Origin: Chelativorans alearensis
Lineage (GTDB): Bacteria; Pseudomonadota; Alphaproteobacteria; Rhizobiales; Rhizobiaceae
Length of the DNA stretch: 64,000 nt
NCBI RefSeq assembly: GCF_010993735.1
Contig: NZ_WQNI01000003.1
Coordinates: forward strand, 248,001 to 312,000
Direction of reading: 5' to 3'
How positions within the stretch are numbered: position 1 is the first letter of the stretch; every line of letters begins with the position of its first letter. The translations under genes were made by a program, and so were the position numbers. Below, piece by piece: positions 1 to 64,000 of the stretch. The notes under the pieces are model-generated. The model was given only the letters and a program-made list of their open reading frames with translations. It searched no databases and was not told where the DNA came from.

Positions 1-790
1 CTTCGACAAGCAGTTTTTCAGCGAAGGCCAGTCGCAGGACGAGGAGGTACCGATGCGGCGTCTGTCCAAATGTCTTGGCGAATGCCCGAATGAAGTGGAA
101 TGGCGAAAGGCCGCAGATCGCAGCAAGCTCCGCTATGGACAGTTTGCGGGAGAGATTTTCGTTCAGGAACTCCTGCACTCTGCGCGCACTCGAAGCACAG
201 AGACCGCCATTCGCCTTTGCGGGCAGCCTGTTCACTCCCGAACAGGTTCTAAGCAGATGGATGCCGAAGAGCGTAACCAGGGAGTCGGCATAAAGCTCGC
301 TTGCCGTCTCTTGCCGCAGCAGCTCCATCTTCAGCAATTGGGCGATGTGCAACGCCTTGAGATCGACGGTTCCGAAGGCCGGCGGCTGAAGCGCTACATG
401 GTCGGCATCAAGCTCACGGGCCGCCAATTCGCCCAGGCGCTCGGGCCTGAGAGCGACAATCACGCTTTCCTTGGTGGACGACCAGATGGCGCGACCTTCG
501 ACATTCGCCGGATAGATGACGGTTGCTCCGACCGGCGCATCGTATTCTTGCATCTTGTCGCTGCCTAACGCCATCCGGTTCCTCAGCGCTGGGGCAAGCA
601 TGACCTCCACAAAGTGGCTTTCGGTCAGAAATGCTTGTGATCCCGGCTCGCGGACGGAATAGATCGCCCCACCCCCCGCCGTTGCCAAGCGCGGACCGGC
701 GCTTTCGGGAATAACGTCGAGAATATGTGAATCGGTGCGCTGATCAGGCTTGGGGTTGTGACGATTCAAGCCACCCACCTTCTGTTCCAT
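1..790 (-). CDS. AraC-family transcriptional regulator, C-terminus cut by window edge
   Basis: About 263 codons are visible on the minus strand from an ATG at 790 to the window edge. The last 60 or so residues form the first part of an AraC-type DNA-binding domain (RKLSIAELAAICGLSPFHF, then FAKTFGQTPHRYL), so the second helix-turn-helix half and roughly 40 residues are missing off the left edge. The N-terminal 190 residues are a sensing domain of unknown ligand. A GGGGGG stretch lies a few bases before the ATG and serves as a ribosome site. The gene lies downstream of, and in the same direction as, the broken FAD-protein gene. The family call is firm; the target genes cannot be told. Confidence 0.85.
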   Translation of the reverse strand, partial: MEQKVGGLNRHNPKPDQRTDSHILDVIPESAGPRLATAGGGAIYSVREPGSQAFLTESHFVEVMLAPALRNRMALGSDKMQEYDAPVGATVIYPANVEGRAIWSSTKESVIVALRPERLGELAARELDADHVALQPPAFGTVDLKALHIAQLLKMELLRQETASELYADSLVTLFGIHLLRTCSGVNRLPAKANGGLCASSARRVQEFLNENLSRKLSIAELAAICGLSPFHFIRAFAKTFGQTPHRYLLVLRLAFAEKLLVE

Positions 791-896
791 TCCAGTTGTC
801 CCCCCAAGGCGCGTTGGCCAAACGCATTCTGCTTGTGATCGCGCCGAGGGCTGGCAGCGCACCCTGACCCTCGACTTCAACGAGTACTCGAAAACG

Positions 897-1304
897 CTAT
901 CGGGACGCCGCCGTCCTAGGTGTTCTCAATGGCGGCTTCTGCGCAGTGTGTCTTGGTCTACGATCTCGCTTCTCCTGGGCAGAGTCCTTGAAATACCGGC
1001 CAATGATCGAACGCGGCGCGAATTTGTTGCCTGCGAATTCTGCGTTGCCGGTTGCCTTGAGCCAAAGACCTCCATGCTCTGGCTGCCAATGAGGCGCCGA
1101 CATGTCGCTCGTATAGGTATTCGTAAGAGCCTCGGGGCGGTCGGGGGCGAAGCTGTGGCCGCACCAGGGATGCGGTGTTGGATCGAAGACGGTCACGTCC
1201 AGAGACACGCCAGGGCCACGCGAACGGATGAGGCTTTCCAGCAAGGCGACGGCCGTCGGGCCGGCTCCAATAACGGCAATCGACAGCGCAGCAGTATCGT
1301 GCAT
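897..1304 (-). pseudogene. Truncated FAD/NAD(P)-binding protein (5' fragment)
   Basis: This 135-residue frame starts MHDTAALSIAVIGAGPTA and matches, residue by residue with about four in five identical, the first 110 residues of the intact 508-residue protein encoded at 8883-10409. It keeps the N-terminal Rossmann motif GAGPTA and the PHPWCG and FAPDRPEA blocks. Similarity stops after YFKDSAQE near base 972, and the remaining 24 residues are an arginine-rich read-through. It is therefore the head of a duplicated gene that lost about three quarters of its length. The ATG at 1304 is chosen because it aligns with the intact copy. A functional product is unlikely. Confidence 0.85.
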
Positions 1305-1447
1305 TGATGACCCCTTCGGTTGGACAGCCACCCGATGGTCGAGCCGCACTCGCGCAATGTTTCCCCTATTCCCAACAGCCGGTCTCCCCAGACCGGCTGA
1401 GCCACCCAACGTTCAAAGCGACAGACGCTCAAACACCGGATAGTTCG
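972..1447. repeat. Duplicated segment, copy A (FAD-gene head plus promoter)
   Basis: This stretch matches 10068-10550 in the same orientation. It covers the first 110 codons of the FAD-protein gene and about 140 bases upstream of its start. The outermost 60 bases (from the CCCCAGACCGG core to GGATAGTTCG) are almost identical in the two copies, while the coding part has drifted. Similarity ends sharply at 1447 and 10550. Confidence 0.8.
1376..1399. promoter_or_regulatory. Perfect 10-bp-arm dyad upstream of the broken FAD-protein gene
   Basis: CAGCCGGTCT-CCCC-AGACCGGCTG is an exact inverted repeat lying 72 bases before the ATG at 1304. The equivalent place upstream of the intact copy (10479-10502) carries the same dyad with two mismatches. 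Size and symmetry fit a dimeric regulator site, for instance a LuxR-type box, but the binding protein is unknown. Confidence 0.5.
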
Positions 1448-1654
1448 TTTTCTTCACGTAGAACAACGCCGCCTTCTGCCTTGGATGCGCAGTCTCCCCT
1501 CCGGAAAACAATAACATTCCCGTACATTGTCGCACGATGTCATCTGTGAATTCTGCTCATGTTGTCCTACGTTGTCAATCTCAGGCGGCGAAGATTGTTC
1601 GGCCAGCAGATTGGCCGATAATGTCGGAGACGAACAAGCCGAAGGCGTGGTTGA

Positions 1655-2050
1655 GTACGCAACGGATGATGGCAAACGTGCCCGGATATCGCTCAAATCT
1701 GCATCGCGGGTCGCCAATCACGTCCCGCCGATGAAGGGGGAGACATGCGGGTTGAAGCCCGACCACCCGCCCCCTTAGGCTGCCCGCAGACGCGGAAGCA
1801 GAAGAGCAGCGTCATCGACGCTCCTTTCCGACCGCGTAACAGCCCATTTCCTCCTCGATCGAGCTTGTCCGAGACGCCCAGGATGCCTCCCGGAAAACCG
1901 GCAAGAAGATGATGCTGTTCAACGTCGTGCCGCAAACTGCTTCGACCCCGGCCGGCATCACGCCATTGTGCCGGACAACTATCGCCTCGCGTACTAGCTG
2001 GAGCGACGTTCTCGATCGCGGCCACCACCGGCCGGCATTTCTGCGGAACT
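1655..2050 (+). pseudogene. Decayed LacI-family regulator
   Basis: Pieces of a LacI protein can be read in several frames in the same order as in the intact gene immediately downstream. RISLKSASRVANH near 1690 matches the TSLKTVSRVINR helix-turn-helix. IELVRDAQDA and KKMMLFNV near 1860-1925 match IDLVRGAQDA and KQMMLFNI. FDPGRHHAIVPDNYRLA near 1940-2000 matches FDPGGGQHAIVPDDYQLA, followed by a stop and a LDRG(H/Y)xRPAFL block in another frame. Frameshifts, stops and internal loss rule out a product. It appears to be a tandem duplicate of the functional regulator that has degenerated. Confidence 0.75.
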
Positions 2051-2138
2051 GGCCGGGACTATCACCTCGGAGTTGCAGCCGGCCGGCAGGTGTGCCACCA
2101 ACGCGTTACTAAATGTCCAACGCGAGCCAATCATCAGC

Positions 2139-3188
2139 ATGACGACGCAACGTGAAATTGCCCGGCGCGCTAAGACCTCGCTCAAGACGGTGTCGCGCGT
2201 CATCAATCGCGATCCGCTGGTCAACGCCAAGACGCGGGCGCGGATCGAGGCCATTGTCGCTGAGCTGGGGTACGAACCCTCCCAGGCGGCCCGCATGATG
2301 CGTTCGCAGCGCAGCAACATCATCGGCTTCCTGGCGGACCAGGTCGCCACATCGGCCTCCTCAATCGATCTCGTGCGCGGAGCCCAGGATGCGGCTTGGG
2401 AGTGCGGTAAGCAGATGATGCTGTTCAATATCGAGCGTGGGACACCGAGCCAGGACCTGGCCGATGCGCAGCTCGCCGCATTCCGTGCGGAAGCAGTCGT
2501 CTATGCGGCGGTCTATCACCAACCGGTCGAACTGCCGCCTTCGGCCGTCCCTCGGGTGCTGCTCAACTGCTTTGACCCCGGAGGCGGCCAGCATGCGATC
2601 GTGCCGGACGATTACCAGCTCGCGGCAACGCTTATGGACGAAGTACTCGACCGGGGGTATCGGCGCCCGGCTTTTCTCAATCTGAACCGGGCGATTGTCG
2701 CTTCGGGGCTGCGCGCCGCCGGCATCACCGATGCGGCGCGCAATCGCGGTCTCGACATGACTGGCCGTATTCATGAGGTCGTGGTCGGACGCGAGCATCA
2801 CGGCCAGCCGCAGTTCATCGCCGACAGGATCGTCCCGGAGCTGATGTCGGTATCCCCCGAAAGCCGGCCAGACGTGCTCATCTGCGGCCAGGACATTCTT
2901 GCAATGGACGTCTACTTCGTCCTGTCCGAGCTTCGTCTTAAGGTCGGTCAGCATGTTGCTGTCGCCAGCTTCGACAATCGCGAACCGATCGCCAGCCTCT
3001 TAAAGCCGGGGCTCTCCACGATGGAACTGCCCTATTACGAGATGGGGCGCGCGGCGATGCTCGCCGCCATCAATCCGCCTCCCGCGCCAGAGACGGTGCG
3101 GCTCCCCGGAAAATTCATAGAGCGCGGGTCGCTTCAACCCTTCCACACGCTTGCAACTCATCGGACGGGCAGCAATCCCAATGCCTAG
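2139..3188 (+). CDS. LacI-family repressor of the sugar/fructan operon
   Basis: The 349-residue protein has the LacI plan. Residues 2-25 form the DNA-reading helix-turn-helix (REIARRAKTSLKTVSRVIN), a hinge follows near residue 50, and the rest is a periplasmic-binding-protein-like sugar-sensing core ending near residue 340. The ATG at 2139 is chosen over the upstream start because the HTH then begins at the usual place. It sits directly before the binding-protein/permease/GH32 operon, and an inverted repeat overlaps that operon's promoter, so it most likely represses it until a sugar (probably fructose-containing) binds. The inducer is inferred from the neighbouring GH32 enzyme, not from the protein itself. 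Confidence 0.88.
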   Translation: MTTQREIARRAKTSLKTVSRVINRDPLVNAKTRARIEAIVAELGYEPSQAARMMRSQRSNIIGFLADQVATSASSIDLVRGAQDAAWECGKQMMLFNIERGTPSQDLADAQLAAFRAEAVVYAAVYHQPVELPPSAVPRVLLNCFDPGGGQHAIVPDDYQLAATLMDEVLDRGYRRPAFLNLNRAIVASGLRAAGITDAARNRGLDMTGRIHEVVVGREHHGQPQFIADRIVPELMSVSPESRPDVLICGQDILAMDVYFVLSELRLKVGQHVAVASFDNREPIASLLKPGLSTMELPYYEMGRAAMLAAINPPPAPETVRLPGKFIERGSLQPFHTLATHRTGSNPNA

Positions 3189-3198
3189 AGGTCTGTTT

Positions 3199-3256
3199 TT
3201 GACAACGTGAGACAATCATGGCTAGCTAATGCCTCACATTGTCATAGGACAACGTT
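3199..3256 (+). promoter_or_regulatory. Promoter with LacI-type operators for the sugar operon
   Basis: TTGACA at 3199-3204 is a consensus -35 element, and TAGCTA at 3223-3228 is a fair -10 at 18-bp spacing. The inverted repeat GACAACGTGAG (3201-3211) / CTCACATTGTC (3233-3243) matches in 10 of 11 positions, and its arms lie about three helical turns apart. A further GACAACG half site is at 3248-3254. The first arm overlaps the -35 element, which suits repression by the adjacent LacI protein. Confidence 0.65.
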
Positions 3257-3275
3257 TTCGGAGGAGGAGACAAAA

Positions 3276-4553
3276 ATGAAGCATGCCCTTTATGCTGGGG
3301 TGGCTCTGGCTGTCTGCATGACGTCCCCGCACGCCTCGGCAGGCCAACTCACGGCCTGGGTCATCGATGGCGATAGTGAAAAGCCCTATTTCACCCAACT
3401 CGAAGAGACCTTCAACGCCAAATACGGCACCGAGGGAATCACCGTCGATGTGGTGCCGATCCCAAGCTACAACGAGGCCATCCAGGCCGCGACCCTGTCG
3501 GGCGATCTGCCGGACGTGATCATGCTCGATGGCCCCAACATGGCGTCCGCCGCCTGGGCAGGAACCATCCAGCCGATCGGCGACATTCTCAATCCGGAAA
3601 TCCTCAAGGACCTTTTGCCTGCCGTTAAGGCGCAGGGCACCTACGGCCCGGACCAGCAGCTCTATTTCGTCAGCCCCTACGATTCCGGCACCATCTTGTG
3701 GGGCAACACGGCGCTGCTCGAAAAGGCGGGCGTGCGGATCCCGACTTCCGTCGAGGACGCATGGACTCGCGAGGAAATGAGCGATGCGCTGGAGAAGCTT
3801 GCCGCGTTGCCCGAAGTCGAGTGGCCGCTCGACGTCAAGATGAACTATGGCGCCGGCGAGTGGATGACCTATGGCTTTGCGCCCTTTGCCCAATCCAACG
3901 GCGGCGACATCATCGATCGCGAAACCTGGATTGCCGACGGCACCATCAACTCCAGGTCCAATATCGAAACACTGACCGAACTGCAGAACTGGAACAAGAA
4001 CGGCTGGATCGTTCCCGCCAGTGCCGGCGACAACAAGTTCTACGGCGAAAAGACCGCGGCTCTCTCCTGGGTCGGCAACTGGATGTGGCCTGCCCACCGC
4101 GAGGGCCTGGGCGACGATCTCGTTCTGATCCCGCCGCCGGCCTTCGGTGAAGCCGGTCCAATCTCGGCCAATGGCAGCTGGGGCTGGGCGGTCCCGGCCT
4201 CCTCGACCAATCTCGAAGATATCAAGGTGTTCCTCAACTACGCTATGTCCGGCGAACAGGTCGCGGCCTATGCCGATATCACCGGCTATGTCCCGTCCCG
4301 CGCCTCGGCTATTCCCCTGTCAAAAATCTATGGTGAAGGCGGCGCCGGCGAAATCTTCGCAAAGCTGGCCGAATGCTGCGGCGTGGTCCGTCCTGTGCAC
4401 CCGGCCTATCCGGTCATCACCAATGCCTGGGCAACGGCTGTGGTCAACATCCTCTCGGGCGATGTCGACGTAGAGACCGAGCTCGACCGCGCGGCGCAGA
4501 CTATCGACCAGGATATCGCCGACAACGACGGTTATCCGCCCTTCGGGCAGTAA
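3276..4553 (+). CDS. Sugar ABC transporter substrate-binding protein
   Basis: This 425-residue protein begins with a Sec signal peptide of about 22 residues (cleavage near SAGQL) and continues as a family-1 extracellular solute-binding protein of the maltose/multiple-sugar type. The length is typical. It would bind an oligosaccharide in the periplasm and deliver it to the two permeases encoded next. The ATG at 3276 has a strong ribosome site GAGGAGG ten bases before it and places the signal peptide at the very start. The nearby GH32 enzyme suggests a fructose-containing ligand such as sucrose or a short fructan, which is an inference. Confidence 0.88.
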   Translation: MKHALYAGVALAVCMTSPHASAGQLTAWVIDGDSEKPYFTQLEETFNAKYGTEGITVDVVPIPSYNEAIQAATLSGDLPDVIMLDGPNMASAAWAGTIQPIGDILNPEILKDLLPAVKAQGTYGPDQQLYFVSPYDSGTILWGNTALLEKAGVRIPTSVEDAWTREEMSDALEKLAALPEVEWPLDVKMNYGAGEWMTYGFAPFAQSNGGDIIDRETWIADGTINSRSNIETLTELQNWNKNGWIVPASAGDNKFYGEKTAALSWVGNWMWPAHREGLGDDLVLIPPPAFGEAGPISANGSWGWAVPASSTNLEDIKVFLNYAMSGEQVAAYADITGYVPSRASAIPLSKIYGEGGAGEIFAKLAECCGVVRPVHPAYPVITNAWATAVVNILSGDVDVETELDRAAQTIDQDIADNDGYPPFGQ

Positions 4554-4725
4554 TCGGCGCTAGCGCAGACCTCGTCTTGGCGCTGGCCAACCGGCTCCTC
4601 AGTCGCTTGTGCAGAGGAATCGAGAGGGAGTACAGCGGCTCTCAACGCCACCACCTCCTCGGTCCTCCGTTCAAGTGCCGGTAGCCGCGATTGAGTTAGG
4701 CCAGGAATGGCCGGGGGAGAAATCC

Positions 4726-5613
4726 ATGGGAATCAGGACAAGGCAACGGACCCAGGAATGGGCGATGCTGCTCCCCGCGCTGATCTTCATTACCGCGCTC
4801 ATCATTGGCCCGTTCCTGCTCTCGGTCTGGTTCTCCTTTACCGATCAGCGACTGGTGCCGCGCCCGATCCCGACCAAGTTCATCGGCACCACCAATTACG
4901 CGCGCATGTTTGCCGATCCGCTGTTCTGGCAGGCGATCTGGAACACCGTGTTCTTCGCGGTGATCGTGACGCCGGTTCAACTGTCCATGTCCCTCGGTGC
5001 CGCGCTGATCCTCAATTCAGCCGTTCCCTTCCGCGGCTTTTTCCGCTCGGTGGCCATCCTGCCCCTGTTGCTTCCGATGACGGTCATTGTCTCCATCTGG
5101 GCGGTGCTGTTCCGCATCCCCTCTGGCCCGTTCAATGCCGTCTATCAGTGGTTCGCCGGGCAAGGGAACTATGTCGATTTTCTTGGCAATCCTTCCGTTG
5201 CCATGCTCTCGATCGTGGCGCTCTCAGCCTGGGCGACTTTCCCCTATCAGATGTTGATCTATCTCGCCGGCTTGCAGGAAATTCCGCAGGATCTCTACGA
5301 AGCCGCCAAGCTCGATGGGGCCAAAGCCTGGCACCGTTTCCGCTACGTCACCTGGCCGGGCTTGCGCAACGTCAACGTCTTCCTGCTCATCATCACCACC
5401 GTAGGTGCGCTCAAGCTCTTCACCCAGGTCGACATCCTGACCAAGGGCGGCCCCAATGGTGCCACGACGACCATCATCCACTATCTCTTCAAGCAGGGCT
5501 ACGCGAACCAGAAGGTTGGCTACGCCTCCGCCGTCGCTGTCTTCTTCTTCCTCGCGGTCACTGCCATAGCGCTCTTCCAGCGCCGTGTTTTCAAGAACGA
5601 GGGAGAAGCATAA
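4726..5613 (+). CDS. Sugar ABC transporter permease, MalF/UgpA type
   Basis: The 295-residue protein has six predicted membrane segments and the cytoplasmic EAA loop (EAAKLDGAKAWHRFRYVTWPGL, residues about 194-215) that docks the ATPase. It is the first of two permease subunits for the binding protein encoded upstream. The start at 4726 follows a GGGGGAGA ribosome site. The 170-base gap after the binding-protein gene holds no gene. The stop codon overlaps the start of the next permease, indicating translational coupling. Confidence 0.88.
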   Translation: MGIRTRQRTQEWAMLLPALIFITALIIGPFLLSVWFSFTDQRLVPRPIPTKFIGTTNYARMFADPLFWQAIWNTVFFAVIVTPVQLSMSLGAALILNSAVPFRGFFRSVAILPLLLPMTVIVSIWAVLFRIPSGPFNAVYQWFAGQGNYVDFLGNPSVAMLSIVALSAWATFPYQMLIYLAGLQEIPQDLYEAAKLDGAKAWHRFRYVTWPGLRNVNVFLLIITTVGALKLFTQVDILTKGGPNGATTTIIHYLFKQGYANQKVGYASAVAVFFFLAVTAIALFQRRVFKNEGEA

Positions 5614-6452
5614 TGCGCATTCCCCGTGATGCCGTACTGCCATCGCTGTTTGCCGTTGTCCTGGCGATGGGCGTGCTCTTGCCGCTGATGATGACCCTCA
5701 CCATCAGCCTCAATCCCAACGAGCAGGACATCATGGTCTCCATGGGGTCGGTCCGCTCCTTCATCCCTCAGGTATTTTCGCCCCAGAACTATATCGAGGT
5801 ATGGACTGACCCGGTGCACCCGTTCGTCCGTTACCTCGCCAACACCGCGCTCATCACTTTCTCCACGCTGGCACTCTCGATCCTGTTCAACTCGATGGCC
5901 GCCTTCGTATTGGCGCAGGGTACGCTACCCATCCGCAAGCCGGTGATGATCCTAATCCTTGCAACCTTGGCCGTGCCCGGCGAGAGCCTGGTGCTGCCAC
6001 AACTGATGATGGCGGGCTGGGCCGGGATCGTTGACAGCTACGAGGTGCAGATCATGCCGGGTGTTGCCAACGCCATGTCGATCTTTCTCTTTTTCCAGTT
6101 CTTTTCGCGGCTGCCTAAAGAGCTGATCGAGGCGGCCCACATTGATGGATTCTCCTTTTTCCAGATCTACAGGTATGTGGCCATGCCGCTCTCAAAGCCG
6201 GTGATCTCGGCAATCGCGGTGCTGCAGTTTCTCGAAATCTGGAACGCTTATCTCTGGCCCGTCATGGTGACCCGTGGCCCCGAATACCGTCCGCTTTCGG
6301 TCGCCATGTCCGCCTACTTCGGCACCAACCAGGCCGCCTGGGGCAACATCATGGCCTTTGCCGTATCCATGGCCATCCCCGTCATCCTCTTCTTCCTCAT
6401 TCTCCAGCGCCAGTTCATCGCCTCGGTGATGAGTTCGGGCGTCAAGGGTTAA
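5613..6452 (+). CDS. Sugar ABC transporter permease, MalG/UgpE type
   Basis: This 279-residue integral membrane protein has about six segments and an EAA-like motif (EAAHIDGFSFFQIYRYVAMPLSKP, residues about 171-194). It is the partner permease and starts inside the stop codon of the previous gene (TAATG). Together they form the membrane channel of a carbohydrate-uptake-1 importer. No ATP-binding subunit gene is found in this locus, so an ATPase encoded elsewhere, such as a shared MsmK/UgpC-like protein, must serve it if the importer works. Confidence 0.88.
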   Translation: MRIPRDAVLPSLFAVVLAMGVLLPLMMTLTISLNPNEQDIMVSMGSVRSFIPQVFSPQNYIEVWTDPVHPFVRYLANTALITFSTLALSILFNSMAAFVLAQGTLPIRKPVMILILATLAVPGESLVLPQLMMAGWAGIVDSYEVQIMPGVANAMSIFLFFQFFSRLPKELIEAAHIDGFSFFQIYRYVAMPLSKPVISAIAVLQFLEIWNAYLWPVMVTRGPEYRPLSVAMSAYFGTNQAAWGNIMAFAVSMAIPVILFFLILQRQFIASVMSSGVKG

Positions 6453-6461
6453 GCCAACACG

Positions 6462-7781
6462 ATGACCGAGAAATACCGTCCCAATCTGCACTTCTCGCCT
6501 TGCGCCGGCTGGATGAACGACCCGAATGGCTTGATCCGCGTCGATGGCGTCTGGCACCTGTTCTTCCAGCATGATCCGAACAGCATCAGCCACGGCCCGA
6601 TGCACTGGGGTCATGCCAGCAGCACGGATCTCGTGCACTGGGCTGAGCAGCCCGTGGCACTGCACCCTACCGAACTTGGCACCTGCTATTCCGGCAGCGC
6701 GGTTGAAGCCGCGGACGGTGAAATCAAGCTGTTCTACACGGCCCACAGTCATACTCCGGAAGGCGAAGACCATCAGGTGCAGTGCCTCGTCCATGCGGAC
6801 CGCTCACTGAGGTCCTATGCCGTGGAGCCGGCAAACCCTGTCGTCGCCAATCCCGGTCTCGTCGTCTTTCGTGATCCCAAGGTCATCTGGCATGAACCGA
6901 CCGGGCGCTGGGTCATGCTGATCGCGGAAGGCCAATCGATCGGCTTTTACGGCTCCACCGATCTCAAGAGCTGGACGTATCTTTCCAGCTTCGGCGATGG
7001 TCACGGACGCCACGGCTGCGGCCCCTGGGAATGTCCCGACCTGGTGCCATTGACCGCGCCGAACGGCGACACCGTCTGGGTGCTTCTCGTCGGCCTCAAC
7101 ACCGGCAGCTATGCTCCGGGGTCGGGCACGCAATACTTTCTGGGCCAGTTCGACGGTATGGCGTTTGGCAACGCCAACCTGCCCGAAACCGAACTCTGGC
7201 TCGACTATGGCCGCGACTACTACGCTGCGCAGACCTTCTTCGAACGCGGCGGCACCGATAAGCCCACTGTCATGGCATGGGCGAGCAACTGGCTCTATGC
7301 CAGACAGACCCCGACGGAGGCCTTCCGCGGCATCATGTCCCTGCCGCGTGAACTGCGGCTGGTCGAGAGTCCGGATGGCCTGCGGGTCGCCGCCCACGCG
7401 CCACTGGCCGCACGGCAGGCTTTCGGCGCTACGGACCGCCGCGGCACCGGCCGCTTCGACCACATAGTCACTCTCACAGTTGGTGAGGAACTGACCATCA
7501 CACTCTTCGGTGAAGATCAGCCGCATTTCATTGTAAGGCGTACCACAATTCGCCGCGGCGCGCTCCGCACAATGCGCGCGGCCGTCCCTGGAATGGATCA
7601 GTTCGCGCATGACTACGCGGTCGATTTTGCCTGGCCCGAACGCGGTGCGCTGGACATCACGGTCTTTATCGATCGTGGTCTTGTCGAACTTGGCGCCGCC
7701 GATGGTCTCGTCTGGATCACCAATCTCTTCTTCCCGGCCGATCCGGAAGCCGAGGCGCGCGTCGATTCCATGAAACGATGA
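6462..7781 (+). CDS. GH32 beta-fructofuranosidase (sucrose/fructan hydrolase)
   Basis: The 439-residue protein carries the three GH32 signatures: WMNDPNG at residues 17-23 with the nucleophile Asp20, the RDP motif near residues 137-139, and the WECPD motif near residues 189-193 with the acid/base Glu. There is no signal peptide, so it should act in the cytoplasm on imported sucrose, kestose or short fructans and release fructose. It is the last gene of the LacI-controlled operon, nine bases after the second permease. The C-terminal beta-sandwich is present but short (total length is at the small end for the family). Whether the true substrate is sucrose, a phosphorylated sugar or a fructo-oligosaccharide cannot be decided. 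Confidence 0.9.
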   Translation: MTEKYRPNLHFSPCAGWMNDPNGLIRVDGVWHLFFQHDPNSISHGPMHWGHASSTDLVHWAEQPVALHPTELGTCYSGSAVEAADGEIKLFYTAHSHTPEGEDHQVQCLVHADRSLRSYAVEPANPVVANPGLVVFRDPKVIWHEPTGRWVMLIAEGQSIGFYGSTDLKSWTYLSSFGDGHGRHGCGPWECPDLVPLTAPNGDTVWVLLVGLNTGSYAPGSGTQYFLGQFDGMAFGNANLPETELWLDYGRDYYAAQTFFERGGTDKPTVMAWASNWLYARQTPTEAFRGIMSLPRELRLVESPDGLRVAAHAPLAARQAFGATDRRGTGRFDHIVTLTVGEELTITLFGEDQPHFIVRRTTIRRGALRTMRAAVPGMDQFAHDYAVDFAWPERGALDITVFIDRGLVELGAADGLVWITNLFFPADPEAEARVDSMKR

Positions 7782-7784
7782 ACC

Positions 7785-7796
7785 GTCTAGCTAGAC
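7785..7796. other. Perfect 12-bp palindrome between convergent genes
   Basis: GTCTAGCTAGAC lies four bases after the stop of the GH32 gene, in the gap before the convergent GH32/RTX remnant. It may be part of a terminator or a protein site; there is no T run beside it. Confidence 0.25.
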
Positions 7797-7904
7797 CGTG
7801 ATACGGGCGACGCTGGACCGCGTTCGCTCGAGATACATCGCGCACACGAACAGCCACAAATCGCTGCGTTGTGCGGCCGAGCAGAGCCGGCCGCACTTTC
7901 GCAG

Positions 7905-8545
7905 TCAAAGGAATAGCCAGTCGTCGTAATGCGCGATACCGGTCAGAATGATCTGGTCGCCGTCACCGTCGAGAGTGAGGATTAAAGACCCGAAATGGCT
8001 CTTGTCGTAGACGAACTCGGCTCCGCCCAGGTCGATCGCGTCGGTGCCGATCCCGAAATCGTCGATCCATGTGCGATCGCGGAGGCCATCCTTCGTCTTC
8101 GCGGCGAAGAGGAAGACGTCGGCACCCGCGCTGCCCAAAACGCGGTCGAGCGCACCGCCGCCGGCGGATATCACGTCATTGCCGCCGCGGCCGTCGAAGC
8201 GCAGCGCACCCTTGGCCTCCGCCCACGGCGTCAGAACGTCGTTGCCTTCATAGCTGCGCGGCGCCTGCGCGGCCGTGTCCTCGGTCGAGAGCTTCCAACG
8301 TCGAGATCCAGCACAACAGTCCCACCCACTGCGAATAGCTCGACACCTATGCTCTTCGGATCGGGGAATATCTGGTCGGTGATCGTGCGCGGCCGTCATT
8401 GACGAATAGCTCGACTGACGCCGCATCGACGAAGATATGGAGCTTGATCTCGCCCTCTAGCGTGAACTCGAGCGGCGCGGCATGGAGAGCCAAAAAGGGG
8501 CGGGCGGATGGAAGGATCCCCAGATTGAGCTTCCTGGAGGGAGCG
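7905..8545 (-). pseudogene. Decayed GH32 fructanase with RTX-like C-terminal domain
   Basis: Read right to left, one frame gives the C-terminal beta-sandwich of a GH32 enzyme (LEGEIKLHIFVDAASVELF then VNDGR). After a frameshift near 8390, another frame continues it (TITDQIFPDPKSIGVELFAV, then TVVLDLDV). After a second shift near 8295, the next frame gives SYEGNDVLTPW, GRGGNDVISAGGG and GSAGADVFLF, which are the GGxGxD-type calcium-binding repeats of type I secreted proteins, and ends HYDDWLFL. The catalytic N-terminal part with WMNDPNG is missing. It thus looks like the remains of a secreted fructanase. Bases 8546-8882, up to the FAD gene, hold no gene I can support. Confidence 0.7.
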
Positions 8546-8882
8546 TTGTCGAGATCGGCATTTTTCCACTGTCGTCAACATCCCGCTGCTTGTCCAGCCT
8601 CGCCTCCTCCTCCAAGTCTACGACCGCGTACTGCTCGACGCGCAGATCGCAGCTGGGGATTGGAATCCTTCGCAAGCCACGGCTGCGTTCGCCCATACTT
8701 GGCTCGGCGACAAGAGGCTGCTTGCGCTCGATCGTCTCTGACACAAATGTCCCTGGCGTCGCGTCGGTCGGTACACGGCCGGCGCGACGCCAGATCGAAC
8801 GATAAGCACTCCCTCATGGATTTCCCTGCAGTTTCACACTGGCAGGTGAAACCAATGTGATGGTTCAGTTCAAGGCGCTCGC

Positions 8883-10409
8883 CTAGGCGGGCTCTATTGC
8901 AGCTCCCGCGCGGTGGCTTGATCTGCGATCATGCCTCTCTCGGTGGTGCTTGAGTATGGCGTCGGCAATATCGCCAGTACGCCTCCTAAGGAGGAAATAC
9001 CCATTCACCACATGAAACGCCCCAATCGTCATCATGCCCACTGCGTAGAGTCTACTCTGCGGCCGGCCATATGTATCGAGGACCCGGCTGGTGTTGCGGT
9101 CAACATCGATGCCGCTGAAGGCGTGCATGCGCGCGTCCCCGGATTTCCCGAGCCCGTCAAGGATCGATCCGGCCATCGGATGAACCCCACTTGCCTCGGA
9201 TGCCTCTGAGATTGCGGAGAACATCCTGTCGAACCGATAAGACTGATTGTCCGTCGTTGTAGCCACGAAATGCTCGTGTGAATCCTTTGTGACCGATTGC
9301 AGTCCCCGAACGACGTTCAATCGCCCTGAATCGGCAAGCTCAAGCATATCGATGGCCCGTTGCTTGGACATTGGGCAGCACAAGCTATTGAAAATATGTC
9401 GAAACTCAGCGGCAGCGGCTTTGTCTGCAGGGTTGAGCAGATACCATGCGTCCTGAAGGGGCGACAGCATTTTGATCGCGATGGCATAAGCGATCTGCCC
9501 GTCCTCGTTGTTCGAGTGCCGCCGTAGGCGGTCCAGACCGTAGCGTGTCGGGAATAGCTCATCGACGAGAGCTTGTCTGGATGCGCCGGCATGATCCAGT
9601 TCCCTGAATATGAGGTCCACGACGTCCTGCAATGATATTGTCGCCCGGTCAGCGGCTAAGCGTTCGATGTTTGCTACCGTGAAATGTTGAAGTTCGTACT
9701 TCAATGGAGACGGTCGTACTGCGGGTAGGAGACCACGCCGTGAGAGCAGTGTGATACGCCCGCGGTGCCCGTCGGCCTTCAATGCCATCGTAAGATCGAT
9801 TGCAGTCAGTCCGCAGCCCAGAATCCCTATATCTTCGTCGGGGTCGATCCCTTTCAGCGATTGCGCAAGCGGATAAGGTTCGGCGCAGAACTTCGCCTGT
9901 CCAATTAGACGGTAGGGGTCGAATTTCTCGCCACGCCACATGGCCAGAACGACATGGTCGAAGGAGTGGGAGGATGTCTTCGTTTCTATACGAACGCTAT
10001 TGTCGGCGACTCTAACTGTGGTGACCTGTTCGGAAACGAACGCAAAGGCAGACAAACGCGAAACCGCCTGGCGCGCTGAGTCCTCGAAATATTTGCCAAC
10101 TAGCCCGCGCGGCGCAAAATTGCAGCCCGCGAACTTTGCATTGGGGCTCGCCTCGAACCACGCGTCGATGTGCGCCGGCTCCCAGTGACGCACAGACATA
10201 TCGGTCGTATAGGCATTGGTTACTGCCTCAGGCCGGTCGGGGGCGAAGTTCTGGCCGCACCAGGGATGTGGCGATGGATCGAAAACGGTGACGTCCAGCC
10301 TCACGTCAGAGTCCACGGCATCACGTGAGTGGATAAGGCTTTCTAGCAAGGCGACGGCCGTTGGTCCGCCTCCAATAACTGCAATCGACAGCGCAGCAGC
10401 ATCGTGCAT
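8883..10409 (-). CDS. FAD/NAD(P)-binding protein
   Basis: The 508-residue protein has two Rossmann fingerprints, GGGPTA near residues 14-19 and GILGCGLTAIDLTMAL near residue 195, typical of the FAD-NAD(P)-binding family (PF13454 type) of flavin-dependent oxidoreductases and N-hydroxylase-like proteins. The substrate is unknown. There is no signal peptide. A truncated copy lies at 897-1304, and both copies share a dyad element in the promoter. It stands alone: its right neighbour is the transfer operon on the other strand, its left neighbour a decayed gene. The ATG at 10409 is supported by the alignment of both copies. Confidence 0.75.
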   Translation of the reverse strand: MHDAAALSIAVIGGGPTAVALLESLIHSRDAVDSDVRLDVTVFDPSPHPWCGQNFAPDRPEAVTNAYTTDMSVRHWEPAHIDAWFEASPNAKFAGCNFAPRGLVGKYFEDSARQAVSRLSAFAFVSEQVTTVRVADNSVRIETKTSSHSFDHVVLAMWRGEKFDPYRLIGQAKFCAEPYPLAQSLKGIDPDEDIGILGCGLTAIDLTMALKADGHRGRITLLSRRGLLPAVRPSPLKYELQHFTVANIERLAADRATISLQDVVDLIFRELDHAGASRQALVDELFPTRYGLDRLRRHSNNEDGQIAYAIAIKMLSPLQDAWYLLNPADKAAAAEFRHIFNSLCCPMSKQRAIDMLELADSGRLNVVRGLQSVTKDSHEHFVATTTDNQSYRFDRMFSAISEASEASGVHPMAGSILDGLGKSGDARMHAFSGIDVDRNTSRVLDTYGRPQSRLYAVGMMTIGAFHVVNGYFLLRRRTGDIADAILKHHRERHDRRSSHRAGAAIEPA

Positions 10410-10550
10410 CGATGACCCCTCGGTTGGACAACCTCCCGATGGTCAAGCCGTACTCGCGCTATGTCTCCCTATTCCCAACAACCGATCTCCCCAGACCGGC
10501 TGAGCCACCCAACGTTCAAAGCGACAGCCGCTCAAACACCGGATAGTTCG
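10068..10550. repeat. Duplicated segment, copy B (intact FAD-gene head plus promoter)
   Basis: This is the partner of 972-1447 in direct orientation, about 9.1 kb away. It comprises the first 114 codons of the intact FAD-protein gene and about 140 bases upstream. Direct repeats of this size could recombine and delete the whole sugar locus between them. Confidence 0.8.
10479..10502. promoter_or_regulatory. Dyad element upstream of the intact FAD-protein gene
   Basis: CAACCGATCT-CCCC-AGACCGGCTG is an inverted repeat with two mismatches, placed 70 bases before the ATG at 10409. It is the counterpart of the perfect dyad at 1376-1399. The right arm and loop are identical in both copies. Confidence 0.5.
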
Positions 10551-10906
10551 ATTGCGTCAGGTTGGCACAAGCCGGCAGTGCGGTATTTCAGGATGCTGCT
10601 TCCTTTGTTAGGAAGTTGTGCAAGCAACAGCTAATTCCAAAAAGCTATAGTATTATTGACACGGCCCGCCGGGGAATCAATTGATCGGTCTGTCGGCGTG
10701 TCGCAAGCCACCACTTCGCTCCACCGAACTTCTTCGCCGTTTTTGCCGAGGCTCACTCCCACTTCTTCTGCGTGCTCCAGTTGTCTTCTAAATTTCAGAC
10801 AACAAGGGGTCGTCATCGTAGCGCATCGTACGTAACGGCCATAAGCGTTTCCAACGTTTCGCGCGATGCTTGTTTTCGTTTGTCTTGACCAACGGAAACA
10901 ACGCCC
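10551..10906. other. Intergenic region before the transfer operon
   Basis: This 356-base gap separates the FAD gene from traG. It presumably contains the transfer-operon promoter. A 61-codon frame on the minus strand (10631-10816) has no ribosome site and resembles nothing I recognise, so I do not call it. I see no clear origin of transfer. Confidence 0.4.
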
Positions 10907-12937
10907 ATGACCCCGACCAAACTCCTGATCGGCCAGATCGCTGTTGTGTTCGCTATCGTCGTCCTCGGCGTATGGGCGGCGACGCAGTGGTGCGCGGATA
11001 TGTTGGGGTACCAGGCGCAACTCGGTGCGCCCTGGTTCGTGCTGTTCGGCTGGCCGGTCTATGACCCGTGGAAGCTATTCGAGTGGTGGTACTTCTATGA
11101 GGCTTATGCGCCGGAGGTGTTCAAGAAGGCTGGCATGCTGGCCGCCGCCAGCAGCATCATGGGTTGCGCTGCAGCGATCACCGGTTCGCTGTGGCGGGCG
11201 CGGCAAAGCGGGCCGGTCACCACCTATGGCTCCTCGCGTTGGGCCACGCCGCGCGAGATCCGCAGGGCCGGGCTGTTCCGCCCGGCGGGGGTGTTCCTCG
11301 GCAGGGTCGGCGACGACTATCTCCGCCATGACGGGCCGGAGCACGTAATGGCCTTCGCGCCGACCCGCAGCGGCAAGGGCGTGGGGCTCGTGGTGCCAAC
11401 GCTGCTGTCCTGGACCGGCTCGGCGGTGATCCACGACATCAAGGGCGAGAACTGGCAGCTCACCGCCGGCTGGCGTTCGAAGTTCTCGCACTGCCTGCTT
11501 TTCAATCCCACAGATCCGAGATCTGCCCGCTACAATCCTCTTTTGGAAGTCCGCAAAGGCCCAGCCGAGGTGCGCGACGTTCAGAACATCGCCGACATCC
11601 TGGTCGATCCGGAGGGCGCGCTGGAGCGGCGGAACCACTGGGAGAAAACCAGTCACGCGCTGCTCGTGGGTGCCATCCTGCACGTGCTCTACGCGGAGGA
11701 GGAGAAGACCCTTTCCCGCGTGGCCAGCTTCCTGTCCGACCCGCAGCGCACGTTCGCTCACACGCTGCAACGGATGATGGCGACCAATCATCTCGGAACA
11801 AACGAAAGCCCTAAGTCCCATCCAGTGGTCGCATCGGCCGCGCGCGAGGTGCTGAACAAGTCCGAAAACGAGCGCTCAGGCGTGCTCTCCACTGCCATGT
11901 CATTTCTGGGGATTTACCGCGACCCGACGGTGGCGGCGACCACATCGGCCTGCGACTGGAGGATCGCCGACCTGATGGAGGCCGAACATCCCGTCTCACT
12001 CTATCTGGTCATTCCCCCTTCCGACATTTCCCGAACCAAGCCGCTGGTACGGCTGCTGCTGAACCAGATCGGCCGCAGGTTGACCGAGCGGCTGGAGGGC
12101 GACCCTAAGAAGACCCACAAGTACCAGCTGCTGATGATGTTGGATGAGTTCCCGGCGCTGGGGCGACTTGATTTCTTCGAGACTGCGCTCGCCTTCATGG
12201 CCGGATATGGCATCCGGGCCTATCTGATCGCCCAATCCCTGAACCAGATTTCCAAGGCATATGGCGAGAACAATGCCATCCTCGATAATTGCCACGTGCG
12301 AATTGCTTTTTCGTCGAACGATGAGCGCACGGCCAAACGCATTTCCGACGCTCTGGGCACAGCCACAGAGCTTCGCGCCCAACGCAACTATGCCGGTCAC
12401 CGGCTGGCGCCTTGGCTGTCGCACGTGATGGTCAGTCGACAGGAAACCGCCCGGCCGCTGCTCACGCCCGGCGAGGTCATGCAACTGCCGCCTGTAGACG
12501 AGCTAGTGTTGGTCTCCGGTCTTGCGCCGATCCGGGCGAAGAAGCTGCGCTATTACGAAGATCACAACTTCACGCGACGCATTCTTTCGCTTTCCGAGGA
12601 GGTTTTCGACGACAAGCCCACAGCGCGGCCCGATGATTGGCGTGGACAGGTGCGCGACACCGACACCCGCCTGATGCCGCCCGATGAGGACAGCCACAGG
12701 CACGGTGTAGTCGCCGAGGAGGAAGGGGGGCACCAGAAGGAGCGCCATCCTGGCCTGCCGGAGGAAGAGGTCGGGAAAACGGCAGCGCCGGAACAGGCTG
12801 ACTTGGCCGGGCTCATCAGTGAGGATTCCGACAAGGCTCCCGACAAGCGCGCCCTAGAGCGACTGTCAAAGCCGGGGCGCATATATAGCGTCAACGAGGC
12901 AATGGGTCGGGACAAGGATCTCCTCGAAGGATTCTGA
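10907..12937 (+). CDS. traG: Type IV coupling protein TraG/VirD4
   Basis: The 676-residue protein has two N-terminal membrane segments (about residues 7-27 and 75-95), then the soluble ATPase of the VirD4/TraG family. Walker A is APTRSGKGVG (residues 151-160), and the Walker B-like LLMMLDEFPALGR is near residue 408. It would link a relaxosome to the mating channel at the inner membrane and pump the DNA. It opens a run of eleven co-directional genes (traG, RHH gene, trbBCDEJLFGI), the order seen in rhizobial integrative conjugative elements. The charged C-terminal 80 residues are variable in the family. Confidence 0.93.
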   Translation: MTPTKLLIGQIAVVFAIVVLGVWAATQWCADMLGYQAQLGAPWFVLFGWPVYDPWKLFEWWYFYEAYAPEVFKKAGMLAAASSIMGCAAAITGSLWRARQSGPVTTYGSSRWATPREIRRAGLFRPAGVFLGRVGDDYLRHDGPEHVMAFAPTRSGKGVGLVVPTLLSWTGSAVIHDIKGENWQLTAGWRSKFSHCLLFNPTDPRSARYNPLLEVRKGPAEVRDVQNIADILVDPEGALERRNHWEKTSHALLVGAILHVLYAEEEKTLSRVASFLSDPQRTFAHTLQRMMATNHLGTNESPKSHPVVASAAREVLNKSENERSGVLSTAMSFLGIYRDPTVAATTSACDWRIADLMEAEHPVSLYLVIPPSDISRTKPLVRLLLNQIGRRLTERLEGDPKKTHKYQLLMMLDEFPALGRLDFFETALAFMAGYGIRAYLIAQSLNQISKAYGENNAILDNCHVRIAFSSNDERTAKRISDALGTATELRAQRNYAGHRLAPWLSHVMVSRQETARPLLTPGEVMQLPPVDELVLVSGLAPIRAKKLRYYEDHNFTRRILSLSEEVFDDKPTARPDDWRGQVRDTDTRLMPPDEDSHRHGVVAEEEGGHQKERHPGLPEEEVGKTAAPEQADLAGLISEDSDKAPDKRALERLSKPGRIYSVNEAMGRDKDLLEGF

Positions 12938-13053
12938 TCCCGCGCGACCATCCGTATGTGAGCGCATTCCGTCGTACATAAAGGCTGTAAGAGATTCCGG
13001 CGCTTCCGGCGATCCTTGTCCTGACTTCCACATGATCGTCAGGGCAAGAATTC

Positions 13054-13467
13054 ATGAAGCCGCGACACACTGTTTCCATCGACGACGAGACGAGCGCCGA
13101 ACTCAATGCGCTGGCGGCCAAGCCTGGCGTCTCCAAAACCGCCATCATGCGCGACGCCATCCGTCACTATATCCGCTATCGCGGGGCCCATGCGCTCGAT
13201 GAGTCGTTGAGAATCCGTCTCGACCGGCTCTCGGATGGAAACAATCTCATCCGCCGTGATGTCGATATCCTGATCGAGAGTCTCGCCTCTTTCGTCCGGC
13301 TCTACCTCACCTTTAACGCGCACACGCCGATCCCGGACAAAGCCACGCAAGCGGTCGCGCATGCGCGCTACGAGAAATTCGTCGAACAGGTGGGGCGCCA
13401 GGTCGCGGGCCGCAAGCGTTCGCTCGGCACCAAGGGCGAAGGAGAGACAGATGAACAGCGTATCTGA
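13054..13467 (+). CDS. CopG/ribbon-helix-helix protein between traG and trbB
   Basis: This 137-residue protein opens with a ribbon-helix-helix domain (HTVSIDDETSAELNALA, residues 5-21, then SKTAIMRDAIRHYI). The C-terminal helical part is of unknown role. Such a gene lies at this exact place in Trb-type transfer operons of alphaproteobacterial elements. It probably binds DNA, either to regulate the operon or at the transfer origin. Its end overlaps the start of trbB by 17 bases, so the two are translated together. Confidence 0.8.
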   Translation: MKPRHTVSIDDETSAELNALAAKPGVSKTAIMRDAIRHYIRYRGAHALDESLRIRLDRLSDGNNLIRRDVDILIESLASFVRLYLTFNAHTPIPDKATQAVAHARYEKFVEQVGRQVAGRKRSLGTKGEGETDEQRI

Positions 13468-14431
13468 GGAGCGACGCCGCGCCATGCTGCGCACCGCCAT
13501 GGGATCGGCAATCGCCGAGGCTCTTTCCGATGCCGCCGTCATCGAGGTGATGGTCAACCCGGACGGCAGGCTCTGGATCGATCGCTTGGGCGAGGGGCGG
13601 GACGACACAGGTCTGCGCATCCGCCCCACGGAGGCCGAGCGGATTGTCCGCCTTGTGGCTTCCCATGTGCGCGTCGAGGTGCATGCAAACAATCCCATCG
13701 TCAGCGCCGAACTGCCCGTCGGCCCGGAAGGCTTGGGCGGCGAGCGTTTCGAGGGCGTGCTGCCGCCGGTGGCGACGGCGCCATGCTTTTCCATCCGCAA
13801 GCCGGCCACGAAAATCTACACCCTCGACGATTATGTCCGCGACCGGATCATGGCGCCGACACAGGCCGACGCTCTCCGCAACGCCGTACGCGAGCGCCGC
13901 AACATCCTCGTGGCGGGCGGCACGTCCTCGGGCAAGACAACGCTCGCCAACGCACTCCTGGCCGATATCGCAGACTGCGACGAGCGCGTGATCCTCATCG
14001 AGGACACGCGCGAACTGCAGTGTGCGGCGAAGGATTGCGTTGCACTGCGCACACGGCCGGGCGTCGTTTCTTTGGCCGATCTCGTCCGCTCTACGCTTCG
14101 TCTGCGCCCTGACCGTATCGTCGTCGGCGAGGTCCGAGGCGCCGAAGCCCTCGACATGCTCAAAGCCTGGAACACCGGCCATCCCGGCGGTATCGCCACT
14201 GTGCATGCCAACTCCGCTCGCTCGGCGCTCTATCGCATAGAGCAACTCGTGCAGGAGGGCGTCACCGTCATCCCGCGCCAGCTGATTGCCGAGGCCATCG
14301 ACCTTGTCGTTTTCATCTCCGGGCGCGGCTCCTACCGGTGCATCGAGACCATCGCCCAAATCGCCGATCTCGACAGCAACGGCGATTACACCGTCACCGC
14401 GCTTTCCCTCCCGGAACTGCAACAACTGTGA
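13451..14431 (+). CDS. trbB: Conjugal transfer ATPase TrbB (VirB11 type)
   Basis: The 326-residue protein is a hexameric traffic ATPase of the VirB11/PilT class. Walker A is AGGTSSGKTT near residues 153-162, an acidic Asp-box follows (LIEDTREL), and a Walker B-like block lies in RPDRIVVGEVRG. It acts on the cytoplasmic side of the channel, powering assembly or substrate passage. The ATG at 13451 follows GGAGAGAC and gives the usual family length. The operon continues ten bases later with trbC. Confidence 0.93.
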   Translation: MNSVSEERRRAMLRTAMGSAIAEALSDAAVIEVMVNPDGRLWIDRLGEGRDDTGLRIRPTEAERIVRLVASHVRVEVHANNPIVSAELPVGPEGLGGERFEGVLPPVATAPCFSIRKPATKIYTLDDYVRDRIMAPTQADALRNAVRERRNILVAGGTSSGKTTLANALLADIADCDERVILIEDTRELQCAAKDCVALRTRPGVVSLADLVRSTLRLRPDRIVVGEVRGAEALDMLKAWNTGHPGGIATVHANSARSALYRIEQLVQEGVTVIPRQLIAEAIDLVVFISGRGSYRCIETIAQIADLDSNGDYTVTALSLPELQQL

Positions 14432-14441
14432 AGGACATCCC

Positions 14442-14750
14442 ATGCGCAAGAAGCTTGGACTTCTGTCGGCCAACGCACTTCCGTTTCTGCTCACGGCGCC
14501 GGCCTTTGCCGCCGGTTCCGGCATGCCGTGGGAAGAACCGCTCCAGCGAATCCTGGAGTCCGTTCAAGGTCCGGTGGCCAAGATCGTCGCGGTCATCATC
14601 ATCATCGTGACAGGTCTGACGCTCGCGTTCGGCGAAACCTCGGGCGGTTTCCGCAGGCTGATCCAGATCGTGTTCGGCCTCTCCATCGCCTTCGCCGCGT
14701 CGAACTTCTTCCTCTCCTTCTTCTCCTTCGGTGGCGGGGCACTCGTTTGA
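14442..14750 (+). CDS. trbC: Conjugal transfer pilin TrbC (VirB2 type)
   Basis: This is a 102-residue protein with an N-terminal leader ending near ALPFLLTAPAFA (residues about 14-25) and two hydrophobic segments in the mature part, the plan of a VirB2/TrbC propilin. The mature pilin (in RP4 cyclised, in others linear) would form the conjugative pilus. The stop overlaps the trbD start (TGATG). Confidence 0.88.
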   Translation: MRKKLGLLSANALPFLLTAPAFAAGSGMPWEEPLQRILESVQGPVAKIVAVIIIIVTGLTLAFGETSGGFRRLIQIVFGLSIAFAASNFFLSFFSFGGGALV

Positions 14751-15019
14751 TGGACTCTCAACAGAATATTGCGGGTTTCGAGATTCCCGTCCATCGCGCG
14801 CTGACCGAGCCGATCCTGTTGGGCGGCGCGCCGCGCGCCGTCGCCATCCTTAACGGGACGCTGGCGGCGACGATCGGTCTCGGCCTCCAGCAGTGGATTG
14901 CCGGCATCGTTCTGTTCGTCGCCGGGCACACACTCAGCGTCTTCGCCGCTAGGCGTGATCCAAACTTCCCGCCTGTGTTCGCCCGCCATCTGCGTCAACG
15001 GGGATGGTGGCAATGCTGA
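14750..15019 (+). CDS. trbD: Conjugal transfer protein TrbD (VirB3 type)
   Basis: The 89-residue protein has one long hydrophobic stretch (residues about 30-65) and the VirB3/TrbD opening FEIPVHRALTEPILLGGAPR. It is a small inner-membrane channel part that works with the VirB4-type ATPase encoded next, whose start overlaps its end. Confidence 0.9.
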   Translation: MDSQQNIAGFEIPVHRALTEPILLGGAPRAVAILNGTLAATIGLGLQQWIAGIVLFVAGHTLSVFAARRDPNFPPVFARHLRQRGWWQC

Positions 15020-17457
15020 ACCTCTCCGAATACCGCAACAAGGCCGACCGGCTCGCCGACCACCTTCCCTGGGCGGCGCTGGTAGCGCCGGGTGTCGTCC
15101 TCAACAAGGACGGGAGTTTACAACGCAGCTTTCGTTTTCATGGCCCCGACCTCGAAAGCGTTACGGGAGCCGAACTCGTTAGCCTTTGCGCGCGGGCCAA
15201 CAATGCGCTGAAGCGCCTTGGCTCCGGCTGGGCGCTGTTCTTCGAGGCGGAGCGGCTTGAAGCGCAGCATTACCCGCATTCGCCGTTTCCCGACCCTGCC
15301 TCCTGGCTGGTCGATGAGGAGCGCCGGGCTGCTTTTGAAGAGGGGCGCCAGGGTCGGCATTTTGAAAGCCGCTATCACATCACTCTTCTTTATATGCCGC
15401 CTCCGGATACGCAGGCGCGCACGGAAAATGCGCTTCTTGAACGCGACCGGCAGGGTGAAGGGGGCGCTCGTGATTGGAGGCGGGAGTTTGGTCAGTTCCA
15501 AGATGAGACCGAGCGGGTGCTGGATCTATTGTCCGGCTTCCTGCCCGATATCCGCGCGCTAGATGACGCTGAGACTCTGGCCTTCCTGCACGGGGCGATC
15601 TCGACGAAACGTCATCCCGTCGCCGTGCCGGAAACGCCCATGTATCTCGACGGCGTACTGGTGGATACGCCGCTCGCCGGCGGCCTGGAACCGATGCTGG
15701 GCGATAGGCATCTTCGCACGCTCTCGGTCCTCGGATTTCCAAACGCCACCCGGCCCGGCATCCTCGATGCCCTGAACCACCAGGACTTCCCCTATCGCTG
15801 GGTCACGCGCTTCATTCCTCTCGACAAGACAGCGGCGACCAAAGTACTCACCCGCCTGCGACGGCAATGGTTCGCCAAACGCAAGTCGATCACCACCATC
15901 CTGCGCGAAGTGCTGACCAACGAGGCGGCATTGCTCGTGGACAGCGATGCCGACAACAAGGCGCTGGATGCCGATGCCGCACTTCAGGCGCTCGGCGGCG
16001 ACCATGTCGGTTTCGGCTACCTGACGACGACCGTCACCGTTTGGGACGAAGACCACCAAACGGCCGAGGACAAAGCCCGCGCGGTCGAGCGGATTGTCAA
16101 CGACCTCGGTTTCACCTGTATCCGCGAGAGCGCCAACGCCGTCGAAGCCTGGCTCGGCAGTCTGCCGGGGCATGTCTACGCAAATGTGCGCCAGCCGCTC
16201 GTCCATACCCTGAACCTTGCCCATCTGATGCCGCTCTCGGCAGTCTGGGCCGGTCCGCCGAGCAATGCCCATCTCAACGGTCCGCCGCTCCTTTATGCGC
16301 AGACGTCGGGCTCGACGCCTTTCCGGCTCTCCACCCATGATGGCGACGTCGGCCATATGCTGATCGTTGGTCCAACCGGCGCAGGCAAGTCGGTGCTGCT
16401 GTCTTTGATCGCGCTCCAGTTCCGGCGCTACGCTGGCTCTCAGGTCTATATCTTCGACAAGGGCAACTCGGCACGCGGTGCGGTACTGGCCATGGGCGGT
16501 GAGCATCACGCACTCGGCGCCGACGGATCGCTGGCCTTCCAGCCGCTGCGCGGCATCAACAGTCCCGCCGCGCGAAGTTGGGCTGCTGAATGGATCGGCG
16601 CACTGCTCGCTCACGAGAAGGTTGCCGTCACGCCGGAGGTGAAGGAAGCCGTCTGGTCGGCTCTGACAAACCTCGCCACCGCGCCGGCCGAGGAACGCAC
16701 GCTGACAGGTTTGTCGGTGCTGCTGCAGTCCAATCCGCTGAAGTCAGCCCTTCAGCCCTACACGCTCGACGGCCCTTTCGGCCGCCTGCTCGATGCGGCT
16801 GACGACCGGCTGGCGCTTTCGGGCGTCCAGTGCTTTGAGACCGAGGAGTTGATGCACGAAAGCGGCGTCGTCCTGCCGGTGCTCACCTATCTCTTCCACC
16901 GGCTTGAGGAACGCTTCGATGGGCGGCCGACTCTGCTTATCCTCGATGAAGCCTGGGTCTACCTCGACAATCCACTTTTCGCCGCCCGCATCCGCGAATG
17001 GCTAAAGGTTCTGCGCAAGCGGAACGTCGCGGTGATCTTTGCCACGCAGTCACTGGCGGACGTGGCCGATAGTTCGATTGCACCGGCCATCATCGAGAGC
17101 TGCCCGCAGCGCATTTTCCTGCCCAACGACAGGGCCATTGAGCCGCAGGCGCGCTCGGCATATGAGCGCTTCGGCCTCAATGAGCGGCAGATCGAGCTGA
17201 TCGCCCACGCCACGCCCAAGCGTCACTATTATCTCCAGTCTCGCCGTGGCAATCGGCTGTTCGAGTTGGGCCTCGGGCCAGTCGCCCTGGCGCTTTGTGG
17301 CGCCTCTGACCCTGTTTCGCAAACCCTCATCGACACCATCCTTGCCAAGCACGGGCAGCACGATTTTGCCACCCGGTTCCTTGCTGCGCGCGGCCTCGAT
17401 TGGGCCGCCGACCTCATCAGTCAGTTTCCCGACATACAAAAGGAGCAAACCTCATGA
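15013..17457 (+). CDS. trbE: Conjugal transfer ATPase TrbE (VirB4 type)
   Basis: The 814-residue protein is the large VirB4-class ATPase. Walker A is VGPTGAGKSV near residue 451, and Walker B is LLILDEAWVYL near residue 641. It energises pilus assembly and substrate transfer. Two in-frame starts exist: 15004 (MVAMLNL) and 15013 (MLNLSEYRNKADRL). I prefer 15013 because GGGGATGG stands upstream and family members begin close to the NLxEYR block. Both overlap trbD. The stop overlaps the trbJ start. Confidence 0.93.
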   Translation: MLNLSEYRNKADRLADHLPWAALVAPGVVLNKDGSLQRSFRFHGPDLESVTGAELVSLCARANNALKRLGSGWALFFEAERLEAQHYPHSPFPDPASWLVDEERRAAFEEGRQGRHFESRYHITLLYMPPPDTQARTENALLERDRQGEGGARDWRREFGQFQDETERVLDLLSGFLPDIRALDDAETLAFLHGAISTKRHPVAVPETPMYLDGVLVDTPLAGGLEPMLGDRHLRTLSVLGFPNATRPGILDALNHQDFPYRWVTRFIPLDKTAATKVLTRLRRQWFAKRKSITTILREVLTNEAALLVDSDADNKALDADAALQALGGDHVGFGYLTTTVTVWDEDHQTAEDKARAVERIVNDLGFTCIRESANAVEAWLGSLPGHVYANVRQPLVHTLNLAHLMPLSAVWAGPPSNAHLNGPPLLYAQTSGSTPFRLSTHDGDVGHMLIVGPTGAGKSVLLSLIALQFRRYAGSQVYIFDKGNSARGAVLAMGGEHHALGADGSLAFQPLRGINSPAARSWAAEWIGALLAHEKVAVTPEVKEAVWSALTNLATAPAEERTLTGLSVLLQSNPLKSALQPYTLDGPFGRLLDAADDRLALSGVQCFETEELMHESGVVLPVLTYLFHRLEERFDGRPTLLILDEAWVYLDNPLFAARIREWLKVLRKRNVAVIFATQSLADVADSSIAPAIIESCPQRIFLPNDRAIEPQARSAYERFGLNERQIELIAHATPKRHYYLQSRRGNRLFELGLGPVALALCGASDPVSQTLIDTILAKHGQHDFATRFLAARGLDWAADLISQFPDIQKEQTS

Positions 17458-18161
17458 AACGCGTAATCCTCCCGACATTCGTCACCCTTCTAGTCGCTAT
17501 GCCGCAGGCAGGTAACGCCGCCTGGCCGGTATTCGACGCCTCCAACTACGCGCAGAGCGTCATTCAGGCGGCCCGCGCGCTGGAGCAGATCGATAACCAG
17601 ATCCAGTCTCTTCAGAACCAGGCGACCATGTTGCAGAACATGGCGAAGAACCTTCAGCGATTGGATTTCTCTTCGCTCGGACAACTCCAGGGGGCGCTCA
17701 ACCGCATTGATGGCCTGATGATCCAGGCGGAGGGCTTGAGCTTCAACCTGACGCAATTCGAAGATCAGTGGCGTCAACAATATCCCGCCTCATACGAAGC
17801 CGCCGTGAGCACGAATGACATGGCGGCCGCCGCGCGCGACCGCTGGCAGAGCGCCATGAACGCCTTTCGCCAGACCATGCGGGTGCAGGCGCAGATCGTC
17901 GAGAATGTGCGCGCCGATGAAGGGCTCATCACCGATCTCGTGAACCAGAGTCAGAGCGCAGCCGGTGCGCTGCAGGCGCAACAGGCCGCAAGCCAACTCA
18001 TCGCGCTAACCGCCAAGCAACAGATGCAGATCCAGACGCTGATGGCAGCGCATTACCGCGCTGAAGCCGAAGAGATGGCACGCAATGCGCAGACAGAGGA
18101 GGCCGCGCGCGAGACGACCCAGCGCTTTCTGGGCTCCGGCACGGCGTATTCGGGGGACTGA
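17454..18161 (+). CDS. trbJ: Conjugal transfer protein TrbJ (VirB5 type)
   Basis: This 235-residue exported protein has a signal peptide of about 22 residues (cleavage near GNAAW) followed by long helices rich in Gln and Ala (EQIDNQIQSLQNQATML), the plan of TrbJ/VirB5 proteins that sit at the pilus tip or periplasm. Its start overlaps the trbE stop (ATGA). In IncP plasmids trbK, the entry-exclusion lipoprotein, follows here; this operon has only 17 bases before trbL, so trbK is absent. Confidence 0.9.
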   Translation: MKRVILPTFVTLLVAMPQAGNAAWPVFDASNYAQSVIQAARALEQIDNQIQSLQNQATMLQNMAKNLQRLDFSSLGQLQGALNRIDGLMIQAEGLSFNLTQFEDQWRQQYPASYEAAVSTNDMAAAARDRWQSAMNAFRQTMRVQAQIVENVRADEGLITDLVNQSQSAAGALQAQQAASQLIALTAKQQMQIQTLMAAHYRAEAEEMARNAQTEEAARETTQRFLGSGTAYSGD

Positions 18162-18178
18162 CGATCCGGGAGAAGGCG

Positions 18179-19522
18179 ATGAGTGATCTCGGCATCATCG
18201 ACCACTTCATGGAGACCTTCAGCCGCTATATCGACAGCGGCTTCGGGCTCCTTTCCGGTGACGTCGCCTTTCTCACATCGATCCTCATCGGCATCGACAT
18301 CACGCTTGCCGGCCTCTTTTGGGCTTTGGGCGGCGAGGACAACATCATCGGGCGGCTTCTCAGGAAGGTGCTCTATGTGGGCGCCTTCGCGCTGATCCTC
18401 AACAACTTCCAGAACCTCGCCGAGATCATCTACCAGTCCTTTTCCGGCCTCGGTATCCAAGCTGCACCGGGAACACTGACAGGCGCAGATCTCCTCAAAC
18501 CCGGCAGGATCGCGGCGACCGGGTATGAGGCAGCATATCCGCTGCTCGAGCAGGTCAGCCGCCTCGTCGGCTTTCCGGAGATCTTCGGCAATGCACTCAC
18601 CATTTTCGTGCTGCTCGTCGCCTGGTTCCTCGTCATCCTCGCCTTCTTCATTCTGGCGATCCAGCTCTTCATCACCGTACTCGAGTTCAAGCTGACAACG
18701 CTCGCCGGCTTCGTTCTCGTTCCCTTCGCCTTATGGAATCAGACGGCGTTTTTGGCCGAGCGGGTGCTCGGCAATGTGATCTCCTCGGGCATCAAGGTGA
18801 TGGTGCTCTCCGTCGTCGTCGGTATTGGCTCGACGCTGTTTGCCACCTTCGTCACTGGTCTTCAGGGACAGGAACCAGACCTTGCTGCCGCCATGTCGCA
18901 GGTGCTGGGCGCGCTCGCGTTGCTGGGCCTCGGCATTTTCGGTCCCGGCATCGCATCGGGTCTCGTCTCCGGCGCGCCACAGCTTGGCGCGGGCTCTGCA
19001 CTCGGAACCGTCGGTGCTGCCGCGGGCGCGACCATGTTCGTCGGAGGCGCCGCCTTTGCGGGCGCGCGCACGGCCGCTGGCGGTGGTCTTGCCGCAATCC
19101 GTGCCGGCACGGCGATAGGGGCGGGTGCTTCTTCGGCCTATCAACTCGGGGCAGCGACGACCGGAGCCTCCGGAATGACCGGTATCGCGGCAGGGATGGG
19201 AGGCGTTTCGCGCGCGGCCGAGGGGGCCATGATACGGGGTGCACGATCTGTCGCGGATCGCGCTGCGTCTTCTCTCAAACAAAGCGCCGACAATGGACGT
19301 CGCGCTGCATGGACCGCGATGGGCGGCGCGCCGACCTCATCCATGGCGGATGCCACAGGGCCTGCGAGCAGCGGCTCGGCAAATGCCGCGCCCACCTGGG
19401 CGAGACATCTGCGCTCCGAACAGTCCAGCCGCGCCAGCCGCCATGCTGTCAGCCAAGCCATCAAGGAAGGCGACAGGCCCGGCATCGGCGCCAATCCCTC
19501 CCTTCATCAAAAGGACGATTGA
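18179..19522 (+). CDS. trbL: Conjugal transfer protein TrbL (VirB6 type)
   Basis: The 447-residue polytopic membrane protein has about six hydrophobic segments in residues 25-290 and a Gly/Ala/Ser-rich hydrophilic tail, as TrbL/VirB6 proteins do. It would form part of the inner-membrane translocation path. It lies 17 bases after trbJ and three bases before trbF. Confidence 0.9.
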   Translation: MSDLGIIDHFMETFSRYIDSGFGLLSGDVAFLTSILIGIDITLAGLFWALGGEDNIIGRLLRKVLYVGAFALILNNFQNLAEIIYQSFSGLGIQAAPGTLTGADLLKPGRIAATGYEAAYPLLEQVSRLVGFPEIFGNALTIFVLLVAWFLVILAFFILAIQLFITVLEFKLTTLAGFVLVPFALWNQTAFLAERVLGNVISSGIKVMVLSVVVGIGSTLFATFVTGLQGQEPDLAAAMSQVLGALALLGLGIFGPGIASGLVSGAPQLGAGSALGTVGAAAGATMFVGGAAFAGARTAAGGGLAAIRAGTAIGAGASSAYQLGAATTGASGMTGIAAGMGGVSRAAEGAMIRGARSVADRAASSLKQSADNGRRAAWTAMGGAPTSSMADATGPASSGSANAAPTWARHLRSEQSSRASRHAVSQAIKEGDRPGIGANPSLHQKDD

Positions 19523-19525
19523 TCC

Positions 19526-20254
19526 ATGCTATTCCGACGACCCATCCAGCGCTACGGCACAACGCCCCAGCCCATTACGCCCTACCAGAAAGCTGCGCAG
19601 CTCTGGGACGAGCGCATCGGTACTGCCCGCGTGCAGGCCAAGAACTGGCGGCTTATGGCCTTCGGCTGCTTCATTCTCTCCGCGAGCCTTTCGGGCGCAC
19701 TCGCCTGGCAATCCATGCAAAGCCGCGTCACGCCCTACGTTGTCGAGGTGGATAAGTTCGGCGAGGCGAGGGCCGTCGCGCCGGCAATCCGAAATTATCA
19801 ACCTGCCGACGTCCAGATCGCTTGGCACCTCGCTCGCTTCGTCACCAATGTTCGCTCGGTGTCCACCGACCCGGTGCTGGTGCGTCAGAACTGGCTTGCC
19901 GCCTACGACTTCGCCACCGACCGCACTGCGCTGTTCCTTAACGATTACGCCAAGAAGAACGATCCTTTTGGACAGATCGGCACCCGCAGCGTCTCCGTGC
20001 AGGTGACGAGCGTGGTGCGGGCCTCCGACACTTCCTTCCAGGTGAAGTGGACCGAGCAGGTTTTCGAGCGCGGCAACCTCGCCCGCACCGAGCGCTGGAC
20101 CGCGATCCTCACCGTCATCCTCCAGAGCCCGCGCACGGCCGAGCAGCTTCGCAAGAACCCCCTCGGCCTCTTCGTCAATGCCATCGACTGGTCGCGAGAA
20201 CTCGACGCGGCTGCGTCGTCCCCTGTTTCCGGCAAGGAGCCCATCAATGAATAA
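19526..20254 (+). CDS. trbF: Conjugal transfer protein TrbF (VirB8 type)
   Basis: The 242-residue bitopic protein has one N-terminal membrane helix (residues about 42-62) and a periplasmic NTF2-like VirB8 domain (PYVVEVDKFGEA, then WLAAYDFAT). It nucleates channel assembly between inner and outer parts. Its end overlaps the trbG start by eight bases. Confidence 0.92.
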   Translation: MLFRRPIQRYGTTPQPITPYQKAAQLWDERIGTARVQAKNWRLMAFGCFILSASLSGALAWQSMQSRVTPYVVEVDKFGEARAVAPAIRNYQPADVQIAWHLARFVTNVRSVSTDPVLVRQNWLAAYDFATDRTALFLNDYAKKNDPFGQIGTRSVSVQVTSVVRASDTSFQVKWTEQVFERGNLARTERWTAILTVILQSPRTAEQLRKNPLGLFVNAIDWSRELDAAASSPVSGKEPINE

Positions 20255-21266
20255 TAGATCATCGCGGATCCATTTCGCCCATGTCGTATTCGTCTCGGCG
20301 CTGGCCCTTTCCGCCTGCGCCACCAAACCTTTACCGCCGGTCATTACCTATGACACCGAGGACTTCAAACCGGCAGCCGTCAATTCGACGCCCGCAAAGC
20401 CGGTCGAGATTGTCGAAGTGCCGAAGGTTTTGCCGCTGCCCGGTCAACTCCTGCCGAAGCCTGGCGAGGAGGCTGAAGACAAGCGTCCACCCACCCAACG
20501 CGTGGACGAGGCCAACAGGGAAGCGACCCAGGAGCCGACGAAACATGGCTACATCAACGCCATCCAGGTCTACCCTTACACAGAAGGGGCTCTCTACCGC
20601 CTCTATGCCGCGCCGGAACGGGTGAGCGACATCGCCCTGCAGCCTGGCGAAAAGCTTACTTCCGTTTCTGCAGGCGATACCGTGCGATGGGTCATCGGAG
20701 ACACTGTGAGCGGCACAGGTGACGGTGAGCGCACCCATGTGCTGGTCAAGCCGTTCGCCCCGGGCCTTAAGACCAACCTTGTAATCACTACAGACCGGCG
20801 CGCCTACCACCTACAACTCGAAAGCACCGACAAGACCGCCATGGCGGCGATTTCCTGGACCTATCCGTCCGATCAGCTTATCGCCCTGCGCCGGCAGAAC
20901 GCGGCAGCCCAGGCAGCTTTGCCGGTGGCTTCCAACATCGCTCTCGAGCGCATCCGTTTCCGCTATGCCATTTCTGGTGACAACCCGCCCTGGAAGCCGG
21001 TGCGCGCCTTCGATGACGGCCATAAGGTCTATATCGAGTTCCCGCGGCGCATCGACCAGGGTGAGGCGCCGCCGCTCTTTGTCGTCGGCGCGCAAGGCGA
21101 TAACGAGCTCGTCAATTATCGCATGCGTGGCAACTACTACATCGTCGACCGGCTGTTCGCCGCCGCCGAACTGCGTCTCGGCACCGACCCGCAACAGGTG
21201 GTGCGTATTTCCCGCACCGACGGCAAGCCACGGCGCACCGCGCTGCTTCAGCGCGCGAGCCGGTGA
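20247..21266 (+). CDS. trbG: Conjugal transfer protein TrbG (VirB9 type), predicted lipoprotein
   Basis: The 339-residue protein has a signal sequence ending in a lipobox (LALSAC, Cys about residue 25), so it should be lipidated. The remainder is a VirB9/TrbG domain (YPYTEGALYRLYAAPERVSD; VNYRMRGNYYIVDRLF near the C-terminus). With TrbI it would form the outer-membrane core ring. Lipidation may compensate for the lack of a separate VirB7/TrbH lipoprotein, which I do not find in the operon. Confidence 0.92.
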   Translation: MNNRSSRIHFAHVVFVSALALSACATKPLPPVITYDTEDFKPAAVNSTPAKPVEIVEVPKVLPLPGQLLPKPGEEAEDKRPPTQRVDEANREATQEPTKHGYINAIQVYPYTEGALYRLYAAPERVSDIALQPGEKLTSVSAGDTVRWVIGDTVSGTGDGERTHVLVKPFAPGLKTNLVITTDRRAYHLQLESTDKTAMAAISWTYPSDQLIALRRQNAAAQAALPVASNIALERIRFRYAISGDNPPWKPVRAFDDGHKVYIEFPRRIDQGEAPPLFVVGAQGDNELVNYRMRGNYYIVDRLFAAAELRLGTDPQQVVRISRTDGKPRRTALLQRASR

Positions 21267-21276
21267 GGTGAGGGCC

Positions 21277-22494
21277 ATGACAGAAGCTGCCACACCCAAC
21301 CCACCGCCTGCTAGCTCCTCAAAGCGCAATCCCGACAAGCTGGAACTACGCGCCGCGCCCGGTCGCCTCGTGCGCTTCAAGCGCGGCCTTGTCATCGGCG
21401 TGGCCGCACTTGGCTCTACCGCCGTTCTCGGCGTTACTATGATGGCACTGCAAGGCCCAGTCCTGCGCATCCGGGGACAGGCCGATGAGCTCTACAATAC
21501 CGAGCGCAAGCCGACACCGGATGGTCTTGCCGCGCTGCCCGGCGACTACAGCCAGGTCAAACCGCAAACACCGCAACTTGGACCACCCTTGCCCGGCGAT
21601 CTCGGCCGTCCGATCCTCCAGCGCCAACGGCAGCTTGGAATTGCGCCCGAGGGGCAGGAACTACGCCCCGAGGAGCAGCGGCTTGCCCAGCAGGCGATCC
21701 AGGCGAAGGAGTCGGATATCTTCTTCCGTATCGAGAACCGGTCCCAGCAGAGCACACCGGCAGCGATAGACCAGCCTCTGCAATTGGCCGCGGGGGAAAC
21801 CGTTCGCCGAACGCCGGACCCGGAGGGCAACCAGAACAACCAGCAGCGAAAGCTGGACTTCCTGAACCAGCGCGATACCAGCGGTATTTACAATCCGCAC
21901 GCCCTGCAAACCCCGGCCTCATCGTACCAGCTCATGGCGGGCAGCGTGATCGCCGCCAGCTTGATCACCGGTATCAACTCCGATTTGCCGGGCCTTGTCG
22001 TCGCCCAGGTCACCGAAAACGTCTACGATACCGTGACTGGCCAGGTGCTGCTCATCCCGCAGGGCTCCCGGCTGATTGGAACCTACGACAGTGCTGTTGC
22101 CTTCGGCCAGTCCCGCGCGCTGCTTGTCTGGCAGCGCCTTGTCATGCCAGATGGCTCATCGATCCAGCTTGAGAACCTTCCTGCCACCGACGCGGCCGGC
22201 TATGCCGGGCTTGAGGATGAGGTCGACCATCACACATGGCAGCTCCTCAAGGGCATCGCTATGGCGACGCTCTTGGGCGTCGGTACAGAGCTCAGCTTCG
22301 GGAGTAATGAGAGCGACCTGGTGCGAGCGATCCGACAATCCACCCAGGAGAATGTGGCACAAGCGGGCCAGCGCATCACTGAGAAGAACCTCAACGTCCA
22401 GCCGACCATCACCGTCCGTCCCGGTTGGCCGGTACGTGTTCTCGTCCAGAGGGACATCGTATTGCGCCCGTATCGGGGGCCGAGGGAACAATGA
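21277..22494 (+). CDS. trbI: Conjugal transfer protein TrbI (VirB10 type)
   Basis: This 405-residue protein has a cytoplasmic N-terminus, one membrane helix (residues about 35-57), a Pro- and Gln-rich periplasmic linker, and the C-terminal VirB10/TrbI beta-barrel domain (SVIAASLITGINSDLPG; LLIPQGSRLIGTYDSAV). It spans the envelope and gates the channel. It is the last intact transfer gene; the next reading frame starts inside its stop codon but is broken. Confidence 0.93.
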   Translation: MTEAATPNPPPASSSKRNPDKLELRAAPGRLVRFKRGLVIGVAALGSTAVLGVTMMALQGPVLRIRGQADELYNTERKPTPDGLAALPGDYSQVKPQTPQLGPPLPGDLGRPILQRQRQLGIAPEGQELRPEEQRLAQQAIQAKESDIFFRIENRSQQSTPAAIDQPLQLAAGETVRRTPDPEGNQNNQQRKLDFLNQRDTSGIYNPHALQTPASSYQLMAGSVIAASLITGINSDLPGLVVAQVTENVYDTVTGQVLLIPQGSRLIGTYDSAVAFGQSRALLVWQRLVMPDGSSIQLENLPATDAAGYAGLEDEVDHHTWQLLKGIAMATLLGVGTELSFGSNESDLVRAIRQSTQENVAQAGQRITEKNLNVQPTITVRPGWPVRVLVQRDIVLRPYRGPREQ

Positions 22495-22562
22495 TGGCCA
22501 CTCTGAAACTCAAAAAACTCCGAGCCCACACCGACGAAGATCACTGTTGTCGTCGTCGCTGA
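22491..22562 (+). pseudogene. Remnant of the DUF2274-type gene that follows trbI
   Basis: The frame opens with ATGATG overlapping the trbI stop and reads MMATLKLKKL, like the start of the small DUF2274 proteins often found directly after trbI. One frame later EPTPTKITV follows, which fits the next conserved stretch (family pattern D.P.KITVELPA), so a frameshift lies near 22520. The stop comes after 23 codons, and no family sequence is seen beyond about 22550. The call rests on a short match. Confidence 0.4.
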
Positions 22563-23343
22563 CTTGGGTGGCTCTGCGGCCCGCCCATCGTCATGGCGTT
22601 CCTTTCGTCGTCGAGGTCAGGGACCTGTGGCCGCAGGCGCTGATCGACTCAAGGAGAAGGGTCCTGCAACGGCTTTTCTGCGCGCTTGAGAAGCATCTTT
22701 ACCGCGCCGCAGAAAAGATCCTCGTGGCTTGGCCCAAAGCCGAATCCTACATCAAGGCGCTCGGCATCGAGGGTGACAAGGTCGTCTGGCTTTCAAAGGG
22801 GTGATGTGGCTGAGTGGTCCGGCGATATACCTTTGCCGGACGACGGGTTTTTCACGTTCATGTATTTCGGGGCGCGTGGCGGCGCCAACGGGCGCGACAA
22901 CGTGATTCGGGCCATGCACCTCGTACAAAGAGTCCCAGCTGGCGCAAGAACTGGGCGTCGCCAGCGTCATCTTCGAAGATCCGTGCCGAAGAGCCGGCCC
23001 CGGCCTCGGTGCTCAAGCTGACACTTTCATCTTTAGCCTGGACGACGCACCGATGTTCGACTACGGAATCAGCCAGCGAAAGCTGTACGACTTCATGGCG
23101 GCCCGTCGGCCACTCATCTTCTACTACCGGCGGCTAATAATCCTATTGCTGAGCGCGGCGGGGGCATACCGTCCCGCCGGGAAATCCGGAAGCATTGGCC
23201 GAGGCAACTTTAAAACTGGCCGCGCTGCCGCGCTCGGAGCACGAGAAGATGGGCCCCGGAGCGAAGCTTCATGTCGACGAACGCTATGCTTATGGCGTAC
23301 TGGCACAGAAAATGGCCAGTGCATTGTCGGGCTCACTTTGATA
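22563..23343 (+). pseudogene. Broken GT4-family glycosyltransferase (C-terminal two thirds)
   Basis: Successive frames spell out a WbuB-like family-4 glycosyltransferase. First HGVPFVVEVRDLWPQALID and HLYRAAEKILVAWPKAESYI, then GFFTFMYFGARGGANGRDNV, then LAQELGVASVIFEDP and FDYGISQRKLYDFMAARRP, finally PPGNPEALAEATLKLAALP and a stop at about 23341. At least three frameshifts separate these blocks, and the N-terminal acceptor domain is absent because the gene joins transfer-operon sequence at about 22560. It is non-functional. It belongs to the polysaccharide region to the right, which suggests the transfer block was inserted into, or deleted up to, this gene. Confidence 0.8.
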
Positions 23344-23407
23344 TGAGGCGGCGTCTTTGTCGCCGCTCCACCTTCGTCCTGCCCGAAATGCGTCCTATCG
23401 AGCTTTC

Positions 23408-24436
23408 ATGCTCAAGCATCCCGCCCTGATCTTTGTCTTTCTCCTCACCTTTTCGGTCGCCACTCATAGTGCGGATGGCCTGGAGGAGCGGCTTGGAAAA
23501 CTCCTTGACGAGGCCGAGCGCCTCTCGCCGCTGCAAACGGTCGTCGTCGCTCACGAGGGCGCGGTGGTGGCCGAGCGCGGCTATCGCGGCCACTCCCCGG
23601 AACGCCCCGCCAATATCAAATCCGCCTCCAAGTCAATCATTTCCGCACTCGTCGGCATCGCCATCGACAAGGGCGTGCTTGAAGGCACCGACCAAAGGAT
23701 CGCCCCGCTTCTTCAAGGCGACTTGCCAGCCGACGCCGATCCCCGGCTTCAGGAGGTGACAATCGGCCATCTGCTTTCCATGCAGGCAGGATTGGGGCGG
23801 ACCTCCGGCCCCAATTATGGGCGCTGGGTGGCAAGCGACAATTGGGTGCGGGCGGCGCTCGCCATGCCCTTTGACGATGAACCGGGCGGTGCCATGCTCT
23901 ATTCCACCGGCTCGACGCATCTTCTTTCGGCGATCCTAACGCGCCGGACCGGCCGTTCTACGCTGGAACTGGCGCGCGAATGGTTGGGGCCGCAGGAGGA
24001 CTTTTCCATCGCCGCCTGGGACCGCGACCCGCAGGGCATCTATTTCGGCGGCAACCAGATGGCCATGAGCCCGCGCTCGCTCCTGGCCTTCGGCGAGCTC
24101 TACCGCAACGGCGGGATAAGCCGCGACGGGGAGCAACTCGTGCCGGTTGATTGGATCGAGCGCTCCTGGCAGCCACGCACCGCCTCCCGTTTCACCGGCG
24201 ACGGTTACGGCTATGGCTGGTTCACGCGCCAGGCTGCGGGCGAAGAGGTTTTCTATGGCTGGGGCTATGGCGGCCAGATGGTCTACGTCGTGCCAGGACG
24301 CGCGCTGACGGTGGTCATGACATCCGACGAAAATGAGCCCGCCGAGCGCAGCAGCCATCGCGATAACCTCCACGCGCTTCTCCGGCGGATCGTAGAGGCG
24401 ACGCAAGGCGTGCGCGAGGAGGCGCTGGCCGAGTAG
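23408..24436 (+). CDS. Exported serine hydrolase, beta-lactamase/class C (S12) family
   Basis: The 342-residue protein begins with a signal peptide (MLKHPALIFVFLLTFSVATHS) and has the SxxK motif SASK near residue 79 and a YSTGS block at the place of the usual YxN. The C-terminal GWGYGG replaces the K/HTG motif. Such proteins are periplasmic esterases, peptidases or penicillin-binding-like enzymes rather than true beta-lactamases. The ATG at 23408 is preferred over 23357 because it begins the signal peptide. It lies alone between a broken glycosyltransferase and the polysaccharide genes; no link to them is visible. Confidence 0.78.
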   Translation: MLKHPALIFVFLLTFSVATHSADGLEERLGKLLDEAERLSPLQTVVVAHEGAVVAERGYRGHSPERPANIKSASKSIISALVGIAIDKGVLEGTDQRIAPLLQGDLPADADPRLQEVTIGHLLSMQAGLGRTSGPNYGRWVASDNWVRAALAMPFDDEPGGAMLYSTGSTHLLSAILTRRTGRSTLELAREWLGPQEDFSIAAWDRDPQGIYFGGNQMAMSPRSLLAFGELYRNGGISRDGEQLVPVDWIERSWQPRTASRFTGDGYGYGWFTRQAAGEEVFYGWGYGGQMVYVVPGRALTVVMTSDENEPAERSSHRDNLHALLRRIVEATQGVREEALAE

Positions 24437-24921
24437 ATTCGGAAAGACGCTGCAAAATCAGGCGATACATACGGTGGAACTCCCTTATCGAGGCGAGCGC
24501 AGTGTGCAGGTCGATGATGCCGGAGAGGCTGAATTGACAGAATGTTCGACAGAGAGGTGCGGGTTCCGTAGGCGCAGCCCACCCCATCTGGCGCGGCATT
24601 CGCGCTCTGATGTCCTTTTTTCAAGCGTATTTTCCAAGGAGAATGGCTCGGGTATCCGATCACCCGAGGTTCTGGCTCTGCAAACACATATCGGTGGGGA
24701 CGTGGCGCGGGACGGTAGTGAACAAGCTCTGATGCGCGGATTGGTTGCCGCATGTCCATGAGTCCGTCCGAGGCTGCTCCTCTCTTACAACGGGCATCAG
24801 CGGTTGCCGGCAAGTACCCGTCTCAATCACGGCAGCAGGCGAGTATTGCCGCTCCATTGCCTGATTGCTTCTGATCCTCCATAAGCGCTCCGGTCAGGAG
24901 TGTGGAGAAGGATGGCGGCCT
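24437..24921. other. Gene-free stretch before the polysaccharide genes
   Basis: About 485 bases without a gene I can support. CTCGGGT/ACCCGAG at 24647-24668 forms a 7-bp hairpin without a T run. Short frames on both strands lack ribosome sites and recognisable motifs. Confidence 0.4.
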
Positions 24922-25851
24922 GTGACGCGCGAACCAACTGTAGCGATTTTGCTGGCGACCTATAATGGCGCGCCGTTTCTTGAGGAGCAGTTGGATTCCA
25001 TCGCTCGCCAGGACTTGCCCTTCATCGACGTGTGGGCAAGTGATGATGGATCGACAGACGGCACCCTTGAGATATTGGATGCTTGGCGCGCCCGATGGTG
25101 CAAGGGCGATTTTCAGGTCATTACCGGACCCCGGCAAGGCTACGTCGAGAATTTTCGTCGGATGATGGCCATGAAGTCCGTTGACGGCGCGTACATTGCT
25201 TTCAGCGATCAGGACGACGTCTGGGATCCAAACAAATTGTCCTATGCCGTAAAGAAACTTGATGAGGTTCAACCACAGGCTTTGGCTATGTACTGCGGTC
25301 GAACGAGGCTCATTGGAAGGGATGGCTCTGCAAGAGGGCTGTCTCCCCTTTTTGCTCGACAACCCGACTTCGGCAACGCAATCGTCCAAAGTATTGCTGG
25401 AGGGAATACGATCGTACTCAACAGAGCAGCTTTCGATCTCGTGCATGAGAGCTGTCTGCGGACCAGTTTCGTTAGCCACGATTGGTGGTGCTATCAAATC
25501 GTTTCGGGGGCAGGTGGCTCAATCATCTACGATCCTATGCCAAGGATCAGCTACCGCCAGCATGGCGGTAATCTTATCGGCGAGAACCAGGGTTGGGTTT
25601 CTCGTATGAAGCGCTTGCAAGCGCTGGCATACGGCAGATTCGCTGACTGGAATGCCGTTAACATCGATGCACTGGACAGGTGCAGAGATCTGCTCGACGA
25701 AAATGGACGCCAGACGCTGGACGGTTTCAAAGCCGCGCGTAAAGGGGGGCCGCTGCAGAGCCTTCGCTCTCTATGGGCGCACCATATCCACCGACAAACA
25801 GCGGTCTCGGACGTGGCGCTTTATCTTGCCGCAGCTTTTGGAAGACTGTAG
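24922..25851 (+). CDS. Family 2 glycosyltransferase (rhamnosyltransferase-like)
   Basis: The protein of about 309 residues has the GT-A fold marks of rhamnosyl-type GT2 enzymes: [10 protein letters not shown] at residues 7-16, DDGSTDGT near residue 40, and the acidic FSDQDDVW near residue 95. It would transfer a nucleotide sugar, plausibly dTDP-rhamnose, to a lipid-linked glycan at the cytoplasmic membrane face. I choose the GTG at 24922, with GGAGAAGGA nine bases before it; an upstream TTG at 24865 would add 19 unrelated residues. The gene ends 29 bases before rmlA in the same direction. Confidence 0.85.
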
Positions 25852-25880
25852 TCAATATACTTCGATCTTTGGAGGGTAGT

Positions 25881-26762
25881 TTGAAGGGAATTATTCTTGC
25901 AGGGGGAAGCGGCACACGGCTCTACCCACTGACCTTGGCCGTCTCGAAACAGATTCTGCCTGTCTATGACAAGCCAATGATATATTATCCCTTGAGCACG
26001 CTCATGCTCGCCGGGATTCGCGAAATCCTGATCATCTCGACGCCGCGTGACCTGCCGGCCTTTAGAGAGCTTCTGGGAACAGGCGAGCAGTTCGGTGTCA
26101 CATTCTCTTATGCGGAACAGCCTCAACCGAATGGCCTTGCCGAAGCTTTTATCATCGGGAGCGATTTCATCGGCTCCGACCCTGTTTCGATGATCCTCGG
26201 TGACAACATCTATTATGGTGTTGGATTGCCGGCGCTTTGTGCCGAGGCGATCAAACAGGAGCGCGGTGCCACTGTCTTCGCCTACCATGTAGACGACCCA
26301 CAGCGCTATGGCGTCGTCGACTTCGATCGCGAAACCGGGTTGGCCCGGTCGATCGAGGAAAAGCCCGAGAAGCCGAAGTCCAGTTGGGCTGTTACGGGTC
26401 TCTATTTTTACGATAATGACGTCGTGGATATCGCTACCAGCATTAAGCCATCGGCACGCGGCGAACTTGAGATCACGACCGTCAACAATACATATCTCGA
26501 GCGTGGCAATTTGAGTGTTCAGCAACTGGGTAGAGGATATGCCTGGCTCGACACCGGCACCCATGACAGCCTGCACGAAGCTTCCTCCTTCGTACGGACC
26601 ATTGAGCATCGGCAGGGAATAAAGATCGCCTGTCCTGAAGAGATTGGCTTCGAGATGGGCTGGCTCAGCGCGGAGCAGGTGCTGGAGCGCGCGAAAGACC
26701 TCGGCAAAACGGAATATGCCGCTTACCTGAAGCGGCGCGTGTCGGAGAAGGAGACTAAATGA
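25881..26762 (+). CDS. rmlA: Glucose-1-phosphate thymidylyltransferase
   Basis: The 293-residue protein makes dTDP-glucose from dTTP and glucose 1-phosphate, the first step to dTDP-L-rhamnose. The nucleotide loop [11 protein letters not shown] (residues 8-18), [17 protein letters not shown] and ILGDNIYYG are all present. The start is a TTG at 25881 preceded by GGAGG; it gives the standard RmlA length, and the longer ATG frame would add 36 unrelated residues. The stop overlaps the rmlC start (ATGA). Gene order here is rmlA-rmlC-rmlB-rmlD. Confidence 0.95.
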
Positions 26763-27310
26763 TCGAGGTGCGTCCACTCGCCCTTGATGGCGTGCTTGAG
26801 ATTATCCCACAGAAGTTCGGGGATGAGCGAGGCTATTTCAGTGAAACATATAACCGAGCAAAGTTCGCCGAACAGGGCGTGAGCATCGAGTTTGTCCAGG
26901 ACAACCAATCCTATTCCGCTCGCAAGGGCGTGTTGCGCGGTCTTCATTACCAACTGCCGCCGCGCGCGCAGGACAAGCTCGTGCGCGTGCTGAAGGGGCG
27001 TATCTTCGATGTGGCGGTGGACATCCGGCGCGATTCCCCCACCTTCGGCCGCTGGGTAGGGCTGGAGCTTTCCGAAGAAAGATGGAACCAGATCCTGATG
27101 CCCAAAGGTTTCGCCCACGGTTTCGTGACACTGGAGGAGTACACGGTCGTTGCCTACAAGGTGAGCGACTATTACTCACCTGAGCATGAGCGCGGCATCC
27201 GTTACGACGATCCGCAAATTGGGATAGATTGGCCGGTAAAAGGTCTTGAGGTTCAGCTCTCGAAGAAAGATACAGAAGCACCTCTTCTTCAGGATTCCGA
27301 GACGTTTTGA
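26759..27310 (+). CDS. rmlC: dTDP-4-dehydrorhamnose 3,5-epimerase
   Basis: The 183-residue cupin-fold enzyme epimerises dTDP-4-keto-6-deoxyglucose at C3 and C5. [23 protein letters not shown] (with the catalytic His) and the [10 protein letters not shown] block are present. It overlaps rmlA by four bases and is followed 26 bases later by rmlB, so all four genes should be one transcript. Confidence 0.95.
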
Positions 27311-27336
27311 TCCAGCGTGACACCAAAGTGGGGACA

Positions 27337-28407
27337 ATGAACATTCTGGTAACCGGAGGGGCAGGTTTTATCGGTTCTGCCGTATGCCGCTTGCTTGTGG
27401 GGAGAGAGGGCGTCAAAGTCATCAACCTCGACAAGCTCACCTACGCTGGCAATCTGCAGTCTCTGCGCCCGATTGAGAACGCCGCAAACTATAAGCATTA
27501 CCCTGTCGACATATGCGATGACGCGAAGGTACTCGAAATCTTGCGTCGCGAGGATATCGATACGATCATGCACCTGGCCGCGGAAAGCCATGTCGATCGT
27601 TCAATCGACGGCCCGGGCGCATTCATAGAGACGAATGTGGTCGGCACGTTCCGGCTGCTCAACGCATCGCTCGCACATTGGCGAGAACTGTCGTCCGAAA
27701 GGCAAGAGCGGTTCCGCTTCCACCATGTTTCCACAGACGAGGTCTTTGGCGATTTGCCCTTCGACGAGGGCGTCTTCACCGAAGACACGCCCTATGCCCC
27801 ATCTTCACCTTATTCCGCCTCAAAGGCAGCATCGGATCATTTTGTGCGAGCTTGGCACGAGACCTACGGTCTGCCGGTCGTTCTTTCCAATTGCTCGAAC
27901 AATTACGGGCCATTCCATTTTCCAGAGAAGCTAATCCCACTGGTCATTCTCAACGCGCTCGACGAGCAGCCGTTGCCCGTCTACGGCAATGGCACCAACG
28001 TAAGGGACTGGCTCTTCGTGGAAGATCACGCCCGCGCGCTCGAGCGGGTCGTGACCATGGGCAGGGTCGGCGAAAGTTACAACATCGGCGGCAGGGCCGA
28101 ACACAGCAACCTATCAGTCGTGCAGACAATCTGCGATGTTCTGGACACCAAGTGTCCGCGCGCGGGCGGAAAGAACTATCGCGAGCTGATTACCTTCGTC
28201 GCCGATAGGCCGGGCCATGACCGGCGCTATGCGATCGACCCTGCGAAAATCGAGCGCGAGCTCGGCTGGAAGGCCGAGGAAACCTTCGAGACCGGGCTCG
28301 CCAAGACGATCGACTGGTACCTCGCCAATGAATGGTGGTGGCGGCCGATCAGGGCCGAACGCTATCAGGGCAATCGGCTTGGCGTGATGCAGGCTAAAAC
28401 GGTATGA
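27337..28407 (+). CDS. rmlB: dTDP-glucose 4,6-dehydratase
   Basis: The 356-residue extended short-chain dehydrogenase carries GGAGFIGS (residues 7-14, NAD binding), the active-site block STDEVFGDL and the YSASK catalytic pair. It turns dTDP-glucose into the 4-keto-6-deoxy sugar. The ATG at 27337 places the NAD motif at the usual position; the GTG-ATG region upstream gives only a few extra residues. Its stop overlaps the rmlD start (ATGA). Confidence 0.95.
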
Positions 28408-29291
28408 GGATTGTCGTCACCGGCCGGCAAGGACAGTTGGTCCAAAGCATGGCCGAGCGGGCAGCATCGCGCCCGAATGTTGAACTGATCGCGCTCGGCC
28501 GGCCGGAGCTCGACCTCCTGCGACCGGCGACGGTGAGGCCCGCCATCGCGGCGGCCCGGCCCGACATCGTGGTTTCCGCTGCCGCCTATACGGCGGTCGA
28601 CCAAGCCGAGGATGAGCCTGACATTGCTTTCAAGGTGAACGAGGAGGGCGCCGGCGAAGTAGCGCGGGCGGCGCGGCTGGCAGGCGCCCCGGTCATCCAT
28701 CTTTCGACCGATTATGTCTTTTCGGGCGAGGCGGACGCGCCCTATGACGAGACGGCGTCAACGGGCCCCAGAAGCGTCTATGGCAGGAGCAAGCTTGCCG
28801 GCGAGGCGGCGGTGGCCGCTGCCAATTCCGAACATCTGATCCTGCGTACCGCCTGGGTCTACAGCCCCTTCGGCAGGAACTTCGTCAAGACGATGCTGAA
28901 ACTGGCCGAGACGCAGGACGCGCTCAATGTGGTCGACGACCAGCTGGGCAATCCCACGTCAGCGCTGGAGATCGCCGAGGCGATCTTCGCCGTGATCGGA
29001 CGCTGGCAGCGCGGGCCGGGCCGGCCGGGCGGCGTCTTCCATTTCGTCGGCACGGGCGACACCTCCTGGTGCGGCTTCGCACGGCACATATTCCGCGCCA
29101 GTGAAGGGCTTGGCGGCCCTGTCGCCACGGTGAACGCGATCACAACGGAGGAATTTCCGACCAGGGCCGTGCGGCCAAAAAATTCCCGCCTCGACAGCGG
29201 CCGCTTTGCCGCCAAATTCGGCTACCGCGCACCGGAGTGGGAGGAGAGCACCAGAGCGGTCGTCCGGCGGCTATTGGAGGGCGGGCATTGA
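28404..29291 (+). CDS. rmlD: dTDP-4-dehydrorhamnose reductase
   Basis: The 295-residue enzyme reduces the 4-keto group to finish dTDP-L-rhamnose. GRQGQLVQ (residues 7-14) replaces the common Gxx[13 protein letters not shown] is intact, and the catalytic YGRSK pair is present. It overlaps rmlB by four bases and ends the rml set; a 189-base gap follows before the methyltransferase/glycosyltransferase fusion. Confidence 0.94.
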
Positions 29292-29480
29292 TGGGTGGAC
29301 CGGGTGGATTAAGGTTGCGGCCGTCAGACGACGACGGTATCGGATCGGAGCATGACTACACGCTACGACTTCCAGCCCCGCCGCCGGCCGCATCGGCGTA
29401 GTCGTGCTCGGGCGTGCACCCTCAGGCACCGGGACGCTGAGGTGGCCCCTGAGCCTGCAGCCGTACAGTGGGGACGCATT

Positions 29481-31853
29481 ATGACGAGCGCAGTTCCGAG
29501 TTTCCAAGCCCGACCGATGAAGACATTGCGCGAGTTGTACGCTGAGCACAACGGCAAGGTGTCGGACAAATGGACGATTTATCTCGAGACCTATGAGCAA
29601 CTCCTTTCGCGGTTCCGGAATCGGCCTGTCCGCCTGCTCGAGATCGGAGTGCAGAACGGCGGTTCGCTTGAGATCTGGAGGAAATATTTTCCCAAGGCGA
29701 AGGTGATCGTCGGATGCGATATCAACCCGGATTGCCGAAAGCTGACCTTCGGCAGCAAGAAAATCGCCCTGATCGTCGGGGATGCCAATTCGGACGAGGT
29801 GGAGCACGAAATCCTCGCCCAATCGCCGCAGTTCGATATCATCATCGATGACGGATCGCACAAATCCTCCGACATAGTGCGCTCCTTCGCGCTCTATTTC
29901 GGGCACCTAGCCGAGGGCGGGATATATATCGCAGAGGATTTGCACTGCAGCTACTGGCAAGAGTTCGAGGGCGGACTTTACGATCCTTATTCCTCAATGT
30001 CCTTTTTCAAGCGTTTGCTCGATATTCTAAATCATGAGCATTGGGGCACGCCGCATGAGCGCGTAGACGCACTTGCCGCCTTTGCCAACCGGTATTCCAC
30101 CACCTTCGACGAAACGCTGCTTGCGTCGATTCATTCGGTGGAGTTTGTCAATTCTGTGTGTGTACTTACAAAATGTGCGCCGATCCGCAATGGATTGGGC
30201 AAGCGCAAGATCGCCGGCGGGAAGGCAGTCGTCTATGGCGGGATTATTCCGCTCGACGGCAGCAAGTCCAGACCGTCCGACCAAACGCAGAATATCTGGT
30301 CGCTGGGCCACAGGACGCTCGAAGAAGAGATTGTGGCCAATCGGAAACTGGTTGATCTGCAAAGAGGCGAGATTGCACGCATGCAGGTTGATCTAGAGGG
30401 GAAGGTCCGCCAGATTGAGGCGCTGGGCGCCCAGGTGGCATCAAAGGAAGCGGAGGTCGAGCGCCAGTCTGCAGAATTCAGCACTCGTTTCGAAGTGCTG
30501 GGCGCCCAGGTGGCATCAAAGGAAGCGGAGGTCGAGCGCCAGTCTGCGGAATTCAGGGCCCGTCTCAACGACCGTGAGGAAGAGATTGAGGCGCTCAATC
30601 AGGAACTCTCTCATTCGCAGGAACAAGAGAATCGATTGCGGTCGGTCATCGAAGGCATTCACCGAAGCACGTCATGGCGCGTGACGAAGCCGCTGAGGGC
30701 AGCAAAGCGACTGCTGGCCGGCCAAAGACACCGCAACGGCCCATCGAATGATGGGAACGGTGGTGGTGCTAGCGGTAGCCTTCAACGGGGCCATGAGGAT
30801 ACGCCGGGCTCTGACGCTCCTGTCAAAAGCGCGGACAATCAAGATACCCGTGCCGCCACTCACCCCGCCTTGCCACATATGTGTGCAGAAAAGCCGCTGG
30901 TATCCGTGATCATTCCCGTAAAAAACGGATTGCCGCAGTTCAAGCGCGTAATCGATATGGTCTCCAGCCAGGAATTAGACGCAGGATTCGAAATCATTGT
31001 TATCGACTCGGGTTCGAAGGATGGTTCCAAGGAAATCATTCCGGCTGGCGACCCGAGATTCAGGCTTATCGAGATCAAGCCCGCCGCATTCGGGCATGGT
31101 AGGACAAGAAATCTCGGCGTTCGGGAAGCTAGAGGCGAATTCTGTGCCTTCCTCACGCATGATGCGACTCCAGTCGACAGATTCTGGCTGCGGGAATTGG
31201 TCAAGCCGCTCCTGGAGGACGATCAGGTTGCCGGGGTCTTCGGTCGTCACATAGCGTATGAGGACGCAACACCTTTCACGGCTTGGGAACTCAAGACACA
31301 CTTCACTGGCTTGAGAAACTGGCCAAAGATCTGGATCAAGGATGCTCGGGAATATTCACGCAATCAGGGGATTCGCCAGGTTTTTCATTTCTATTCCGAC
31401 AACTCGTCCTGCCTGAGAAAATCGGTGTGGGAACGCTATCCCTATCCGGACGTGGATTTTTCGGAAGATCAATTGTGGGCAAAGCAGATCGTGGAAGCGG
31501 GCTTTCGAAAGGCCTTTGCCTGGGACTCTGTCGTGTACCATTCCCACGATTATTCGTTGTGGGAGAGGGTGCAGCGCAGTTATGACGAGGCGCGAGCACT
31601 CAATGAATTGTTCGGGTACAAATTGTGCCCTTCCAAACGAGAGTTGATGCGGCAGTCGTTCAGGACCAGTGCCCGCGATGTCATGCTAGCACTCAGGAAT
31701 GGCTGGATTCTTTCTCATCCTGCGGCCACCCTCAAGCGTCCGCTCGACAATCTGGCGCGGCAGATCGGGTATTATCTCGGAACCACACGTTCGACTTTCG
31801 CACAGAAACATGCCACGGCCTTGTCCCGCGACAAGCAGCTGCAGGCGAGATAG
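29481..31853 (+). CDS. Methyltransferase - coiled coil - GT2 glycosyltransferase fusion
   Basis: The 790-residue protein has three parts. Residues about 15-230 are a class I SAM-dependent methyltransferase (LLEIGVQNGGSLEIW, then VGDANSDE and DIIIDDGSH). Residues about 283-390 are a charged coiled coil that contains a 25-residue tandem duplication. After an STSWRVTKPLR block and a low-complexity linker, residues about 472-700 are a family 2 glycosyltransferase (VSVIIPVKNG, IIVIDSGSKDGS, then SEDQLWAKQI). The ATG at 29481 follows GGGGAC. It would act on the glycan built by the neighbouring enzymes; the arrangement recalls chain-capping methyltransferases with a coiled-coil spacer such as WbdD, which is an analogy rather than a detected homology. 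Confidence 0.82.
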   Translation: MTSAVPSFQARPMKTLRELYAEHNGKVSDKWTIYLETYEQLLSRFRNRPVRLLEIGVQNGGSLEIWRKYFPKAKVIVGCDINPDCRKLTFGSKKIALIVGDANSDEVEHEILAQSPQFDIIIDDGSHKSSDIVRSFALYFGHLAEGGIYIAEDLHCSYWQEFEGGLYDPYSSMSFFKRLLDILNHEHWGTPHERVDALAAFANRYSTTFDETLLASIHSVEFVNSVCVLTKCAPIRNGLGKRKIAGGKAVVYGGIIPLDGSKSRPSDQTQNIWSLGHRTLEEEIVANRKLVDLQRGEIARMQVDLEGKVRQIEALGAQVASKEAEVERQSAEFSTRFEVLGAQVASKEAEVERQSAEFRARLNDREEEIEALNQELSHSQEQENRLRSVIEGIHRSTSWRVTKPLRAAKRLLAGQRHRNGPSNDGNGGGASGSLQRGHEDTPGSDAPVKSADNQDTRAATHPALPHMCAEKPLVSVIIPVKNGLPQFKRVIDMVSSQELDAGFEIIVIDSGSKDGSKEIIPAGDPRFRLIEIKPAAFGHGRTRNLGVREARGEFCAFLTHDATPVDRFWLRELVKPLLEDDQVAGVFGRHIAYEDATPFTAWELKTHFTGLRNWPKIWIKDAREYSRNQGIRQVFHFYSDNSSCLRKSVWERYPYPDVDFSEDQLWAKQIVEAGFRKAFAWDSVVYHSHDYSLWERVQRSYDEARALNELFGYKLCPSKRELMRQSFRTSARDVMLALRNGWILSHPAATLKRPLDNLARQIGYYLGTTRSTFAQKHATALSRDKQLQAR
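30423..30557 (+). repeat. 75-bp tandem repeat inside the coiled coil
   Basis: Bases 30423-30482 recur at 30498-30557 with a single mismatch, a 75-base period that adds exactly 25 residues (LGAQVASKEAEVERQSAEF plus six variable residues). The near identity at DNA level shows a recent in-frame duplication. Twenty-five residues equal two heptads plus one hendecad, so the coil could continue through it. Confidence 0.9.
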
Positions 31854-31870
31854 AGGTTGGCTTCTCAAAG

Positions 31871-33151
31871 ATGCTGATGAGAAATCTTTCCAGGTTTGCG
31901 CATGTCACGAGGCGAGACGGGTGGCGGGTCGCGACCCGCAAGGCTGTGTCATACGCGTTCCGGACGATCCCTAGCGCTGTTCAAGGCAAGCAGGACGTCA
32001 TTGGGCATTACGAATTCATCCTTGGCGAAGAACAGGGTCTTGGGCTGAAGCTAGCCCCCGAGAATGTCCCGGAAGGGTCGATGACATGGATCATCCCCGA
32101 CTTTCATGCCTCTTCAGGCGGGCACATCAACATCCTGCGTATGATGCGGCTCTTGAAGGAGCGTGGCTTTCCCAATCAGCATGTCGTTGTAATGGAGCCA
32201 CATCGATGGTCTTCCATCGAGGAGGCCCAAGCAAGCCTCAACCATTCCTTCGGAGATTATGGGATTACAGTGTCGCTCGGTATTCGTTCGATCGAGCCTT
32301 GCCACTATCTCGTCGCCACAGGATGGCAAACCGCCTATTGGGTGGCGAAGTATCGTGATGCTATTCACCGCCTGTATTTTGTTCAGGATTTCGAGCCCGC
32401 TTTTTACGCCCATGGCAGCGAGTACAACTTCGCAGAGAATACCTACAAACTTGGCATGACCGGAATTACCGCCGGTTCATGGCTGGCGGAAAAGCTGAAC
32501 AAGGAATACGGAATGACTACATTCCCGTATTCTTTTGCCTGCGATCTCGACCTCTACAAGCCGCATAAAAAGCGACCTAATTCGAAAAAACACATCCTGT
32601 TCTATGCAAGGCCGGTCACGCCGCGGCGCTGCTTCGAAATGGGCTTATTGGCGCTGACACGTGTCTGCGAGAGGGATCCTGATGTTGCGGTGATCTTTGC
32701 CGGTTGGGATGTCAGCGGCTTTGAGATCCCTTTTCATCATCTTAATGCGGGCACTGTTCCTGTCGAGCATCTGCCGGATCTCTACTCACAATGCGATGTG
32801 GCTTTGATTCTGTCGTCGACAAATCTCTCGCTTTTGCCACTGGAGGTCGCTGCTTGCGGGTGCCCCGTCGTCATCAACAAGGGGCCACAGTCAAGCTGGC
32901 TCTTGTCCGAGGAAGAGGCTGCTTATTGCGATATGAGCGTGGAGGGGATAGTGGGCGCGTTGACCGACGTTCTGGAAAACCCCGAAAAAGCCGCTAGTTT
33001 GGTGGAAGCGGGGCTGGCGAGGGCCGGTGCGAGCGCATGGAGTCGGGAGGCCGACAGACTAGCTGCGTTTCTTCCTACGATCAGTGTCAATAAGCACGTT
33101 AATGACGAGGATGAACAGATGTTAGATACCAGAGAGTCGGTGGAACGTTAG
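31871..33151 (+). CDS. WsaF-like glycosyltransferase (GT4-type fold)
   Basis: The 426-residue protein resembles the WsaF family of rhamnosyltransferases. It has an N-terminal part with IIPDFHASSGGHINILRMMR, YFVQDFEPAFYAHGSEYNFA and TYKLGMTGITAGSWLAEKLN, and a C-terminal nucleotide-sugar half with ILFYARPVTPRRCFEMGLLAL and LLPLEVAACGCPVV. It likely adds a sugar, plausibly rhamnose, to the polymer at the membrane face. I start it at 31871 (MLMRNLSRF); the longer frame overlaps the previous gene in a region that shows no coding character in this frame. It follows the fusion gene by 17 bases. Confidence 0.78.
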   Translation: MLMRNLSRFAHVTRRDGWRVATRKAVSYAFRTIPSAVQGKQDVIGHYEFILGEEQGLGLKLAPENVPEGSMTWIIPDFHASSGGHINILRMMRLLKERGFPNQHVVVMEPHRWSSIEEAQASLNHSFGDYGITVSLGIRSIEPCHYLVATGWQTAYWVAKYRDAIHRLYFVQDFEPAFYAHGSEYNFAENTYKLGMTGITAGSWLAEKLNKEYGMTTFPYSFACDLDLYKPHKKRPNSKKHILFYARPVTPRRCFEMGLLALTRVCERDPDVAVIFAGWDVSGFEIPFHHLNAGTVPVEHLPDLYSQCDVALILSSTNLSLLPLEVAACGCPVVINKGPQSSWLLSEEEAAYCDMSVEGIVGALTDVLENPEKAASLVEAGLARAGASAWSREADRLAAFLPTISVNKHVNDEDEQMLDTRESVER

Positions 33152-33203
33152 GTCAAAAGATCGAAAAACTTCCCACCCCGCTTCGTGCATTCAGGAACTC
33201 GAA

Positions 33204-34676
33204 ATGAGAGCGAAGATACTGTTGCTGAGTGCCGCTGCGGCAATCAGCAGTTGTACCACTAGCACAACAATTTCACAGAGGGATCTGACGAGCAGGCACC
33301 TACCTCTTGTCGTCCTCTGGATTGCCGTAGGCGCTGTATGGATCGCCTCGACCGCCTTCATGGCGACCGTGCCGCTTTCCGGCGATGAGCTCTTTTACTC
33401 CTCCGGGGCAAAATTCATCGCGGGCTTTCTGACAGGCGACATCACCTTCGCGGAAATGAAGACCAATGTCGTGGGTTTCGGCTGGTTCACGCCCGGCGTT
33501 CCCATCGTCCTGACGCCGCTTTTCCTGTTCGATGCGACGCCGCATGTTTCAGCCGTTAGGATTTACGCTGGCGCCCTGGCCCTTATCCTGTGGTTCTGGA
33601 GCCTTTGGGAGGTAAATCGCGCCTTTGGACGGCAATACACTCTTGCGCTACTCGTGTTCCCCACGCTCGACGTAACTTGGCAGCTCTTTTCCGCCACCAT
33701 TTGGGGCGACCTTCCTGCTGGGTTGCTCCTTGTCATTGTCTTCGTCAGAACATGGACGCTGGGCTGTCGAAACAGTCCCTCGCCACGCGACATTATCGCC
33801 CTCGAACTCATTCTCGCTGCGGCCTTCTACTTGCGCGGGAGCCTACTTGTCGTCGCCGTGGCGGTGAATGTCTTCCTGCTCGCCCTGCCTTTTATGACCG
33901 GCCAGTGGCGTTCGGGTCTCCATCGGGCAGCGGTTCTAGCTCTCGGATCTACCGTTTTCGCAGCCGTAGTCGCGCCATGGAGCGCGATGGCGAGCCGCGA
34001 ACTTGGTGGGACCGTAATCTCCACCTCCACGCCAGCCCTGTCTTTCGGCATCACCTTCGGCAAGGCCGACAGGCTTTGCTTTGGGCCCTGCCCCGGCAAG
34101 AACATCTGGATCGAGGGTGCTCGTTTTTCGCAAGCCTATGGAGCTGCAAATGGCATCAGCGAGCTTGAGGCTCAAAAGCGGATGGCAACGAACGCAACCC
34201 GCGACCTGACGCTAAAGGAATATACCAAACGCGTTCGAAGGAATTTGAAGCAGTTCCTACTGGTGCCGACAGGGTTTGTACGTGATCGTTTCCTGCCAGG
34301 AAGCCGCCTTGAACTGCCTGACCCGATGGTGAGTGTAGCGGGAACCGTCGCCGCATTCTGGACGGGGCTGCTCTATTTCCCCGCCCTGCTCGCGCTCATA
34401 TTAGCAAACGGCATTGTCGTGACGGGACGAGCTGCGCAGATCGAAAGCCTGTGCATCAAGATGTTCACGCTCTGCCTGTTCGTTCAGCCCTTCATCCACC
34501 CGAGCCATTCTCGCTATTGGCCGACCTTGGGGCCATTGATGGCGCTCTCCGCAGCATTCCTGCTCAAGATGATCGCCACGAGAAGCAGTCGAGATGGAGC
34601 GCTGTCGCTCGTGGCGATGCAATGGCTTTACGTTGCGGGCGCTGGCGGCGTGCTTCTAGCCGTCCTTCTGGTGTAG
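33204..34676 (+). CDS. Polytopic membrane glycosyltransferase, GT-C (ArnT/GT39-like)
   Basis: The 490-residue protein has about ten to twelve membrane segments and, in the first periplasmic loop, the acidic pair LSGDELFY (about residues 58-65) used by GT-C enzymes that take sugar from a polyprenyl-phosphate donor. A C-terminal SRYWPTLGPLMAL segment is also typical. It would decorate a glycan on the periplasmic side. The GT2 and GtrA proteins encoded on either side would supply and flip the lipid-linked sugar. The exact family is uncertain. Confidence 0.7.
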   Translation: MRAKILLLSAAAAISSCTTSTTISQRDLTSRHLPLVVLWIAVGAVWIASTAFMATVPLSGDELFYSSGAKFIAGFLTGDITFAEMKTNVVGFGWFTPGVPIVLTPLFLFDATPHVSAVRIYAGALALILWFWSLWEVNRAFGRQYTLALLVFPTLDVTWQLFSATIWGDLPAGLLLVIVFVRTWTLGCRNSPSPRDIIALELILAAAFYLRGSLLVVAVAVNVFLLALPFMTGQWRSGLHRAAVLALGSTVFAAVVAPWSAMASRELGGTVISTSTPALSFGITFGKADRLCFGPCPGKNIWIEGARFSQAYGAANGISELEAQKRMATNATRDLTLKEYTKRVRRNLKQFLLVPTGFVRDRFLPGSRLELPDPMVSVAGTVAAFWTGLLYFPALLALILANGIVVTGRAAQIESLCIKMFTLCLFVQPFIHPSHSRYWPTLGPLMALSAAFLLKMIATRSSRDGALSLVAMQWLYVAGAGGVLLAVLLV

Positions 34677-34709
34677 CTCATCGGCATCGCCGATAGAGAA
34701 GGCAGGTCT

Positions 34710-35165
34710 TCATTTGGCTTTCGGCTCGGATCGCGCAAAAATCCAATTCCTCATCACGATGAAGCTCAGGAGCGGAATGAACGCTGACGTAGCCACGGTG
34801 CCCCAAACCGGATGCGCTCGCATCTCATGAACGACGAATTCGACACTCCACCAACTGAATGCAATGCCTGCAACTGAGAGAAGGGTGAAGCGAAATAACT
34901 GACTGAATGTGCGCTGGTGAACCGAGAATGTGAAGCCACTTTGGCCCAGGAAGGAGACCGCCATTCCAGCCACATATCCCAACACCGAGGCAGTGACCGG
35001 CTCTAACATGCCGCTGACCATCAGTGCGTTGGAGACCGCCAGATAGGTCGCTGTCGCGGCGAATCCGACGAGCGAAAACCGGGACAGCAGGGCAAGCAGT
35101 GTATCGCGCCGGAGCCAGTTCAAAGGCAGTGAAAAAACTCCGCTGCTACTTTTCGGCCCGGACAT
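34710..35165 (-). CDS. GtrA-family membrane protein
   Basis: The 151-residue protein has four membrane helices and the GtrA signature (SRFSLVGFAATATYLAVSNALM; RNWIFARS at the end). GtrA-like proteins are thought to move polyprenyl-phosphate-linked sugars across the inner membrane. It is convergent with the GT-C gene (33-base gap) and overlaps the methyltransferase gene encoded upstream on its own strand by 20 bases. Confidence 0.85.
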   Translation of the reverse strand: MSGPKSSSGVFSLPLNWLRRDTLLALLSRFSLVGFAATATYLAVSNALMVSGMLEPVTASVLGYVAGMAVSFLGQSGFTFSVHQRTFSQLFRFTLLSVAGIAFSWWSVEFVVHEMRAHPVWGTVATSAFIPLLSFIVMRNWIFARSEPKAK

Positions 35166-35892
35166 AATATTGAGCTCCTAATGGCAGCCGGGAAAACACC
35201 CTGTCGAGGGTCCTCATGGCCGACCCGGCGGCCGGCACAGAAAGGATAAACCGAGAAGTTACGTTTCGAAACCCAGCTTGCGTAAATAGCCCAGCGGTAG
35301 TCTCAGCGCGAAGCAGAACCGCGTCCTCGTCAAAAGGACAGTTGTTGACCGCCCGTAGCGTCAGTGGGTTTCGCGGATTGTGCTCGAACACCAAGGCAAG
35401 TCCGCCTGCCCGCAGAACCCGTCGCATCTCGCTGGCGAATTCCGCCCATTGCGCGGGATCGACGTGGTGCATCACGCAGACGGTGAAGGCGAGGTCAAAT
35501 GCACCGTCGTCGTAGGGCAGCCGTCTGCCGTCGTAGGCCTGATAGTCTACACTAGGATGCCGTTGTTTCGCCCGTTCGATCGACGAACTTGAAACGTCAA
35601 CCCCCGAGAGGGACCCAAGGCTTGGGGCAAGCAGCCCATGGAAATTCCCCACGCCGCACCCGACATCAAGCGCCCTCACTTGGTCGGGTGGCCCTAAGCT
35701 GGAGCGGCACAGGTCCAGGATGTAGGCAGCCTTAACGTGGGTGAAGAAATCTACATCCAGCCCCGTGAAGGCGACCGAACGATTCACGGTCTCCGAATAG
35801 TTGTCGCCATAGGAATCAAAGAGTTCGGGCGTCTTGTCTCGATCTTGCTTCACGCCGATGTCCATCAACTGCCAACCAATTGGGAAGGACAT
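35146..35892 (-). CDS. SAM-dependent methyltransferase (class I)
   Basis: The 248-residue protein has the class I fingerprint ALDVGCGVGNF (motif I, near residue 74), GVDVSSSSI, and LAFTVCVMHHVD after it. It is probably a small-molecule or sugar methyltransferase. An internal ATG at 35865 (MDIGVKQ) is an alternative start. It is translationally coupled to the gtrA-like gene and divergent from the GT2 gene, 62 bases away, suggesting one modification locus. Confidence 0.82.
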   Translation of the reverse strand: MSFPIGWQLMDIGVKQDRDKTPELFDSYGDNYSETVNRSVAFTGLDVDFFTHVKAAYILDLCRSSLGPPDQVRALDVGCGVGNFHGLLAPSLGSLSGVDVSSSSIERAKQRHPSVDYQAYDGRRLPYDDGAFDLAFTVCVMHHVDPAQWAEFASEMRRVLRAGGLALVFEHNPRNPLTLRAVNNCPFDEDAVLLRAETTAGLFTQAGFRNVTSRFILSVPAAGSAMRTLDRVFSRLPLGAQYYVRAEK

Positions 35893-35954
35893 AACCCGAA
35901 GCGCCTAGAATAGCGAGCCGCTACCTGCTAATCAGACCCAATTTTGGGGAAGCT

Positions 35955-36983
35955 GTGGTGGCTATGATGATTGCGATATCGGTGATTGTGCCTGTTTACG
36001 CTGGTGAGGCATATCTCGAAAGGCTCGCCGCAGACATCGATGTTCTGCGTAACCTATTCAAGACAACCGGAAGTGACATCTCTCTTCACGAACTGATATT
36101 CGTTGACGACGGCGCTCGGGACAAGTCCCCCGGAATCTTAGATAAAATTGCCGCGGCGAAGTCGTGGGTCACCGTCCTGCACCTGTCCCGCAATTTCGGT
36201 CAGCATGCCGCTACGATCGCGGGAATATTGCACAGCTCAGGCGATTGGATCGTCACGCTCGACGAGGACCTTCAACACCCGCCGGCCCGTATCATCGATA
36301 TGCTGCGCAAGGCGGCTGAGACGAACAGTGACGTGATCTATGCCAAGCCAACTGGCGCCGTCCACCAGACGCTTGCCCGCGATCTCTCTTCTCGCGCCTA
36401 CAAGCGCATGATGGAGTGGATCACCGGGAATCCCAACTTGCGGCGCGTCAACAGCTTCAGGTTGCTTCGTGGCTCAATCGGCCGCGGGGCGGCAAAAGTA
36501 TGCCAGCACGACACCTATTTTGACGTGACTCTCTCCTGGTTCACTGACCGCGTCGAGACGGTGTTGATGCCGCTGAAGGATGAGCGCTACATAAGCACTG
36601 GCCAGAGCGGTTATAGGTTGCGCTCGTTATTGTCGCACGGCCGGCGCATGATTGCATCGAGTCAGTTGAAGATACTCCGGCTGGGGGTGCTGTTCGGTCT
36701 GATCGTCCTTGGCGTAAGCGCCGCCAGTAGTGTCGCACTCGTCCTCATCCGTCTGCTCATGCCCGAATTGATCGCAATTCAGGGATGGGCGTCGCAAATC
36801 CTCGTGACGACATTCTTCGGCGGCTTCTGTATTCTCCTGCTTGGCATCCTGCTGGAATACATGTCCATTGTGGTCATGCGGTCCAACGGACGACCGCTGT
36901 TTTTTTCCGTTGATCGGTCATCCGATGAACGGCTGCGGGCGGGCCTGCGTCCGAGTCAGGCAGCAGCCCAACAAGAGACCTAG
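35955..36983 (+). CDS. Membrane-anchored GT2 (GtrB/polyprenyl-phosphate sugar synthase type)
   Basis: The 342-residue protein has a GT2 domain (VIVPVYAGEAYL, IFVDDGARDKS, LDEDLQHPP) and two C-terminal membrane helices at about residues 238-300, the plan of bactoprenol glucosyl/mannosyl transferases. It would load a sugar on undecaprenyl phosphate for GtrA to flip and the GT-C enzyme to use. Starts at GTG 35955, GTG 35958 and ATG 35964 are in frame; GGGGAAG lies just upstream and fits the second or third best. Confidence 0.83.
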   Translation: MVAMMIAISVIVPVYAGEAYLERLAADIDVLRNLFKTTGSDISLHELIFVDDGARDKSPGILDKIAAAKSWVTVLHLSRNFGQHAATIAGILHSSGDWIVTLDEDLQHPPARIIDMLRKAAETNSDVIYAKPTGAVHQTLARDLSSRAYKRMMEWITGNPNLRRVNSFRLLRGSIGRGAAKVCQHDTYFDVTLSWFTDRVETVLMPLKDERYISTGQSGYRLRSLLSHGRRMIASSQLKILRLGVLFGLIVLGVSAASSVALVLIRLLMPELIAIQGWASQILVTTFFGGFCILLLGILLEYMSIVVMRSNGRPLFFSVDRSSDERLRAGLRPSQAAAQQET

Positions 36984-37098
36984 ATGCCGTAATGGGCCGG
37001 CGTCTCATGAGTAGCCAGTTGGGTGGCTGTCCCTCAGAATGATGATGTTTGGAACGAGGTCCGAGCGATCGGCCTCAAGCATCATGAGAGGAACAGCC

Positions 37099-37830
37099 AT
37101 GGAGTATTATGCAGGAATCGACGTCTCGCTAAAAGAGAGCAGCGTGTGCGTGGTCGACGCGACCGGCAAGTTGGTTCGCGAGGTCAAGGTAGGCAGCGAG
37201 CCTGAATGCCTGGTCGGGTATTTTGATCAACTGGACTTTCCGGTAGAGCGCATCGGCCTTGAAGCGGGGCCGTTGTCCCAATGGCTACACGCGGCTCTCG
37301 TTGCTGCGGGTCATGAGGTGGTTTTGCTGGAAACGCGGCATGTGAAGGCGGCGCTTTCGGCGATGACGGTGAAGACCGACCGCAAGGATGCACGGGGGAT
37401 CGCGCAACTGCTCCGCATGGGGTGGTATCGTCCGGTCCACGCCAAATCGTCGCCGGCCCAGGACACTCGGGCTCTATTGGTTGGCCGCAAGCTTCTGCAA
37501 TCCAAGCTGCTCGACGTCGAGCTCAGCATCCGGGGTATCCTGCGCGGCTATGGATTAAAGGTCGGCGAAGTCAGCCGAGGGCGTTTCGAAGCGCGCATCC
37601 GCGAACTGATTGCAGGGCATGCGATATTGTCGATGGTGATTGACGCGATGCTAACGGCGCGAGCAGCGCTGTGGAGCGAATTTACGAAGCTGCACCGCGA
37701 GATGCTCAGGATCGCCCGCGCCGACAAAGTTTGCCAACGGCTGATGAGTGCGCCGGGTGTCGGTGCCTTGGTTGCGCTGACCTACCGCTCCGCGGTCGAT
37801 GATCCAGCCCGGTTCGAAAAGTCCAGTATA
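37099..37830 (+). mobile_element. IS110-family transposase, interrupted
   Basis: The frame from 37099 reads MEYYAGIDVSLKESSVCVVD (first Asp of the DEDD site), GLEAGPLSQWL (Glu) and TVKTDRKDARGIAQLLRMGW (two further Asp), then the Tnp20 domain up to APGVGALVALTYRSAVDDP and RFEKS. There homology ends: the last 30 or so residues of the frame come from the IS5-family fragment that begins at 37831. The C-terminal catalytic Ser region is lost, so the transposase should be dead. The left end of the element probably lies in 36984-37098. Confidence 0.85.
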
Positions 37831-37950
37831 GGCTCAGGACTCATTGATCAAAGCCAGAAGATGATCGTCGCGGCGATGCAGATGGCTGAGAAGAAGGTGT
37901 GGGCGCATCGGTCATAGCGTGTAGCGATGCGCCGCCAGTCCTTGACCCGC
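37831..37950 (-). mobile_element. IS5-family (IS427-like) transposase 3' end fragment
   Basis: On the minus strand 37848-37943 reads KDWRRIATRYDRCAHTFF, continues SAICIAATIIFWL, then stops. This is the characteristic C-terminus of IS427-group IS5 transposases. GGCTCAGGACTCATTGATC at 37831 is likely the terminal inverted repeat side. Only about 32 codons remain; beyond about 37950 the frame no longer matches. Confidence 0.75.
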
Positions 37951-38262
37951 ATCCTTCTCGTCATCCATCCCTTCGCTCCTTCCGTCATTGTAGAAGGAGC
38001 CGTCAAATCTGAAAGTGCGAAAGATTCTCTACGTTATCAGCTGGCGCCGGGCTGCCCGGGAAAGCCGGCTGGCCATGCCACTCGATAACAACGATGCCGG
38101 TTTCGTCCCTGTCGTGGTGGATGATGAGGGCGCATGGCGACAAGCGCGAAAGAGCCGCGCCGGCACCGCCCGGCGGAACGGATGGGCAGGCACTCCAGAG
38201 CCAATGACCTGCACGCTTCGTTGACACGAGGCGTCCTCTGCGAGAATATGCAGTTCTCTGTT
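37951..38262. other. Gene-free stretch between IS scars and sulfotransferase
   Basis: A 69-codon frame begins with GTG at 38018 (RKILYVISWRRAARE) and could be the cut start of a glycosyltransferase, but after about 20 residues it shows no family features. I do not call it as a gene. Confidence 0.35.
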
Positions 38263-39222
38263 CTATGAATACACGCGAAATAACTTCGTGTTGCTCCAGG
38301 GGCCATCAAACTGGGGGTATATTCTGATCCCCTTGATTCTCGTAGCCTCGACCGTAATGATATTCCCACCTCTGAATAGCGAAACACGCTCTGTCATATT
38401 AGAGGAATAGCCCGCACCGACATCGACAGAGATCCTCACGAAATCCGGATCGTTGTCTCGGACTAGGCCGAGGTGAAAGCGTGCCCCGTCGACTTCGCTG
38501 AACTCCACGAACGCCCCTTCGTTTGTCTTCTCAAGTCGTCCTTCGACGGTAGAGATGTTTACGTTGCGACGCTTCGGTCGAAGCTCTGTAAGCGCAGCCT
38601 TATCAACTTGCTCTGCCTTGGCAACGGAATGCCGCCAATCCTCATGGCTGACGCGCCGGTAGCCCACTTCAGGATTGATCATTTCCACGGCGCGCTGTGA
38701 AGCCGATTCTTCCGGCTCGATATGTAGAAAGCTAGCGAGTTCATCGACAAAGCGCCGTGGCTCCCGCGTCGCCTTCTCATAATTTACGACCACAAGAGGA
38801 CAATCCAGCTCCTGTAGCATCTTCCCCACTTGAATGAGGCGGTTGAATGAAAACATGAAAGCTCTGTCAAAGTGTGCGTCCGAGCGCTTCATCTGGCTTT
38901 CGGCAATCGCAATCACGTTGCGGAAGACAACGATGACACGGGGGTTTCTTAAGTCAGGAAGCAGCTCTTTCAGATAAACTGATGAATGCGGCATCTTCCA
39001 CCCCCAAACATCGTGCATGTCATTTCGCTTGGCAACAACAGATCGAACAGCATCAATGTCGTGTGGAAGAAACTCCGGATCCTCGTGGTTGTTGCCAAGG
39101 TTGTTGCCGAGGTTGATGCCAAGTTCACGCACGACACCGGCCACCATCGAGGTGCCTCCTCGTTGAACGCCAACGATGACGACTGTTTTCTGAGCGGTAT
39201 CCTGGCCTGGTCGTATGATCAA
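38263..39222 (-). CDS. Sulfotransferase-like P-loop protein
   Basis: The 319-residue protein starts with the PAPS-type phosphate loop VGVQRGGTSMVAGV (about residues 17-30) and has the internal VIVVFRNVIAIAES block of the 3'-phosphate-binding region, so it probably moves sulfate from PAPS to a glycan. Residues 220-319 form a separate beta-rich domain with no family I recognise. The start is a TTG at 39222 with AGGAG about ten bases before it. LGNNLGNN near residue 38 comes from a 12-base tandem repeat. Its neighbours (epimerase and ABC exporter) point to sulfation of the exported polysaccharide. Confidence 0.78.
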   Translation of the reverse strand: MIIRPGQDTAQKTVVIVGVQRGGTSMVAGVVRELGINLGNNLGNNHEDPEFLPHDIDAVRSVVAKRNDMHDVWGWKMPHSSVYLKELLPDLRNPRVIVVFRNVIAIAESQMKRSDAHFDRAFMFSFNRLIQVGKMLQELDCPLVVVNYEKATREPRRFVDELASFLHIEPEESASQRAVEMINPEVGYRRVSHEDWRHSVAKAEQVDKAALTELRPKRRNVNISTVEGRLEKTNEGAFVEFSEVDGARFHLGLVRDNDPDFVRISVDVGAGYSSNMTERVSLFRGGNIITVEATRIKGIRIYPQFDGPWSNTKLFRVYS

Positions 39223-39342
39223 CTTTGCTTATCTCCTGAGTGCGCCCAGCCTGCCTTTATCCGACCGCGACCGTGAAGCCAAGCCTCTATATGTTAGCCT
39301 CTCTCTTCCGGCCGTTTCCCGCCAACGGTTCCATCCGGCTCA

Positions 39343-40257
39343 TCAGGCCGCCCCGAGCACAGCTCTTCCGATCCCCTCGCGGAAAGGAGTTCGTGGCGTC
39401 CAGCCAAGAACTTCGCGCGCCTGTGCTATATCCAGGCCGCTCACATCGACGTCGGTCCTGCGCGCGTTTGTGTAGTTTCGCTCGAAGCGGTAGCCCGTAA
39501 CCTCCTCTACAGTCTCTATGACGTCAATCACGGACTTCATCTCACCGCTTCCAACGTTGAGGACAAGCTGCGGCCTATACTTCAAATGGATTGCAGCCAT
39601 AATCGCCTCGATGACGTCCTCGACATAGATATAGTCGCGCATCGCCAGGCCGTCGCCCAGTATGCGGATGGGAAGTCGCTTCCTGTACTGGTCGAGGATT
39701 GCGGGGATCAGGCCCTGACCCTTGCGGAATTCCTGGCCCGGCCCAAACGGATTGGCAAGTCGCAAGATGACATATTCGAGACCATCCACGTGGCCATGCA
39801 TCTGGATGTATTTCTCGACGATCAGCTTGGTCAGCCCGTGGGAGCTTATCGGGTTGGTCGGGGCGCTCTCGGGTGTGGGGACGGGAGCACCGGGACCATA
39901 GACCGTCCCACCCGAAGAGAGGAACAAATAGCGCTTGACGCGCGCAATGATGCAATTCTGCAGGAATTCGACATGCGGGAGAACGTTCTCCTTGATGTCC
40001 GCCACTGCGTGGTCGTTCCCGAGACCCGGGCTGGAGGTGCTGACAAGTTGCACCACCGTGTCTATGCCCTGCAGCGATGAGGCCATCGCTATCGGCTGAC
40101 GCAGATCGGCTTCGACCAACTCGACTTTGCCTTCGAACTCTTCAACAAATGATTTATCATATCGTCGGGAAACGGCGCGAACGGAAGCTTCGGCGGCAAT
40201 GAGGCATCGTACGAGATGTCGTCCGATGAAGCCGTTGGCACCGTAGACACCGATCAT
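39343..40257 (-). CDS. NAD-dependent epimerase/dehydratase-like protein with HxxxK in place of YxxxK
   Basis: This 304-residue extended SDR protein has the NAD motif GANGFIG (residues 6-12), SSGGTVYGPG near 114-123, and the RDYIYVEDV block of UDP-glucose epimerase-like enzymes. The catalytic Tyr-x-x-x-Lys reads His140-Gly-Leu-Thr-Lys144, so the usual proton donor Tyr is replaced by His (codon CAC). The start at 40257 overlaps the ABC ATPase stop (ATGA) and gives a normal N-terminus; an ATG nine bases earlier has its ribosome site too close. Product and substrate are unknown; a nucleotide sugar is likely. Confidence 0.82.
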   Translation of the reverse strand: MIGVYGANGFIGRHLVRCLIAAEASVRAVSRRYDKSFVEEFEGKVELVEADLRQPIAMASSLQGIDTVVQLVSTSSPGLGNDHAVADIKENVLPHVEFLQNCIIARVKRYLFLSSGGTVYGPGAPVPTPESAPTNPISSHGLTKLIVEKYIQMHGHVDGLEYVILRLANPFGPGQEFRKGQGLIPAILDQYRKRLPIRILGDGLAMRDYIYVEDVIEAIMAAIHLKYRPQLVLNVGSGEMKSVIDVIETVEEVTGYRFERNYTNARRTDVDVSGLDIAQAREVLGWTPRTPFREGIGRAVLGAA

Positions 40258-40991
40258 GTCTTGCATCCCTTCCCGTCAAAAAACTCTCCCAACATGCCGA
40301 AAAAGGTTGCACTGCCCTTCTCTAGTTCCAGCATCTTGTTGCACGTCTTCTTCAACAGCGCATGGTTATGGCTGGCAAGCACGATGATGCCGGCCTTCTC
40401 GGCGCGTTCCGCCATACGCTTCTTCGCCTTTTCCTGGAAGGCGGGGTCGCCGGCGCCGATCCATTCGTCCATGAGCAGGATCTCCGGCTCCAGGCTGGTC
40501 GCAACCGAGAAAGCAAGGCGGGCGGCCATCCCCTGGCTGTAGCTCTTGAAGGGCAGGTCTATGAAATCGCCGAGCTCGCTGAACTCGATTATCTCCTCCA
40601 TGCGGGCCTCGATCTCCTGCTCGCTCCAGCCGTTGATGAGTCCCCTGAGCACGATGTTGCGCCGGCCAGTCGCTTCCGGCCGGAAACCGAGCCGGATATT
40701 AAACAGCGCGTCGACGCGGCCGTTGATTTCCACGCTGCCCGAAGTCGGCTCAAAGACGCCGTAAAGCACCTTCAGAAGCGTCGTCTTGCCCGCTCCATTG
40801 GGGCCGACGAGGCCCAGCCGGTCGCCGGCCTTCAGTTCGAAACTGACGCCGTCAAGCGCGGTGACGAAGCGGGTGCGGCCCTTGCCGACGATGCGCCCGC
40901 CGGTCGGCATGCGCTTGTCGCGCGGCGCCAGAGTCAGTTTTTGGCGCAGGCGGTAGGTGAGGCTCAGATTTTCGGCGCGGATTGAAACCAT
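40254..40991 (-). CDS. Polysaccharide ABC exporter ATPase, KpsT/Wzt type without C-terminal domain
   Basis: The 245-residue ATPase has Walker A VGPNGAGKTT, the signature YSQGMAARLAFSVA, and Walker B-like EILLMDEWIGAGD of the ABC-2 polysaccharide and teichoic acid exporters. It ends soon after the ATPase core (MLGEFFDG), so it lacks the carbohydrate-binding C-terminal domain of E. coli O9a-type Wzt. It starts within the permease stop (ATGA), and its own stop overlaps the epimerase start. It would drive export of the finished lipid-linked polymer. Confidence 0.9.
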   Translation of the reverse strand: MVSIRAENLSLTYRLRQKLTLAPRDKRMPTGGRIVGKGRTRFVTALDGVSFELKAGDRLGLVGPNGAGKTTLLKVLYGVFEPTSGSVEINGRVDALFNIRLGFRPEATGRRNIVLRGLINGWSEQEIEARMEEIIEFSELGDFIDLPFKSYSQGMAARLAFSVATSLEPEILLMDEWIGAGDPAFQEKAKKRMAERAEKAGIIVLASHNHALLKKTCNKMLELEKGSATFFGMLGEFFDGKGCKT

Positions 40992-41779
40992 CACAAAACG
41001 AACACGACCTGTTTGCGCAAGCGGCCGAGCAGCAGGAGCGCGACGGCCCACAGGCTGGCGGTGATCGCGCCACAAAGGATGAAGGAGCGCACAGGCACGT
41101 CTCCTGAGAGGATCGGTATGCGCACGATCTCCAGGAAATAGGTGAAGGGATTCGAGTAGTAGAAGGTACTGCGCACGCCGCCGCCGCCCGTGTATGCCCA
41201 GAAGACAGGCGTCAGAAACATGCCGATGCGCGTCAGGTTGGAGACGATGAACTGGCTGTCGGGGAAGTAGGCGCCGAGAAACGCAAAGAGGATGATGGCG
41301 GCGGGCGCCGTCGCCAATATCAGCACTATCGCCAGGGCCGACCACGCCCACATCACGGTAAGCGATGTGCCGCTTATTACCAAAATTGCGAGACAGCCGA
41401 TAAATGCATAGCCGGCCCGGATGACCGACTGCGTGGCAAGCCGCATGACATAGACCGAGAGCGGCAGCGTCGTACCCTTGATGAAGCTCTCCTCGCGCAC
41501 GAAGAGGGACACGCTCTGGGAGATTGTCTCCATGATGTAGAACCAGACCAGCAGCCCGGTTGCCACATAGGCCTCGTAATTGGGTATGCTTGCGCCGCGC
41601 TGAAAGACGAAGATGAAGGTTCCAGCAAACGCCAAGTAATTGATGAGCAGCCACAATGGCCCGAGCGCCGTGCGCCGGTGCTGGTCGCCGATATCCTCGT
41701 GCGCCAGCGCAATCCACACGCGCCGCATACGCAGGCCTGCATGGATGTCCTTCAAGGCGATCTTGATGGTTGCAAACAT
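40991..41779 (-). CDS. Polysaccharide ABC exporter permease, KpsM/Wzm type
   Basis: This 262-residue ABC-2 permease has about six membrane helices (AHEDIGDQHRRTALGPLWLL near the N-terminus, FYYSNPFTYFLEIVRIPIL near the C-terminus). With the ATPase encoded next it forms the inner-membrane exporter for a capsule-like or O-antigen-like polymer. It is the first gene of a minus-strand operon: permease, ATPase, epimerase, then sulfotransferase. Confidence 0.9.
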   Translation of the reverse strand: MFATIKIALKDIHAGLRMRRVWIALAHEDIGDQHRRTALGPLWLLINYLAFAGTFIFVFQRGASIPNYEAYVATGLLVWFYIMETISQSVSLFVREESFIKGTTLPLSVYVMRLATQSVIRAGYAFIGCLAILVISGTSLTVMWAWSALAIVLILATAPAAIILFAFLGAYFPDSQFIVSNLTRIGMFLTPVFWAYTGGGGVRSTFYYSNPFTYFLEIVRIPILSGDVPVRSFILCGAITASLWAVALLLLGRLRKQVVFVL

Positions 41780-42334
41780 TCTCGACCTTCAAAGTTGCCG
41801 GCTGTTAGCACGTGCGGAGCAGAATGCAAACAAGCTTGAGCTTTGTGACCGCAGCATCACGGAGCAGCGCGGTTCCGCCTTTCGGGCGCCAGCCAAATTT
41901 CGCACCGTAGGCGATTGCAGGCAATCATTGTCGCTCTTGTGCCGATGGCCTGCAGATGAGCGGCAGTGGCTAAGCGATATGCCGCGCTGCCTCACGGAAC
42001 AGTCCACCTGTTCCATGGGCTTATATAAGCACGTGATGCCATAGGCGACGAACCGGGTCCGGTAGCTGCGGAAGACAGAAGAGGCGGTGGTTGGCGGCGG
42101 GCTTTGCTCTCTGCTCGCCCACCGCCGCCGTATCGAGTTCTTTGGGAATGACCCAGGTAGCCAACGGTCGATCCTTAAGGGGTCGACTTGTTGAGCACGC
42201 CGAAGCTGCCCGTTGCTTCATGACAACACTCGGACTACAGCATCGGCCCGAAAACCGGAGTCGATTTTTCGGGAAGCACGATGCGCAAATTCAAAAACAG
42301 AGGGCGTCCTTCGTGCGTCCAAATGGATCGCGCT
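41780..42334. other. Intergenic region upstream of the polysaccharide exporter
   Basis: About 555 bases that should contain the exporter operon promoter. I see no supported gene; a 66-codon minus-strand frame at 42021-42221 matches nothing I know. Its right third is a rhizobial-type interspersed repeat, listed separately. Confidence 0.45.
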
Positions 42335-42338
42335 CTAG
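42235..42338. repeat. Rhizobial-type interspersed repeat with stable hairpin
   Basis: The stretch from CTACAGCATCGGCCCGAAAA to GCGCTCTAG resembles a short repeat I know from many Mesorhizobium-type intergenic regions (blocks GGGAAGCACGATGCGCA, TTCGTGCGTCC and CGCTCTAG). CCCGAAAA (42247-42254) pairs exactly with TTTTCGGG (42266-42273). The stop codon of the next gene lies within the repeat end. Confidence 0.6.
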
Positions 42339-43312
42339 GGAAGCACAGGAGCCGCAGCGCATCCGAGCGCGGCGAGCGTCCGGTGCAGGGCGAGGTCGAT
42401 GTCCGTATGCGGCTCCCCGCCCAGAACAACGCGCAGCTTGCTGTTATCGAGGCGCACTGCCGTCGTCCAGAGGTAGCGCATCTCCGCGAGCTCTCTGAAC
42501 AGCTGAACGAACGGCGAGAGCGCCACGACGGCCACCCAGGGAAAGCGCCGGATCGGCAGTCCGGGCGCCCGCGCAACCGTGCGCACGCGCTCGGCGATCT
42601 CTATTCCGCGCTCAAACCAGTGACCGCCGAAATGGTAGGTCTCGAAGGTGCCGAGCGCCTCGTCCCGCTCAACCAGCCGGGCGATCGTTTCGGCGAAATC
42701 GGGGAGATACGCCCAGGCGTGCCCGACTTCCGGCCGTCCGGGATAGGTGATGGCCTTGAATGGGGCTCCCGGCTTCACCAGAGCCTGCGAGAACCAGGAA
42801 TTGCCCATGTTTGGCCCGAAGAAATCCCCGCCGCGAAGGATCAGAACCCGTACATTCGCCTCCTCGGAAGCACGTTGCAGACGGCGCTCCATGGCGACGC
42901 GGATCGCGCCCTTCCGGGTGCGCGGTTTCTGCGGCATGCTTTCGCTAAGCAGTGGGAATGCATCCGGGCCATAATTATAGACGGTGCCGGGAAAGATAAT
43001 GCGCGCATCCGAAGAGCGTGCCGCGGCGATCGTGTTTTCCAGCATCGGTAGCGCGAGCCGCTCCCAGTTGCGGTAGCCGGGCGGGTTGACGCCGTGGACG
43101 ATGAGCGCCGCGCCGTCCGCGGCCGCGAGCACATCCCGGGCATTCATGGTGTCGCCCGCGACCCATTCGGCCTCGGGGAGCGAGGATGCCACACGGGCAG
43201 GATCGCGGTGGAGGGCGCGGATGCGCCAGCCGCGCTTCGAAAACGCCAGCGCAGTCTCGTGTCCGACGCCGCCGGTCGCGCCGAGGATGAGGGCAATCTT
43301 GGTGGTGTTCAT
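42335..43312 (-). CDS. NAD(P)-binding protein, atypical SDR/epimerase
   Basis: The 325-residue protein starts with KIALILGATGGVGHETALAF (NAD(P) motif GATGGVG, residues 10-16) and follows the atypical short-chain dehydrogenase fold, with FPGTVYNYG and PDFAETIARLVE downstream. It is likely an oxidoreductase or nucleoside-diphosphate-sugar epimerase homologue; the substrate is unknown. The ATG at 43312 is preferred over 43360. It is divergent from a LysR gene 91 bases away, the usual layout of a LysR regulator and its target. Confidence 0.8.
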   Translation of the reverse strand: MNTTKIALILGATGGVGHETALAFSKRGWRIRALHRDPARVASSLPEAEWVAGDTMNARDVLAAADGAALIVHGVNPPGYRNWERLALPMLENTIAAARSSDARIIFPGTVYNYGPDAFPLLSESMPQKPRTRKGAIRVAMERRLQRASEEANVRVLILRGGDFFGPNMGNSWFSQALVKPGAPFKAITYPGRPEVGHAWAYLPDFAETIARLVERDEALGTFETYHFGGHWFERGIEIAERVRTVARAPGLPIRRFPWVAVVALSPFVQLFRELAEMRYLWTTAVRLDNSKLRVVLGGEPHTDIDLALHRTLAALGCAAAPVLP

Positions 43313-43403
43313 TTCTGATCTCCTTGCGTGAAGTGAGACCAATATGGCACCGCCCAACATTAACGGAATTGCGATATTTCATGGCTCTGCTATACGAAAA
43401 TAG

Positions 43404-44303
43404 ATGAACAAACCGACGCCGACGTGGGACCACTACCGCTCTTTTCTGAGCGTGCTGCGCGAGGGAAGCCTGTCGGGCGCGGCGCGGGTGCTGAGCGTCA
43501 CCCAGCCGACGGTGGCGCGCCATGTCGGCCAGCTCGAGGCGGCGCTCGGCGGCGTGAGCCTGTTCACGCGCTCGCCCCATGGGCTCGTGCCCACGACCGC
43601 GGCAATGCGCCTCCTACCCCACGCGGAGGTGATGGCATCAGCCGCCGACGCGCTCGTCCGGGCGGCCGCCGGCGACGAGGCTGCGCTCTCGGGTGTCGTG
43701 CGCGTCACCGCAAGCGAGGTGGTCGGCGGGGAAGTGCTGCCGGCCATCCTTCGCGACCTTCGCGCGCGGCATCCGGATCTTGTGTTCGAGATCGTGCTGT
43801 CCAATGCAACGAGCAACCTCCTGAGGCGCGAGGCCGACATCGCCGTGCGCATGACCCGGCCAACACAGAAGGCGCTTGTGGCAAGGCGCGCCGGGAACGT
43901 CATGCTCGGTTTGCACGCCCATCCCGACTATCTGGCCGTGCACGGGACACCGAAGCGCCTCGAGGAACTCGCCGGCCACGCGATCGTCGGTTACGACCAG
44001 GACGCCGTTTCCGCCCGCGCCATCGCGGCAAGCGGCCTGTCGCTGACACGCGAGACGTTCGCTTTCCGCACGGACAACCAGCTCGCCCAACTCGCCGCCA
44101 TCCGCGCCGGATGCGGCATAGGCATCTGCCAGGTGGGCCTGGCCAGCCGCACCCCAAAACTCGTCCGGCTGCTGCCCGACATGGTGGGAGTCCCGCTCGA
44201 GACCTGGATCACCATGCACGAGGACCTGCGCAGCGACCAGCGCATGCGGCTGACATTCGACCATCTCCACCAGGCAATCGCGGCCTATGCAGCAGCCACT
44301 TAA
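43404..44303 (+). CDS. LysR-family transcriptional regulator
   Basis: The 299-residue protein has the N-terminal winged HTH (LREGSLSGAARVLSVTQPTV, about residues 19-38) and a two-lobed co-inducer domain. Its promoter region is shared with the divergent NAD(P)-binding protein gene. That gap contains TATTTC-N15-GAAAATA (about 43375-43402), an imperfect dyad that could be a LysR site. It most likely controls the neighbour and itself. The inducer is not deducible. Confidence 0.88.
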   Translation: MNKPTPTWDHYRSFLSVLREGSLSGAARVLSVTQPTVARHVGQLEAALGGVSLFTRSPHGLVPTTAAMRLLPHAEVMASAADALVRAAAGDEAALSGVVRVTASEVVGGEVLPAILRDLRARHPDLVFEIVLSNATSNLLRREADIAVRMTRPTQKALVARRAGNVMLGLHAHPDYLAVHGTPKRLEELAGHAIVGYDQDAVSARAIAASGLSLTRETFAFRTDNQLAQLAAIRAGCGIGICQVGLASRTPKLVRLLPDMVGVPLETWITMHEDLRSDQRMRLTFDHLHQAIAAYAAAT

Positions 44304-44440
44304 GGGCGCCACCTACATCATGGATTGCTAGGCACCTTGGCGCGGAGGTGTGCGGAATAGCCCATTCGGTCTTCATTGCCCAAGGAAAAAGCGGCAATCG
44401 CCGCACCGATCAAACAGGCACTCAATCGTTCAACCGCCAG

Positions 44441-44671
44441 TCACGGTCGCCGCAATCTGACGCCCGGGTGATTGCCATTGGTGAACTCCACGCCTTCGAC
44501 CTCAAGAACGGCACGAATCTTTTCCCGGGTTTCGGCGGACACGCTGGGAACATTCATACCATCGCTTTCGCAGCGCTTGATTGTTGGAACAGAGACGCCA
44601 GCCCGGCGGGCAAGCTCCGCTTGCGAGATACCGATCAACGCGCGGGCTGCCCGCATCTGTCCTGATGTCAC
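44441..44671 (-). CDS. Small XRE-type helix-turn-helix protein
   Basis: The protein of about 76 residues consists almost wholly of a Cro/C1-type HTH (ARALIGISQAELARRAGVSV, then TIKRCESD). I choose the GTG at 44671; a TTG three bases earlier and an ATG at 44656 are also possible. Such small regulators are common on mobile DNA and near prophage remnants. No partner gene is evident; the gene divergent to it at 44820 encodes an unknown protein. Confidence 0.75.
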   Translation of the reverse strand: MTSGQMRAARALIGISQAELARRAGVSVPTIKRCESDGMNVPSVSAETREKIRAVLEVEGVEFTNGNHPGVRLRRP

Positions 44672-44819
44672 CAAAGCCTATTGATCCCTTTAGATCATTC
44701 GTCTATGATCCAAAGGTATCAGCGATACCCTTGGACCGGCGGTCCGAGGTGTGGCTAGACGCGGTGTTGGCGCACCGTGCCTAGCCTGACCACAACCCAA
44801 GCTGCATGGAGCTCGGATC

Positions 44820-45569
44820 ATGGCTGATTCTGAGATTAGCACGAGTCTGTCTGCCGTCACCCGCCGGAGGTTGCTGGCTGGAACGACGGCGGCGACCGTA
44901 ACGTGGCCATTTCAGAATGGTGCGGCGGCCGCCAACGCGTCGGTTACGACCACCACCGACCCGGCACTCGCACTGTGGCACGAGTGGAGGGCAGCATATC
45001 ACAGAACCTTGGCGGCATGCCGGAAACAGCAGCGCCTGGAAGCCAGGCTGATCAACAGGGTCGGCTTTCCTTGTGCGGAGGTTTTTCTACCGGACGAGGA
45101 CGTGACCATCACCATGCACGGCCCCGAGCAGGTCGAGGAACTCTTCGGAGACGATCCGTCCTGGGCCGCCACGCGTGCCAAGGCCCATGCCGATCTGGCC
45201 GCCTATCAGGTGCGCTGGGATAGCGTCGACAGGGAACTCGGCTATTCTGCCGCCAAACAGGCCGAAGAGGACGCGGCCGATCACGAGCAGGATTTGTTCG
45301 ACACCCTCACGCATACGCCGGCCGCTACGCTTGCTGGCGTGGCCGGCAAGCTGGATGCGGTTCTGAGGGAAGGTGAGAGCTGGGAGGATTGCTCGGACTT
45401 TCCCTGGCCACAGATCCGTTCGGCCCTCGTCGATCTTGCGCGTCTCGGGCAAGCGATGCGGCCGGGCACATTTATCCCCGGCAGTGACCGGAACGCTCCC
45501 TACCTGCGCCGGCACCGGGACGGGTGCTGCTTCCAGGTCTGCAGGGGCTTGGATGTGAGCGGGAGCTGA
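44820..45569 (+). CDS. Unknown protein with a twin-arginine-like N-terminus
   Basis: The 249-residue protein has TRRRLLAG at residues 14-21 followed by a weakly hydrophobic stretch (AGTTAATVTWPF), which resembles a Tat signal though the h-region is poor. The rest is rich in acidic residues and helices (ALWHEWRAAYHRTLAACRKQ; QVRWDSVDRELGYSAAKQAE) and resembles unknown proteins that recur in Rhizobiales accessory regions. The next unknown gene follows after five bases, so the two are probably one operon. No function can be given. Confidence 0.65.
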   Translation: MADSEISTSLSAVTRRRLLAGTTAATVTWPFQNGAAAANASVTTTTDPALALWHEWRAAYHRTLAACRKQQRLEARLINRVGFPCAEVFLPDEDVTITMHGPEQVEELFGDDPSWAATRAKAHADLAAYQVRWDSVDRELGYSAAKQAEEDAADHEQDLFDTLTHTPAATLAGVAGKLDAVLREGESWEDCSDFPWPQIRSALVDLARLGQAMRPGTFIPGSDRNAPYLRRHRDGCCFQVCRGLDVSGS

Positions 45570-45574
45570 CGACC

Positions 45575-45943
45575 ATGCCCACCAACAAACCACTCTGCGA
45601 AACGACGCCGCTGGAGATGGGACGGTCGCCACGCCGCAGCGAACCGTCGGACCATGACACCCAAGGCAGCCGGTCGCTGTCGGTCTCGCCTCGGGATGGA
45701 TTGGCCCCCGGCGCGGACGGCGCATGTGCAGGTGACGGCGATTTCTCGATGTGGGACGTTGCCGATCCGGACGCCGGAGCCAAGGCGGCGCTCGATCTCT
45801 TCGGACCCTCCGCAGCCATGACCGCGGCAGCCGAGGCTGCCTTCACGGCGCGCTATGCCGGACGCGAGGCCGACTTTCGCTTCTGGTTCGCCGTCTTCAT
45901 CAGGTTGCGTGGCATTCCTGCCGATGACGGGAACGCATTGTAG
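45575..45943 (+). CDS. Unknown 122-residue protein
   Basis: The protein has a low-complexity hydrophilic N-terminus (residues 1-60) and a short helical C-terminus (SAAMTAAAEAAFTARYAGRE, FWFAVFIRLRGIP). It starts five bases after the previous unknown gene, and GGGAGC stands before the ATG. I recognise no family. Bases 45944-46148 after it hold nothing I can support. Confidence 0.5.
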   Translation: MPTNKPLCETTPLEMGRSPRRSEPSDHDTQGSRSLSVSPRDGLAPGADGACAGDGDFSMWDVADPDAGAKAALDLFGPSAAMTAAAEAAFTARYAGREADFRFWFAVFIRLRGIPADDGNAL

Positions 45944-46148
45944 TGTGGCGGCGTCTCGCCGCCCCACCGCTCTGGTCGCGCGCATAAACTCAGAGCGCGC
46001 GGCTTTCGTTCGCCCGAGATTCGGATCTAGCACCGGGACCGGCGTGTCGTCGGCGAACAGATGGTCGGCGGCAAGCACGTGTCTCGTCAGCCCGCAGGGC
46101 TTCGAGCCAAGCAGGCGCCGCCGGCCCAGCCGGTGGGCGTCGCTTGCC

Positions 46149-46181
46149 AAAAAAAAAGGGCGCGGAGAAATCCGGCACCCT
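46149..46181 (-). terminator. Rho-independent terminator of the SH3-like gene
   Basis: On the minus strand AGGGTGCCGG-ATTTCT-CCGCGCCCT is followed by nine T. It lies 27 bases after the stop of the gene at 46208-46612. A near copy with the same flank stands at 57964-57995. Confidence 0.75.
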
Positions 46182-46207
46182 CTTCGCATTTCAAACGATC
46201 TGGCTCG

Positions 46208-46612
46208 TTAGCTTTCTCCGAGATGATCTTTCTGGGGTCCCTCCATGGGCTCGCTCGGACGATCCTCAACGAGGAACTTCGATCTTACCCATTCCGAGAA
46301 CTTGCCCTGCTTGATGCCATTCTTGGCGGTGCAGTCACTGGGGCCTGATTCGACATACAGAGACTTTCCATCGAAGCACCCTGCCGCCTTTTGGCGTGAA
46401 ACCCGCGACCAGCCGTTGGATGTTTCGAGAACTGGTAGGGTCTCTCGAAAGAAGAAACGGCCGACGACGCCGCACTCCATTGAAGGGCATGTGAAGCGTC
46501 TCAGATCTTCAACTGCGACCCACATCCGCGAATCTGCCAATGCCGGAAATGCACCAGAAACAACTGCCGCCAACCCAACAGCGCCACAGGCGAACGATAG
46601 TTGGTTTCGCAT
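46208..46612 (-). CDS. Small exported protein, SH3b-like
   Basis: The 134-residue protein has a signal peptide (cleavage after ALA, about residue 27) and then a domain of about 90 residues with a spaced Cys pattern (FTCPSMECGVVG; KAAGCFDGKSLYVE; PSDCTAKNG). The pattern VGRFFFRETLPVLETSNGWS with VRSKFL recalls bacterial SH3-type domains, which bind cell-wall material. The ATG at 46612 starts the signal peptide. It follows the formylglycine-generating enzyme gene on the same strand after 147 bases but is probably not part of its job. Confidence 0.62.
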   Translation of the reverse strand: MRNQLSFACGAVGLAAVVSGAFPALADSRMWVAVEDLRRFTCPSMECGVVGRFFFRETLPVLETSNGWSRVSRQKAAGCFDGKSLYVESGPSDCTAKNGIKQGKFSEWVRSKFLVEDRPSEPMEGPQKDHLGES

Positions 46613-46759
46613 AAACTCGATCCCAGGTTCGTGTGCTGCAGGAGCATACATGGAACCCACTGCAGTGCACAGCATGCGCGAAAACTCTCATTACCTCCAG
46701 CCTTGGCGCTCACCGAAAAGCAGCGCTCGTCAACCAGTTCACCGTGAGGAGATCTCTGC

Positions 46760-47707
46760 TCAGAAGACCAGTCTGAAGCCCATATGGCCGGTCGAGCTGT
46801 CAGCGCTGGCGCCGGTGCGCGCTTGGATGCGGTAGCGGTAGCAATAGGATTTGTGGCACAGATAGGAGCCCCCCTTGAGTAGCTTCATGTTCTCCACCGC
46901 TGCCGCGTGGTTGGCCTGGCGGGCGCGGGCTCCTACAGATCGGATGCGGAAGGGGTCCGCGCACCATTCCCAGACATTGCCGGCCATATTGTGAAGGCCA
47001 AACGAATTCGGCGCGAAGCTGTCGACTGGCGCCGTGCCGAAATAGCTGTCGGCCAGCGTGTTATCGTGGGGGAAACGGCCCTGCCAGATATTGCACAACG
47101 GCGTCTTGTCCGTCGGTTCGGTTTCGCCCCAGGGGAACGTCGCACGCGGCAGGCCGCCGCGCGCCGCGTGCTCCCACTCAGCCTCCGTGGGCAGGCGACC
47201 GCCGGCCCATTCGGCGAACGCGACCGCATCCTCCCAGGAAACGTGAGTGACGGGATGGTTCTCCAGCCCCTCGATCGATGATTGAGGGCCAAAAGGGTGT
47301 GCCCAATCAGCGCCAAACACCTTTAGCCACCAGGGCGTGTCGACGACACGCTGGACCTGAATGCCCTCCGGCACGAACGTGTGGAAGACCAGAGACCAGC
47401 CAAAGCGTTCCGCGTCCGTGCGGTAGCCTGTGGTTTCAACGAAGCGCTTGAACCAGGCATTCGTTACCGCGTAGGGATCAATCCGGTAGGGGGGCAGACG
47501 ATGCCTCCTGATGGGGCTTTCGCCATCGTGGCGAAGAACGGGCGTGTTCGTCCCCGTTGTCGTCGCGCCGCCTTTGATGGGAACCAGCCGGGCAGGGGGT
47601 GCTTCTCTGCTGGCGCCGGCGGCGACGGCCTGTCGCGCGGCAGGCGCTGTTCCCGAACGCGAGGCGGAGGGGCAACAGCGGCTTACCTTTTCCGCATGCT
47701 CACTCAT
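46760..47707 (-). CDS. Formylglycine-generating enzyme (sulfatase maturase)
   Basis: The 315-residue protein has an FGE-sulfatase domain from about residue 40 on (LVPIKGGATTTGTN; HPVTHVSWEDAVAFAEWAGG; LPTEAEWEHAARGG; HNMAGNVWEWCADPF). The C-terminal GGSYLCHKSYCYRYRIQAR carries Cys284 and Cys289, which match the copper-binding active-site pair of aerobic FGE. It should oxidise the Cys of CxPxR sulfatases to formylglycine in the cytoplasm. Its start overlaps the sulfatase stop by eight bases, so maturase and client are made together. Confidence 0.93.
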   Translation of the reverse strand: MSEHAEKVSRCCPSASRSGTAPAARQAVAAGASREAPPARLVPIKGGATTTGTNTPVLRHDGESPIRRHRLPPYRIDPYAVTNAWFKRFVETTGYRTDAERFGWSLVFHTFVPEGIQVQRVVDTPWWLKVFGADWAHPFGPQSSIEGLENHPVTHVSWEDAVAFAEWAGGRLPTEAEWEHAARGGLPRATFPWGETEPTDKTPLCNIWQGRFPHDNTLADSYFGTAPVDSFAPNSFGLHNMAGNVWEWCADPFRIRSVGARARQANHAAAVENMKLLKGGSYLCHKSYCYRYRIQARTGASADSSTGHMGFRLVF

Positions 47708-49145
47708 AGCGGTTGCGCTCCCGGCGCGGATCGATCCAGCGTGCCGGCTCTTCCGGCTGTGTGGCACGCACCCATTGCCGGACGACCTGCGAGCGAGCCC
47801 GGTTGACCTCCTGGTGCGTCGCGATCTGCGCTGGTTCCCAGCCCTCAAGCACCTTACGTTCGAGCGCGGACAAGATGGCAGCGCAGGAGGGATCACCCGC
47901 GAGGTCGTTCTCCTCGAGCGGATCGGCGGCAAGGTCGAACAGCATCGGCTCGTCCCCGTCAAACCACATCAGCTTGTGCCGGTGTGTGCGCACCATGCGA
48001 TGGCGCAATGGCGGAAGGCTGATATTCATGAGGCCGCCATAATAGGCGCTGTAGGTCTCGTCTTCCCATTCCCTGGCATCGCGCAGGTCACGTCCGCTGT
48101 GCTGCGGCAGGGCAGGGGCCTCGGCCCAGCCGAGGATCGTTGCGGAAAGATCGGTGAGGTTGGTTACGCGCCGGTCCACCGCGCCGGGCATCATTTCGGG
48201 AGCGCGGATCACCAACGGCACCTTCACGCTTTGGTCGTACATGACGCTCTTCCACCAAAGTCCGCGCTCGCCCAGGCATTCTCCATGGTCGGAGGTGTAG
48301 ACAGTTACGGCATCATCCAGCCCCAGCTCGTCGATTGCCTCGAAAAGCTGCCCACACAGGCGATCGATCATGTGTACAAGCCCATAATAGGCGGTCCGGC
48401 TTCTTTGCGTCGCCGATGCGGAAACCGCGCCAACGCCGCCAGCCTCCCGCCACGCCGTGATCGCCGGGTGATCCGCTTCCGGTGGGCCGCCCAGTAACGG
48501 CGGCGGTACGCGGCCGTCAAAGACATCGTAATCGGCGCGCCGGGCGATGTAGGGCGGATGTGGGCAGAAGAAACTCACCAACAGGAAAAAGGGCCTACCG
48601 GATCGCCGGCGCTGTCCGGCGAGCGCGCGCAGGGTCTCTTGCGCCTGCTCGGCCACCGTCAGGTCGTAGGCCTGATAGGACGTCTCGCCGGCGCCGGAAT
48701 GCTCCAGTTCCGGCCCCCGGTTGCCCCGACCCTTGGTCAGCGGACCGATATCCGGCGGCGGTGCGCCAGGAAAGCTTGGGCCTATGTCGCCGATAGGGCG
48801 CGCGCTGAAGCCGTGCATCTGATCGGGACCATAAAAATGCATGCGCCCGACCAGACGGCAATCATAGCCTGCCGCGCTCAGGGCGTGGGCAATGGTCGGA
48901 ATGTCCGAGGCAAGATAGTCATCGTTGGTCAGGACTCCCGACTGATGCGGTTCGAGCCCGCTCAAGAACGCCATGCGGGAAGGAACGCAAAGCGGCGAAG
49001 GGCAATAGCAGTTCTCGAAGAAGGTACCCTGACTGGCCAAGTGGTCCAGACTGGGTGTCTCGGCTACGGGATCGCCTGCGCATCCCATAATGCGCGCGGC
49101 ATGCTGGTCGGTCATGACCATGATGATGTCGGGGCGATTTTCCAC
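47700..49145 (-). CDS. Cytoplasmic sulfatase, Cys type (CVPSR)
   Basis: The 481-residue alkaline-phosphatase-superfamily hydrolase opens RPDIIMVMTDQH (metal Asp near residue 13) and has the formylglycine motif Cys53-Val-Pro-Ser-Arg57, then TSDHGECLGERG with further metal ligands. There is no signal peptide. I choose the GTG at 49145 because GGGAGGAGC precedes it perfectly and the protein then begins where the family begins; an ATG at 49211 would add 22 residues. It is co-translated with the FGE gene. It should cleave a sulfate ester (or a phosphonate/phosphate monoester) that enters the cell. Confidence 0.9.
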   Translation of the reverse strand: MENRPDIIMVMTDQHAARIMGCAGDPVAETPSLDHLASQGTFFENCYCPSPLCVPSRMAFLSGLEPHQSGVLTNDDYLASDIPTIAHALSAAGYDCRLVGRMHFYGPDQMHGFSARPIGDIGPSFPGAPPPDIGPLTKGRGNRGPELEHSGAGETSYQAYDLTVAEQAQETLRALAGQRRRSGRPFFLLVSFFCPHPPYIARRADYDVFDGRVPPPLLGGPPEADHPAITAWREAGGVGAVSASATQRSRTAYYGLVHMIDRLCGQLFEAIDELGLDDAVTVYTSDHGECLGERGLWWKSVMYDQSVKVPLVIRAPEMMPGAVDRRVTNLTDLSATILGWAEAPALPQHSGRDLRDAREWEDETYSAYYGGLMNISLPPLRHRMVRTHRHKLMWFDGDEPMLFDLAADPLEENDLAGDPSCAAILSALERKVLEGWEPAQIATHQEVNRARSQVVRQWVRATQPEEPARWIDPRRERNRYE

Positions 49146-49192
49146 CTGCTCCTCCCTGAAATGGGTGGCCAGCAATTCCTTGCGGCTGACTG

Positions 49193-49223
49193 GTCTAGAC
49201 AATATGGTCATGATCAGTATAGT
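49193..49223 (+). promoter_or_regulatory. Candidate operator and promoter between sulfatase and importer genes
   Basis: GTCTAGAC at 49193-49200 is a perfect palindrome matching the GTnTAnAC pattern of some GntR-class operators. TATAGT at 49218-49223 is a plausible -10 for the importer operon, with TAGACA at 49196-49201 as a weak -35 overlapping the palindrome. This is a guess from pattern alone. Confidence 0.35.
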
Positions 49224-49274
49224 GGTTGGGCCATTCCGTGCAAGCTGCACTGGATGCGACAGGGAGGAGATTTC

Positions 49275-50270
49275 ATGCTTATCAGGTATTGTTTCTGCGG
49301 ATTTTGGAGAGCCGCGCGGGCATCGGCACTTATTGCGATGGCAGTGGGTGCATTCGGATTGGTTGGTCCAATATCCTTGAGCGCAGTCTCGGCGCAAGAG
49401 TTTCCATCCAAGCCGATCAAAGTCATCGTGCCCTTCAAGCCGGGCGGGCGCACCGACGTCGTGGCGCGGCTGATATCGGAGAAGATCCAGGAGAAGGGCT
49501 GGCTCGACGAGGCGATGGCAGTCGTCAATGTCGACGGCGGTGCCGGCGCAAATGCCGTCAACCAGATGCAGCGCGACGCGGCAGACGGTCACACGATCAT
49601 TCACTGGCATCACCAGCTTCTGATCGCAGCGGCGATGGATCTGGGCAATTTCGGCTTGGATGACTTCAAGTCCATCGGCTACACCGGCGGCGGCAGTCCG
49701 GTCTGGGCGGTGCGCGAGGATGCGCCTTTCGACACGTTGGAAGAGCTCATCGCACATCTGAAGGAAGAGCCGCGCAGTCTGGTCGAGGCAGTCGGCATCG
49801 GCACGATCCCCCATTTCGTGGGTGCCATGCTTGCGAATGAGGCAGGGTTTGAAACGCGCTATGTGACGGCCAACAGCGGTGCCGACCGCCTACGGCTGCT
49901 GCTTGGTGGCAATGCCGATATCGCCTTGTTCGCGGCGTCCGAGTTCCTTGCGCAGGGACAGGAGTTGAAGGCCCTGGTCTATTTCGGTCGCGAGCGCCTT
50001 CCCGATCTGCCTGACGTGCCGACCGCCACGGAGCTCGGCTATGACGTCACCTGGGCCAACCCGAACTGGTGGCTGGCGCCCGCCGGCACGCCGGACGCTG
50101 CCGTGGACGCCCTTTCCAGCGCGCTGGACAAAGCGATCGCCGATCCCGAGATCGTCGAATACTTCCGCAACAACACGCTCGAGCCATACTGGATGGACGG
50201 CGAGGCGGCCATGGAAGACGCCCGCAAGACGCTCGATCAACTCGAGGATGTAGCGGCAACGATCCAGTGA
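49275..50270 (+). CDS. Tripartite tricarboxylate transporter binding protein (TctC/Bug)
   Basis: The 331-residue protein has a long signal peptide (cleavage near SAQEF, residue 40) and the Bug/TctC fold: FPSKPIKVIVPFKPGGRTDV at the mature start, then VPTATELGYDV near the C-terminus. It binds an organic anion in the periplasm. GGGAGGA lies before the ATG. It heads the operon tctC-tctB-tctA-gntR-sulfatase, divergent from the other sulfatase and FGE genes. Bug proteins are not only for citrate, so the ligand may be a sulfated carboxylate. Confidence 0.9.
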   Translation: MLIRYCFCGFWRAARASALIAMAVGAFGLVGPISLSAVSAQEFPSKPIKVIVPFKPGGRTDVVARLISEKIQEKGWLDEAMAVVNVDGGAGANAVNQMQRDAADGHTIIHWHHQLLIAAAMDLGNFGLDDFKSIGYTGGGSPVWAVREDAPFDTLEELIAHLKEEPRSLVEAVGIGTIPHFVGAMLANEAGFETRYVTANSGADRLRLLLGGNADIALFAASEFLAQGQELKALVYFGRERLPDLPDVPTATELGYDVTWANPNWWLAPAGTPDAAVDALSSALDKAIADPEIVEYFRNNTLEPYWMDGEAAMEDARKTLDQLEDVAATIQ

Positions 50271-50334
50271 ATCGGAGGCAGGGTCGAGGCAGGGCAGGGA
50301 CTGTCTCCGCATCGGGCCGGATGGGAGTGGCGCA

Positions 50335-50838
50335 ATGGCTAACCTGCGCGGACAGAATCGGGAGATGGCGGCGGATCTCATCTTATCGGGATTGGTCGCA
50401 TTCGCTGCGGCGGTGTTGCTGTATGGCGCCGCCTCCCTGCCGCCGCCGCGCTTCGACCCGCTGGGATCGGCGGCGTTGCCCAGGGCGCTGGGGGTTCTCA
50501 TGCTGATCTTCAGTGCCATCATTGCCGTTCGCGCCTTGACGCGCCGCAAGCTGCCTGACGACGACGAAGGCTGGGTCGTGCCAAATGAAGAAGAGCCCAG
50601 GGCAGCAAGCCCGGTGCGGGGTCTTTTGATCTTCGTCGCGCTCGTCGCCTACGTTGCCGCGCTCGATTTTGCCCGCGCTCCCTTTGTGCCAGCCACGACG
50701 GTCATGATGGCAGTGAGCGGTCTCGTCCTTCACAGGGTCGACTGGCGCACGGGCCTGCTGTTTGGTGCGATCGGGCTCGGGCTTGCGCTGGGGCTCAGCT
50801 ACGTCTTTACCCATTTTCTCTATGTGGATCTCCGCTGA
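50335..50838 (+). CDS. Tripartite tricarboxylate transporter small subunit TctB
   Basis: The 167-residue protein has four membrane helices with a hydrophilic loop in the middle, the plan of TctB. LGSAALPRALGVLML is the conserved first block. It pairs with TctA to make the membrane part of the importer. The gene lies 64 bases after tctC and one base before tctA. Confidence 0.88.
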   Translation: MANLRGQNREMAADLILSGLVAFAAAVLLYGAASLPPPRFDPLGSAALPRALGVLMLIFSAIIAVRALTRRKLPDDDEGWVVPNEEEPRAASPVRGLLIFVALVAYVAALDFARAPFVPATTVMMAVSGLVLHRVDWRTGLLFGAIGLGLALGLSYVFTHFLYVDLR

Positions 50839-50839
50839 C

Positions 50840-52330
50840 ATGGGCGACGCATTCACGCTTCTTTTCACATGGCAGAATCTGGCACTCCTGTTCGTCGGCA
50901 CCAGCCTCGGTATCGTCGTCGGTGCCATACCCGGCCTGACGGCCTCCATGCTGATCGCACTGACATTGCCCCTGACCTTCCATATGGAGCCGGTGGGTGC
51001 GGTGACGCTGCTGATCGGTGAGTATGTCGGCGGCATTTCCGGCGGCCTGATCACGGCCATCCTGTTGAGGATGCCGGGCACGCCGGCGTCGATCGTCACA
51101 ACTTTCGACGGCTACCCGATGGCCCGCGATAACAGGGCCGAACGCGCCCTGGCTCTTGGGATACTCGCGTCAGTCGTGGGTGGCATCATCTCCTGGGTGT
51201 TCTTGGCGGGCATGTCGCCCGCGCTCGCCCGCTTCGCGCTGCAATTCGGGCCTTGGGAGTATTTCACCCTCGTGCTTATGGCGCTGGTCATGCTCGCAGC
51301 CCTTGCGCACAGTTCGATGGTAAAGGGTCTGCTGGCCGCCGTTCTAGGAATGGCCTTCGCGCTGCCCGGCATAGACAGTTCGACAGGCAGCGACAGGCTC
51401 ACGTTCGACCAGGATGTTCTACTGTCCGGATTCGGGCTCTTGCCGGTGCTGATCGGCGCCTTCGCGATCAGTCAGATCCTGCGTGACGCTGCCGCGCCGG
51501 TTTCGAAAGAAAGACCGGCGCTGCCGAAGTCGCGCCTGCCTGTCTATTGGTCGGACGCGAAGGTGCACGGTCTCAACATGCTGCGCTCGTCGGTCATCGG
51601 CACGTGGATCGGTCTTCTGCCGGGCATCGGGGCCAACATCGCCGCCCTAATGGCCTATACCACGGCCAAGCAGGTTTCGCGCGAGCCGGAACGCTTCGGC
51701 ACGGGCTATGAGCCGGGCGTAGTGGCCGGTGAGTGCGCCAATAACGCTTCCATCGGTGGGGCTCTCATACCACTGATCACCATGGGTATTCCGGGCAGCG
51801 TCACCGAAGCGATCCTGATCGGCGCGCTGACCATCCACAATCTGCAGCCCGGCCCCTTGCTGTTCCAGAATGCGCCAGAGATCGCCTACGGCATCATCGC
51901 TGCCTATCTCGTGGCCAACATCATCATGCTCGTGCTGATGTGGGGGGCGGTGAAATATATTGCCCGGGTGGCGCAGATCCCGCGTGCGGGGCTCCTGGGG
52001 CCGATCCTGATTTTCTGCGTCGTTGGCTCCTATGCCATCAACGGCAGCTTTGTCGACGTGTGGGTGATGATCGCCTTCGGCATCATCGGACTTGGACTTG
52101 AGGCCGCGCGCGTACCCCTGGGCCCATTCGTTATTGGTTTTGTCCTGAGCCCCATCGCCGAGGAGCAACTGCGCGCTTCGTTGATGATGTCCGATGGAAA
52201 TTTCTGGGAAATCCTCCAGCGGCCATACGCGCTGCTTTTTCTCGCCCTGGCCGTGCTAACCCTGTTCTGGCCGGCTTTTCTGGCGCGTATCCGGGATCGG
52301 CAGGGAGCGTTGAAAAATGAGCGTGCTTGA
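50840..52330 (+). CDS. Tripartite tricarboxylate transporter large subunit TctA
   Basis: This 496-residue polytopic membrane protein of the TctA family has about eleven helices. The conserved blocks GIVVGAIPGLTASM, GLLPGIGANIAALMAYT and GGALIPLITMGIPGS are intact. It uses the ion gradient to take up the anion presented by TctC. The ATG at 50840 follows the tctB stop at once; an ATG at 50822 inside tctB is an alternative. Its end overlaps the gntR start by 14 bases. Confidence 0.9.
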   Translation: MGDAFTLLFTWQNLALLFVGTSLGIVVGAIPGLTASMLIALTLPLTFHMEPVGAVTLLIGEYVGGISGGLITAILLRMPGTPASIVTTFDGYPMARDNRAERALALGILASVVGGIISWVFLAGMSPALARFALQFGPWEYFTLVLMALVMLAALAHSSMVKGLLAAVLGMAFALPGIDSSTGSDRLTFDQDVLLSGFGLLPVLIGAFAISQILRDAAAPVSKERPALPKSRLPVYWSDAKVHGLNMLRSSVIGTWIGLLPGIGANIAALMAYTTAKQVSREPERFGTGYEPGVVAGECANNASIGGALIPLITMGIPGSVTEAILIGALTIHNLQPGPLLFQNAPEIAYGIIAAYLVANIIMLVLMWGAVKYIARVAQIPRAGLLGPILIFCVVGSYAINGSFVDVWVMIAFGIIGLGLEAARVPLGPFVIGFVLSPIAEEQLRASLMMSDGNFWEILQRPYALLFLALAVLTLFWPAFLARIRDRQGALKNERA

Positions 52331-53021
52331 ACTTCCATCCGGCGGTCGCCGCTATCTGCAGATCGCCCAGCATCTGGCCGACAGCATCAACTCCGGTGTC
52401 TTCAAGACAGGAGACCGTCTTCCGCCCGAGCGCGAACTGGCGGCGACGCTTGAAGTCAGCCGGACGACCGTTCGCGAGGCACTGCTTGCGCTGGAGATCA
52501 TGCGATTCGTGGAAATCCGCCTCGGGGCTGGGGTTTTCGTGCTTCCCGAGAACATGCGCGAAAGAGATCGTGGTGACCTCCTGGCGGTGGAAGAGGTGGG
52601 ACCGTGGGAGGTCTTGGAAGCGCGCCGCATGGTGGAGGCGGAGTCGGCCTTCCGCGCCGCGCAGCGGGCGACGGAAGACCAACTCGCGGCAATGCTCGGA
52701 TCCATCGAACGGATGGAAGCACGCCTCAACGACATACCGCACTTCGACAGGGCGGACGCAGAGTTCCACATGCTGATCGCGCGAGCGGCGGGAAACAGCG
52801 TGATCGAGAGCTATGTCGCGCATCTGTGGAGGATGCGCGAAAGCCCGCTCTGGGAGCGCTGGTACGACAAGACCAGGCATCCGGCGAACCGGCGTCGTTC
52901 CATCGAGGACCACAAGGCGATTTACAAGGCGCTTCGGCGACGCCTGCCGGAAGTCGCCCGCACCGCCATGTGCGCCCACATCGACGTGCTTGCCGAGCGC
53001 TTTTTCGACCTGAGCCTTTAG
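52317..53021 (+). CDS. GntR-family regulator, FCD (FadR) type
   Basis: The 234-residue protein has a winged HTH (GDRLPPERELAATLEVSRTT, about residues 31-50) and an all-helical FCD effector domain (EARRMVEAESAFRAAQRAT; FHMLIARAAGN; EDHKAIYKAL with likely metal-binding His/Asp). Such proteins sense small acids. It is translated together with tctA, so it probably controls this module in response to the imported compound or a product of it. Confidence 0.9.
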   Translation: MSVLELPSGGRRYLQIAQHLADSINSGVFKTGDRLPPERELAATLEVSRTTVREALLALEIMRFVEIRLGAGVFVLPENMRERDRGDLLAVEEVGPWEVLEARRMVEAESAFRAAQRATEDQLAAMLGSIERMEARLNDIPHFDRADAEFHMLIARAAGNSVIESYVAHLWRMRESPLWERWYDKTRHPANRRRSIEDHKAIYKALRRRLPEVARTAMCAHIDVLAERFFDLSL

Positions 53022-53067
53022 CCTCACGCACGCCCGTAGAGGGAAGGCGGCACAAGAAGGAGAAGAA

Positions 53068-54516
53068 ATGTCCCAGAAGCCCGATATCGTGATGATCGTC
53101 ACCGATCAGCAGCGATACGACACGATCCGCGCCCTCGGCGCGCAGCACATGGACACTCCGAACATCGACCGTTTGGTCGCGCGTGGCGTGAGCTTCAGCA
53201 ATTGCCATGTCACTGCGCCGAGCTGCGTGCCGTGCCGCGCCAGCCTGTTTTCGGGCTACTACCCGCATACGACGGGTGTTCTGGCCAATGGACAGGCTTG
53301 GAGCCGAACATGGGTCTCCAAGCTGCGCGAAGCGGGCTATCACACGGTGAGTATCGGCAAGATGCACACCATCCCCTACGATGCGCCGGCCGGTTTCGAC
53401 GAGCGTTACGTGGTGGAGAACAAGGACCGCTATTACGAGGGCCGCTGGTTCTTCGATGAGTGGGACAAGGCGCTCGCAGCGCACGGGCTGAAGAAGCAAC
53501 AGCGCGAGGAATACCGCAAGCGTCCCGATTACACGGCGCGGCTGGGTGCCTTCACCTGGGATCTGCCGCCGCATCTGCAGTCCGACAATTTCGTGGGCGG
53601 GATGACCAAATGGTGGCTCAAGACCAAGCCTCTCGAAAAGCCGCTGTTTCTCGTTGTCGGCTTTCCAGGCCCACATCCGCCCTATGATCCGACCCCGGAC
53701 TACGCCGACAAATACATGAAGCGCGAGGTACCGTTGCCGCAGGTCGACGATGATGAGCTTCGGCAGTTGCCGCCGCCCTTCGTCGAGAAGCGCCATCACG
53801 ACGTGGAAGTCGACCACGACTCGGTGGCCTGGGACCTGAACCCGTCGCGCGAGCAGCTACATCGCCTGCGTGCCTACTACTATGCCAATGTTGAGATGAT
53901 CGACCGTGAGGTGGGCGAGATCCTCGACGCGCTGGAAGAAGCGGGGCGGCTCGACAACGCCATCATCGTCTTCACCTCCGACCACGGCGACTGTCTGGGC
54001 GACCACGGGCTGAGCCAGAAATGGGCGCCTTACGAAGAGGTGACGCGCGTGCCGCTGATCATCAGCGCACCCTCGCGTTTCCAATGCGGCCGGACGGTCG
54101 ATGAAATGGTGCAGCTCTTCGACTTGGGGCCGACAATCTTGGAATGGGCGGGGGCACCGCTAGAAGAGTCCTACGAGGCAAGTTCGCTCAACCCGGTCTT
54201 GGAGGGAGCGGATTTTGCTGGCCGCAAATACGTCTTCTGCGAACAGGGCGGGGACGTGAACTTTACCGGCGCCGATTACTTGACGATGGTCCGTTCGCGT
54301 ACCCATAAGCTGGTTCACTTTGCCGGGCAGCAGTACGGGCAGTTGTTCGATCTTCAGAATGACCCACACGAACGGCACAACCTCTGGGATCAACCGGAGG
54401 CAGGGGCGGTCAAGCAGTCGCTTTTGAACGCACTTATGGAGTGGCACGTCGAGAGCACTGTGCAAACCCGAAATATCCGTGGGCGAGCAATTAACCCGAT
54501 CGGCGAACCTGCGTGA
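53068..54516 (+). CDS. Cytoplasmic sulfatase with CVPCR motif
   Basis: The 482-residue sulfatase-fold hydrolase opens KPDIVMIVTDQQRYDTI and has the modification site Cys53-Val-Pro-Cys-Arg57 at the same position as in the other sulfatase, with Cys in place of the usual Ser. TSDHGDCLGDHGL supplies metal ligands. There is no signal peptide. It is preceded by AGAAGGAGAAG and follows gntR after 46 bases. The minimal motif CxPxR is kept, so modification by the nearby FGE is possible. The substrate is unknown; related enzymes include phosphonate monoester hydrolases and choline-sulfatase-like proteins. Confidence 0.9.
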   Translation: MSQKPDIVMIVTDQQRYDTIRALGAQHMDTPNIDRLVARGVSFSNCHVTAPSCVPCRASLFSGYYPHTTGVLANGQAWSRTWVSKLREAGYHTVSIGKMHTIPYDAPAGFDERYVVENKDRYYEGRWFFDEWDKALAAHGLKKQQREEYRKRPDYTARLGAFTWDLPPHLQSDNFVGGMTKWWLKTKPLEKPLFLVVGFPGPHPPYDPTPDYADKYMKREVPLPQVDDDELRQLPPPFVEKRHHDVEVDHDSVAWDLNPSREQLHRLRAYYYANVEMIDREVGEILDALEEAGRLDNAIIVFTSDHGDCLGDHGLSQKWAPYEEVTRVPLIISAPSRFQCGRTVDEMVQLFDLGPTILEWAGAPLEESYEASSLNPVLEGADFAGRKYVFCEQGGDVNFTGADYLTMVRSRTHKLVHFAGQQYGQLFDLQNDPHERHNLWDQPEAGAVKQSLLNALMEWHVESTVQTRNIRGRAINPIGEPA

Positions 54517-54630
54517 ATGCGTGCGCTCGTGGAGAAGACTCCTGACGCCAGTCTCTTGCGCGACATGATCGGCTTTGCCGTCGAGCGGCTTGTGGAGATG
54601 GAGGCCGGCGCCGCCACCGGCGCCGGCTAG
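54517..54630 (+). mobile_element. IS256-family transposase N-terminal scar
   Basis: The 37-codon frame [20 protein letters not shown] followed by [17 protein letters not shown] matches the start of mutator-type (IS256) transposases and then stops. It begins one base after the sulfatase stop codon. Nothing else of the element remains. Confidence 0.7.
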
Positions 54631-54658
54631 TCGCTGCTTCTTGATCACGCGATAGCCC

Positions 54659-54733
54659 GGTATCTACGACAACATGAAGACCGCCATCGACAAGGTCGGA
54701 CGCAGGAAGGAGCGCAATGTCAACGCCCGAGGA
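54659..54733 (+). mobile_element. IS21-family IstA fragment
   Basis: GIYDNMKTAIDKVGRRKERN followed by VNAR matches a conserved stretch in the catalytic half of IS21 IstA transposases (YDNMKTAVDxxGRGK). Only about 25 codons remain, 28 bases after the IS256 scar. Confidence 0.65.
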
Positions 54734-54924
54734 TCAGACGGAGAAGGGGGCCGACCCCCTCGCGGGAGGAGATGCGGGGCATCGGCCCCCAGGGCGGCCC
54801 TGAGGTCCGCCGCGATTCGGAGGGTAGCACGGGATGCGTGGGAGGCCCGCAATCATTGCTCGCTGCCCAACGGTGATGGGCTTTTTTGGGCAGATGCCGT
54901 ATTGCCAAGCATTGTCATCACGCT

Positions 54925-55002
54925 ATGTCCAGGACATCTAACGCGAAGACGTTAGGCGACCAGAGGGACTTAGCCCACTGCTTCGGTGGTGGGCTTTCTC
55001 TT
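54925..55002 (+). ncRNA. Candidate structured small RNA
   Basis: Three hairpins follow each other without a reading frame: ATGTCC-A-GGACAT (54925-54937), CTAACG-CGAAGA-CGTTAG (54938-54955), and a UUCG-capped terminator (54972-54995) with a T-rich tail. A separate short hairpin with six T at 54865-54887 insulates it on the left. No known RNA family is recognised, and no good promoter is seen. Confidence 0.4.
54972..55002 (+). terminator. Strong Rho-independent terminator
   Basis: AGCCCACTGC-TTCG-GTGGTGGGCT followed by TTCTCTTT. The stem has seven outer Watson-Crick pairs and an extra-stable UUCG loop. No protein gene ends just before it, so it either ends the candidate RNA or is left from lost DNA. 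Confidence 0.7.
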
Positions 55003-55058
55003 TGCGTATCGGCGTGTCATCCTCTCTCAAGGCGGGGCCTTTGTGAGGGAGGCTAGCC

Positions 55059-55196
55059 ATGGACACGCGAAACTGGATCATTGCGGCCATCGCGGCACTT
55101 GTTATTGTGCTTGCCGCAATCAGCTTCTGGCCCGCAGGCGAGGTTCAAGAAGAACCAGCGGCAGAGGAACCAGCCGAACCGGAGCCGGCGGACTAA
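55059..55196 (+). CDS. Small membrane-anchored acidic protein, 45 residues
   Basis: The ORF reads MDTRNWIIAAIAALVIVLAA then SFWPAG, giving one membrane helix at residues about 6-23, and ends in an acidic Pro/Glu tail (EEPAAEEPAEPEPAD). AGGGAGG lies six bases before the ATG, a strong ribosome site. Similar tiny single-helix proteins are common in Rhizobiales. No function known. Confidence 0.6.
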   Translation: MDTRNWIIAAIAALVIVLAAISFWPAGEVQEEPAAEEPAEPEPAD

Positions 55197-55528
55197 AAGG
55201 CCCGTAAGAACTATCTCGTGTGCGACATCGACATCATCGCCGATGGCCTTGTCCGTCCCGAAGGCGGTGCAGGTGCTCACTTTGCGGAGATAGCTCGCCA
55301 GATATCGTCGCAGCGATCGAGGTGGTCATCGTCACGCACGCTGCCGAAGATCGCAACTTGAACCCGGTTGCAGATCTATTGCTGGGCGCGGAGGTCGAAC
55401 AGACCCTGAAAACCTGGGCGAACGATCCCGGACCGATGAGATGCTCTGCTAGGCTCCAAACCGCCCTTACGACTAAAGCCATCGTAGGCGAAGCATCGAT
55501 TCACTCGAACCAAAATGCACATGGTCGG
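55197..55528. other. Gene-free stretch
   Basis: About 330 bases between the small membrane protein and the oxidoreductase end. Short frames occur on both strands, but none has a ribosome site or a recognisable motif. Confidence 0.4.
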
Positions 55529-56518
55529 TCAAACCGTCACGACGATTTTGCCGAACTGTTCGTTCGACTCCAAAAAGCGATGCGCTTCGACGATCCGGTC
55601 AAACTTGAATGTCTTGGCGATGGTGGGCTTAAGAGCGCCCAACTCCAGGCCTTCGAGGATGAATGCCTTGGCTGCCTCCAGCCGCTCCGGATCGCCGATG
55701 ATCTCATGGACGAGATAGCCCCGGAGCGTGAGAGTTTTGCTCAAGACCGTGAATAGCGGGAAGGGAGTTTCCTCGGGGCTCAGCCCGCCATATTCGATGA
55801 GTATGCCGCCTCGCGACATCGCGGCCGTCAACGGCTTGATGATCGGGCCACCTATAGGATCGAATACGACTCGTACGCCCTCCGGGCCGGCGATATCCTT
55901 CAGCCGGGATTCCAGATTCTCCTCGTCGGAGGCGATGACATGGGCCGCGCCGGCGCGAAGTAATGCCTCTTTCTTGGCGGACGTCCGCGTGACCGCGATG
56001 GGCGTCGCGCCAAGCATGTTGGCGATCTGGATTGCAGCGAGACCGACACTGCTTGATGCCGCCGTGATGACAACGAAATCCTCGCTGCAGAGCTTGGCGA
56101 TGTCGATCAGTGCACCGTAAGCAGTAAGATACTGCATCCAAACAGCCGCGGCCGCTTCCCAGCCGAGTGACGGTGGGTGCTTGACGACCAGTCCGGCGGG
56201 AAACGTTGCCAGTTCGCCGTAGGCCGGCCAGCGGACCATCGATATCGGCGGAACAACGCTGACGGCATCGCCCCGCGCAAAAGCGTCCACGCCCTCGCCG
56301 ACGGTTTCGACGAGGCCAGCGGCCTCAAGGCCAAGACCGGACGGCAGTGCCGCTGTCTCGATATAGGTGCCCTTGCGCAGAAGGGCCTCCGCCCGGTTGA
56401 GGCCCAGCGCCTTGACGCGGATTTGGACCTCGCCCCGACCGGGCCCCGGAACATCAACATGCTCGATGCGAAGAACTTCGGGACCGCCATGCTCATGAAT
56501 GCGAACGACGCGCGCCAT
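55529..56518 (-). CDS. Zinc-free alcohol dehydrogenase-like (quinone oxidoreductase) protein
   Basis: The 329-residue medium-chain dehydrogenase has the GroES-like N-terminal domain (VKALGLNRAEALLRKGTY) and a Rossmann half with ITAASSSVGLAAIQIANMLGA. The zinc ligands of alcohol dehydrogenases are absent, so it belongs with NADPH:quinone oxidoreductases. The ATG at 56518 is chosen over 56611 because it starts the standard fold. It is divergent from a LysR gene about 105 bases away, which probably regulates it. Confidence 0.87.
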   Translation of the reverse strand: MARVVRIHEHGGPEVLRIEHVDVPGPGRGEVQIRVKALGLNRAEALLRKGTYIETAALPSGLGLEAAGLVETVGEGVDAFARGDAVSVVPPISMVRWPAYGELATFPAGLVVKHPPSLGWEAAAAVWMQYLTAYGALIDIAKLCSEDFVVITAASSSVGLAAIQIANMLGATPIAVTRTSAKKEALLRAGAAHVIASDEENLESRLKDIAGPEGVRVVFDPIGGPIIKPLTAAMSRGGILIEYGGLSPEETPFPLFTVLSKTLTLRGYLVHEIIGDPERLEAAKAFILEGLELGALKPTIAKTFKFDRIVEAHRFLESNEQFGKIVVTV

Positions 56519-56623
56519 CCGGCTGCAACTCCAAAATGGTTGAACTGAATGAGCTATGCCAGCGCGCGAAATGTGGATAAAGAGCCGTATGAGCAGCTCA
56601 GTCGGAACCAAAGGTTTTTAATC

Positions 56624-57523
56624 ATGGATCGCCTGACCAGCATGGCCGTGTTCGTCAAGGCCGCCGACCTGGGGTCGTTCGCGGCAGCCGGGGCAGCGCT
56701 CGATCTGTCCGGACCGATGGTCGGCAAGCATGTTAGGTTTCTCGAAGAGCGGTTGGGCATGCGCCTCATCAATCGCACCACGCGCCGCCAGAGCCTGACG
56801 GAGTTCGGGCGTGCCTACTATGAACGCTGCCGAGTGGTGCTGGCCGAAGCCGAAGCAGCCGATGCACTTGCGGCCGACCAGCTTGCCGAGCCGCGCGGGA
56901 AGCTGCGTATCACCATGCCCGTGCATTTCGGCAGGCGCTGCGTGGCCCCCGTGCTGTTGGACCTCGCGCAGCAATATCCTGCACTGGAGCTCGACCTGTC
57001 ATTCAACGATCGTATCATCGACCTTGCGGACGGTGGCTACGATCTCGCCATTCGAACCGGCAGTCTGGAGGACAAAGGCGGGGTGATTGCGCGCCGCATC
57101 GCCCGCCAGCGCATGGTGGTCTGCGCATCGCCTGCATATATCGAGAGCCACGGCCGGCCCCGGCACATCGAGGATTTGAGCAGGCATCATGCCGTCGTCT
57201 ACCGTCGGTCGGGTCCTGTTCCGCCGTGGCTGTTTCCGCGAAACGGCCAGTCTGAGGTGGCGATCACGCCGCCCAGCCGGTTGTGGCTTGACGACCTCGA
57301 CGCGATCGCAGATGCCGCAGCCGCCGACATGGGGCTGGCTTGGCTGCCTTATTGGTTGGTTCGCGAACGCATTCTGGCCGGCGTGCTGGTGGAGCTCCTG
57401 CCCAATGAGCCAGGATTTCTTTACAACGCCTATGCGCTTTGGCTGGAGGCACCTCACCTGCCGTTGAAGGCCCGTGTCTCCATCGACGCGCTAGTCACGG
57501 CATTGCCCAAGTACATGACATGA
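56624..57523 (+). CDS. LysR-family transcriptional regulator
   Basis: The 299-residue protein has an N-terminal HTH (MAVFVKAADLGSFAAAGAAL; RTTRRQSLTEFGRAYYERC) and a co-inducer domain (DLAIRTGSLEDKGGVIARRI), of the CrgA/DsdC-like type common beside oxidoreductases. The ATG at 56624 is preferred over the longer frame. The divergent quinone oxidoreductase gene is its likely target. Confidence 0.9.
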   Translation: MDRLTSMAVFVKAADLGSFAAAGAALDLSGPMVGKHVRFLEERLGMRLINRTTRRQSLTEFGRAYYERCRVVLAEAEAADALAADQLAEPRGKLRITMPVHFGRRCVAPVLLDLAQQYPALELDLSFNDRIIDLADGGYDLAIRTGSLEDKGGVIARRIARQRMVVCASPAYIESHGRPRHIEDLSRHHAVVYRRSGPVPPWLFPRNGQSEVAITPPSRLWLDDLDAIADAAAADMGLAWLPYWLVRERILAGVLVELLPNEPGFLYNAYALWLEAPHLPLKARVSIDALVTALPKYMT

Positions 57524-57648
57524 AAGAGGGCGGCCTTTCATCCAAGGATATCGCGGCACACGCGCGCCGGGAGCGGGACACGGCGGCCAATAACCTTCGG
57601 GCCAGCCTGGATGACCTGGCTGCTATGTGGCGCCTGGCGTCCCGTTAA
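57520..57648 (+). CDS. Possible 42-residue protein overlapping lysR stop
   Basis: The frame starts with ATGA overlapping the lysR stop and reads MKEGGLSSKDIAAHARRERD, then a helical tail. The coupling is suggestive, but no family is recognised and the end overlaps a convergent small gene by four bases. It may be chance. Confidence 0.25.
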   Translation: MKEGGLSSKDIAAHARRERDTAANNLRASLDDLAAMWRLASR

Positions 57649-57788
57649 GTATCCAACACTGCGCCTCTGGGAGGCGGGCGGGGCCGTGGCGGCACGTCCG
57701 GTGGAACATCAGGCGGAATCGGCTTCGGCGGATCGGGCTGCGGGCCCGGTGGCCCTGGCTCAGGCTTCGGATTTGGCGGAAAGGCCAT
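57645..57788 (-). CDS. Proline-rich microprotein, 47 residues
   Basis: The product reads MAFPPNPKPEPGPPGPQPDP followed by further PPxxPP repeats, about 45 percent Pro. AGGAGG lies seven bases before the ATG, an ideal ribosome site, which makes translation likely. Such Pro-rich peptides are seen in Rhizobiales; function is unknown. Confidence 0.5.
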   Translation of the reverse strand: MAFPPNPKPEPGPPGPQPDPPKPIPPDVPPDVPPRPRPPPRGAVLDT

Positions 57789-57963
57789 GATGCTGCCTCC
57801 TGAGCACACTGAACCGCCAAAGGCGATGTCCAGTTCCACAGCATTGACGAAACGAGCAAGCGCCCCTGGCGCCTTGTGTGCACGAACTGACGAAGGCGCG
57901 CATGATCTGTACACGAGCGCACTGAAACGTACGCACGAGGAGACTATATTCCTGACAACTTGC

Positions 57964-57995
57964 CAAAAGAGGGCGCGGAGTAATCCGGCGCCCTC
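57964..57995 (-). terminator. Rho-independent terminator, near copy of the one at 46149
   Basis: On the minus strand GAGGGCGCCGG-ATTA-CTCCGCGCCCTC is followed by TTTT. Flanking bases (GCGAAG before, GGCAAG after) also match the 46149-46181 copy, so this is a repeated unit and not just a similar terminator. Confidence 0.65.
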
Positions 57996-58389
57996 TTCGC
58001 ATTTCGGAATCCCACCGCCCCGTCTATTCAGGCGATGTCGTTTCCGGCGTGAACCCACCTCTGCCTTTGGCATCGCAACCAGCATCACCGACATTTGGGA
58101 ATGGTGCTGGATAAGCCTGACGGCATTCCCGCTGTCGTCAAATTCGAATGTTATGCACCACGGCCCGTTGAAGGTTGATCGGATCGCGCGGCTTGCTCGG
58201 TACGTGCACGGCAGCAAGTACAGCAACAGCGACTGGGGGCGAATCTGGCTACTTCGATCATTCGCCTATCCACCGCGCACGTGGGTGCCTGAAAACCCAC
58301 CAAAGGATTGTTGGCCAAAGTGTCCGACAATAGAAGCCCGCTGCCTCACGGTGGCGGGCATCTGTGTTCTGGCAATCTCTCGCAATGCC
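57996..58389. other. Region with a possible toxin-like remnant
   Basis: On the minus strand a frame includes FNGPWCITFEFDDSGNAVRL (about 58090-58165), reminiscent of the end of RelE/HigB toxins, but the rest does not fit and no antitoxin is seen. GCCCGC/GCGGGC (58340-58364) may be the terminator of the SH3 gene. Confidence 0.3.
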
Positions 58390-58938
58390 TTAGCACCGAC
58401 CCTGCTTGCGCAAGCCGGGCGGACAAAAGCCGGGACCCTTCTTACGAATGCCGGGTGGCACGTCCCTCCGGCGCAGCTCGGGCTCTATAGCTCGGTAAGT
58501 GCGTCTGGGTTCGATCTCGACGGTCCAGCCGCTTCTCCATTCACGGCGCCACCGATCACGCTCGGAGTACCATGGGAGGTCTTGATACCAGCGATCCCAG
58601 TATGTTCCGAACTCAAAGGTGATGATCGGCACACCTATGGAAGGTCCGTAGTCGGGTACAATGACCCTTCGATCGTCATAGAGAGACTCTAGGTAATGTG
58701 CACTGACCCAACCGCGCAACCCGCGCCAGCTCGTGTCGCACCAGTCCCAGGACCGGGTGCAGCCATAGATCGTGACGGCCGCGCCAGCAGGAAGTGTGGT
58801 GATGCGCGGGAAATGGGTGCTTGGTCCTGCACGCATATTGACGTTGGTGGTGGTATAGGCATCGGCCGCGCTCGCCGCTTGCGGTCCGCCCGCCAGGCCT
58901 GAGAACGCCAATGCAGCAAATAGCCAAGTTGCCTTCAT
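58390..58938 (-). CDS. Exported SH3-domain protein
   Basis: The 182-residue protein has a signal peptide (cleavage near ASAADAY, residue 25) and an SH3b domain (TTTNVNMRAGPSTHFPRITT; GWVSAHYLES). The second half is rich in Trp, Arg and Tyr (DRWYQDLPWYSERDRWRREW) and ends GFCPPGLRKQGRC, a tail seen in related rhizobial SH3 proteins. It is presumably periplasmic and wall-associated. The ATG at 58938 starts the signal peptide. Confidence 0.78.
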   Translation of the reverse strand: MKATWLFAALAFSGLAGGPQAASAADAYTTTNVNMRAGPSTHFPRITTLPAGAAVTIYGCTRSWDWCDTSWRGLRGWVSAHYLESLYDDRRVIVPDYGPSIGVPIITFEFGTYWDRWYQDLPWYSERDRWRREWRSGWTVEIEPRRTYRAIEPELRRRDVPPGIRKKGPGFCPPGLRKQGRC

Positions 58939-59220
58939 TACCTGTCTCCCAACGCCATTTTTCAACTCAGTCGCGGCTCTACGGCGGCAACCCGGCGGTC
59001 TAATGGCGTCCAGACGAAACTCTTCGTCTCAGATTTTCGCATTTTGTGTTCGCGGCTCGGCGGTACGCAACCCATCCCTTTCCGCAACTGTCCCATGTCG
59101 CACGCATGTCGCTGCGGCCCTGCCGAGTGTCGCAGGAAACCGTTGGAAATCAACGGCAGCAGTTTGCAACATGCGCGACATGAAATCCGGGCGATGTCGG
59201 GCTAAGTGTTTGAAAAGGCT

Positions 59221-59294
59221 TGGCTGGGGAACCTGGATTCGAACCAGGACTGACGGAGTCAGAGTCCGCTGTTCTACCGTTAAACTATTCCCCA
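59221..59294 (-). tRNA. tRNA-Gln (CTG anticodon)
   Basis: The 74-base gene starts TGGGGAATAG, has the anticodon arm GCGGA-CTCTGAC-TCCGT (anticodon CTG), the T arm CCTGG-TTCGAAT-CCAGG and ends CCCCAGCCA with CCA encoded. All four stems pair. Its 3' end faces left, toward the accessory region. Confidence 0.95.
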
Positions 59295-59560
59295 GCATGC
59301 CGCTCCGCCGCGTGGCGGTTGCGCGGGCCAACGCTATTTAGCCATGCCCCTTTAATAGTCAACCCCGCCGGCGTTTTCAAATTGCGATTGTTTCCCTTTT
59401 CGCGCCTGCGCCCTGCCACAGTTGCACCGGAAGCACGCCCGGCATTTCTTCGCTGCCGGCTCTTGGTCAATGGTCGCGCCGCTGCTAGTCTGTCGCCAAC
59501 ATAAGTATCGAGCGCCTGCTGGTGCGCCTTTTCGGTGCGCGCGGCGCGGAAGGAAATGCG

Positions 59561-60898
59561 GTGGACGACCACGAGGAAGGTGACGCGCCACCGGTCGCGG
59601 AGTGTGTTGGCGATCACGTCTCGGTGGGGGACGGCGTGGCTGTGAACGGGCGGGAGCCGGCGTTGGTTCCTGCCGCGGGCTTCGCGGGCGACGGGCCGAG
59701 GAAGCCGAAGCGCAAGCGCAGGAGAAAGCGTGGGCGCCGCGTTTTCGTGCGCGACGGCGAAGCACGCCCCGCCCAGCAAATCCCGATCGTTCCGGAACCG
59801 GGCGCCAAGGCGCCGGTCGGAGCCCTCGAAGCGCCGCGGCAGACAGGCGGCAGCGTCTATACCCCCTCGAACGGCGTCAATGGCGCTTCGCAGACGCTCT
59901 ACGCCGCGCTCGATCTCGGCACCAACAATTGCCGCCTCCTGGTGGCGACGCCCGGCCGGCCCGGCCGCTTCCGCGTCGTCGATGCCTTCTCGCGCATCGT
60001 CCGGCTGGGCGAGGGGCTGACGGCGAGCGGGCGGTTGAGCCAACAGGCCATGGACCGCGCCGTCGACGCGCTCGCCGTGTGCGCGGAAAAGCTCGCCGGC
60101 TGGCGGCTCAGTGGCGTGCGCATGATCGCCACCGAGGCCTGCCGCTCGGCCGAGAACGGCGGACATTTCCTCGACCGCGTGCAGCGCGAGACGGGGCTTG
60201 CCCTGGAGGTGATCGACCGCCGCACGGAAGCAAGGCTCGCCGTCTCCGGCTGCAGCTCGCTGATCACGCGCGAGACCGACGGCCTCGTGCTGTTCGACAT
60301 CGGCGGCGGCTCCTCCGAAATCGCCCTCATCGATCTGTCGCGCCACCGCACGCCGCGGCTCGCCGATCACATCGTCTCCTGGACGTCGCTGCCCGTCGGC
60401 GTCGTCTCATTGGCCGAGCGCTTCGGCGGCCGCGTCGTTACGCCCGAAATCTTCGAGGCCATGGTGGAGGAGGTGGCCGTCATGCTGTCGCGCTTTGATG
60501 GCGGCGGCCGGCTGGCCCATGTCGCCTCGACCGCCCGTTTCCATTTGCTCGGCACCTCCGGCACGGTCACAACGCTCGCCGGCGTCCATCTCGGGCTGAA
60601 GCGCTACGACCGCCGCCGCGTCGACGGGCTGTGGATGGAGCGCGACAGCGTCGACCGCATGATCGGCACCATCCTCGGCTGGAGTTTCGACGAGCGCAAG
60701 GCCAACCCCTGCATCGGCTCCGAGCGGGCGGACCTCGTGCTGGCCGGCTGCGCCATCCTCGAGGCGATCCGCCGCCACTGGCCGGCGGAGCGCTTGCGCG
60801 TCGCCGACCGGGGCCTGCGCGAAGGCATGCTGAGCGAGATGATGGCGCGCGACGGGGTGTGGCGCCGCCGCAAGCGCGCCGGGGCATGGCCCGCGTGA
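59561..60898 (+). CDS. Exopolyphosphatase/guanosine pentaphosphate phosphohydrolase family
   Basis: The Ppx/GppA domain runs from about residue 110 ([16 protein letters not shown]) to 425, with [15 protein letters not shown] as the phosphate motif. It would split polyphosphate or pppGpp. The first 100 residues are an extra, poorly ordered part with a basic patch [14 protein letters not shown] start at the GTG at 59561 with GGAAGGAA upstream; GTG 59522 is possible. The stop overlaps rlmE by 13 bases, an order widely kept in Rhizobiales. Confidence 0.88.
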
Positions 60899-61596
60899 AG
60901 AAGGACGGCAAGCCCGGCAGCGGCGCCCGCGCGCTGAAGACGCGCGTGAAGAAGAAGCGCGGCCTGAAGAACTCCTCGCGCCGCTGGCTGGAGCGTCATC
61001 TGAACGACCCCTACGTGCAGCGCGCCACGCAGGAAGGCATGCGCTCGCGCGCCGCCTACAAGCTCACGGAGATCGATGACAAGCACCACATCCTGGCGCC
61101 GGGGATGAAGGTCATCGACCTCGGCGCCGCCCCCGGCGGCTGGTGCCAGGTGGCGGCAAGCCGCGTGAAGTCGGACCCCGAGCACCCCAGCGTCGTCGGC
61201 ATCGACTATCTGGAGATGGACCCGGTGCCGGGCGCGGCGATCCTTATGACCGATTTCCTCGACGACGATGCGCCGGACCGCCTCATCGACGTGCTGGGCG
61301 GCCCGCCCGACGTGGTGCTGTCCGATATGGCCGCCCCCACCACCGGCCACCGCCGCACAGACCATCTGCGCACCATGCACCTGTGCGAGGCGGCGGCGGA
61401 TTTCGCGGTGAATGTTTTGCGGCCCGGCGGCCACTTCCTGGCCAAGACCTTCCAGGGCGGCGCCGAGGCCGATCTTCTCACCATGCTGAAGCGCAACTTC
61501 CGCTCCGTCCACCACGTCAAGCCGCCGGCCTCGCGCGGCGAATCCGTGGAGCTCTATCTGCTCGCCAAGGGCTTCAAGGGCGCGGACGAGGGCTGA
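60886..61596 (+). CDS. rlmE: 23S rRNA (uridine-2'-O)-methyltransferase
   Basis: The 236-residue RlmE/FtsJ protein has [15 protein letters not shown] (SAM motif, about residues 70-84), the catalytic Lys in SRAAYKL, and the [10 protein letters not shown] block. It methylates U2552 of 23S rRNA in the large subunit. A basic N-terminal extension ([17 protein letters not shown]) is usual in this group. It is coupled to the ppx/gppA gene. Confidence 0.93.
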
Positions 61597-61602
61597 AGCG
61601 GT

Positions 61603-63018
61603 TCACTCCGCCGCCAGCGCCTGCTCCTCGTCCTTCATGCGCCCGCGCCGGTGCCCCGACACCGCGTTGCCCGTATCGGCCGGCAGCCGGATGAAGGGCA
61701 GGGCGGCGAGCATGGTCAACATGGCGACGACCACGAAAGCGTTGGCGAAGGCGTCGAGGCCGAGCGGCGCTCCGGTCACATAGGTCGTCGCCTCAAGGAT
61801 GCCGGCGCCCACCGCCACGCCGAGCGCGATGCTGATCTGCTGGCTGGCCGCCGCGATCGCCGTCGCCTGGCTCGCCTGCCGCTCTGCGATCTCGGCGAAG
61901 ACCAGCGCATTGGCCGAGGTGAAGAAGAGCGAGCGGAAGAAGCCTGCCACCACCAGCACGGCGATGATGGCGCCGGGCGGCGTTGTCGGCGTGAACAGCG
62001 CGTTTACGGCGATCAGCGCGCCGCCGAGAACGGCTGCAAGCACCAGGATCAGCCGGAAGCCGCCGACGCGCAGCGTGGCGCTGGCGATGAACTTCATGGC
62101 GATGGCGCCGAGCGCCGAAGAGAAGGTGAGCATGCCCGATTGGAACGGCGTGAGCCCGAAGCCGATCTGGAACATCAGCGGTAAAAGGAAAGGCACCGCC
62201 CCCGCGCCGATGCGAAACAGCGAGCCGCCGATGATCGCCGCGCGGAAGGCGCGGTTGGAAAACAGCCTTAGGTCGAGGATGGGCCGCTCGGCGCGCCGCG
62301 CGTGGCGTGCATAAAGCCACGCCATCGCCCCGCCCGCCGCCACCGTCGCCAGGCCCACCGCCGGCGGCAGCGCCGGCAGGCTGATGACCGACAGGCCGAA
62401 CACCACGCCGGAGGCCGCAAGCCCGGAGAGCACGAAGCCCCTGCCGTCCAGCCTCTCGTTCTCCTGGGGCTCGAACTCCGGCAGCACACGCCCGGAGAAA
62501 TAGATCCCCAAAAGCCCGATCGGCACGTTGATGAGAAAGATCCAGTGCCACGAGAAATAGGTCGTGATGAAGCCGCCGACCGGCGGCCCGACGAGAGGGC
62601 CGACAAGCGCCGGCACGGTGAGCCAGGCCATGGCGGAGACGAGCTGGTTCTTCGGCGTCGCCCGCACCAGCACGAGCCGCCCCACCGGCGTCATCATCGC
62701 TCCGCCCATGCCCTGCACGAAGCGCGCCATGACGAAGGCGAAGAGCGAATCCGAAAGCGCGCAGGCGACCGAGCCGACCACGAACACGCCGATGGCGAGG
62801 CCGAACACGCGCTTGGCGCCGAACCGGTCCGCCATCCAGCCGCTGACCGGAATGAAGATGGCAAGCGCCACCAGATACGTCGTCAGCGCCAGCTTCAGCG
62901 TCACAGGGCCCGCCCCGATATCCTCGGCGATCGCCGGCAGCGAGGTGGCGATAACGGTCGAATCCATCTGCTCCATAAAGAGCGCGACGGCAAGGATCAG
63001 CGGGAGCGAGCGGTTCAC
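61603..63018 (-). CDS. MFS drug efflux transporter, DHA2 (EmrB/QacA) family
   Basis: The 471-residue protein has about 14 membrane helices, the loop GWMADRFGAKRVFGLAIGVF (motif A), and PALVGPLVGPPVGGFI (motif C of drug:proton antiporters). EQMDSTVI at the first helix carries the acidic residue typical of DHA2. It is convergent with rlmE, six bases apart. Substrate unknown. The 166 bases after its start (63019-63184) hold no gene. Confidence 0.9.
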   Translation of the reverse strand: MNRSLPLILAVALFMEQMDSTVIATSLPAIAEDIGAGPVTLKLALTTYLVALAIFIPVSGWMADRFGAKRVFGLAIGVFVVGSVACALSDSLFAFVMARFVQGMGGAMMTPVGRLVLVRATPKNQLVSAMAWLTVPALVGPLVGPPVGGFITTYFSWHWIFLINVPIGLLGIYFSGRVLPEFEPQENERLDGRGFVLSGLAASGVVFGLSVISLPALPPAVGLATVAAGGAMAWLYARHARRAERPILDLRLFSNRAFRAAIIGGSLFRIGAGAVPFLLPLMFQIGFGLTPFQSGMLTFSSALGAIAMKFIASATLRVGGFRLILVLAAVLGGALIAVNALFTPTTPPGAIIAVLVVAGFFRSLFFTSANALVFAEIAERQASQATAIAAASQQISIALGVAVGAGILEATTYVTGAPLGLDAFANAFVVVAMLTMLAALPFIRLPADTGNAVSGHRRGRMKDEEQALAAE

Positions 63019-63184
63019 GGGCGACGTCGGGTTGGCTTCGGAGGATCGGTCAGCGCAGGAGAAAAGCCGGCACGCACCATATCGGCCGAAAGGGCCGCAA
63101 TGTCAAAGGCGGGGAGGGGAGAAGCGTTCGCGCATGTGGCCGGAAAGATGCCGTCGATCTCGCCGGCAAGAGGCGGACCTCCGG

Positions 63185-63547
63185 TCATTTGTCGGATTTT
63201 GGATTACCTCCTCCTTCCCAATGAAAGTAATGCAGCATTCTATGCGCGACCGGGGCGATGATGATCCCGGACATGGCCACGAAGACAAAGCCGGAATAAA
63301 GCGCGAAAAGGCTGGCGAAGAGTTTCGCTCCGGGTGTTTTGGGTATTTCCGCCAAGCCCAGGCCGCTGACCAATGTTGTCGCATGCAGGGCCGCAAGGTC
63401 CCAATCCATCCTCTCAAGCACAACGAAACCGATCGCCCCAATCAGGATCGATCCCACCAGCAGGCAAAGCGCAGCCAGAACGTGAAGGAACACACGTCGC
63501 CGAAATCGGCTAAAGGGAATCAGCGGCTCACTGCGTCGCTCATACAT
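63185..63547 (-). CDS. Two-TM pore-loop (ion-channel-like) protein with unusual filter
   Basis: The 120-residue protein has a basic N-terminus, a first helix at residues 19-43, a re-entrant segment (LHATTLVSGLGLAEIPKTPG, residues 54-73) and a second helix at 76-98. The TT...P.T..GKLF-like frame is that of two-TM potassium channels, but the selectivity filter TVGYGD reads VSGLGLAE. The ATG at 63547 gives the standard start. Potassium selectivity is therefore doubtful. Confidence 0.65.
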   Translation of the reverse strand: MYERRSEPLIPFSRFRRRVFLHVLAALCLLVGSILIGAIGFVVLERMDWDLAALHATTLVSGLGLAEIPKTPGAKLFASLFALYSGFVFVAMSGIIIAPVAHRMLHYFHWEGGGNPKSDK

Positions 63548-63624
63548 GCAGGGTATTTTCGTTGGTTTTCTTTTCAAGGCAATGCAATGTTCAAAAAGGC
63601 TCAATCGAGCCGAGGAGGCCGAGA

Positions 63625-64000
63625 TTGCTGATCCGAAACGAACGTCCCGGTGATGAAGACGCCATCCACAGCCTTACGGTGGTGGCCTTCGAACCGATGG
63701 CGTTCAGCGACGGATCGGAAGCTCCGATAATCAGATCTCTAAGGAAGTCCGGCGACCTGACGTTATCCTTGGTCGCCGAAGAGGGCGGGGCAATCATAGG
63801 GCATATCGCATTCTCTCCGGTCACGATCGACGGCACCCACTTCAATTGGTTCGGCCTCGGCCCTGTGTCGGTACAGCCGGAAATGCAGCGGCAGGGTATC
63901 GGAAAAGCCCTGATCCTAACCGGGTTGGAAATGCTCAAGGAGCGCGGTGCTCATGGTTGTGCGTTGATCGGCAACCCCGAAATCTACAGCCGCGTGGGTT
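63625..64000 (+). CDS. GNAT-family N-acetyltransferase, cut by window edge
   Basis: About 125 codons are visible from a TTG start at 63625, with GAGGAGG six bases before it, to the right edge. IRNERPGDEDAIHSLTVVAF opens the fold, and QRQGIGKALI is the acetyl-CoA loop (motif A), near residue 90. It resembles the YhbS-type acetyltransferases. The C-terminus is missing. It is divergent from the channel-like gene (77 bases). Confidence 0.85.
   Translation, partial: MLIRNERPGDEDAIHSLTVVAFEPMAFSDGSEAPIIRSLRKSGDLTLSLVAEEGGAIIGHIAFSPVTIDGTHFNWFGLGPVSVQPEMQRQGIGKALILTGLEMLKERGAHGCALIGNPEIYSRVG

Follow-up and report, generated by a model that had tools for sequence, protein, structure and literature searches.

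A 790-residue protein encoded in the window, by which we mean the whole 64,000-nucleotide stretch of Chelativorans alearensis DNA analysed here, joins a methyltransferase (MT), a long predicted helix and a GT2 glycosyltransferase in one polypeptide. We propose, with a probability of roughly 0.45, that it serves as a fused terminator-polymerase in making a surface polysaccharide that contains rhamnose, and that its coil sets a minimum chain length. Two observations go beyond the earlier note on this DNA: the Wzt-like ATPase of the locus lacks a cap-binding module, and coil lengths in the MT-coil family favour one class modulo 7.

Architecture of the protein

The gene and its parts, all on the forward strand, are as follows.

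29481..31853, +, gene for the MT-coil-GT2 protein, 790 residues (ORF list, Pfam, AlphaFold2)
29526..30191, +, sugar O-methyltransferase domain of MycE-like type, probably dependent on a metal, residues 16-237 (Pfam, alignment, AlphaFold2, Foldseek)
30318..30662, +, one unbroken predicted helix covering residues 280-394 (AlphaFold2; 115 residues, or roughly 17 nm if each residue adds 0.149 nm)
30417..30491, +, 25-residue coil unit, copy 1 (repeat comparison)
30492..30566, +, 25-residue coil unit, copy 2 (repeat comparison)
30666..30698, +, STSWRVTKPLR motif at the coil end, residues 396-406, conserved in relatives
30699..30884, +, disordered linker up to residue 468 (AlphaFold2 block pLDDT 33-45)
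30900..31787, +, GT2 domain, residues 474-769 (Pfam, AlphaFold2)

The open frame spans 29352-31853 (+), and the ATG at 29481 gives 790 residues with no internal stop. Methyltransf_24 (53-153) and Glycos_transf_2 (475-649) both scored above the curated Pfam cut-offs, and no kinase domain was found in the protein by the Pfam search. A single-chain AlphaFold2 model built on a 32-row alignment (mean pLDDT 76.6, pTM 0.49) placed the MycE-like MT, the helix, the STSWRVTKPLR motif, the disordered linker and the GT2 domain in that order, so that the coupling of the three parts in one protein, as the earlier note had it, was indeed seen.

The structural elements of the MT occupy residues 16-237 of the model. 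The top Foldseek matches for this fold were 3sso, 3ssm and 8ia9 (E about 1e-13); among solved structures, MycE and SpnK are its nearest relatives. D124, H127 and D153 align with D275, H278 and D304 of MycE, whose numbering offset is inferred; roles of MycE-type active-site residues are described in passages of PMC9275233. By the same inferred numbering, the window protein has no counterpart of the loop that carries MycE Tyr208, and we therefore regard the MT as a relative of the MycE-type family and do not file it as a member. MycE, SpnK and ThnM1, with which the window MT shares the fold and metal-site residues, are free enzymes acting on natural products; according to the same passages, ThnM1 methylates O2 of rhamnose to give 2-O-methyl-rhamnosides. 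On terminal O-methyl sugars in rhizobia, nothing on point was found among the open-licence papers listed. A second methyltransferase, detected by Pfam at 35146-35892, could make another cap, or the sole cap.

The predicted helix is unbroken, with 10-residue block means of pLDDT 69-82 over residues 281-390. The coil expected by the earlier note was thus neither disordered nor broken in the model of the whole protein, and its length is nearer 115 residues than the 100 first estimated. Inside it, the tandem copies are identical at 68/75 bases and 21/25 residues, which we take as a real duplication; it was absent from the Tandem Repeats Finder output at score 40. Three relatives (L078, L108 and L130) likewise show repeats within their coils on inspection by eye. 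The hydrophobicity spectrum of the window coil peaked at a period of 3.5 but not above shuffled sequences (P=0.31), and no more than 12 of 31 coils, a set containing near-duplicates, had their peak at 3.4-3.7; we accordingly do not use this periodicity as evidence for a coiled coil. A register walk along the coil gave two +4 shifts. Together with the AlphaFold2 model and the comparative length test below, this walk is the basis on which the coil is predicted to be continuous.

The STSWRVTKPLR motif that ends the coil is a putative membrane-proximal anchor. In free relatives the SWR motif is followed by a tail that is basic/hydrophobic by eye, in a region where the AlphaFold2 model is unreliable. 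Reading a function from the motif was rejected because it also ends coils on other methyltransferases, namely a Methyltransf_11 protein (L021) and Methyltransf_24 proteins of a different branch (L026, L112). Beyond the motif, blocks of residues 401-470 have pLDDT 33-45, and this disordered stretch of about 60-70 residues between coil and GT2 means that the glycosyltransferase is not rigidly held at the coil end.

The exporter and the coil lengths

The gene sits in a locus of rml, WsaF-like and Wzm-Wzt genes, which includes the following.

24865..25851, +, separate GT2 gene (Pfam)
25842..26762, +, rmlA-like nucleotidyltransferase
26759..27310, +, rmlC-like (named by sequence inspection; homologues matched in relatives)
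27307..28407, +, rmlB-like (named by sequence inspection; homologues matched in relatives)
28404..29291, +, rmlD-like (named by sequence inspection; homologues matched in relatives)
31871..33151, +, gene for a WsaF-like GT4 rhamnosyltransferase (frame open from 31625; homology used to place the start)
39343..40266, -, NAD-dependent epimerase/reductase (Pfam; homologues in sister loci)
40254..40991, -, Wzt-like ATPase of 245 residues, in which a family search over residues 2-245 found no carbohydrate-binding domain at the C-terminus
40991..41779, -, Wzm-like ABC-2 permease

The ABC-2 exporter that had been assigned to this locus is real, though about 8.4 kb downstream and on the opposite strand. 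In its ATPase no cap-binding module was found, ABC_tran being the only match above the cut-off when residues 2-245 were searched. PF14524, the cap-binding module, had no match in a whole-genome search, and no second or cap-reading Wzt was found elsewhere in the genome among the 150 of 242 candidates scored (limit E 1e-25). According to PMC11231755, every terminated example has this module on its Wzt. Since the window Wzt is without it, export could not be gated by a cap as it is in E. coli O9a. The same lack was seen at eight MT-coil loci examined (L023-L026, L031, L032, L040, L042), and the family also occurs beside a module-bearing Wzt at seven loci, with coils of 40 to 100 residues, and at L136. 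Sister loci keep the same pair of GT2 and WsaF-like genes with other coil terminators or none detected.

Coil lengths across the family span 33 to 153 residues, and 24 of 38 coils fell in one class modulo 7. On a tree of 43 sequences with at least 29 length changes, the class modulo 7 changed 16 times against 22.3 under the null (P=0.0022). Moduli 5, 6 and 8-11 showed nothing, and moduli 3, 4 and 12-15 were counted with no null computed, modulus 3 giving 17 class changes against 16 for modulus 7. When one row was taken per coil cluster (six clusters by coil identity), the length test was not significant (median P 0.088); the tree version is the better control. Of 19 later sequences six were scorable and all six, five of them independent, were in the favoured class. 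Among the 13 unscored ones, which include L159, a sequence without a coil, L154 was measured by hand at 46 (4 mod 7), outside that class. The coil of the window protein also falls outside it, at 126 (0 mod 7) by the comparative length measure. As far as sequence comparison goes, these lengths support the view that the coil may behave as a continuous, phase-constrained rod of evolvable length, but a coil can be continuous and still measure nothing. For heptad analysis of such coils, nothing on point was found among the open-licence papers listed.

Coils were longer at loci whose Wzt has no module (Mann-Whitney P=0.006, 8 vs 9 loci), a comparison in which some Mesorhizobium lengths come from duplicate rows and the Trp anchor is missing in L038 and L039. 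We do not claim this kinship-confounded link, because six of the nine loci are the window and Mesorhizobium-type loci.

A proposed mechanism and its alternatives

In the mechanism we propose, chain synthesis at the inner membrane would be shared by the GT2 domain and the WsaF-like GT4, a separate protein, and the coil would stand off the membrane from its SWR-motif end, the presumed site of the growing point, keeping the MT about 17 nm away. Once the non-reducing end was long enough to reach the MycE-like domain, its terminal rhamnose would be O-methylated, probably at O2 or O3, and growth would stop. The coil length would thereby fix how short a chain can be, a limit that the 25-residue duplication (3.7 nm) would have raised. 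Capping would stop growth and, unlike in E. coli O9a, would not license export, because the ATPase lacks a cap-binding domain.

The MycE-family fold and metal-site residues, the relative ThnM1, the precedent of capping by WsaE, the rhamnose genes and WsaF homologue in the locus, the established existence of coil terminators and the phase-keeping coil lengths argue for a terminator-polymerase. Against it stand the Wzt without module, the flexible linker, the off-class window coil, L154, the weak periodicity, the non-significant cluster test, the second methyltransferase and the missing Tyr208 loop.

The strongest alternative, itself doubtful, is that the MT decorates the polymer or its linker by internal or stochastic O-methylation, with the coil acting as a tether or as a scaffold for oligomerisation and with length determined by how synthesis is coupled to export. 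Such coupling is described for Klebsiella O2a, whose transporter also has no cap-binding module (available sections of PMC11231755), and the Wzt findings here, at the eight MT-coil loci and in the whole genome fit it. The flexible linker points the same way, as do two statements in passages of the literature, namely that methylation by WsaE in vitro is independent of length (PMC2943079, PMC3898925) and that genes of E. coli group 3 capsules that bear the name wsaE have a proposed role in linker synthesis (PMC10433991). However, an unconstrained tether would not need phase-conserving length changes, and the same family beside a module-bearing Wzt is the classic terminated layout.

We consider it unlikely that the MT caps chains while the coil serves only as oligomer and membrane anchor, with length following from the ratio of capping to polymerising rates or from complex stoichiometry. 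The wide range of coil lengths, both family-wide and beside a cap-reading Wzt, is consistent with this. Yet in E. coli O9, as in Klebsiella O12, coil length is reported to work as a ruler (PMC11231755), and repeated whole-heptad changes suggest a tuned length, though any continuous coiled coil tolerates heptad-sized indels.

The two halves of the protein each occur separately in relatives; GT2 homologues in L020, L021, L022 and L073 are 66-73% identical and none is fused to an MT-coil. Both halves were strong matches in one frame only at the window's own locus among 72 loci, and a full-length match was seen only in its own genome among the matches listed from 101 genomes. A recent chimera of a free MT-coil protein, a disordered linker and a free GT2, with an incidental MT-coil half and no coordinated function yet, would explain this but seems very improbable, as the MT active-site residues and SWR motif are intact and the arrangement recurs: MT-coil-motif proteins are common, 15 of 30 ORFs run more than 150 residues past the motif (a count that places L050 in the no-motif group, although the motif follows its second MT domain), and GT domains are present in those that were domain-scanned.

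Returning to the terminator-polymerase, a generalisation that we advance with more hesitation than the reading itself is that the fused capping and measuring rod sets chain length solely by stopping growth while the exporter is blind to the cap, and that such rods grow and shrink mainly in whole coiled-coil steps through small duplications, so that natural alleles would form a series from about 5 nm to 20 nm or more. Known coil rulers are paired with a cap-checking transporter, which makes length control and export control hard to separate. The window locus, its sister loci and the MT-coil family with and without the Wzt module would let the two be separated, and the natural variants among heptad-stepped coil lengths make measuring by a rod testable.

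Comparison with known systems

Coil terminators, some of them fused to glycosyltransferases, are an established design in ABC-dependent O-polysaccharides (PMC11231755, available sections). The window protein resembles them in its N-terminal terminator-type domain, a putative terminator distal to the coil, and in its long continuous coil, given the 115-residue predicted helix and the heptad phase kept by family lengths; the C-terminal cap-binding module on Wzt is absent.

In the published passages (PMC3482155, PMC11231755), WbdD of E. coli O9a/O8 consists of a catalytic domain, a coil and a membrane-associated helix at the coil end, a layout that the window protein recalls in its first two parts, with its SWR-motif end as a putative counterpart of the third, and that is also resembled by the 10 of 30 MT-coil-motif ORFs ending 7-23 residues past the motif. 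The O8 homologue is methyltransferase-only, and here too no kinase was found, whereas the O9a protein has a kinase and its cap gates export via the Wzt module; the polymerase is a separate protein that WbdD recruits, in contrast to the fusion here. The comparison with O9a drawn by the earlier note thus holds for a cap-type MT with a coil and fails at the kinase, the MycE/SpnK-like MT and the Wzt module.

WsaE of Geobacillus stearothermophilus, likened here by published description (passages of PMC2943079 and PMC3898925), is an O-methyltransferase-rhamnosyltransferase fusion that caps rhamnan by methylating rhamnose and is accompanied, as here, by WsaF, rml genes and Wzm/Wzt. It has two GT domains, whereas the window protein has one. 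When the window protein was compared with 41 genomes from the family of Anoxybacillus tepidamans, two matched at E <= 1e-20, with the GT2 part only.

The remaining two parallels are drawn from the available sections of PMC11231755. ORF6 of Klebsiella pneumoniae O7, an MT-kinase with a coil and two GT2 modules, shares with the window protein an N-terminal methyltransferase, a central coil, a C-terminal GT2 using dTDP-rhamnose as donor (a putative donor here), and an ABC-dependent pathway. ORF6 has a kinase, a CBM-like domain, two GTs and a methyl-phosphate cap; in the window protein the MT is MycE-like, no kinase was found and there is a single GT, and the Wzt of its locus has no cap-binding domain. 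WbbB of Raoultella/Klebsiella O12 combines terminator, coil and polymerase in one polypeptide as here, its terminator being a Kdo transferase and not a methyltransferase. The suggestion that capping and polymerising are fused thus stands as far as a cap-type MT is joined to a GT2, but not as a novelty, because a cap enzyme, a coil and a polymerase in one polypeptide is an already known design that WbbB, Klebsiella O7 ORF6 and WsaE precede.

The fusion protein and its locus

The earlier note had placed a methyltransferase, a coiled coil and a GT2 domain in one protein, in a locus with an ABC-2 polysaccharide exporter, and both claims were borne out. Pfam matched Methyltransf_24 at residues 53-153 and Glycos_transf_2 at residues 475-649, and an AlphaFold2 model built from alignment A1 (n=32 sequences) consisted of a methyltransferase domain (16-237), a single helix (280-394), a disordered linker (394-468) and a glycosyltransferase domain (474-769). 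Structure prediction of the full protein, one of the checks proposed in that note, gave the coil as this one helix, with block pLDDT 69-82 across residues 281-390. The features of the locus are as follows.

Features of the polysaccharide locus in the window
25842-29291: rmlA, rmlC, rmlB and rmlD-like genes, upstream of the MT-coil-GT2 gene (rmlA identified by Pfam, the other three by inspection and by their matches in relatives)
29481-31853, + strand: MT-coil-GT2 gene, open frame, 790 residues
Downstream of the MT-coil-GT2 gene: WsaF-like GT4 (Pfam WsaF_C and WsaF_N)
35146-35892: second methyltransferase, within 33204-36983
37039-37917: IS110-family transposase, splitting the glycosyltransferase part from the exporter part

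The WsaF-like gene is followed, in order, by a Pfam-less gene, a GtrA-like gene, the second methyltransferase and a GT2 gene (GtrB type by inspection). The stretch 33204-36983 is possibly a side-chain modification set, and its methyltransferase is a possible rival source of a methyl cap. Beyond the transposase lie a sulfotransferase match barely over the cut-off, an epimerase, and the Wzt-like ATPase and ABC-2 permease of the exporter. Because IncP-type conjugation genes (traG, trbE, trbL, trbF, trbG and trbI; 10907-22494) adjoin the locus directly upstream, it may ride on an integrated mobile element.

In sequence and fold searches the closest relatives of the methyltransferase domain were MycE and SpnK, whose entry carries the name demethylmacrocin O-methyltransferase, and WbdD was absent among the matches listed. 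The MycE active site is described as Tyr208, Asp275, His278 and Asp304, both Asp residues being magnesium ligands (PMC9275233); window D124, H127 and D153 align with D275, H278 and D304, assuming an inferred offset of 20 in the deposited chain. The same source describes a relative, ThnM1, as methylating O2 of rhamnose, and 2,3-diol geometry is said there to matter. Unlike MycE, the window domain lacks the Tyr208 loop, and the regiochemistry of its methylation is therefore a guess.

Two halves found apart

Comparison with relatives shows the window gene to be a fusion of modules. The GT2 part has its best named relatives in Aquibium, Mesorhizobium and Phyllobacterium, and four loci of other genomes (L020, L021, L022, L073) encode GT2 proteins without MT-coil that are 66-73% identical to it, together with a retained WsaF homologue (64-67%). 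Epimerase identity to the window is 64-68% in L020, L021, L022 and L047 and 35% in L073. For the MT-coil part, Mesorhizobium proteins show 50-54% identity; these stop shortly past the SWR motif at the coil end or run into other glycosyltransferases. In a census of 30 MT-bearing ORFs from 29 loci (MT above 200 bits), 15 ran on for >150 residues past the motif and 10 ended within 25 residues of it; the remaining 5 were scored motif-less, L050 among them although it bears the motif. MT-coil matches occurred in 25/394 genomes of the family (E 1e-20), 28/146 of the genus of genome G323 (E 1e-50), 4/398 of the phylum, and 10/399 and 5/369 of two further genome sets. Across 72 loci, and the matches listed for 101 genomes, these two particular halves were joined only in the window protein.

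The coil with its S-x-SW[RK]xTxPLR tail is also C-terminal in methyltransferases at L021:3614-4708, L026:7815-8864 and L112:339-1349. Since the first belongs to another Pfam model and the other two to a more distant branch, coil and tail together seem to be a module that is portable between polysaccharide enzymes. At L050:8977-10737, two tandem MycE-like domains precede a short coil and the SWR motif, and a Wzt with a cap-binding module adjoins.

A compact cassette (rml - permease - ATPase - MT-coil-GT of 1181 residues - GT2 - GT2) is carried by plasmids of E. coli (L136, NZ_CP139180.1, the one examined of four records listed) and Enterobacter cloacae (L141, AP022136.1), with an MT-coil ~41% identical to that of the window. 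A Klebsiella plasmid (L137, NZ_CP036195.1) has a free MT-coil protein in its cassette, and its ABC permease is annotated in two pieces.

Coil length and heptad phase

Coil length was taken as the distance in residues from one tryptophan, in the N-x-W-S stretch preceding the coil (W273), to another, in S-x-SWR (W399). In a first set, 43/55 sequences had a measurable coil, 38 of these Trp-anchored (4/38 by a looser end motif). Lengths equal to 6 modulo 7 made up 24/38, or 16/29 once equal-length rows with >50% coil identity were merged, and among integer periods 2-15 the strongest concentration was at period 7 (R 0.47; with jitter of up to 3 as the null, P 0.0014). The longest coil, 153, is that of L130 and the next is 132; without L130 the count was 23/37. 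In L128 and L130, from one genome, the MT-coil gene has to be read in two frames inside the MT domain.

A tree built from the MT domain, many of whose branches are weakly supported (22/52 drawn open), required at least 29 length changes but only 16 modulo-7 class changes (null 22.3, sd 1.8, P 0.0022); restricted to Trp-anchored rows, it gave 13 class changes compared with 18.9 under the null (P 0.0018). Moduli 5, 6 and 8-11 had no effect on this tree, and the coil-length test with one row per cluster was not significant. A later set, gathered from plasmid records and more genome sets once the idea had arisen, held 28 MT rows, 9 known and 19 new. Six of the 19 were scorable by rule, and all six equalled 6 modulo 7 (41, 55, 76, 76, 97, 104), the 55 by a looser end rule and the two 76s being near-identical plasmid copies, which leaves 5 independent; L154, one of the 13 unscored rows, measured separately, gave 46 (4 modulo 7), contrary to the pattern.

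Conservation of phase in coil length suggests that the rod is continuous and its ends constrained, but does not establish that it measures, because any continuous coiled coil tolerates heptad-sized indels. The window coil, at 126, lies outside the common class. Its two 25-residue units differ at only 7/75 bases and 4/25 residues, which suggests a fairly recent duplication, and along the coil the register moves twice by +4 (1 to 5 to 2), the pattern expected of units that each comprise three heptads and a four-residue stutter. Subtracting both units gives 76, in the common class and the same as the E. coli plasmid relative. A coiled coil stays continuous through a stutter, so the duplication probably added ~3.7 nm to an unbroken rod.

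Exporters, terminators and known systems

All terminated O-polysaccharide examples in PMC11231755 are described with a CBM on the ATPase that reads the cap, and the Klebsiella O1/O2 transporter as lacking a CBM, with O2a chain extension and export coupled. In the window Wzt, ABC_tran was the sole Pfam match over cut-off, and a profile search for the cap-binding module (PF14524) had no match in the whole 5.7 Mb genome (99.87% complete); the search matched in 3/14 control genomes, 2 over cut-off. A Wzt-like ATPase scored >100 bits in 15/27 scanned census loci; L136, outside that scan, has one by annotation. Dividing MT-coil loci by ATPase length into two module scans, we found a module-less Wzt in 8/8 of one (L023-L026, L031, L032, L040, L042) and a Wzt with module in 7/7 of the other (L034, L036, L037, L038, L039, L043, L050); the L136 Wzt also has the module. 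One family thus stands beside both exporter types. This finding departs most from the textbook scheme, and it also lends weight to a rival explanation in which the cap controls neither export nor length.

The GT2 and WsaF-like pair, known here from gene content within the stretches fetched, also occurs with different partners. In the same-genus locus L073 its partners are a Wzt bearing the C-terminal module (Wzt_C, E 4e-34) and a different Methyltransf_24 protein encoded on its own; in Phyllobacterium L021, a module-less Wzt and a free Methyltransf_11-coil-STSWRITGPLR protein; in Anoxybacillus tepidamans L048 (GT2 51%, WsaF homologue 42%), a Wzt over the module cut-off (35.1 vs 30.4 bits). The window itself combines a GT2 fused with an MT-coil and a Wzt that has no module. 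When ORFs of at least 100 residues were scanned with a loose form of the motif, no coil protein like that of L021 emerged in L019, L020, L022, L047, L048 or L073.

We favour, at a probability of about 0.45, a terminator rod fused to a polymerase; the point most in doubt is termination by the methyl group. Among the papers listed from the open-licence literature searched, none bore on heptad analysis of such coils; relative to that literature, the heptad-stepped length variation across the family may be new, as may the MT-coil-GT2 design with a module-less Wzt, of which an earlier notice is possible. The domains of the capping and polymerising fusion proposed in the earlier note are present, but such a fusion is not new, as PMC11231755 already describes capping, coil and polymerisation in single proteins, WbbB and O7 ORF6. 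WsaE is likewise described as uniting a methyltransferase with rhamnosyltransferases (PMC2943079; PMC3898925), and for WbdD a methyltransferase-only homologue is reported in O8 (PMC3482155).
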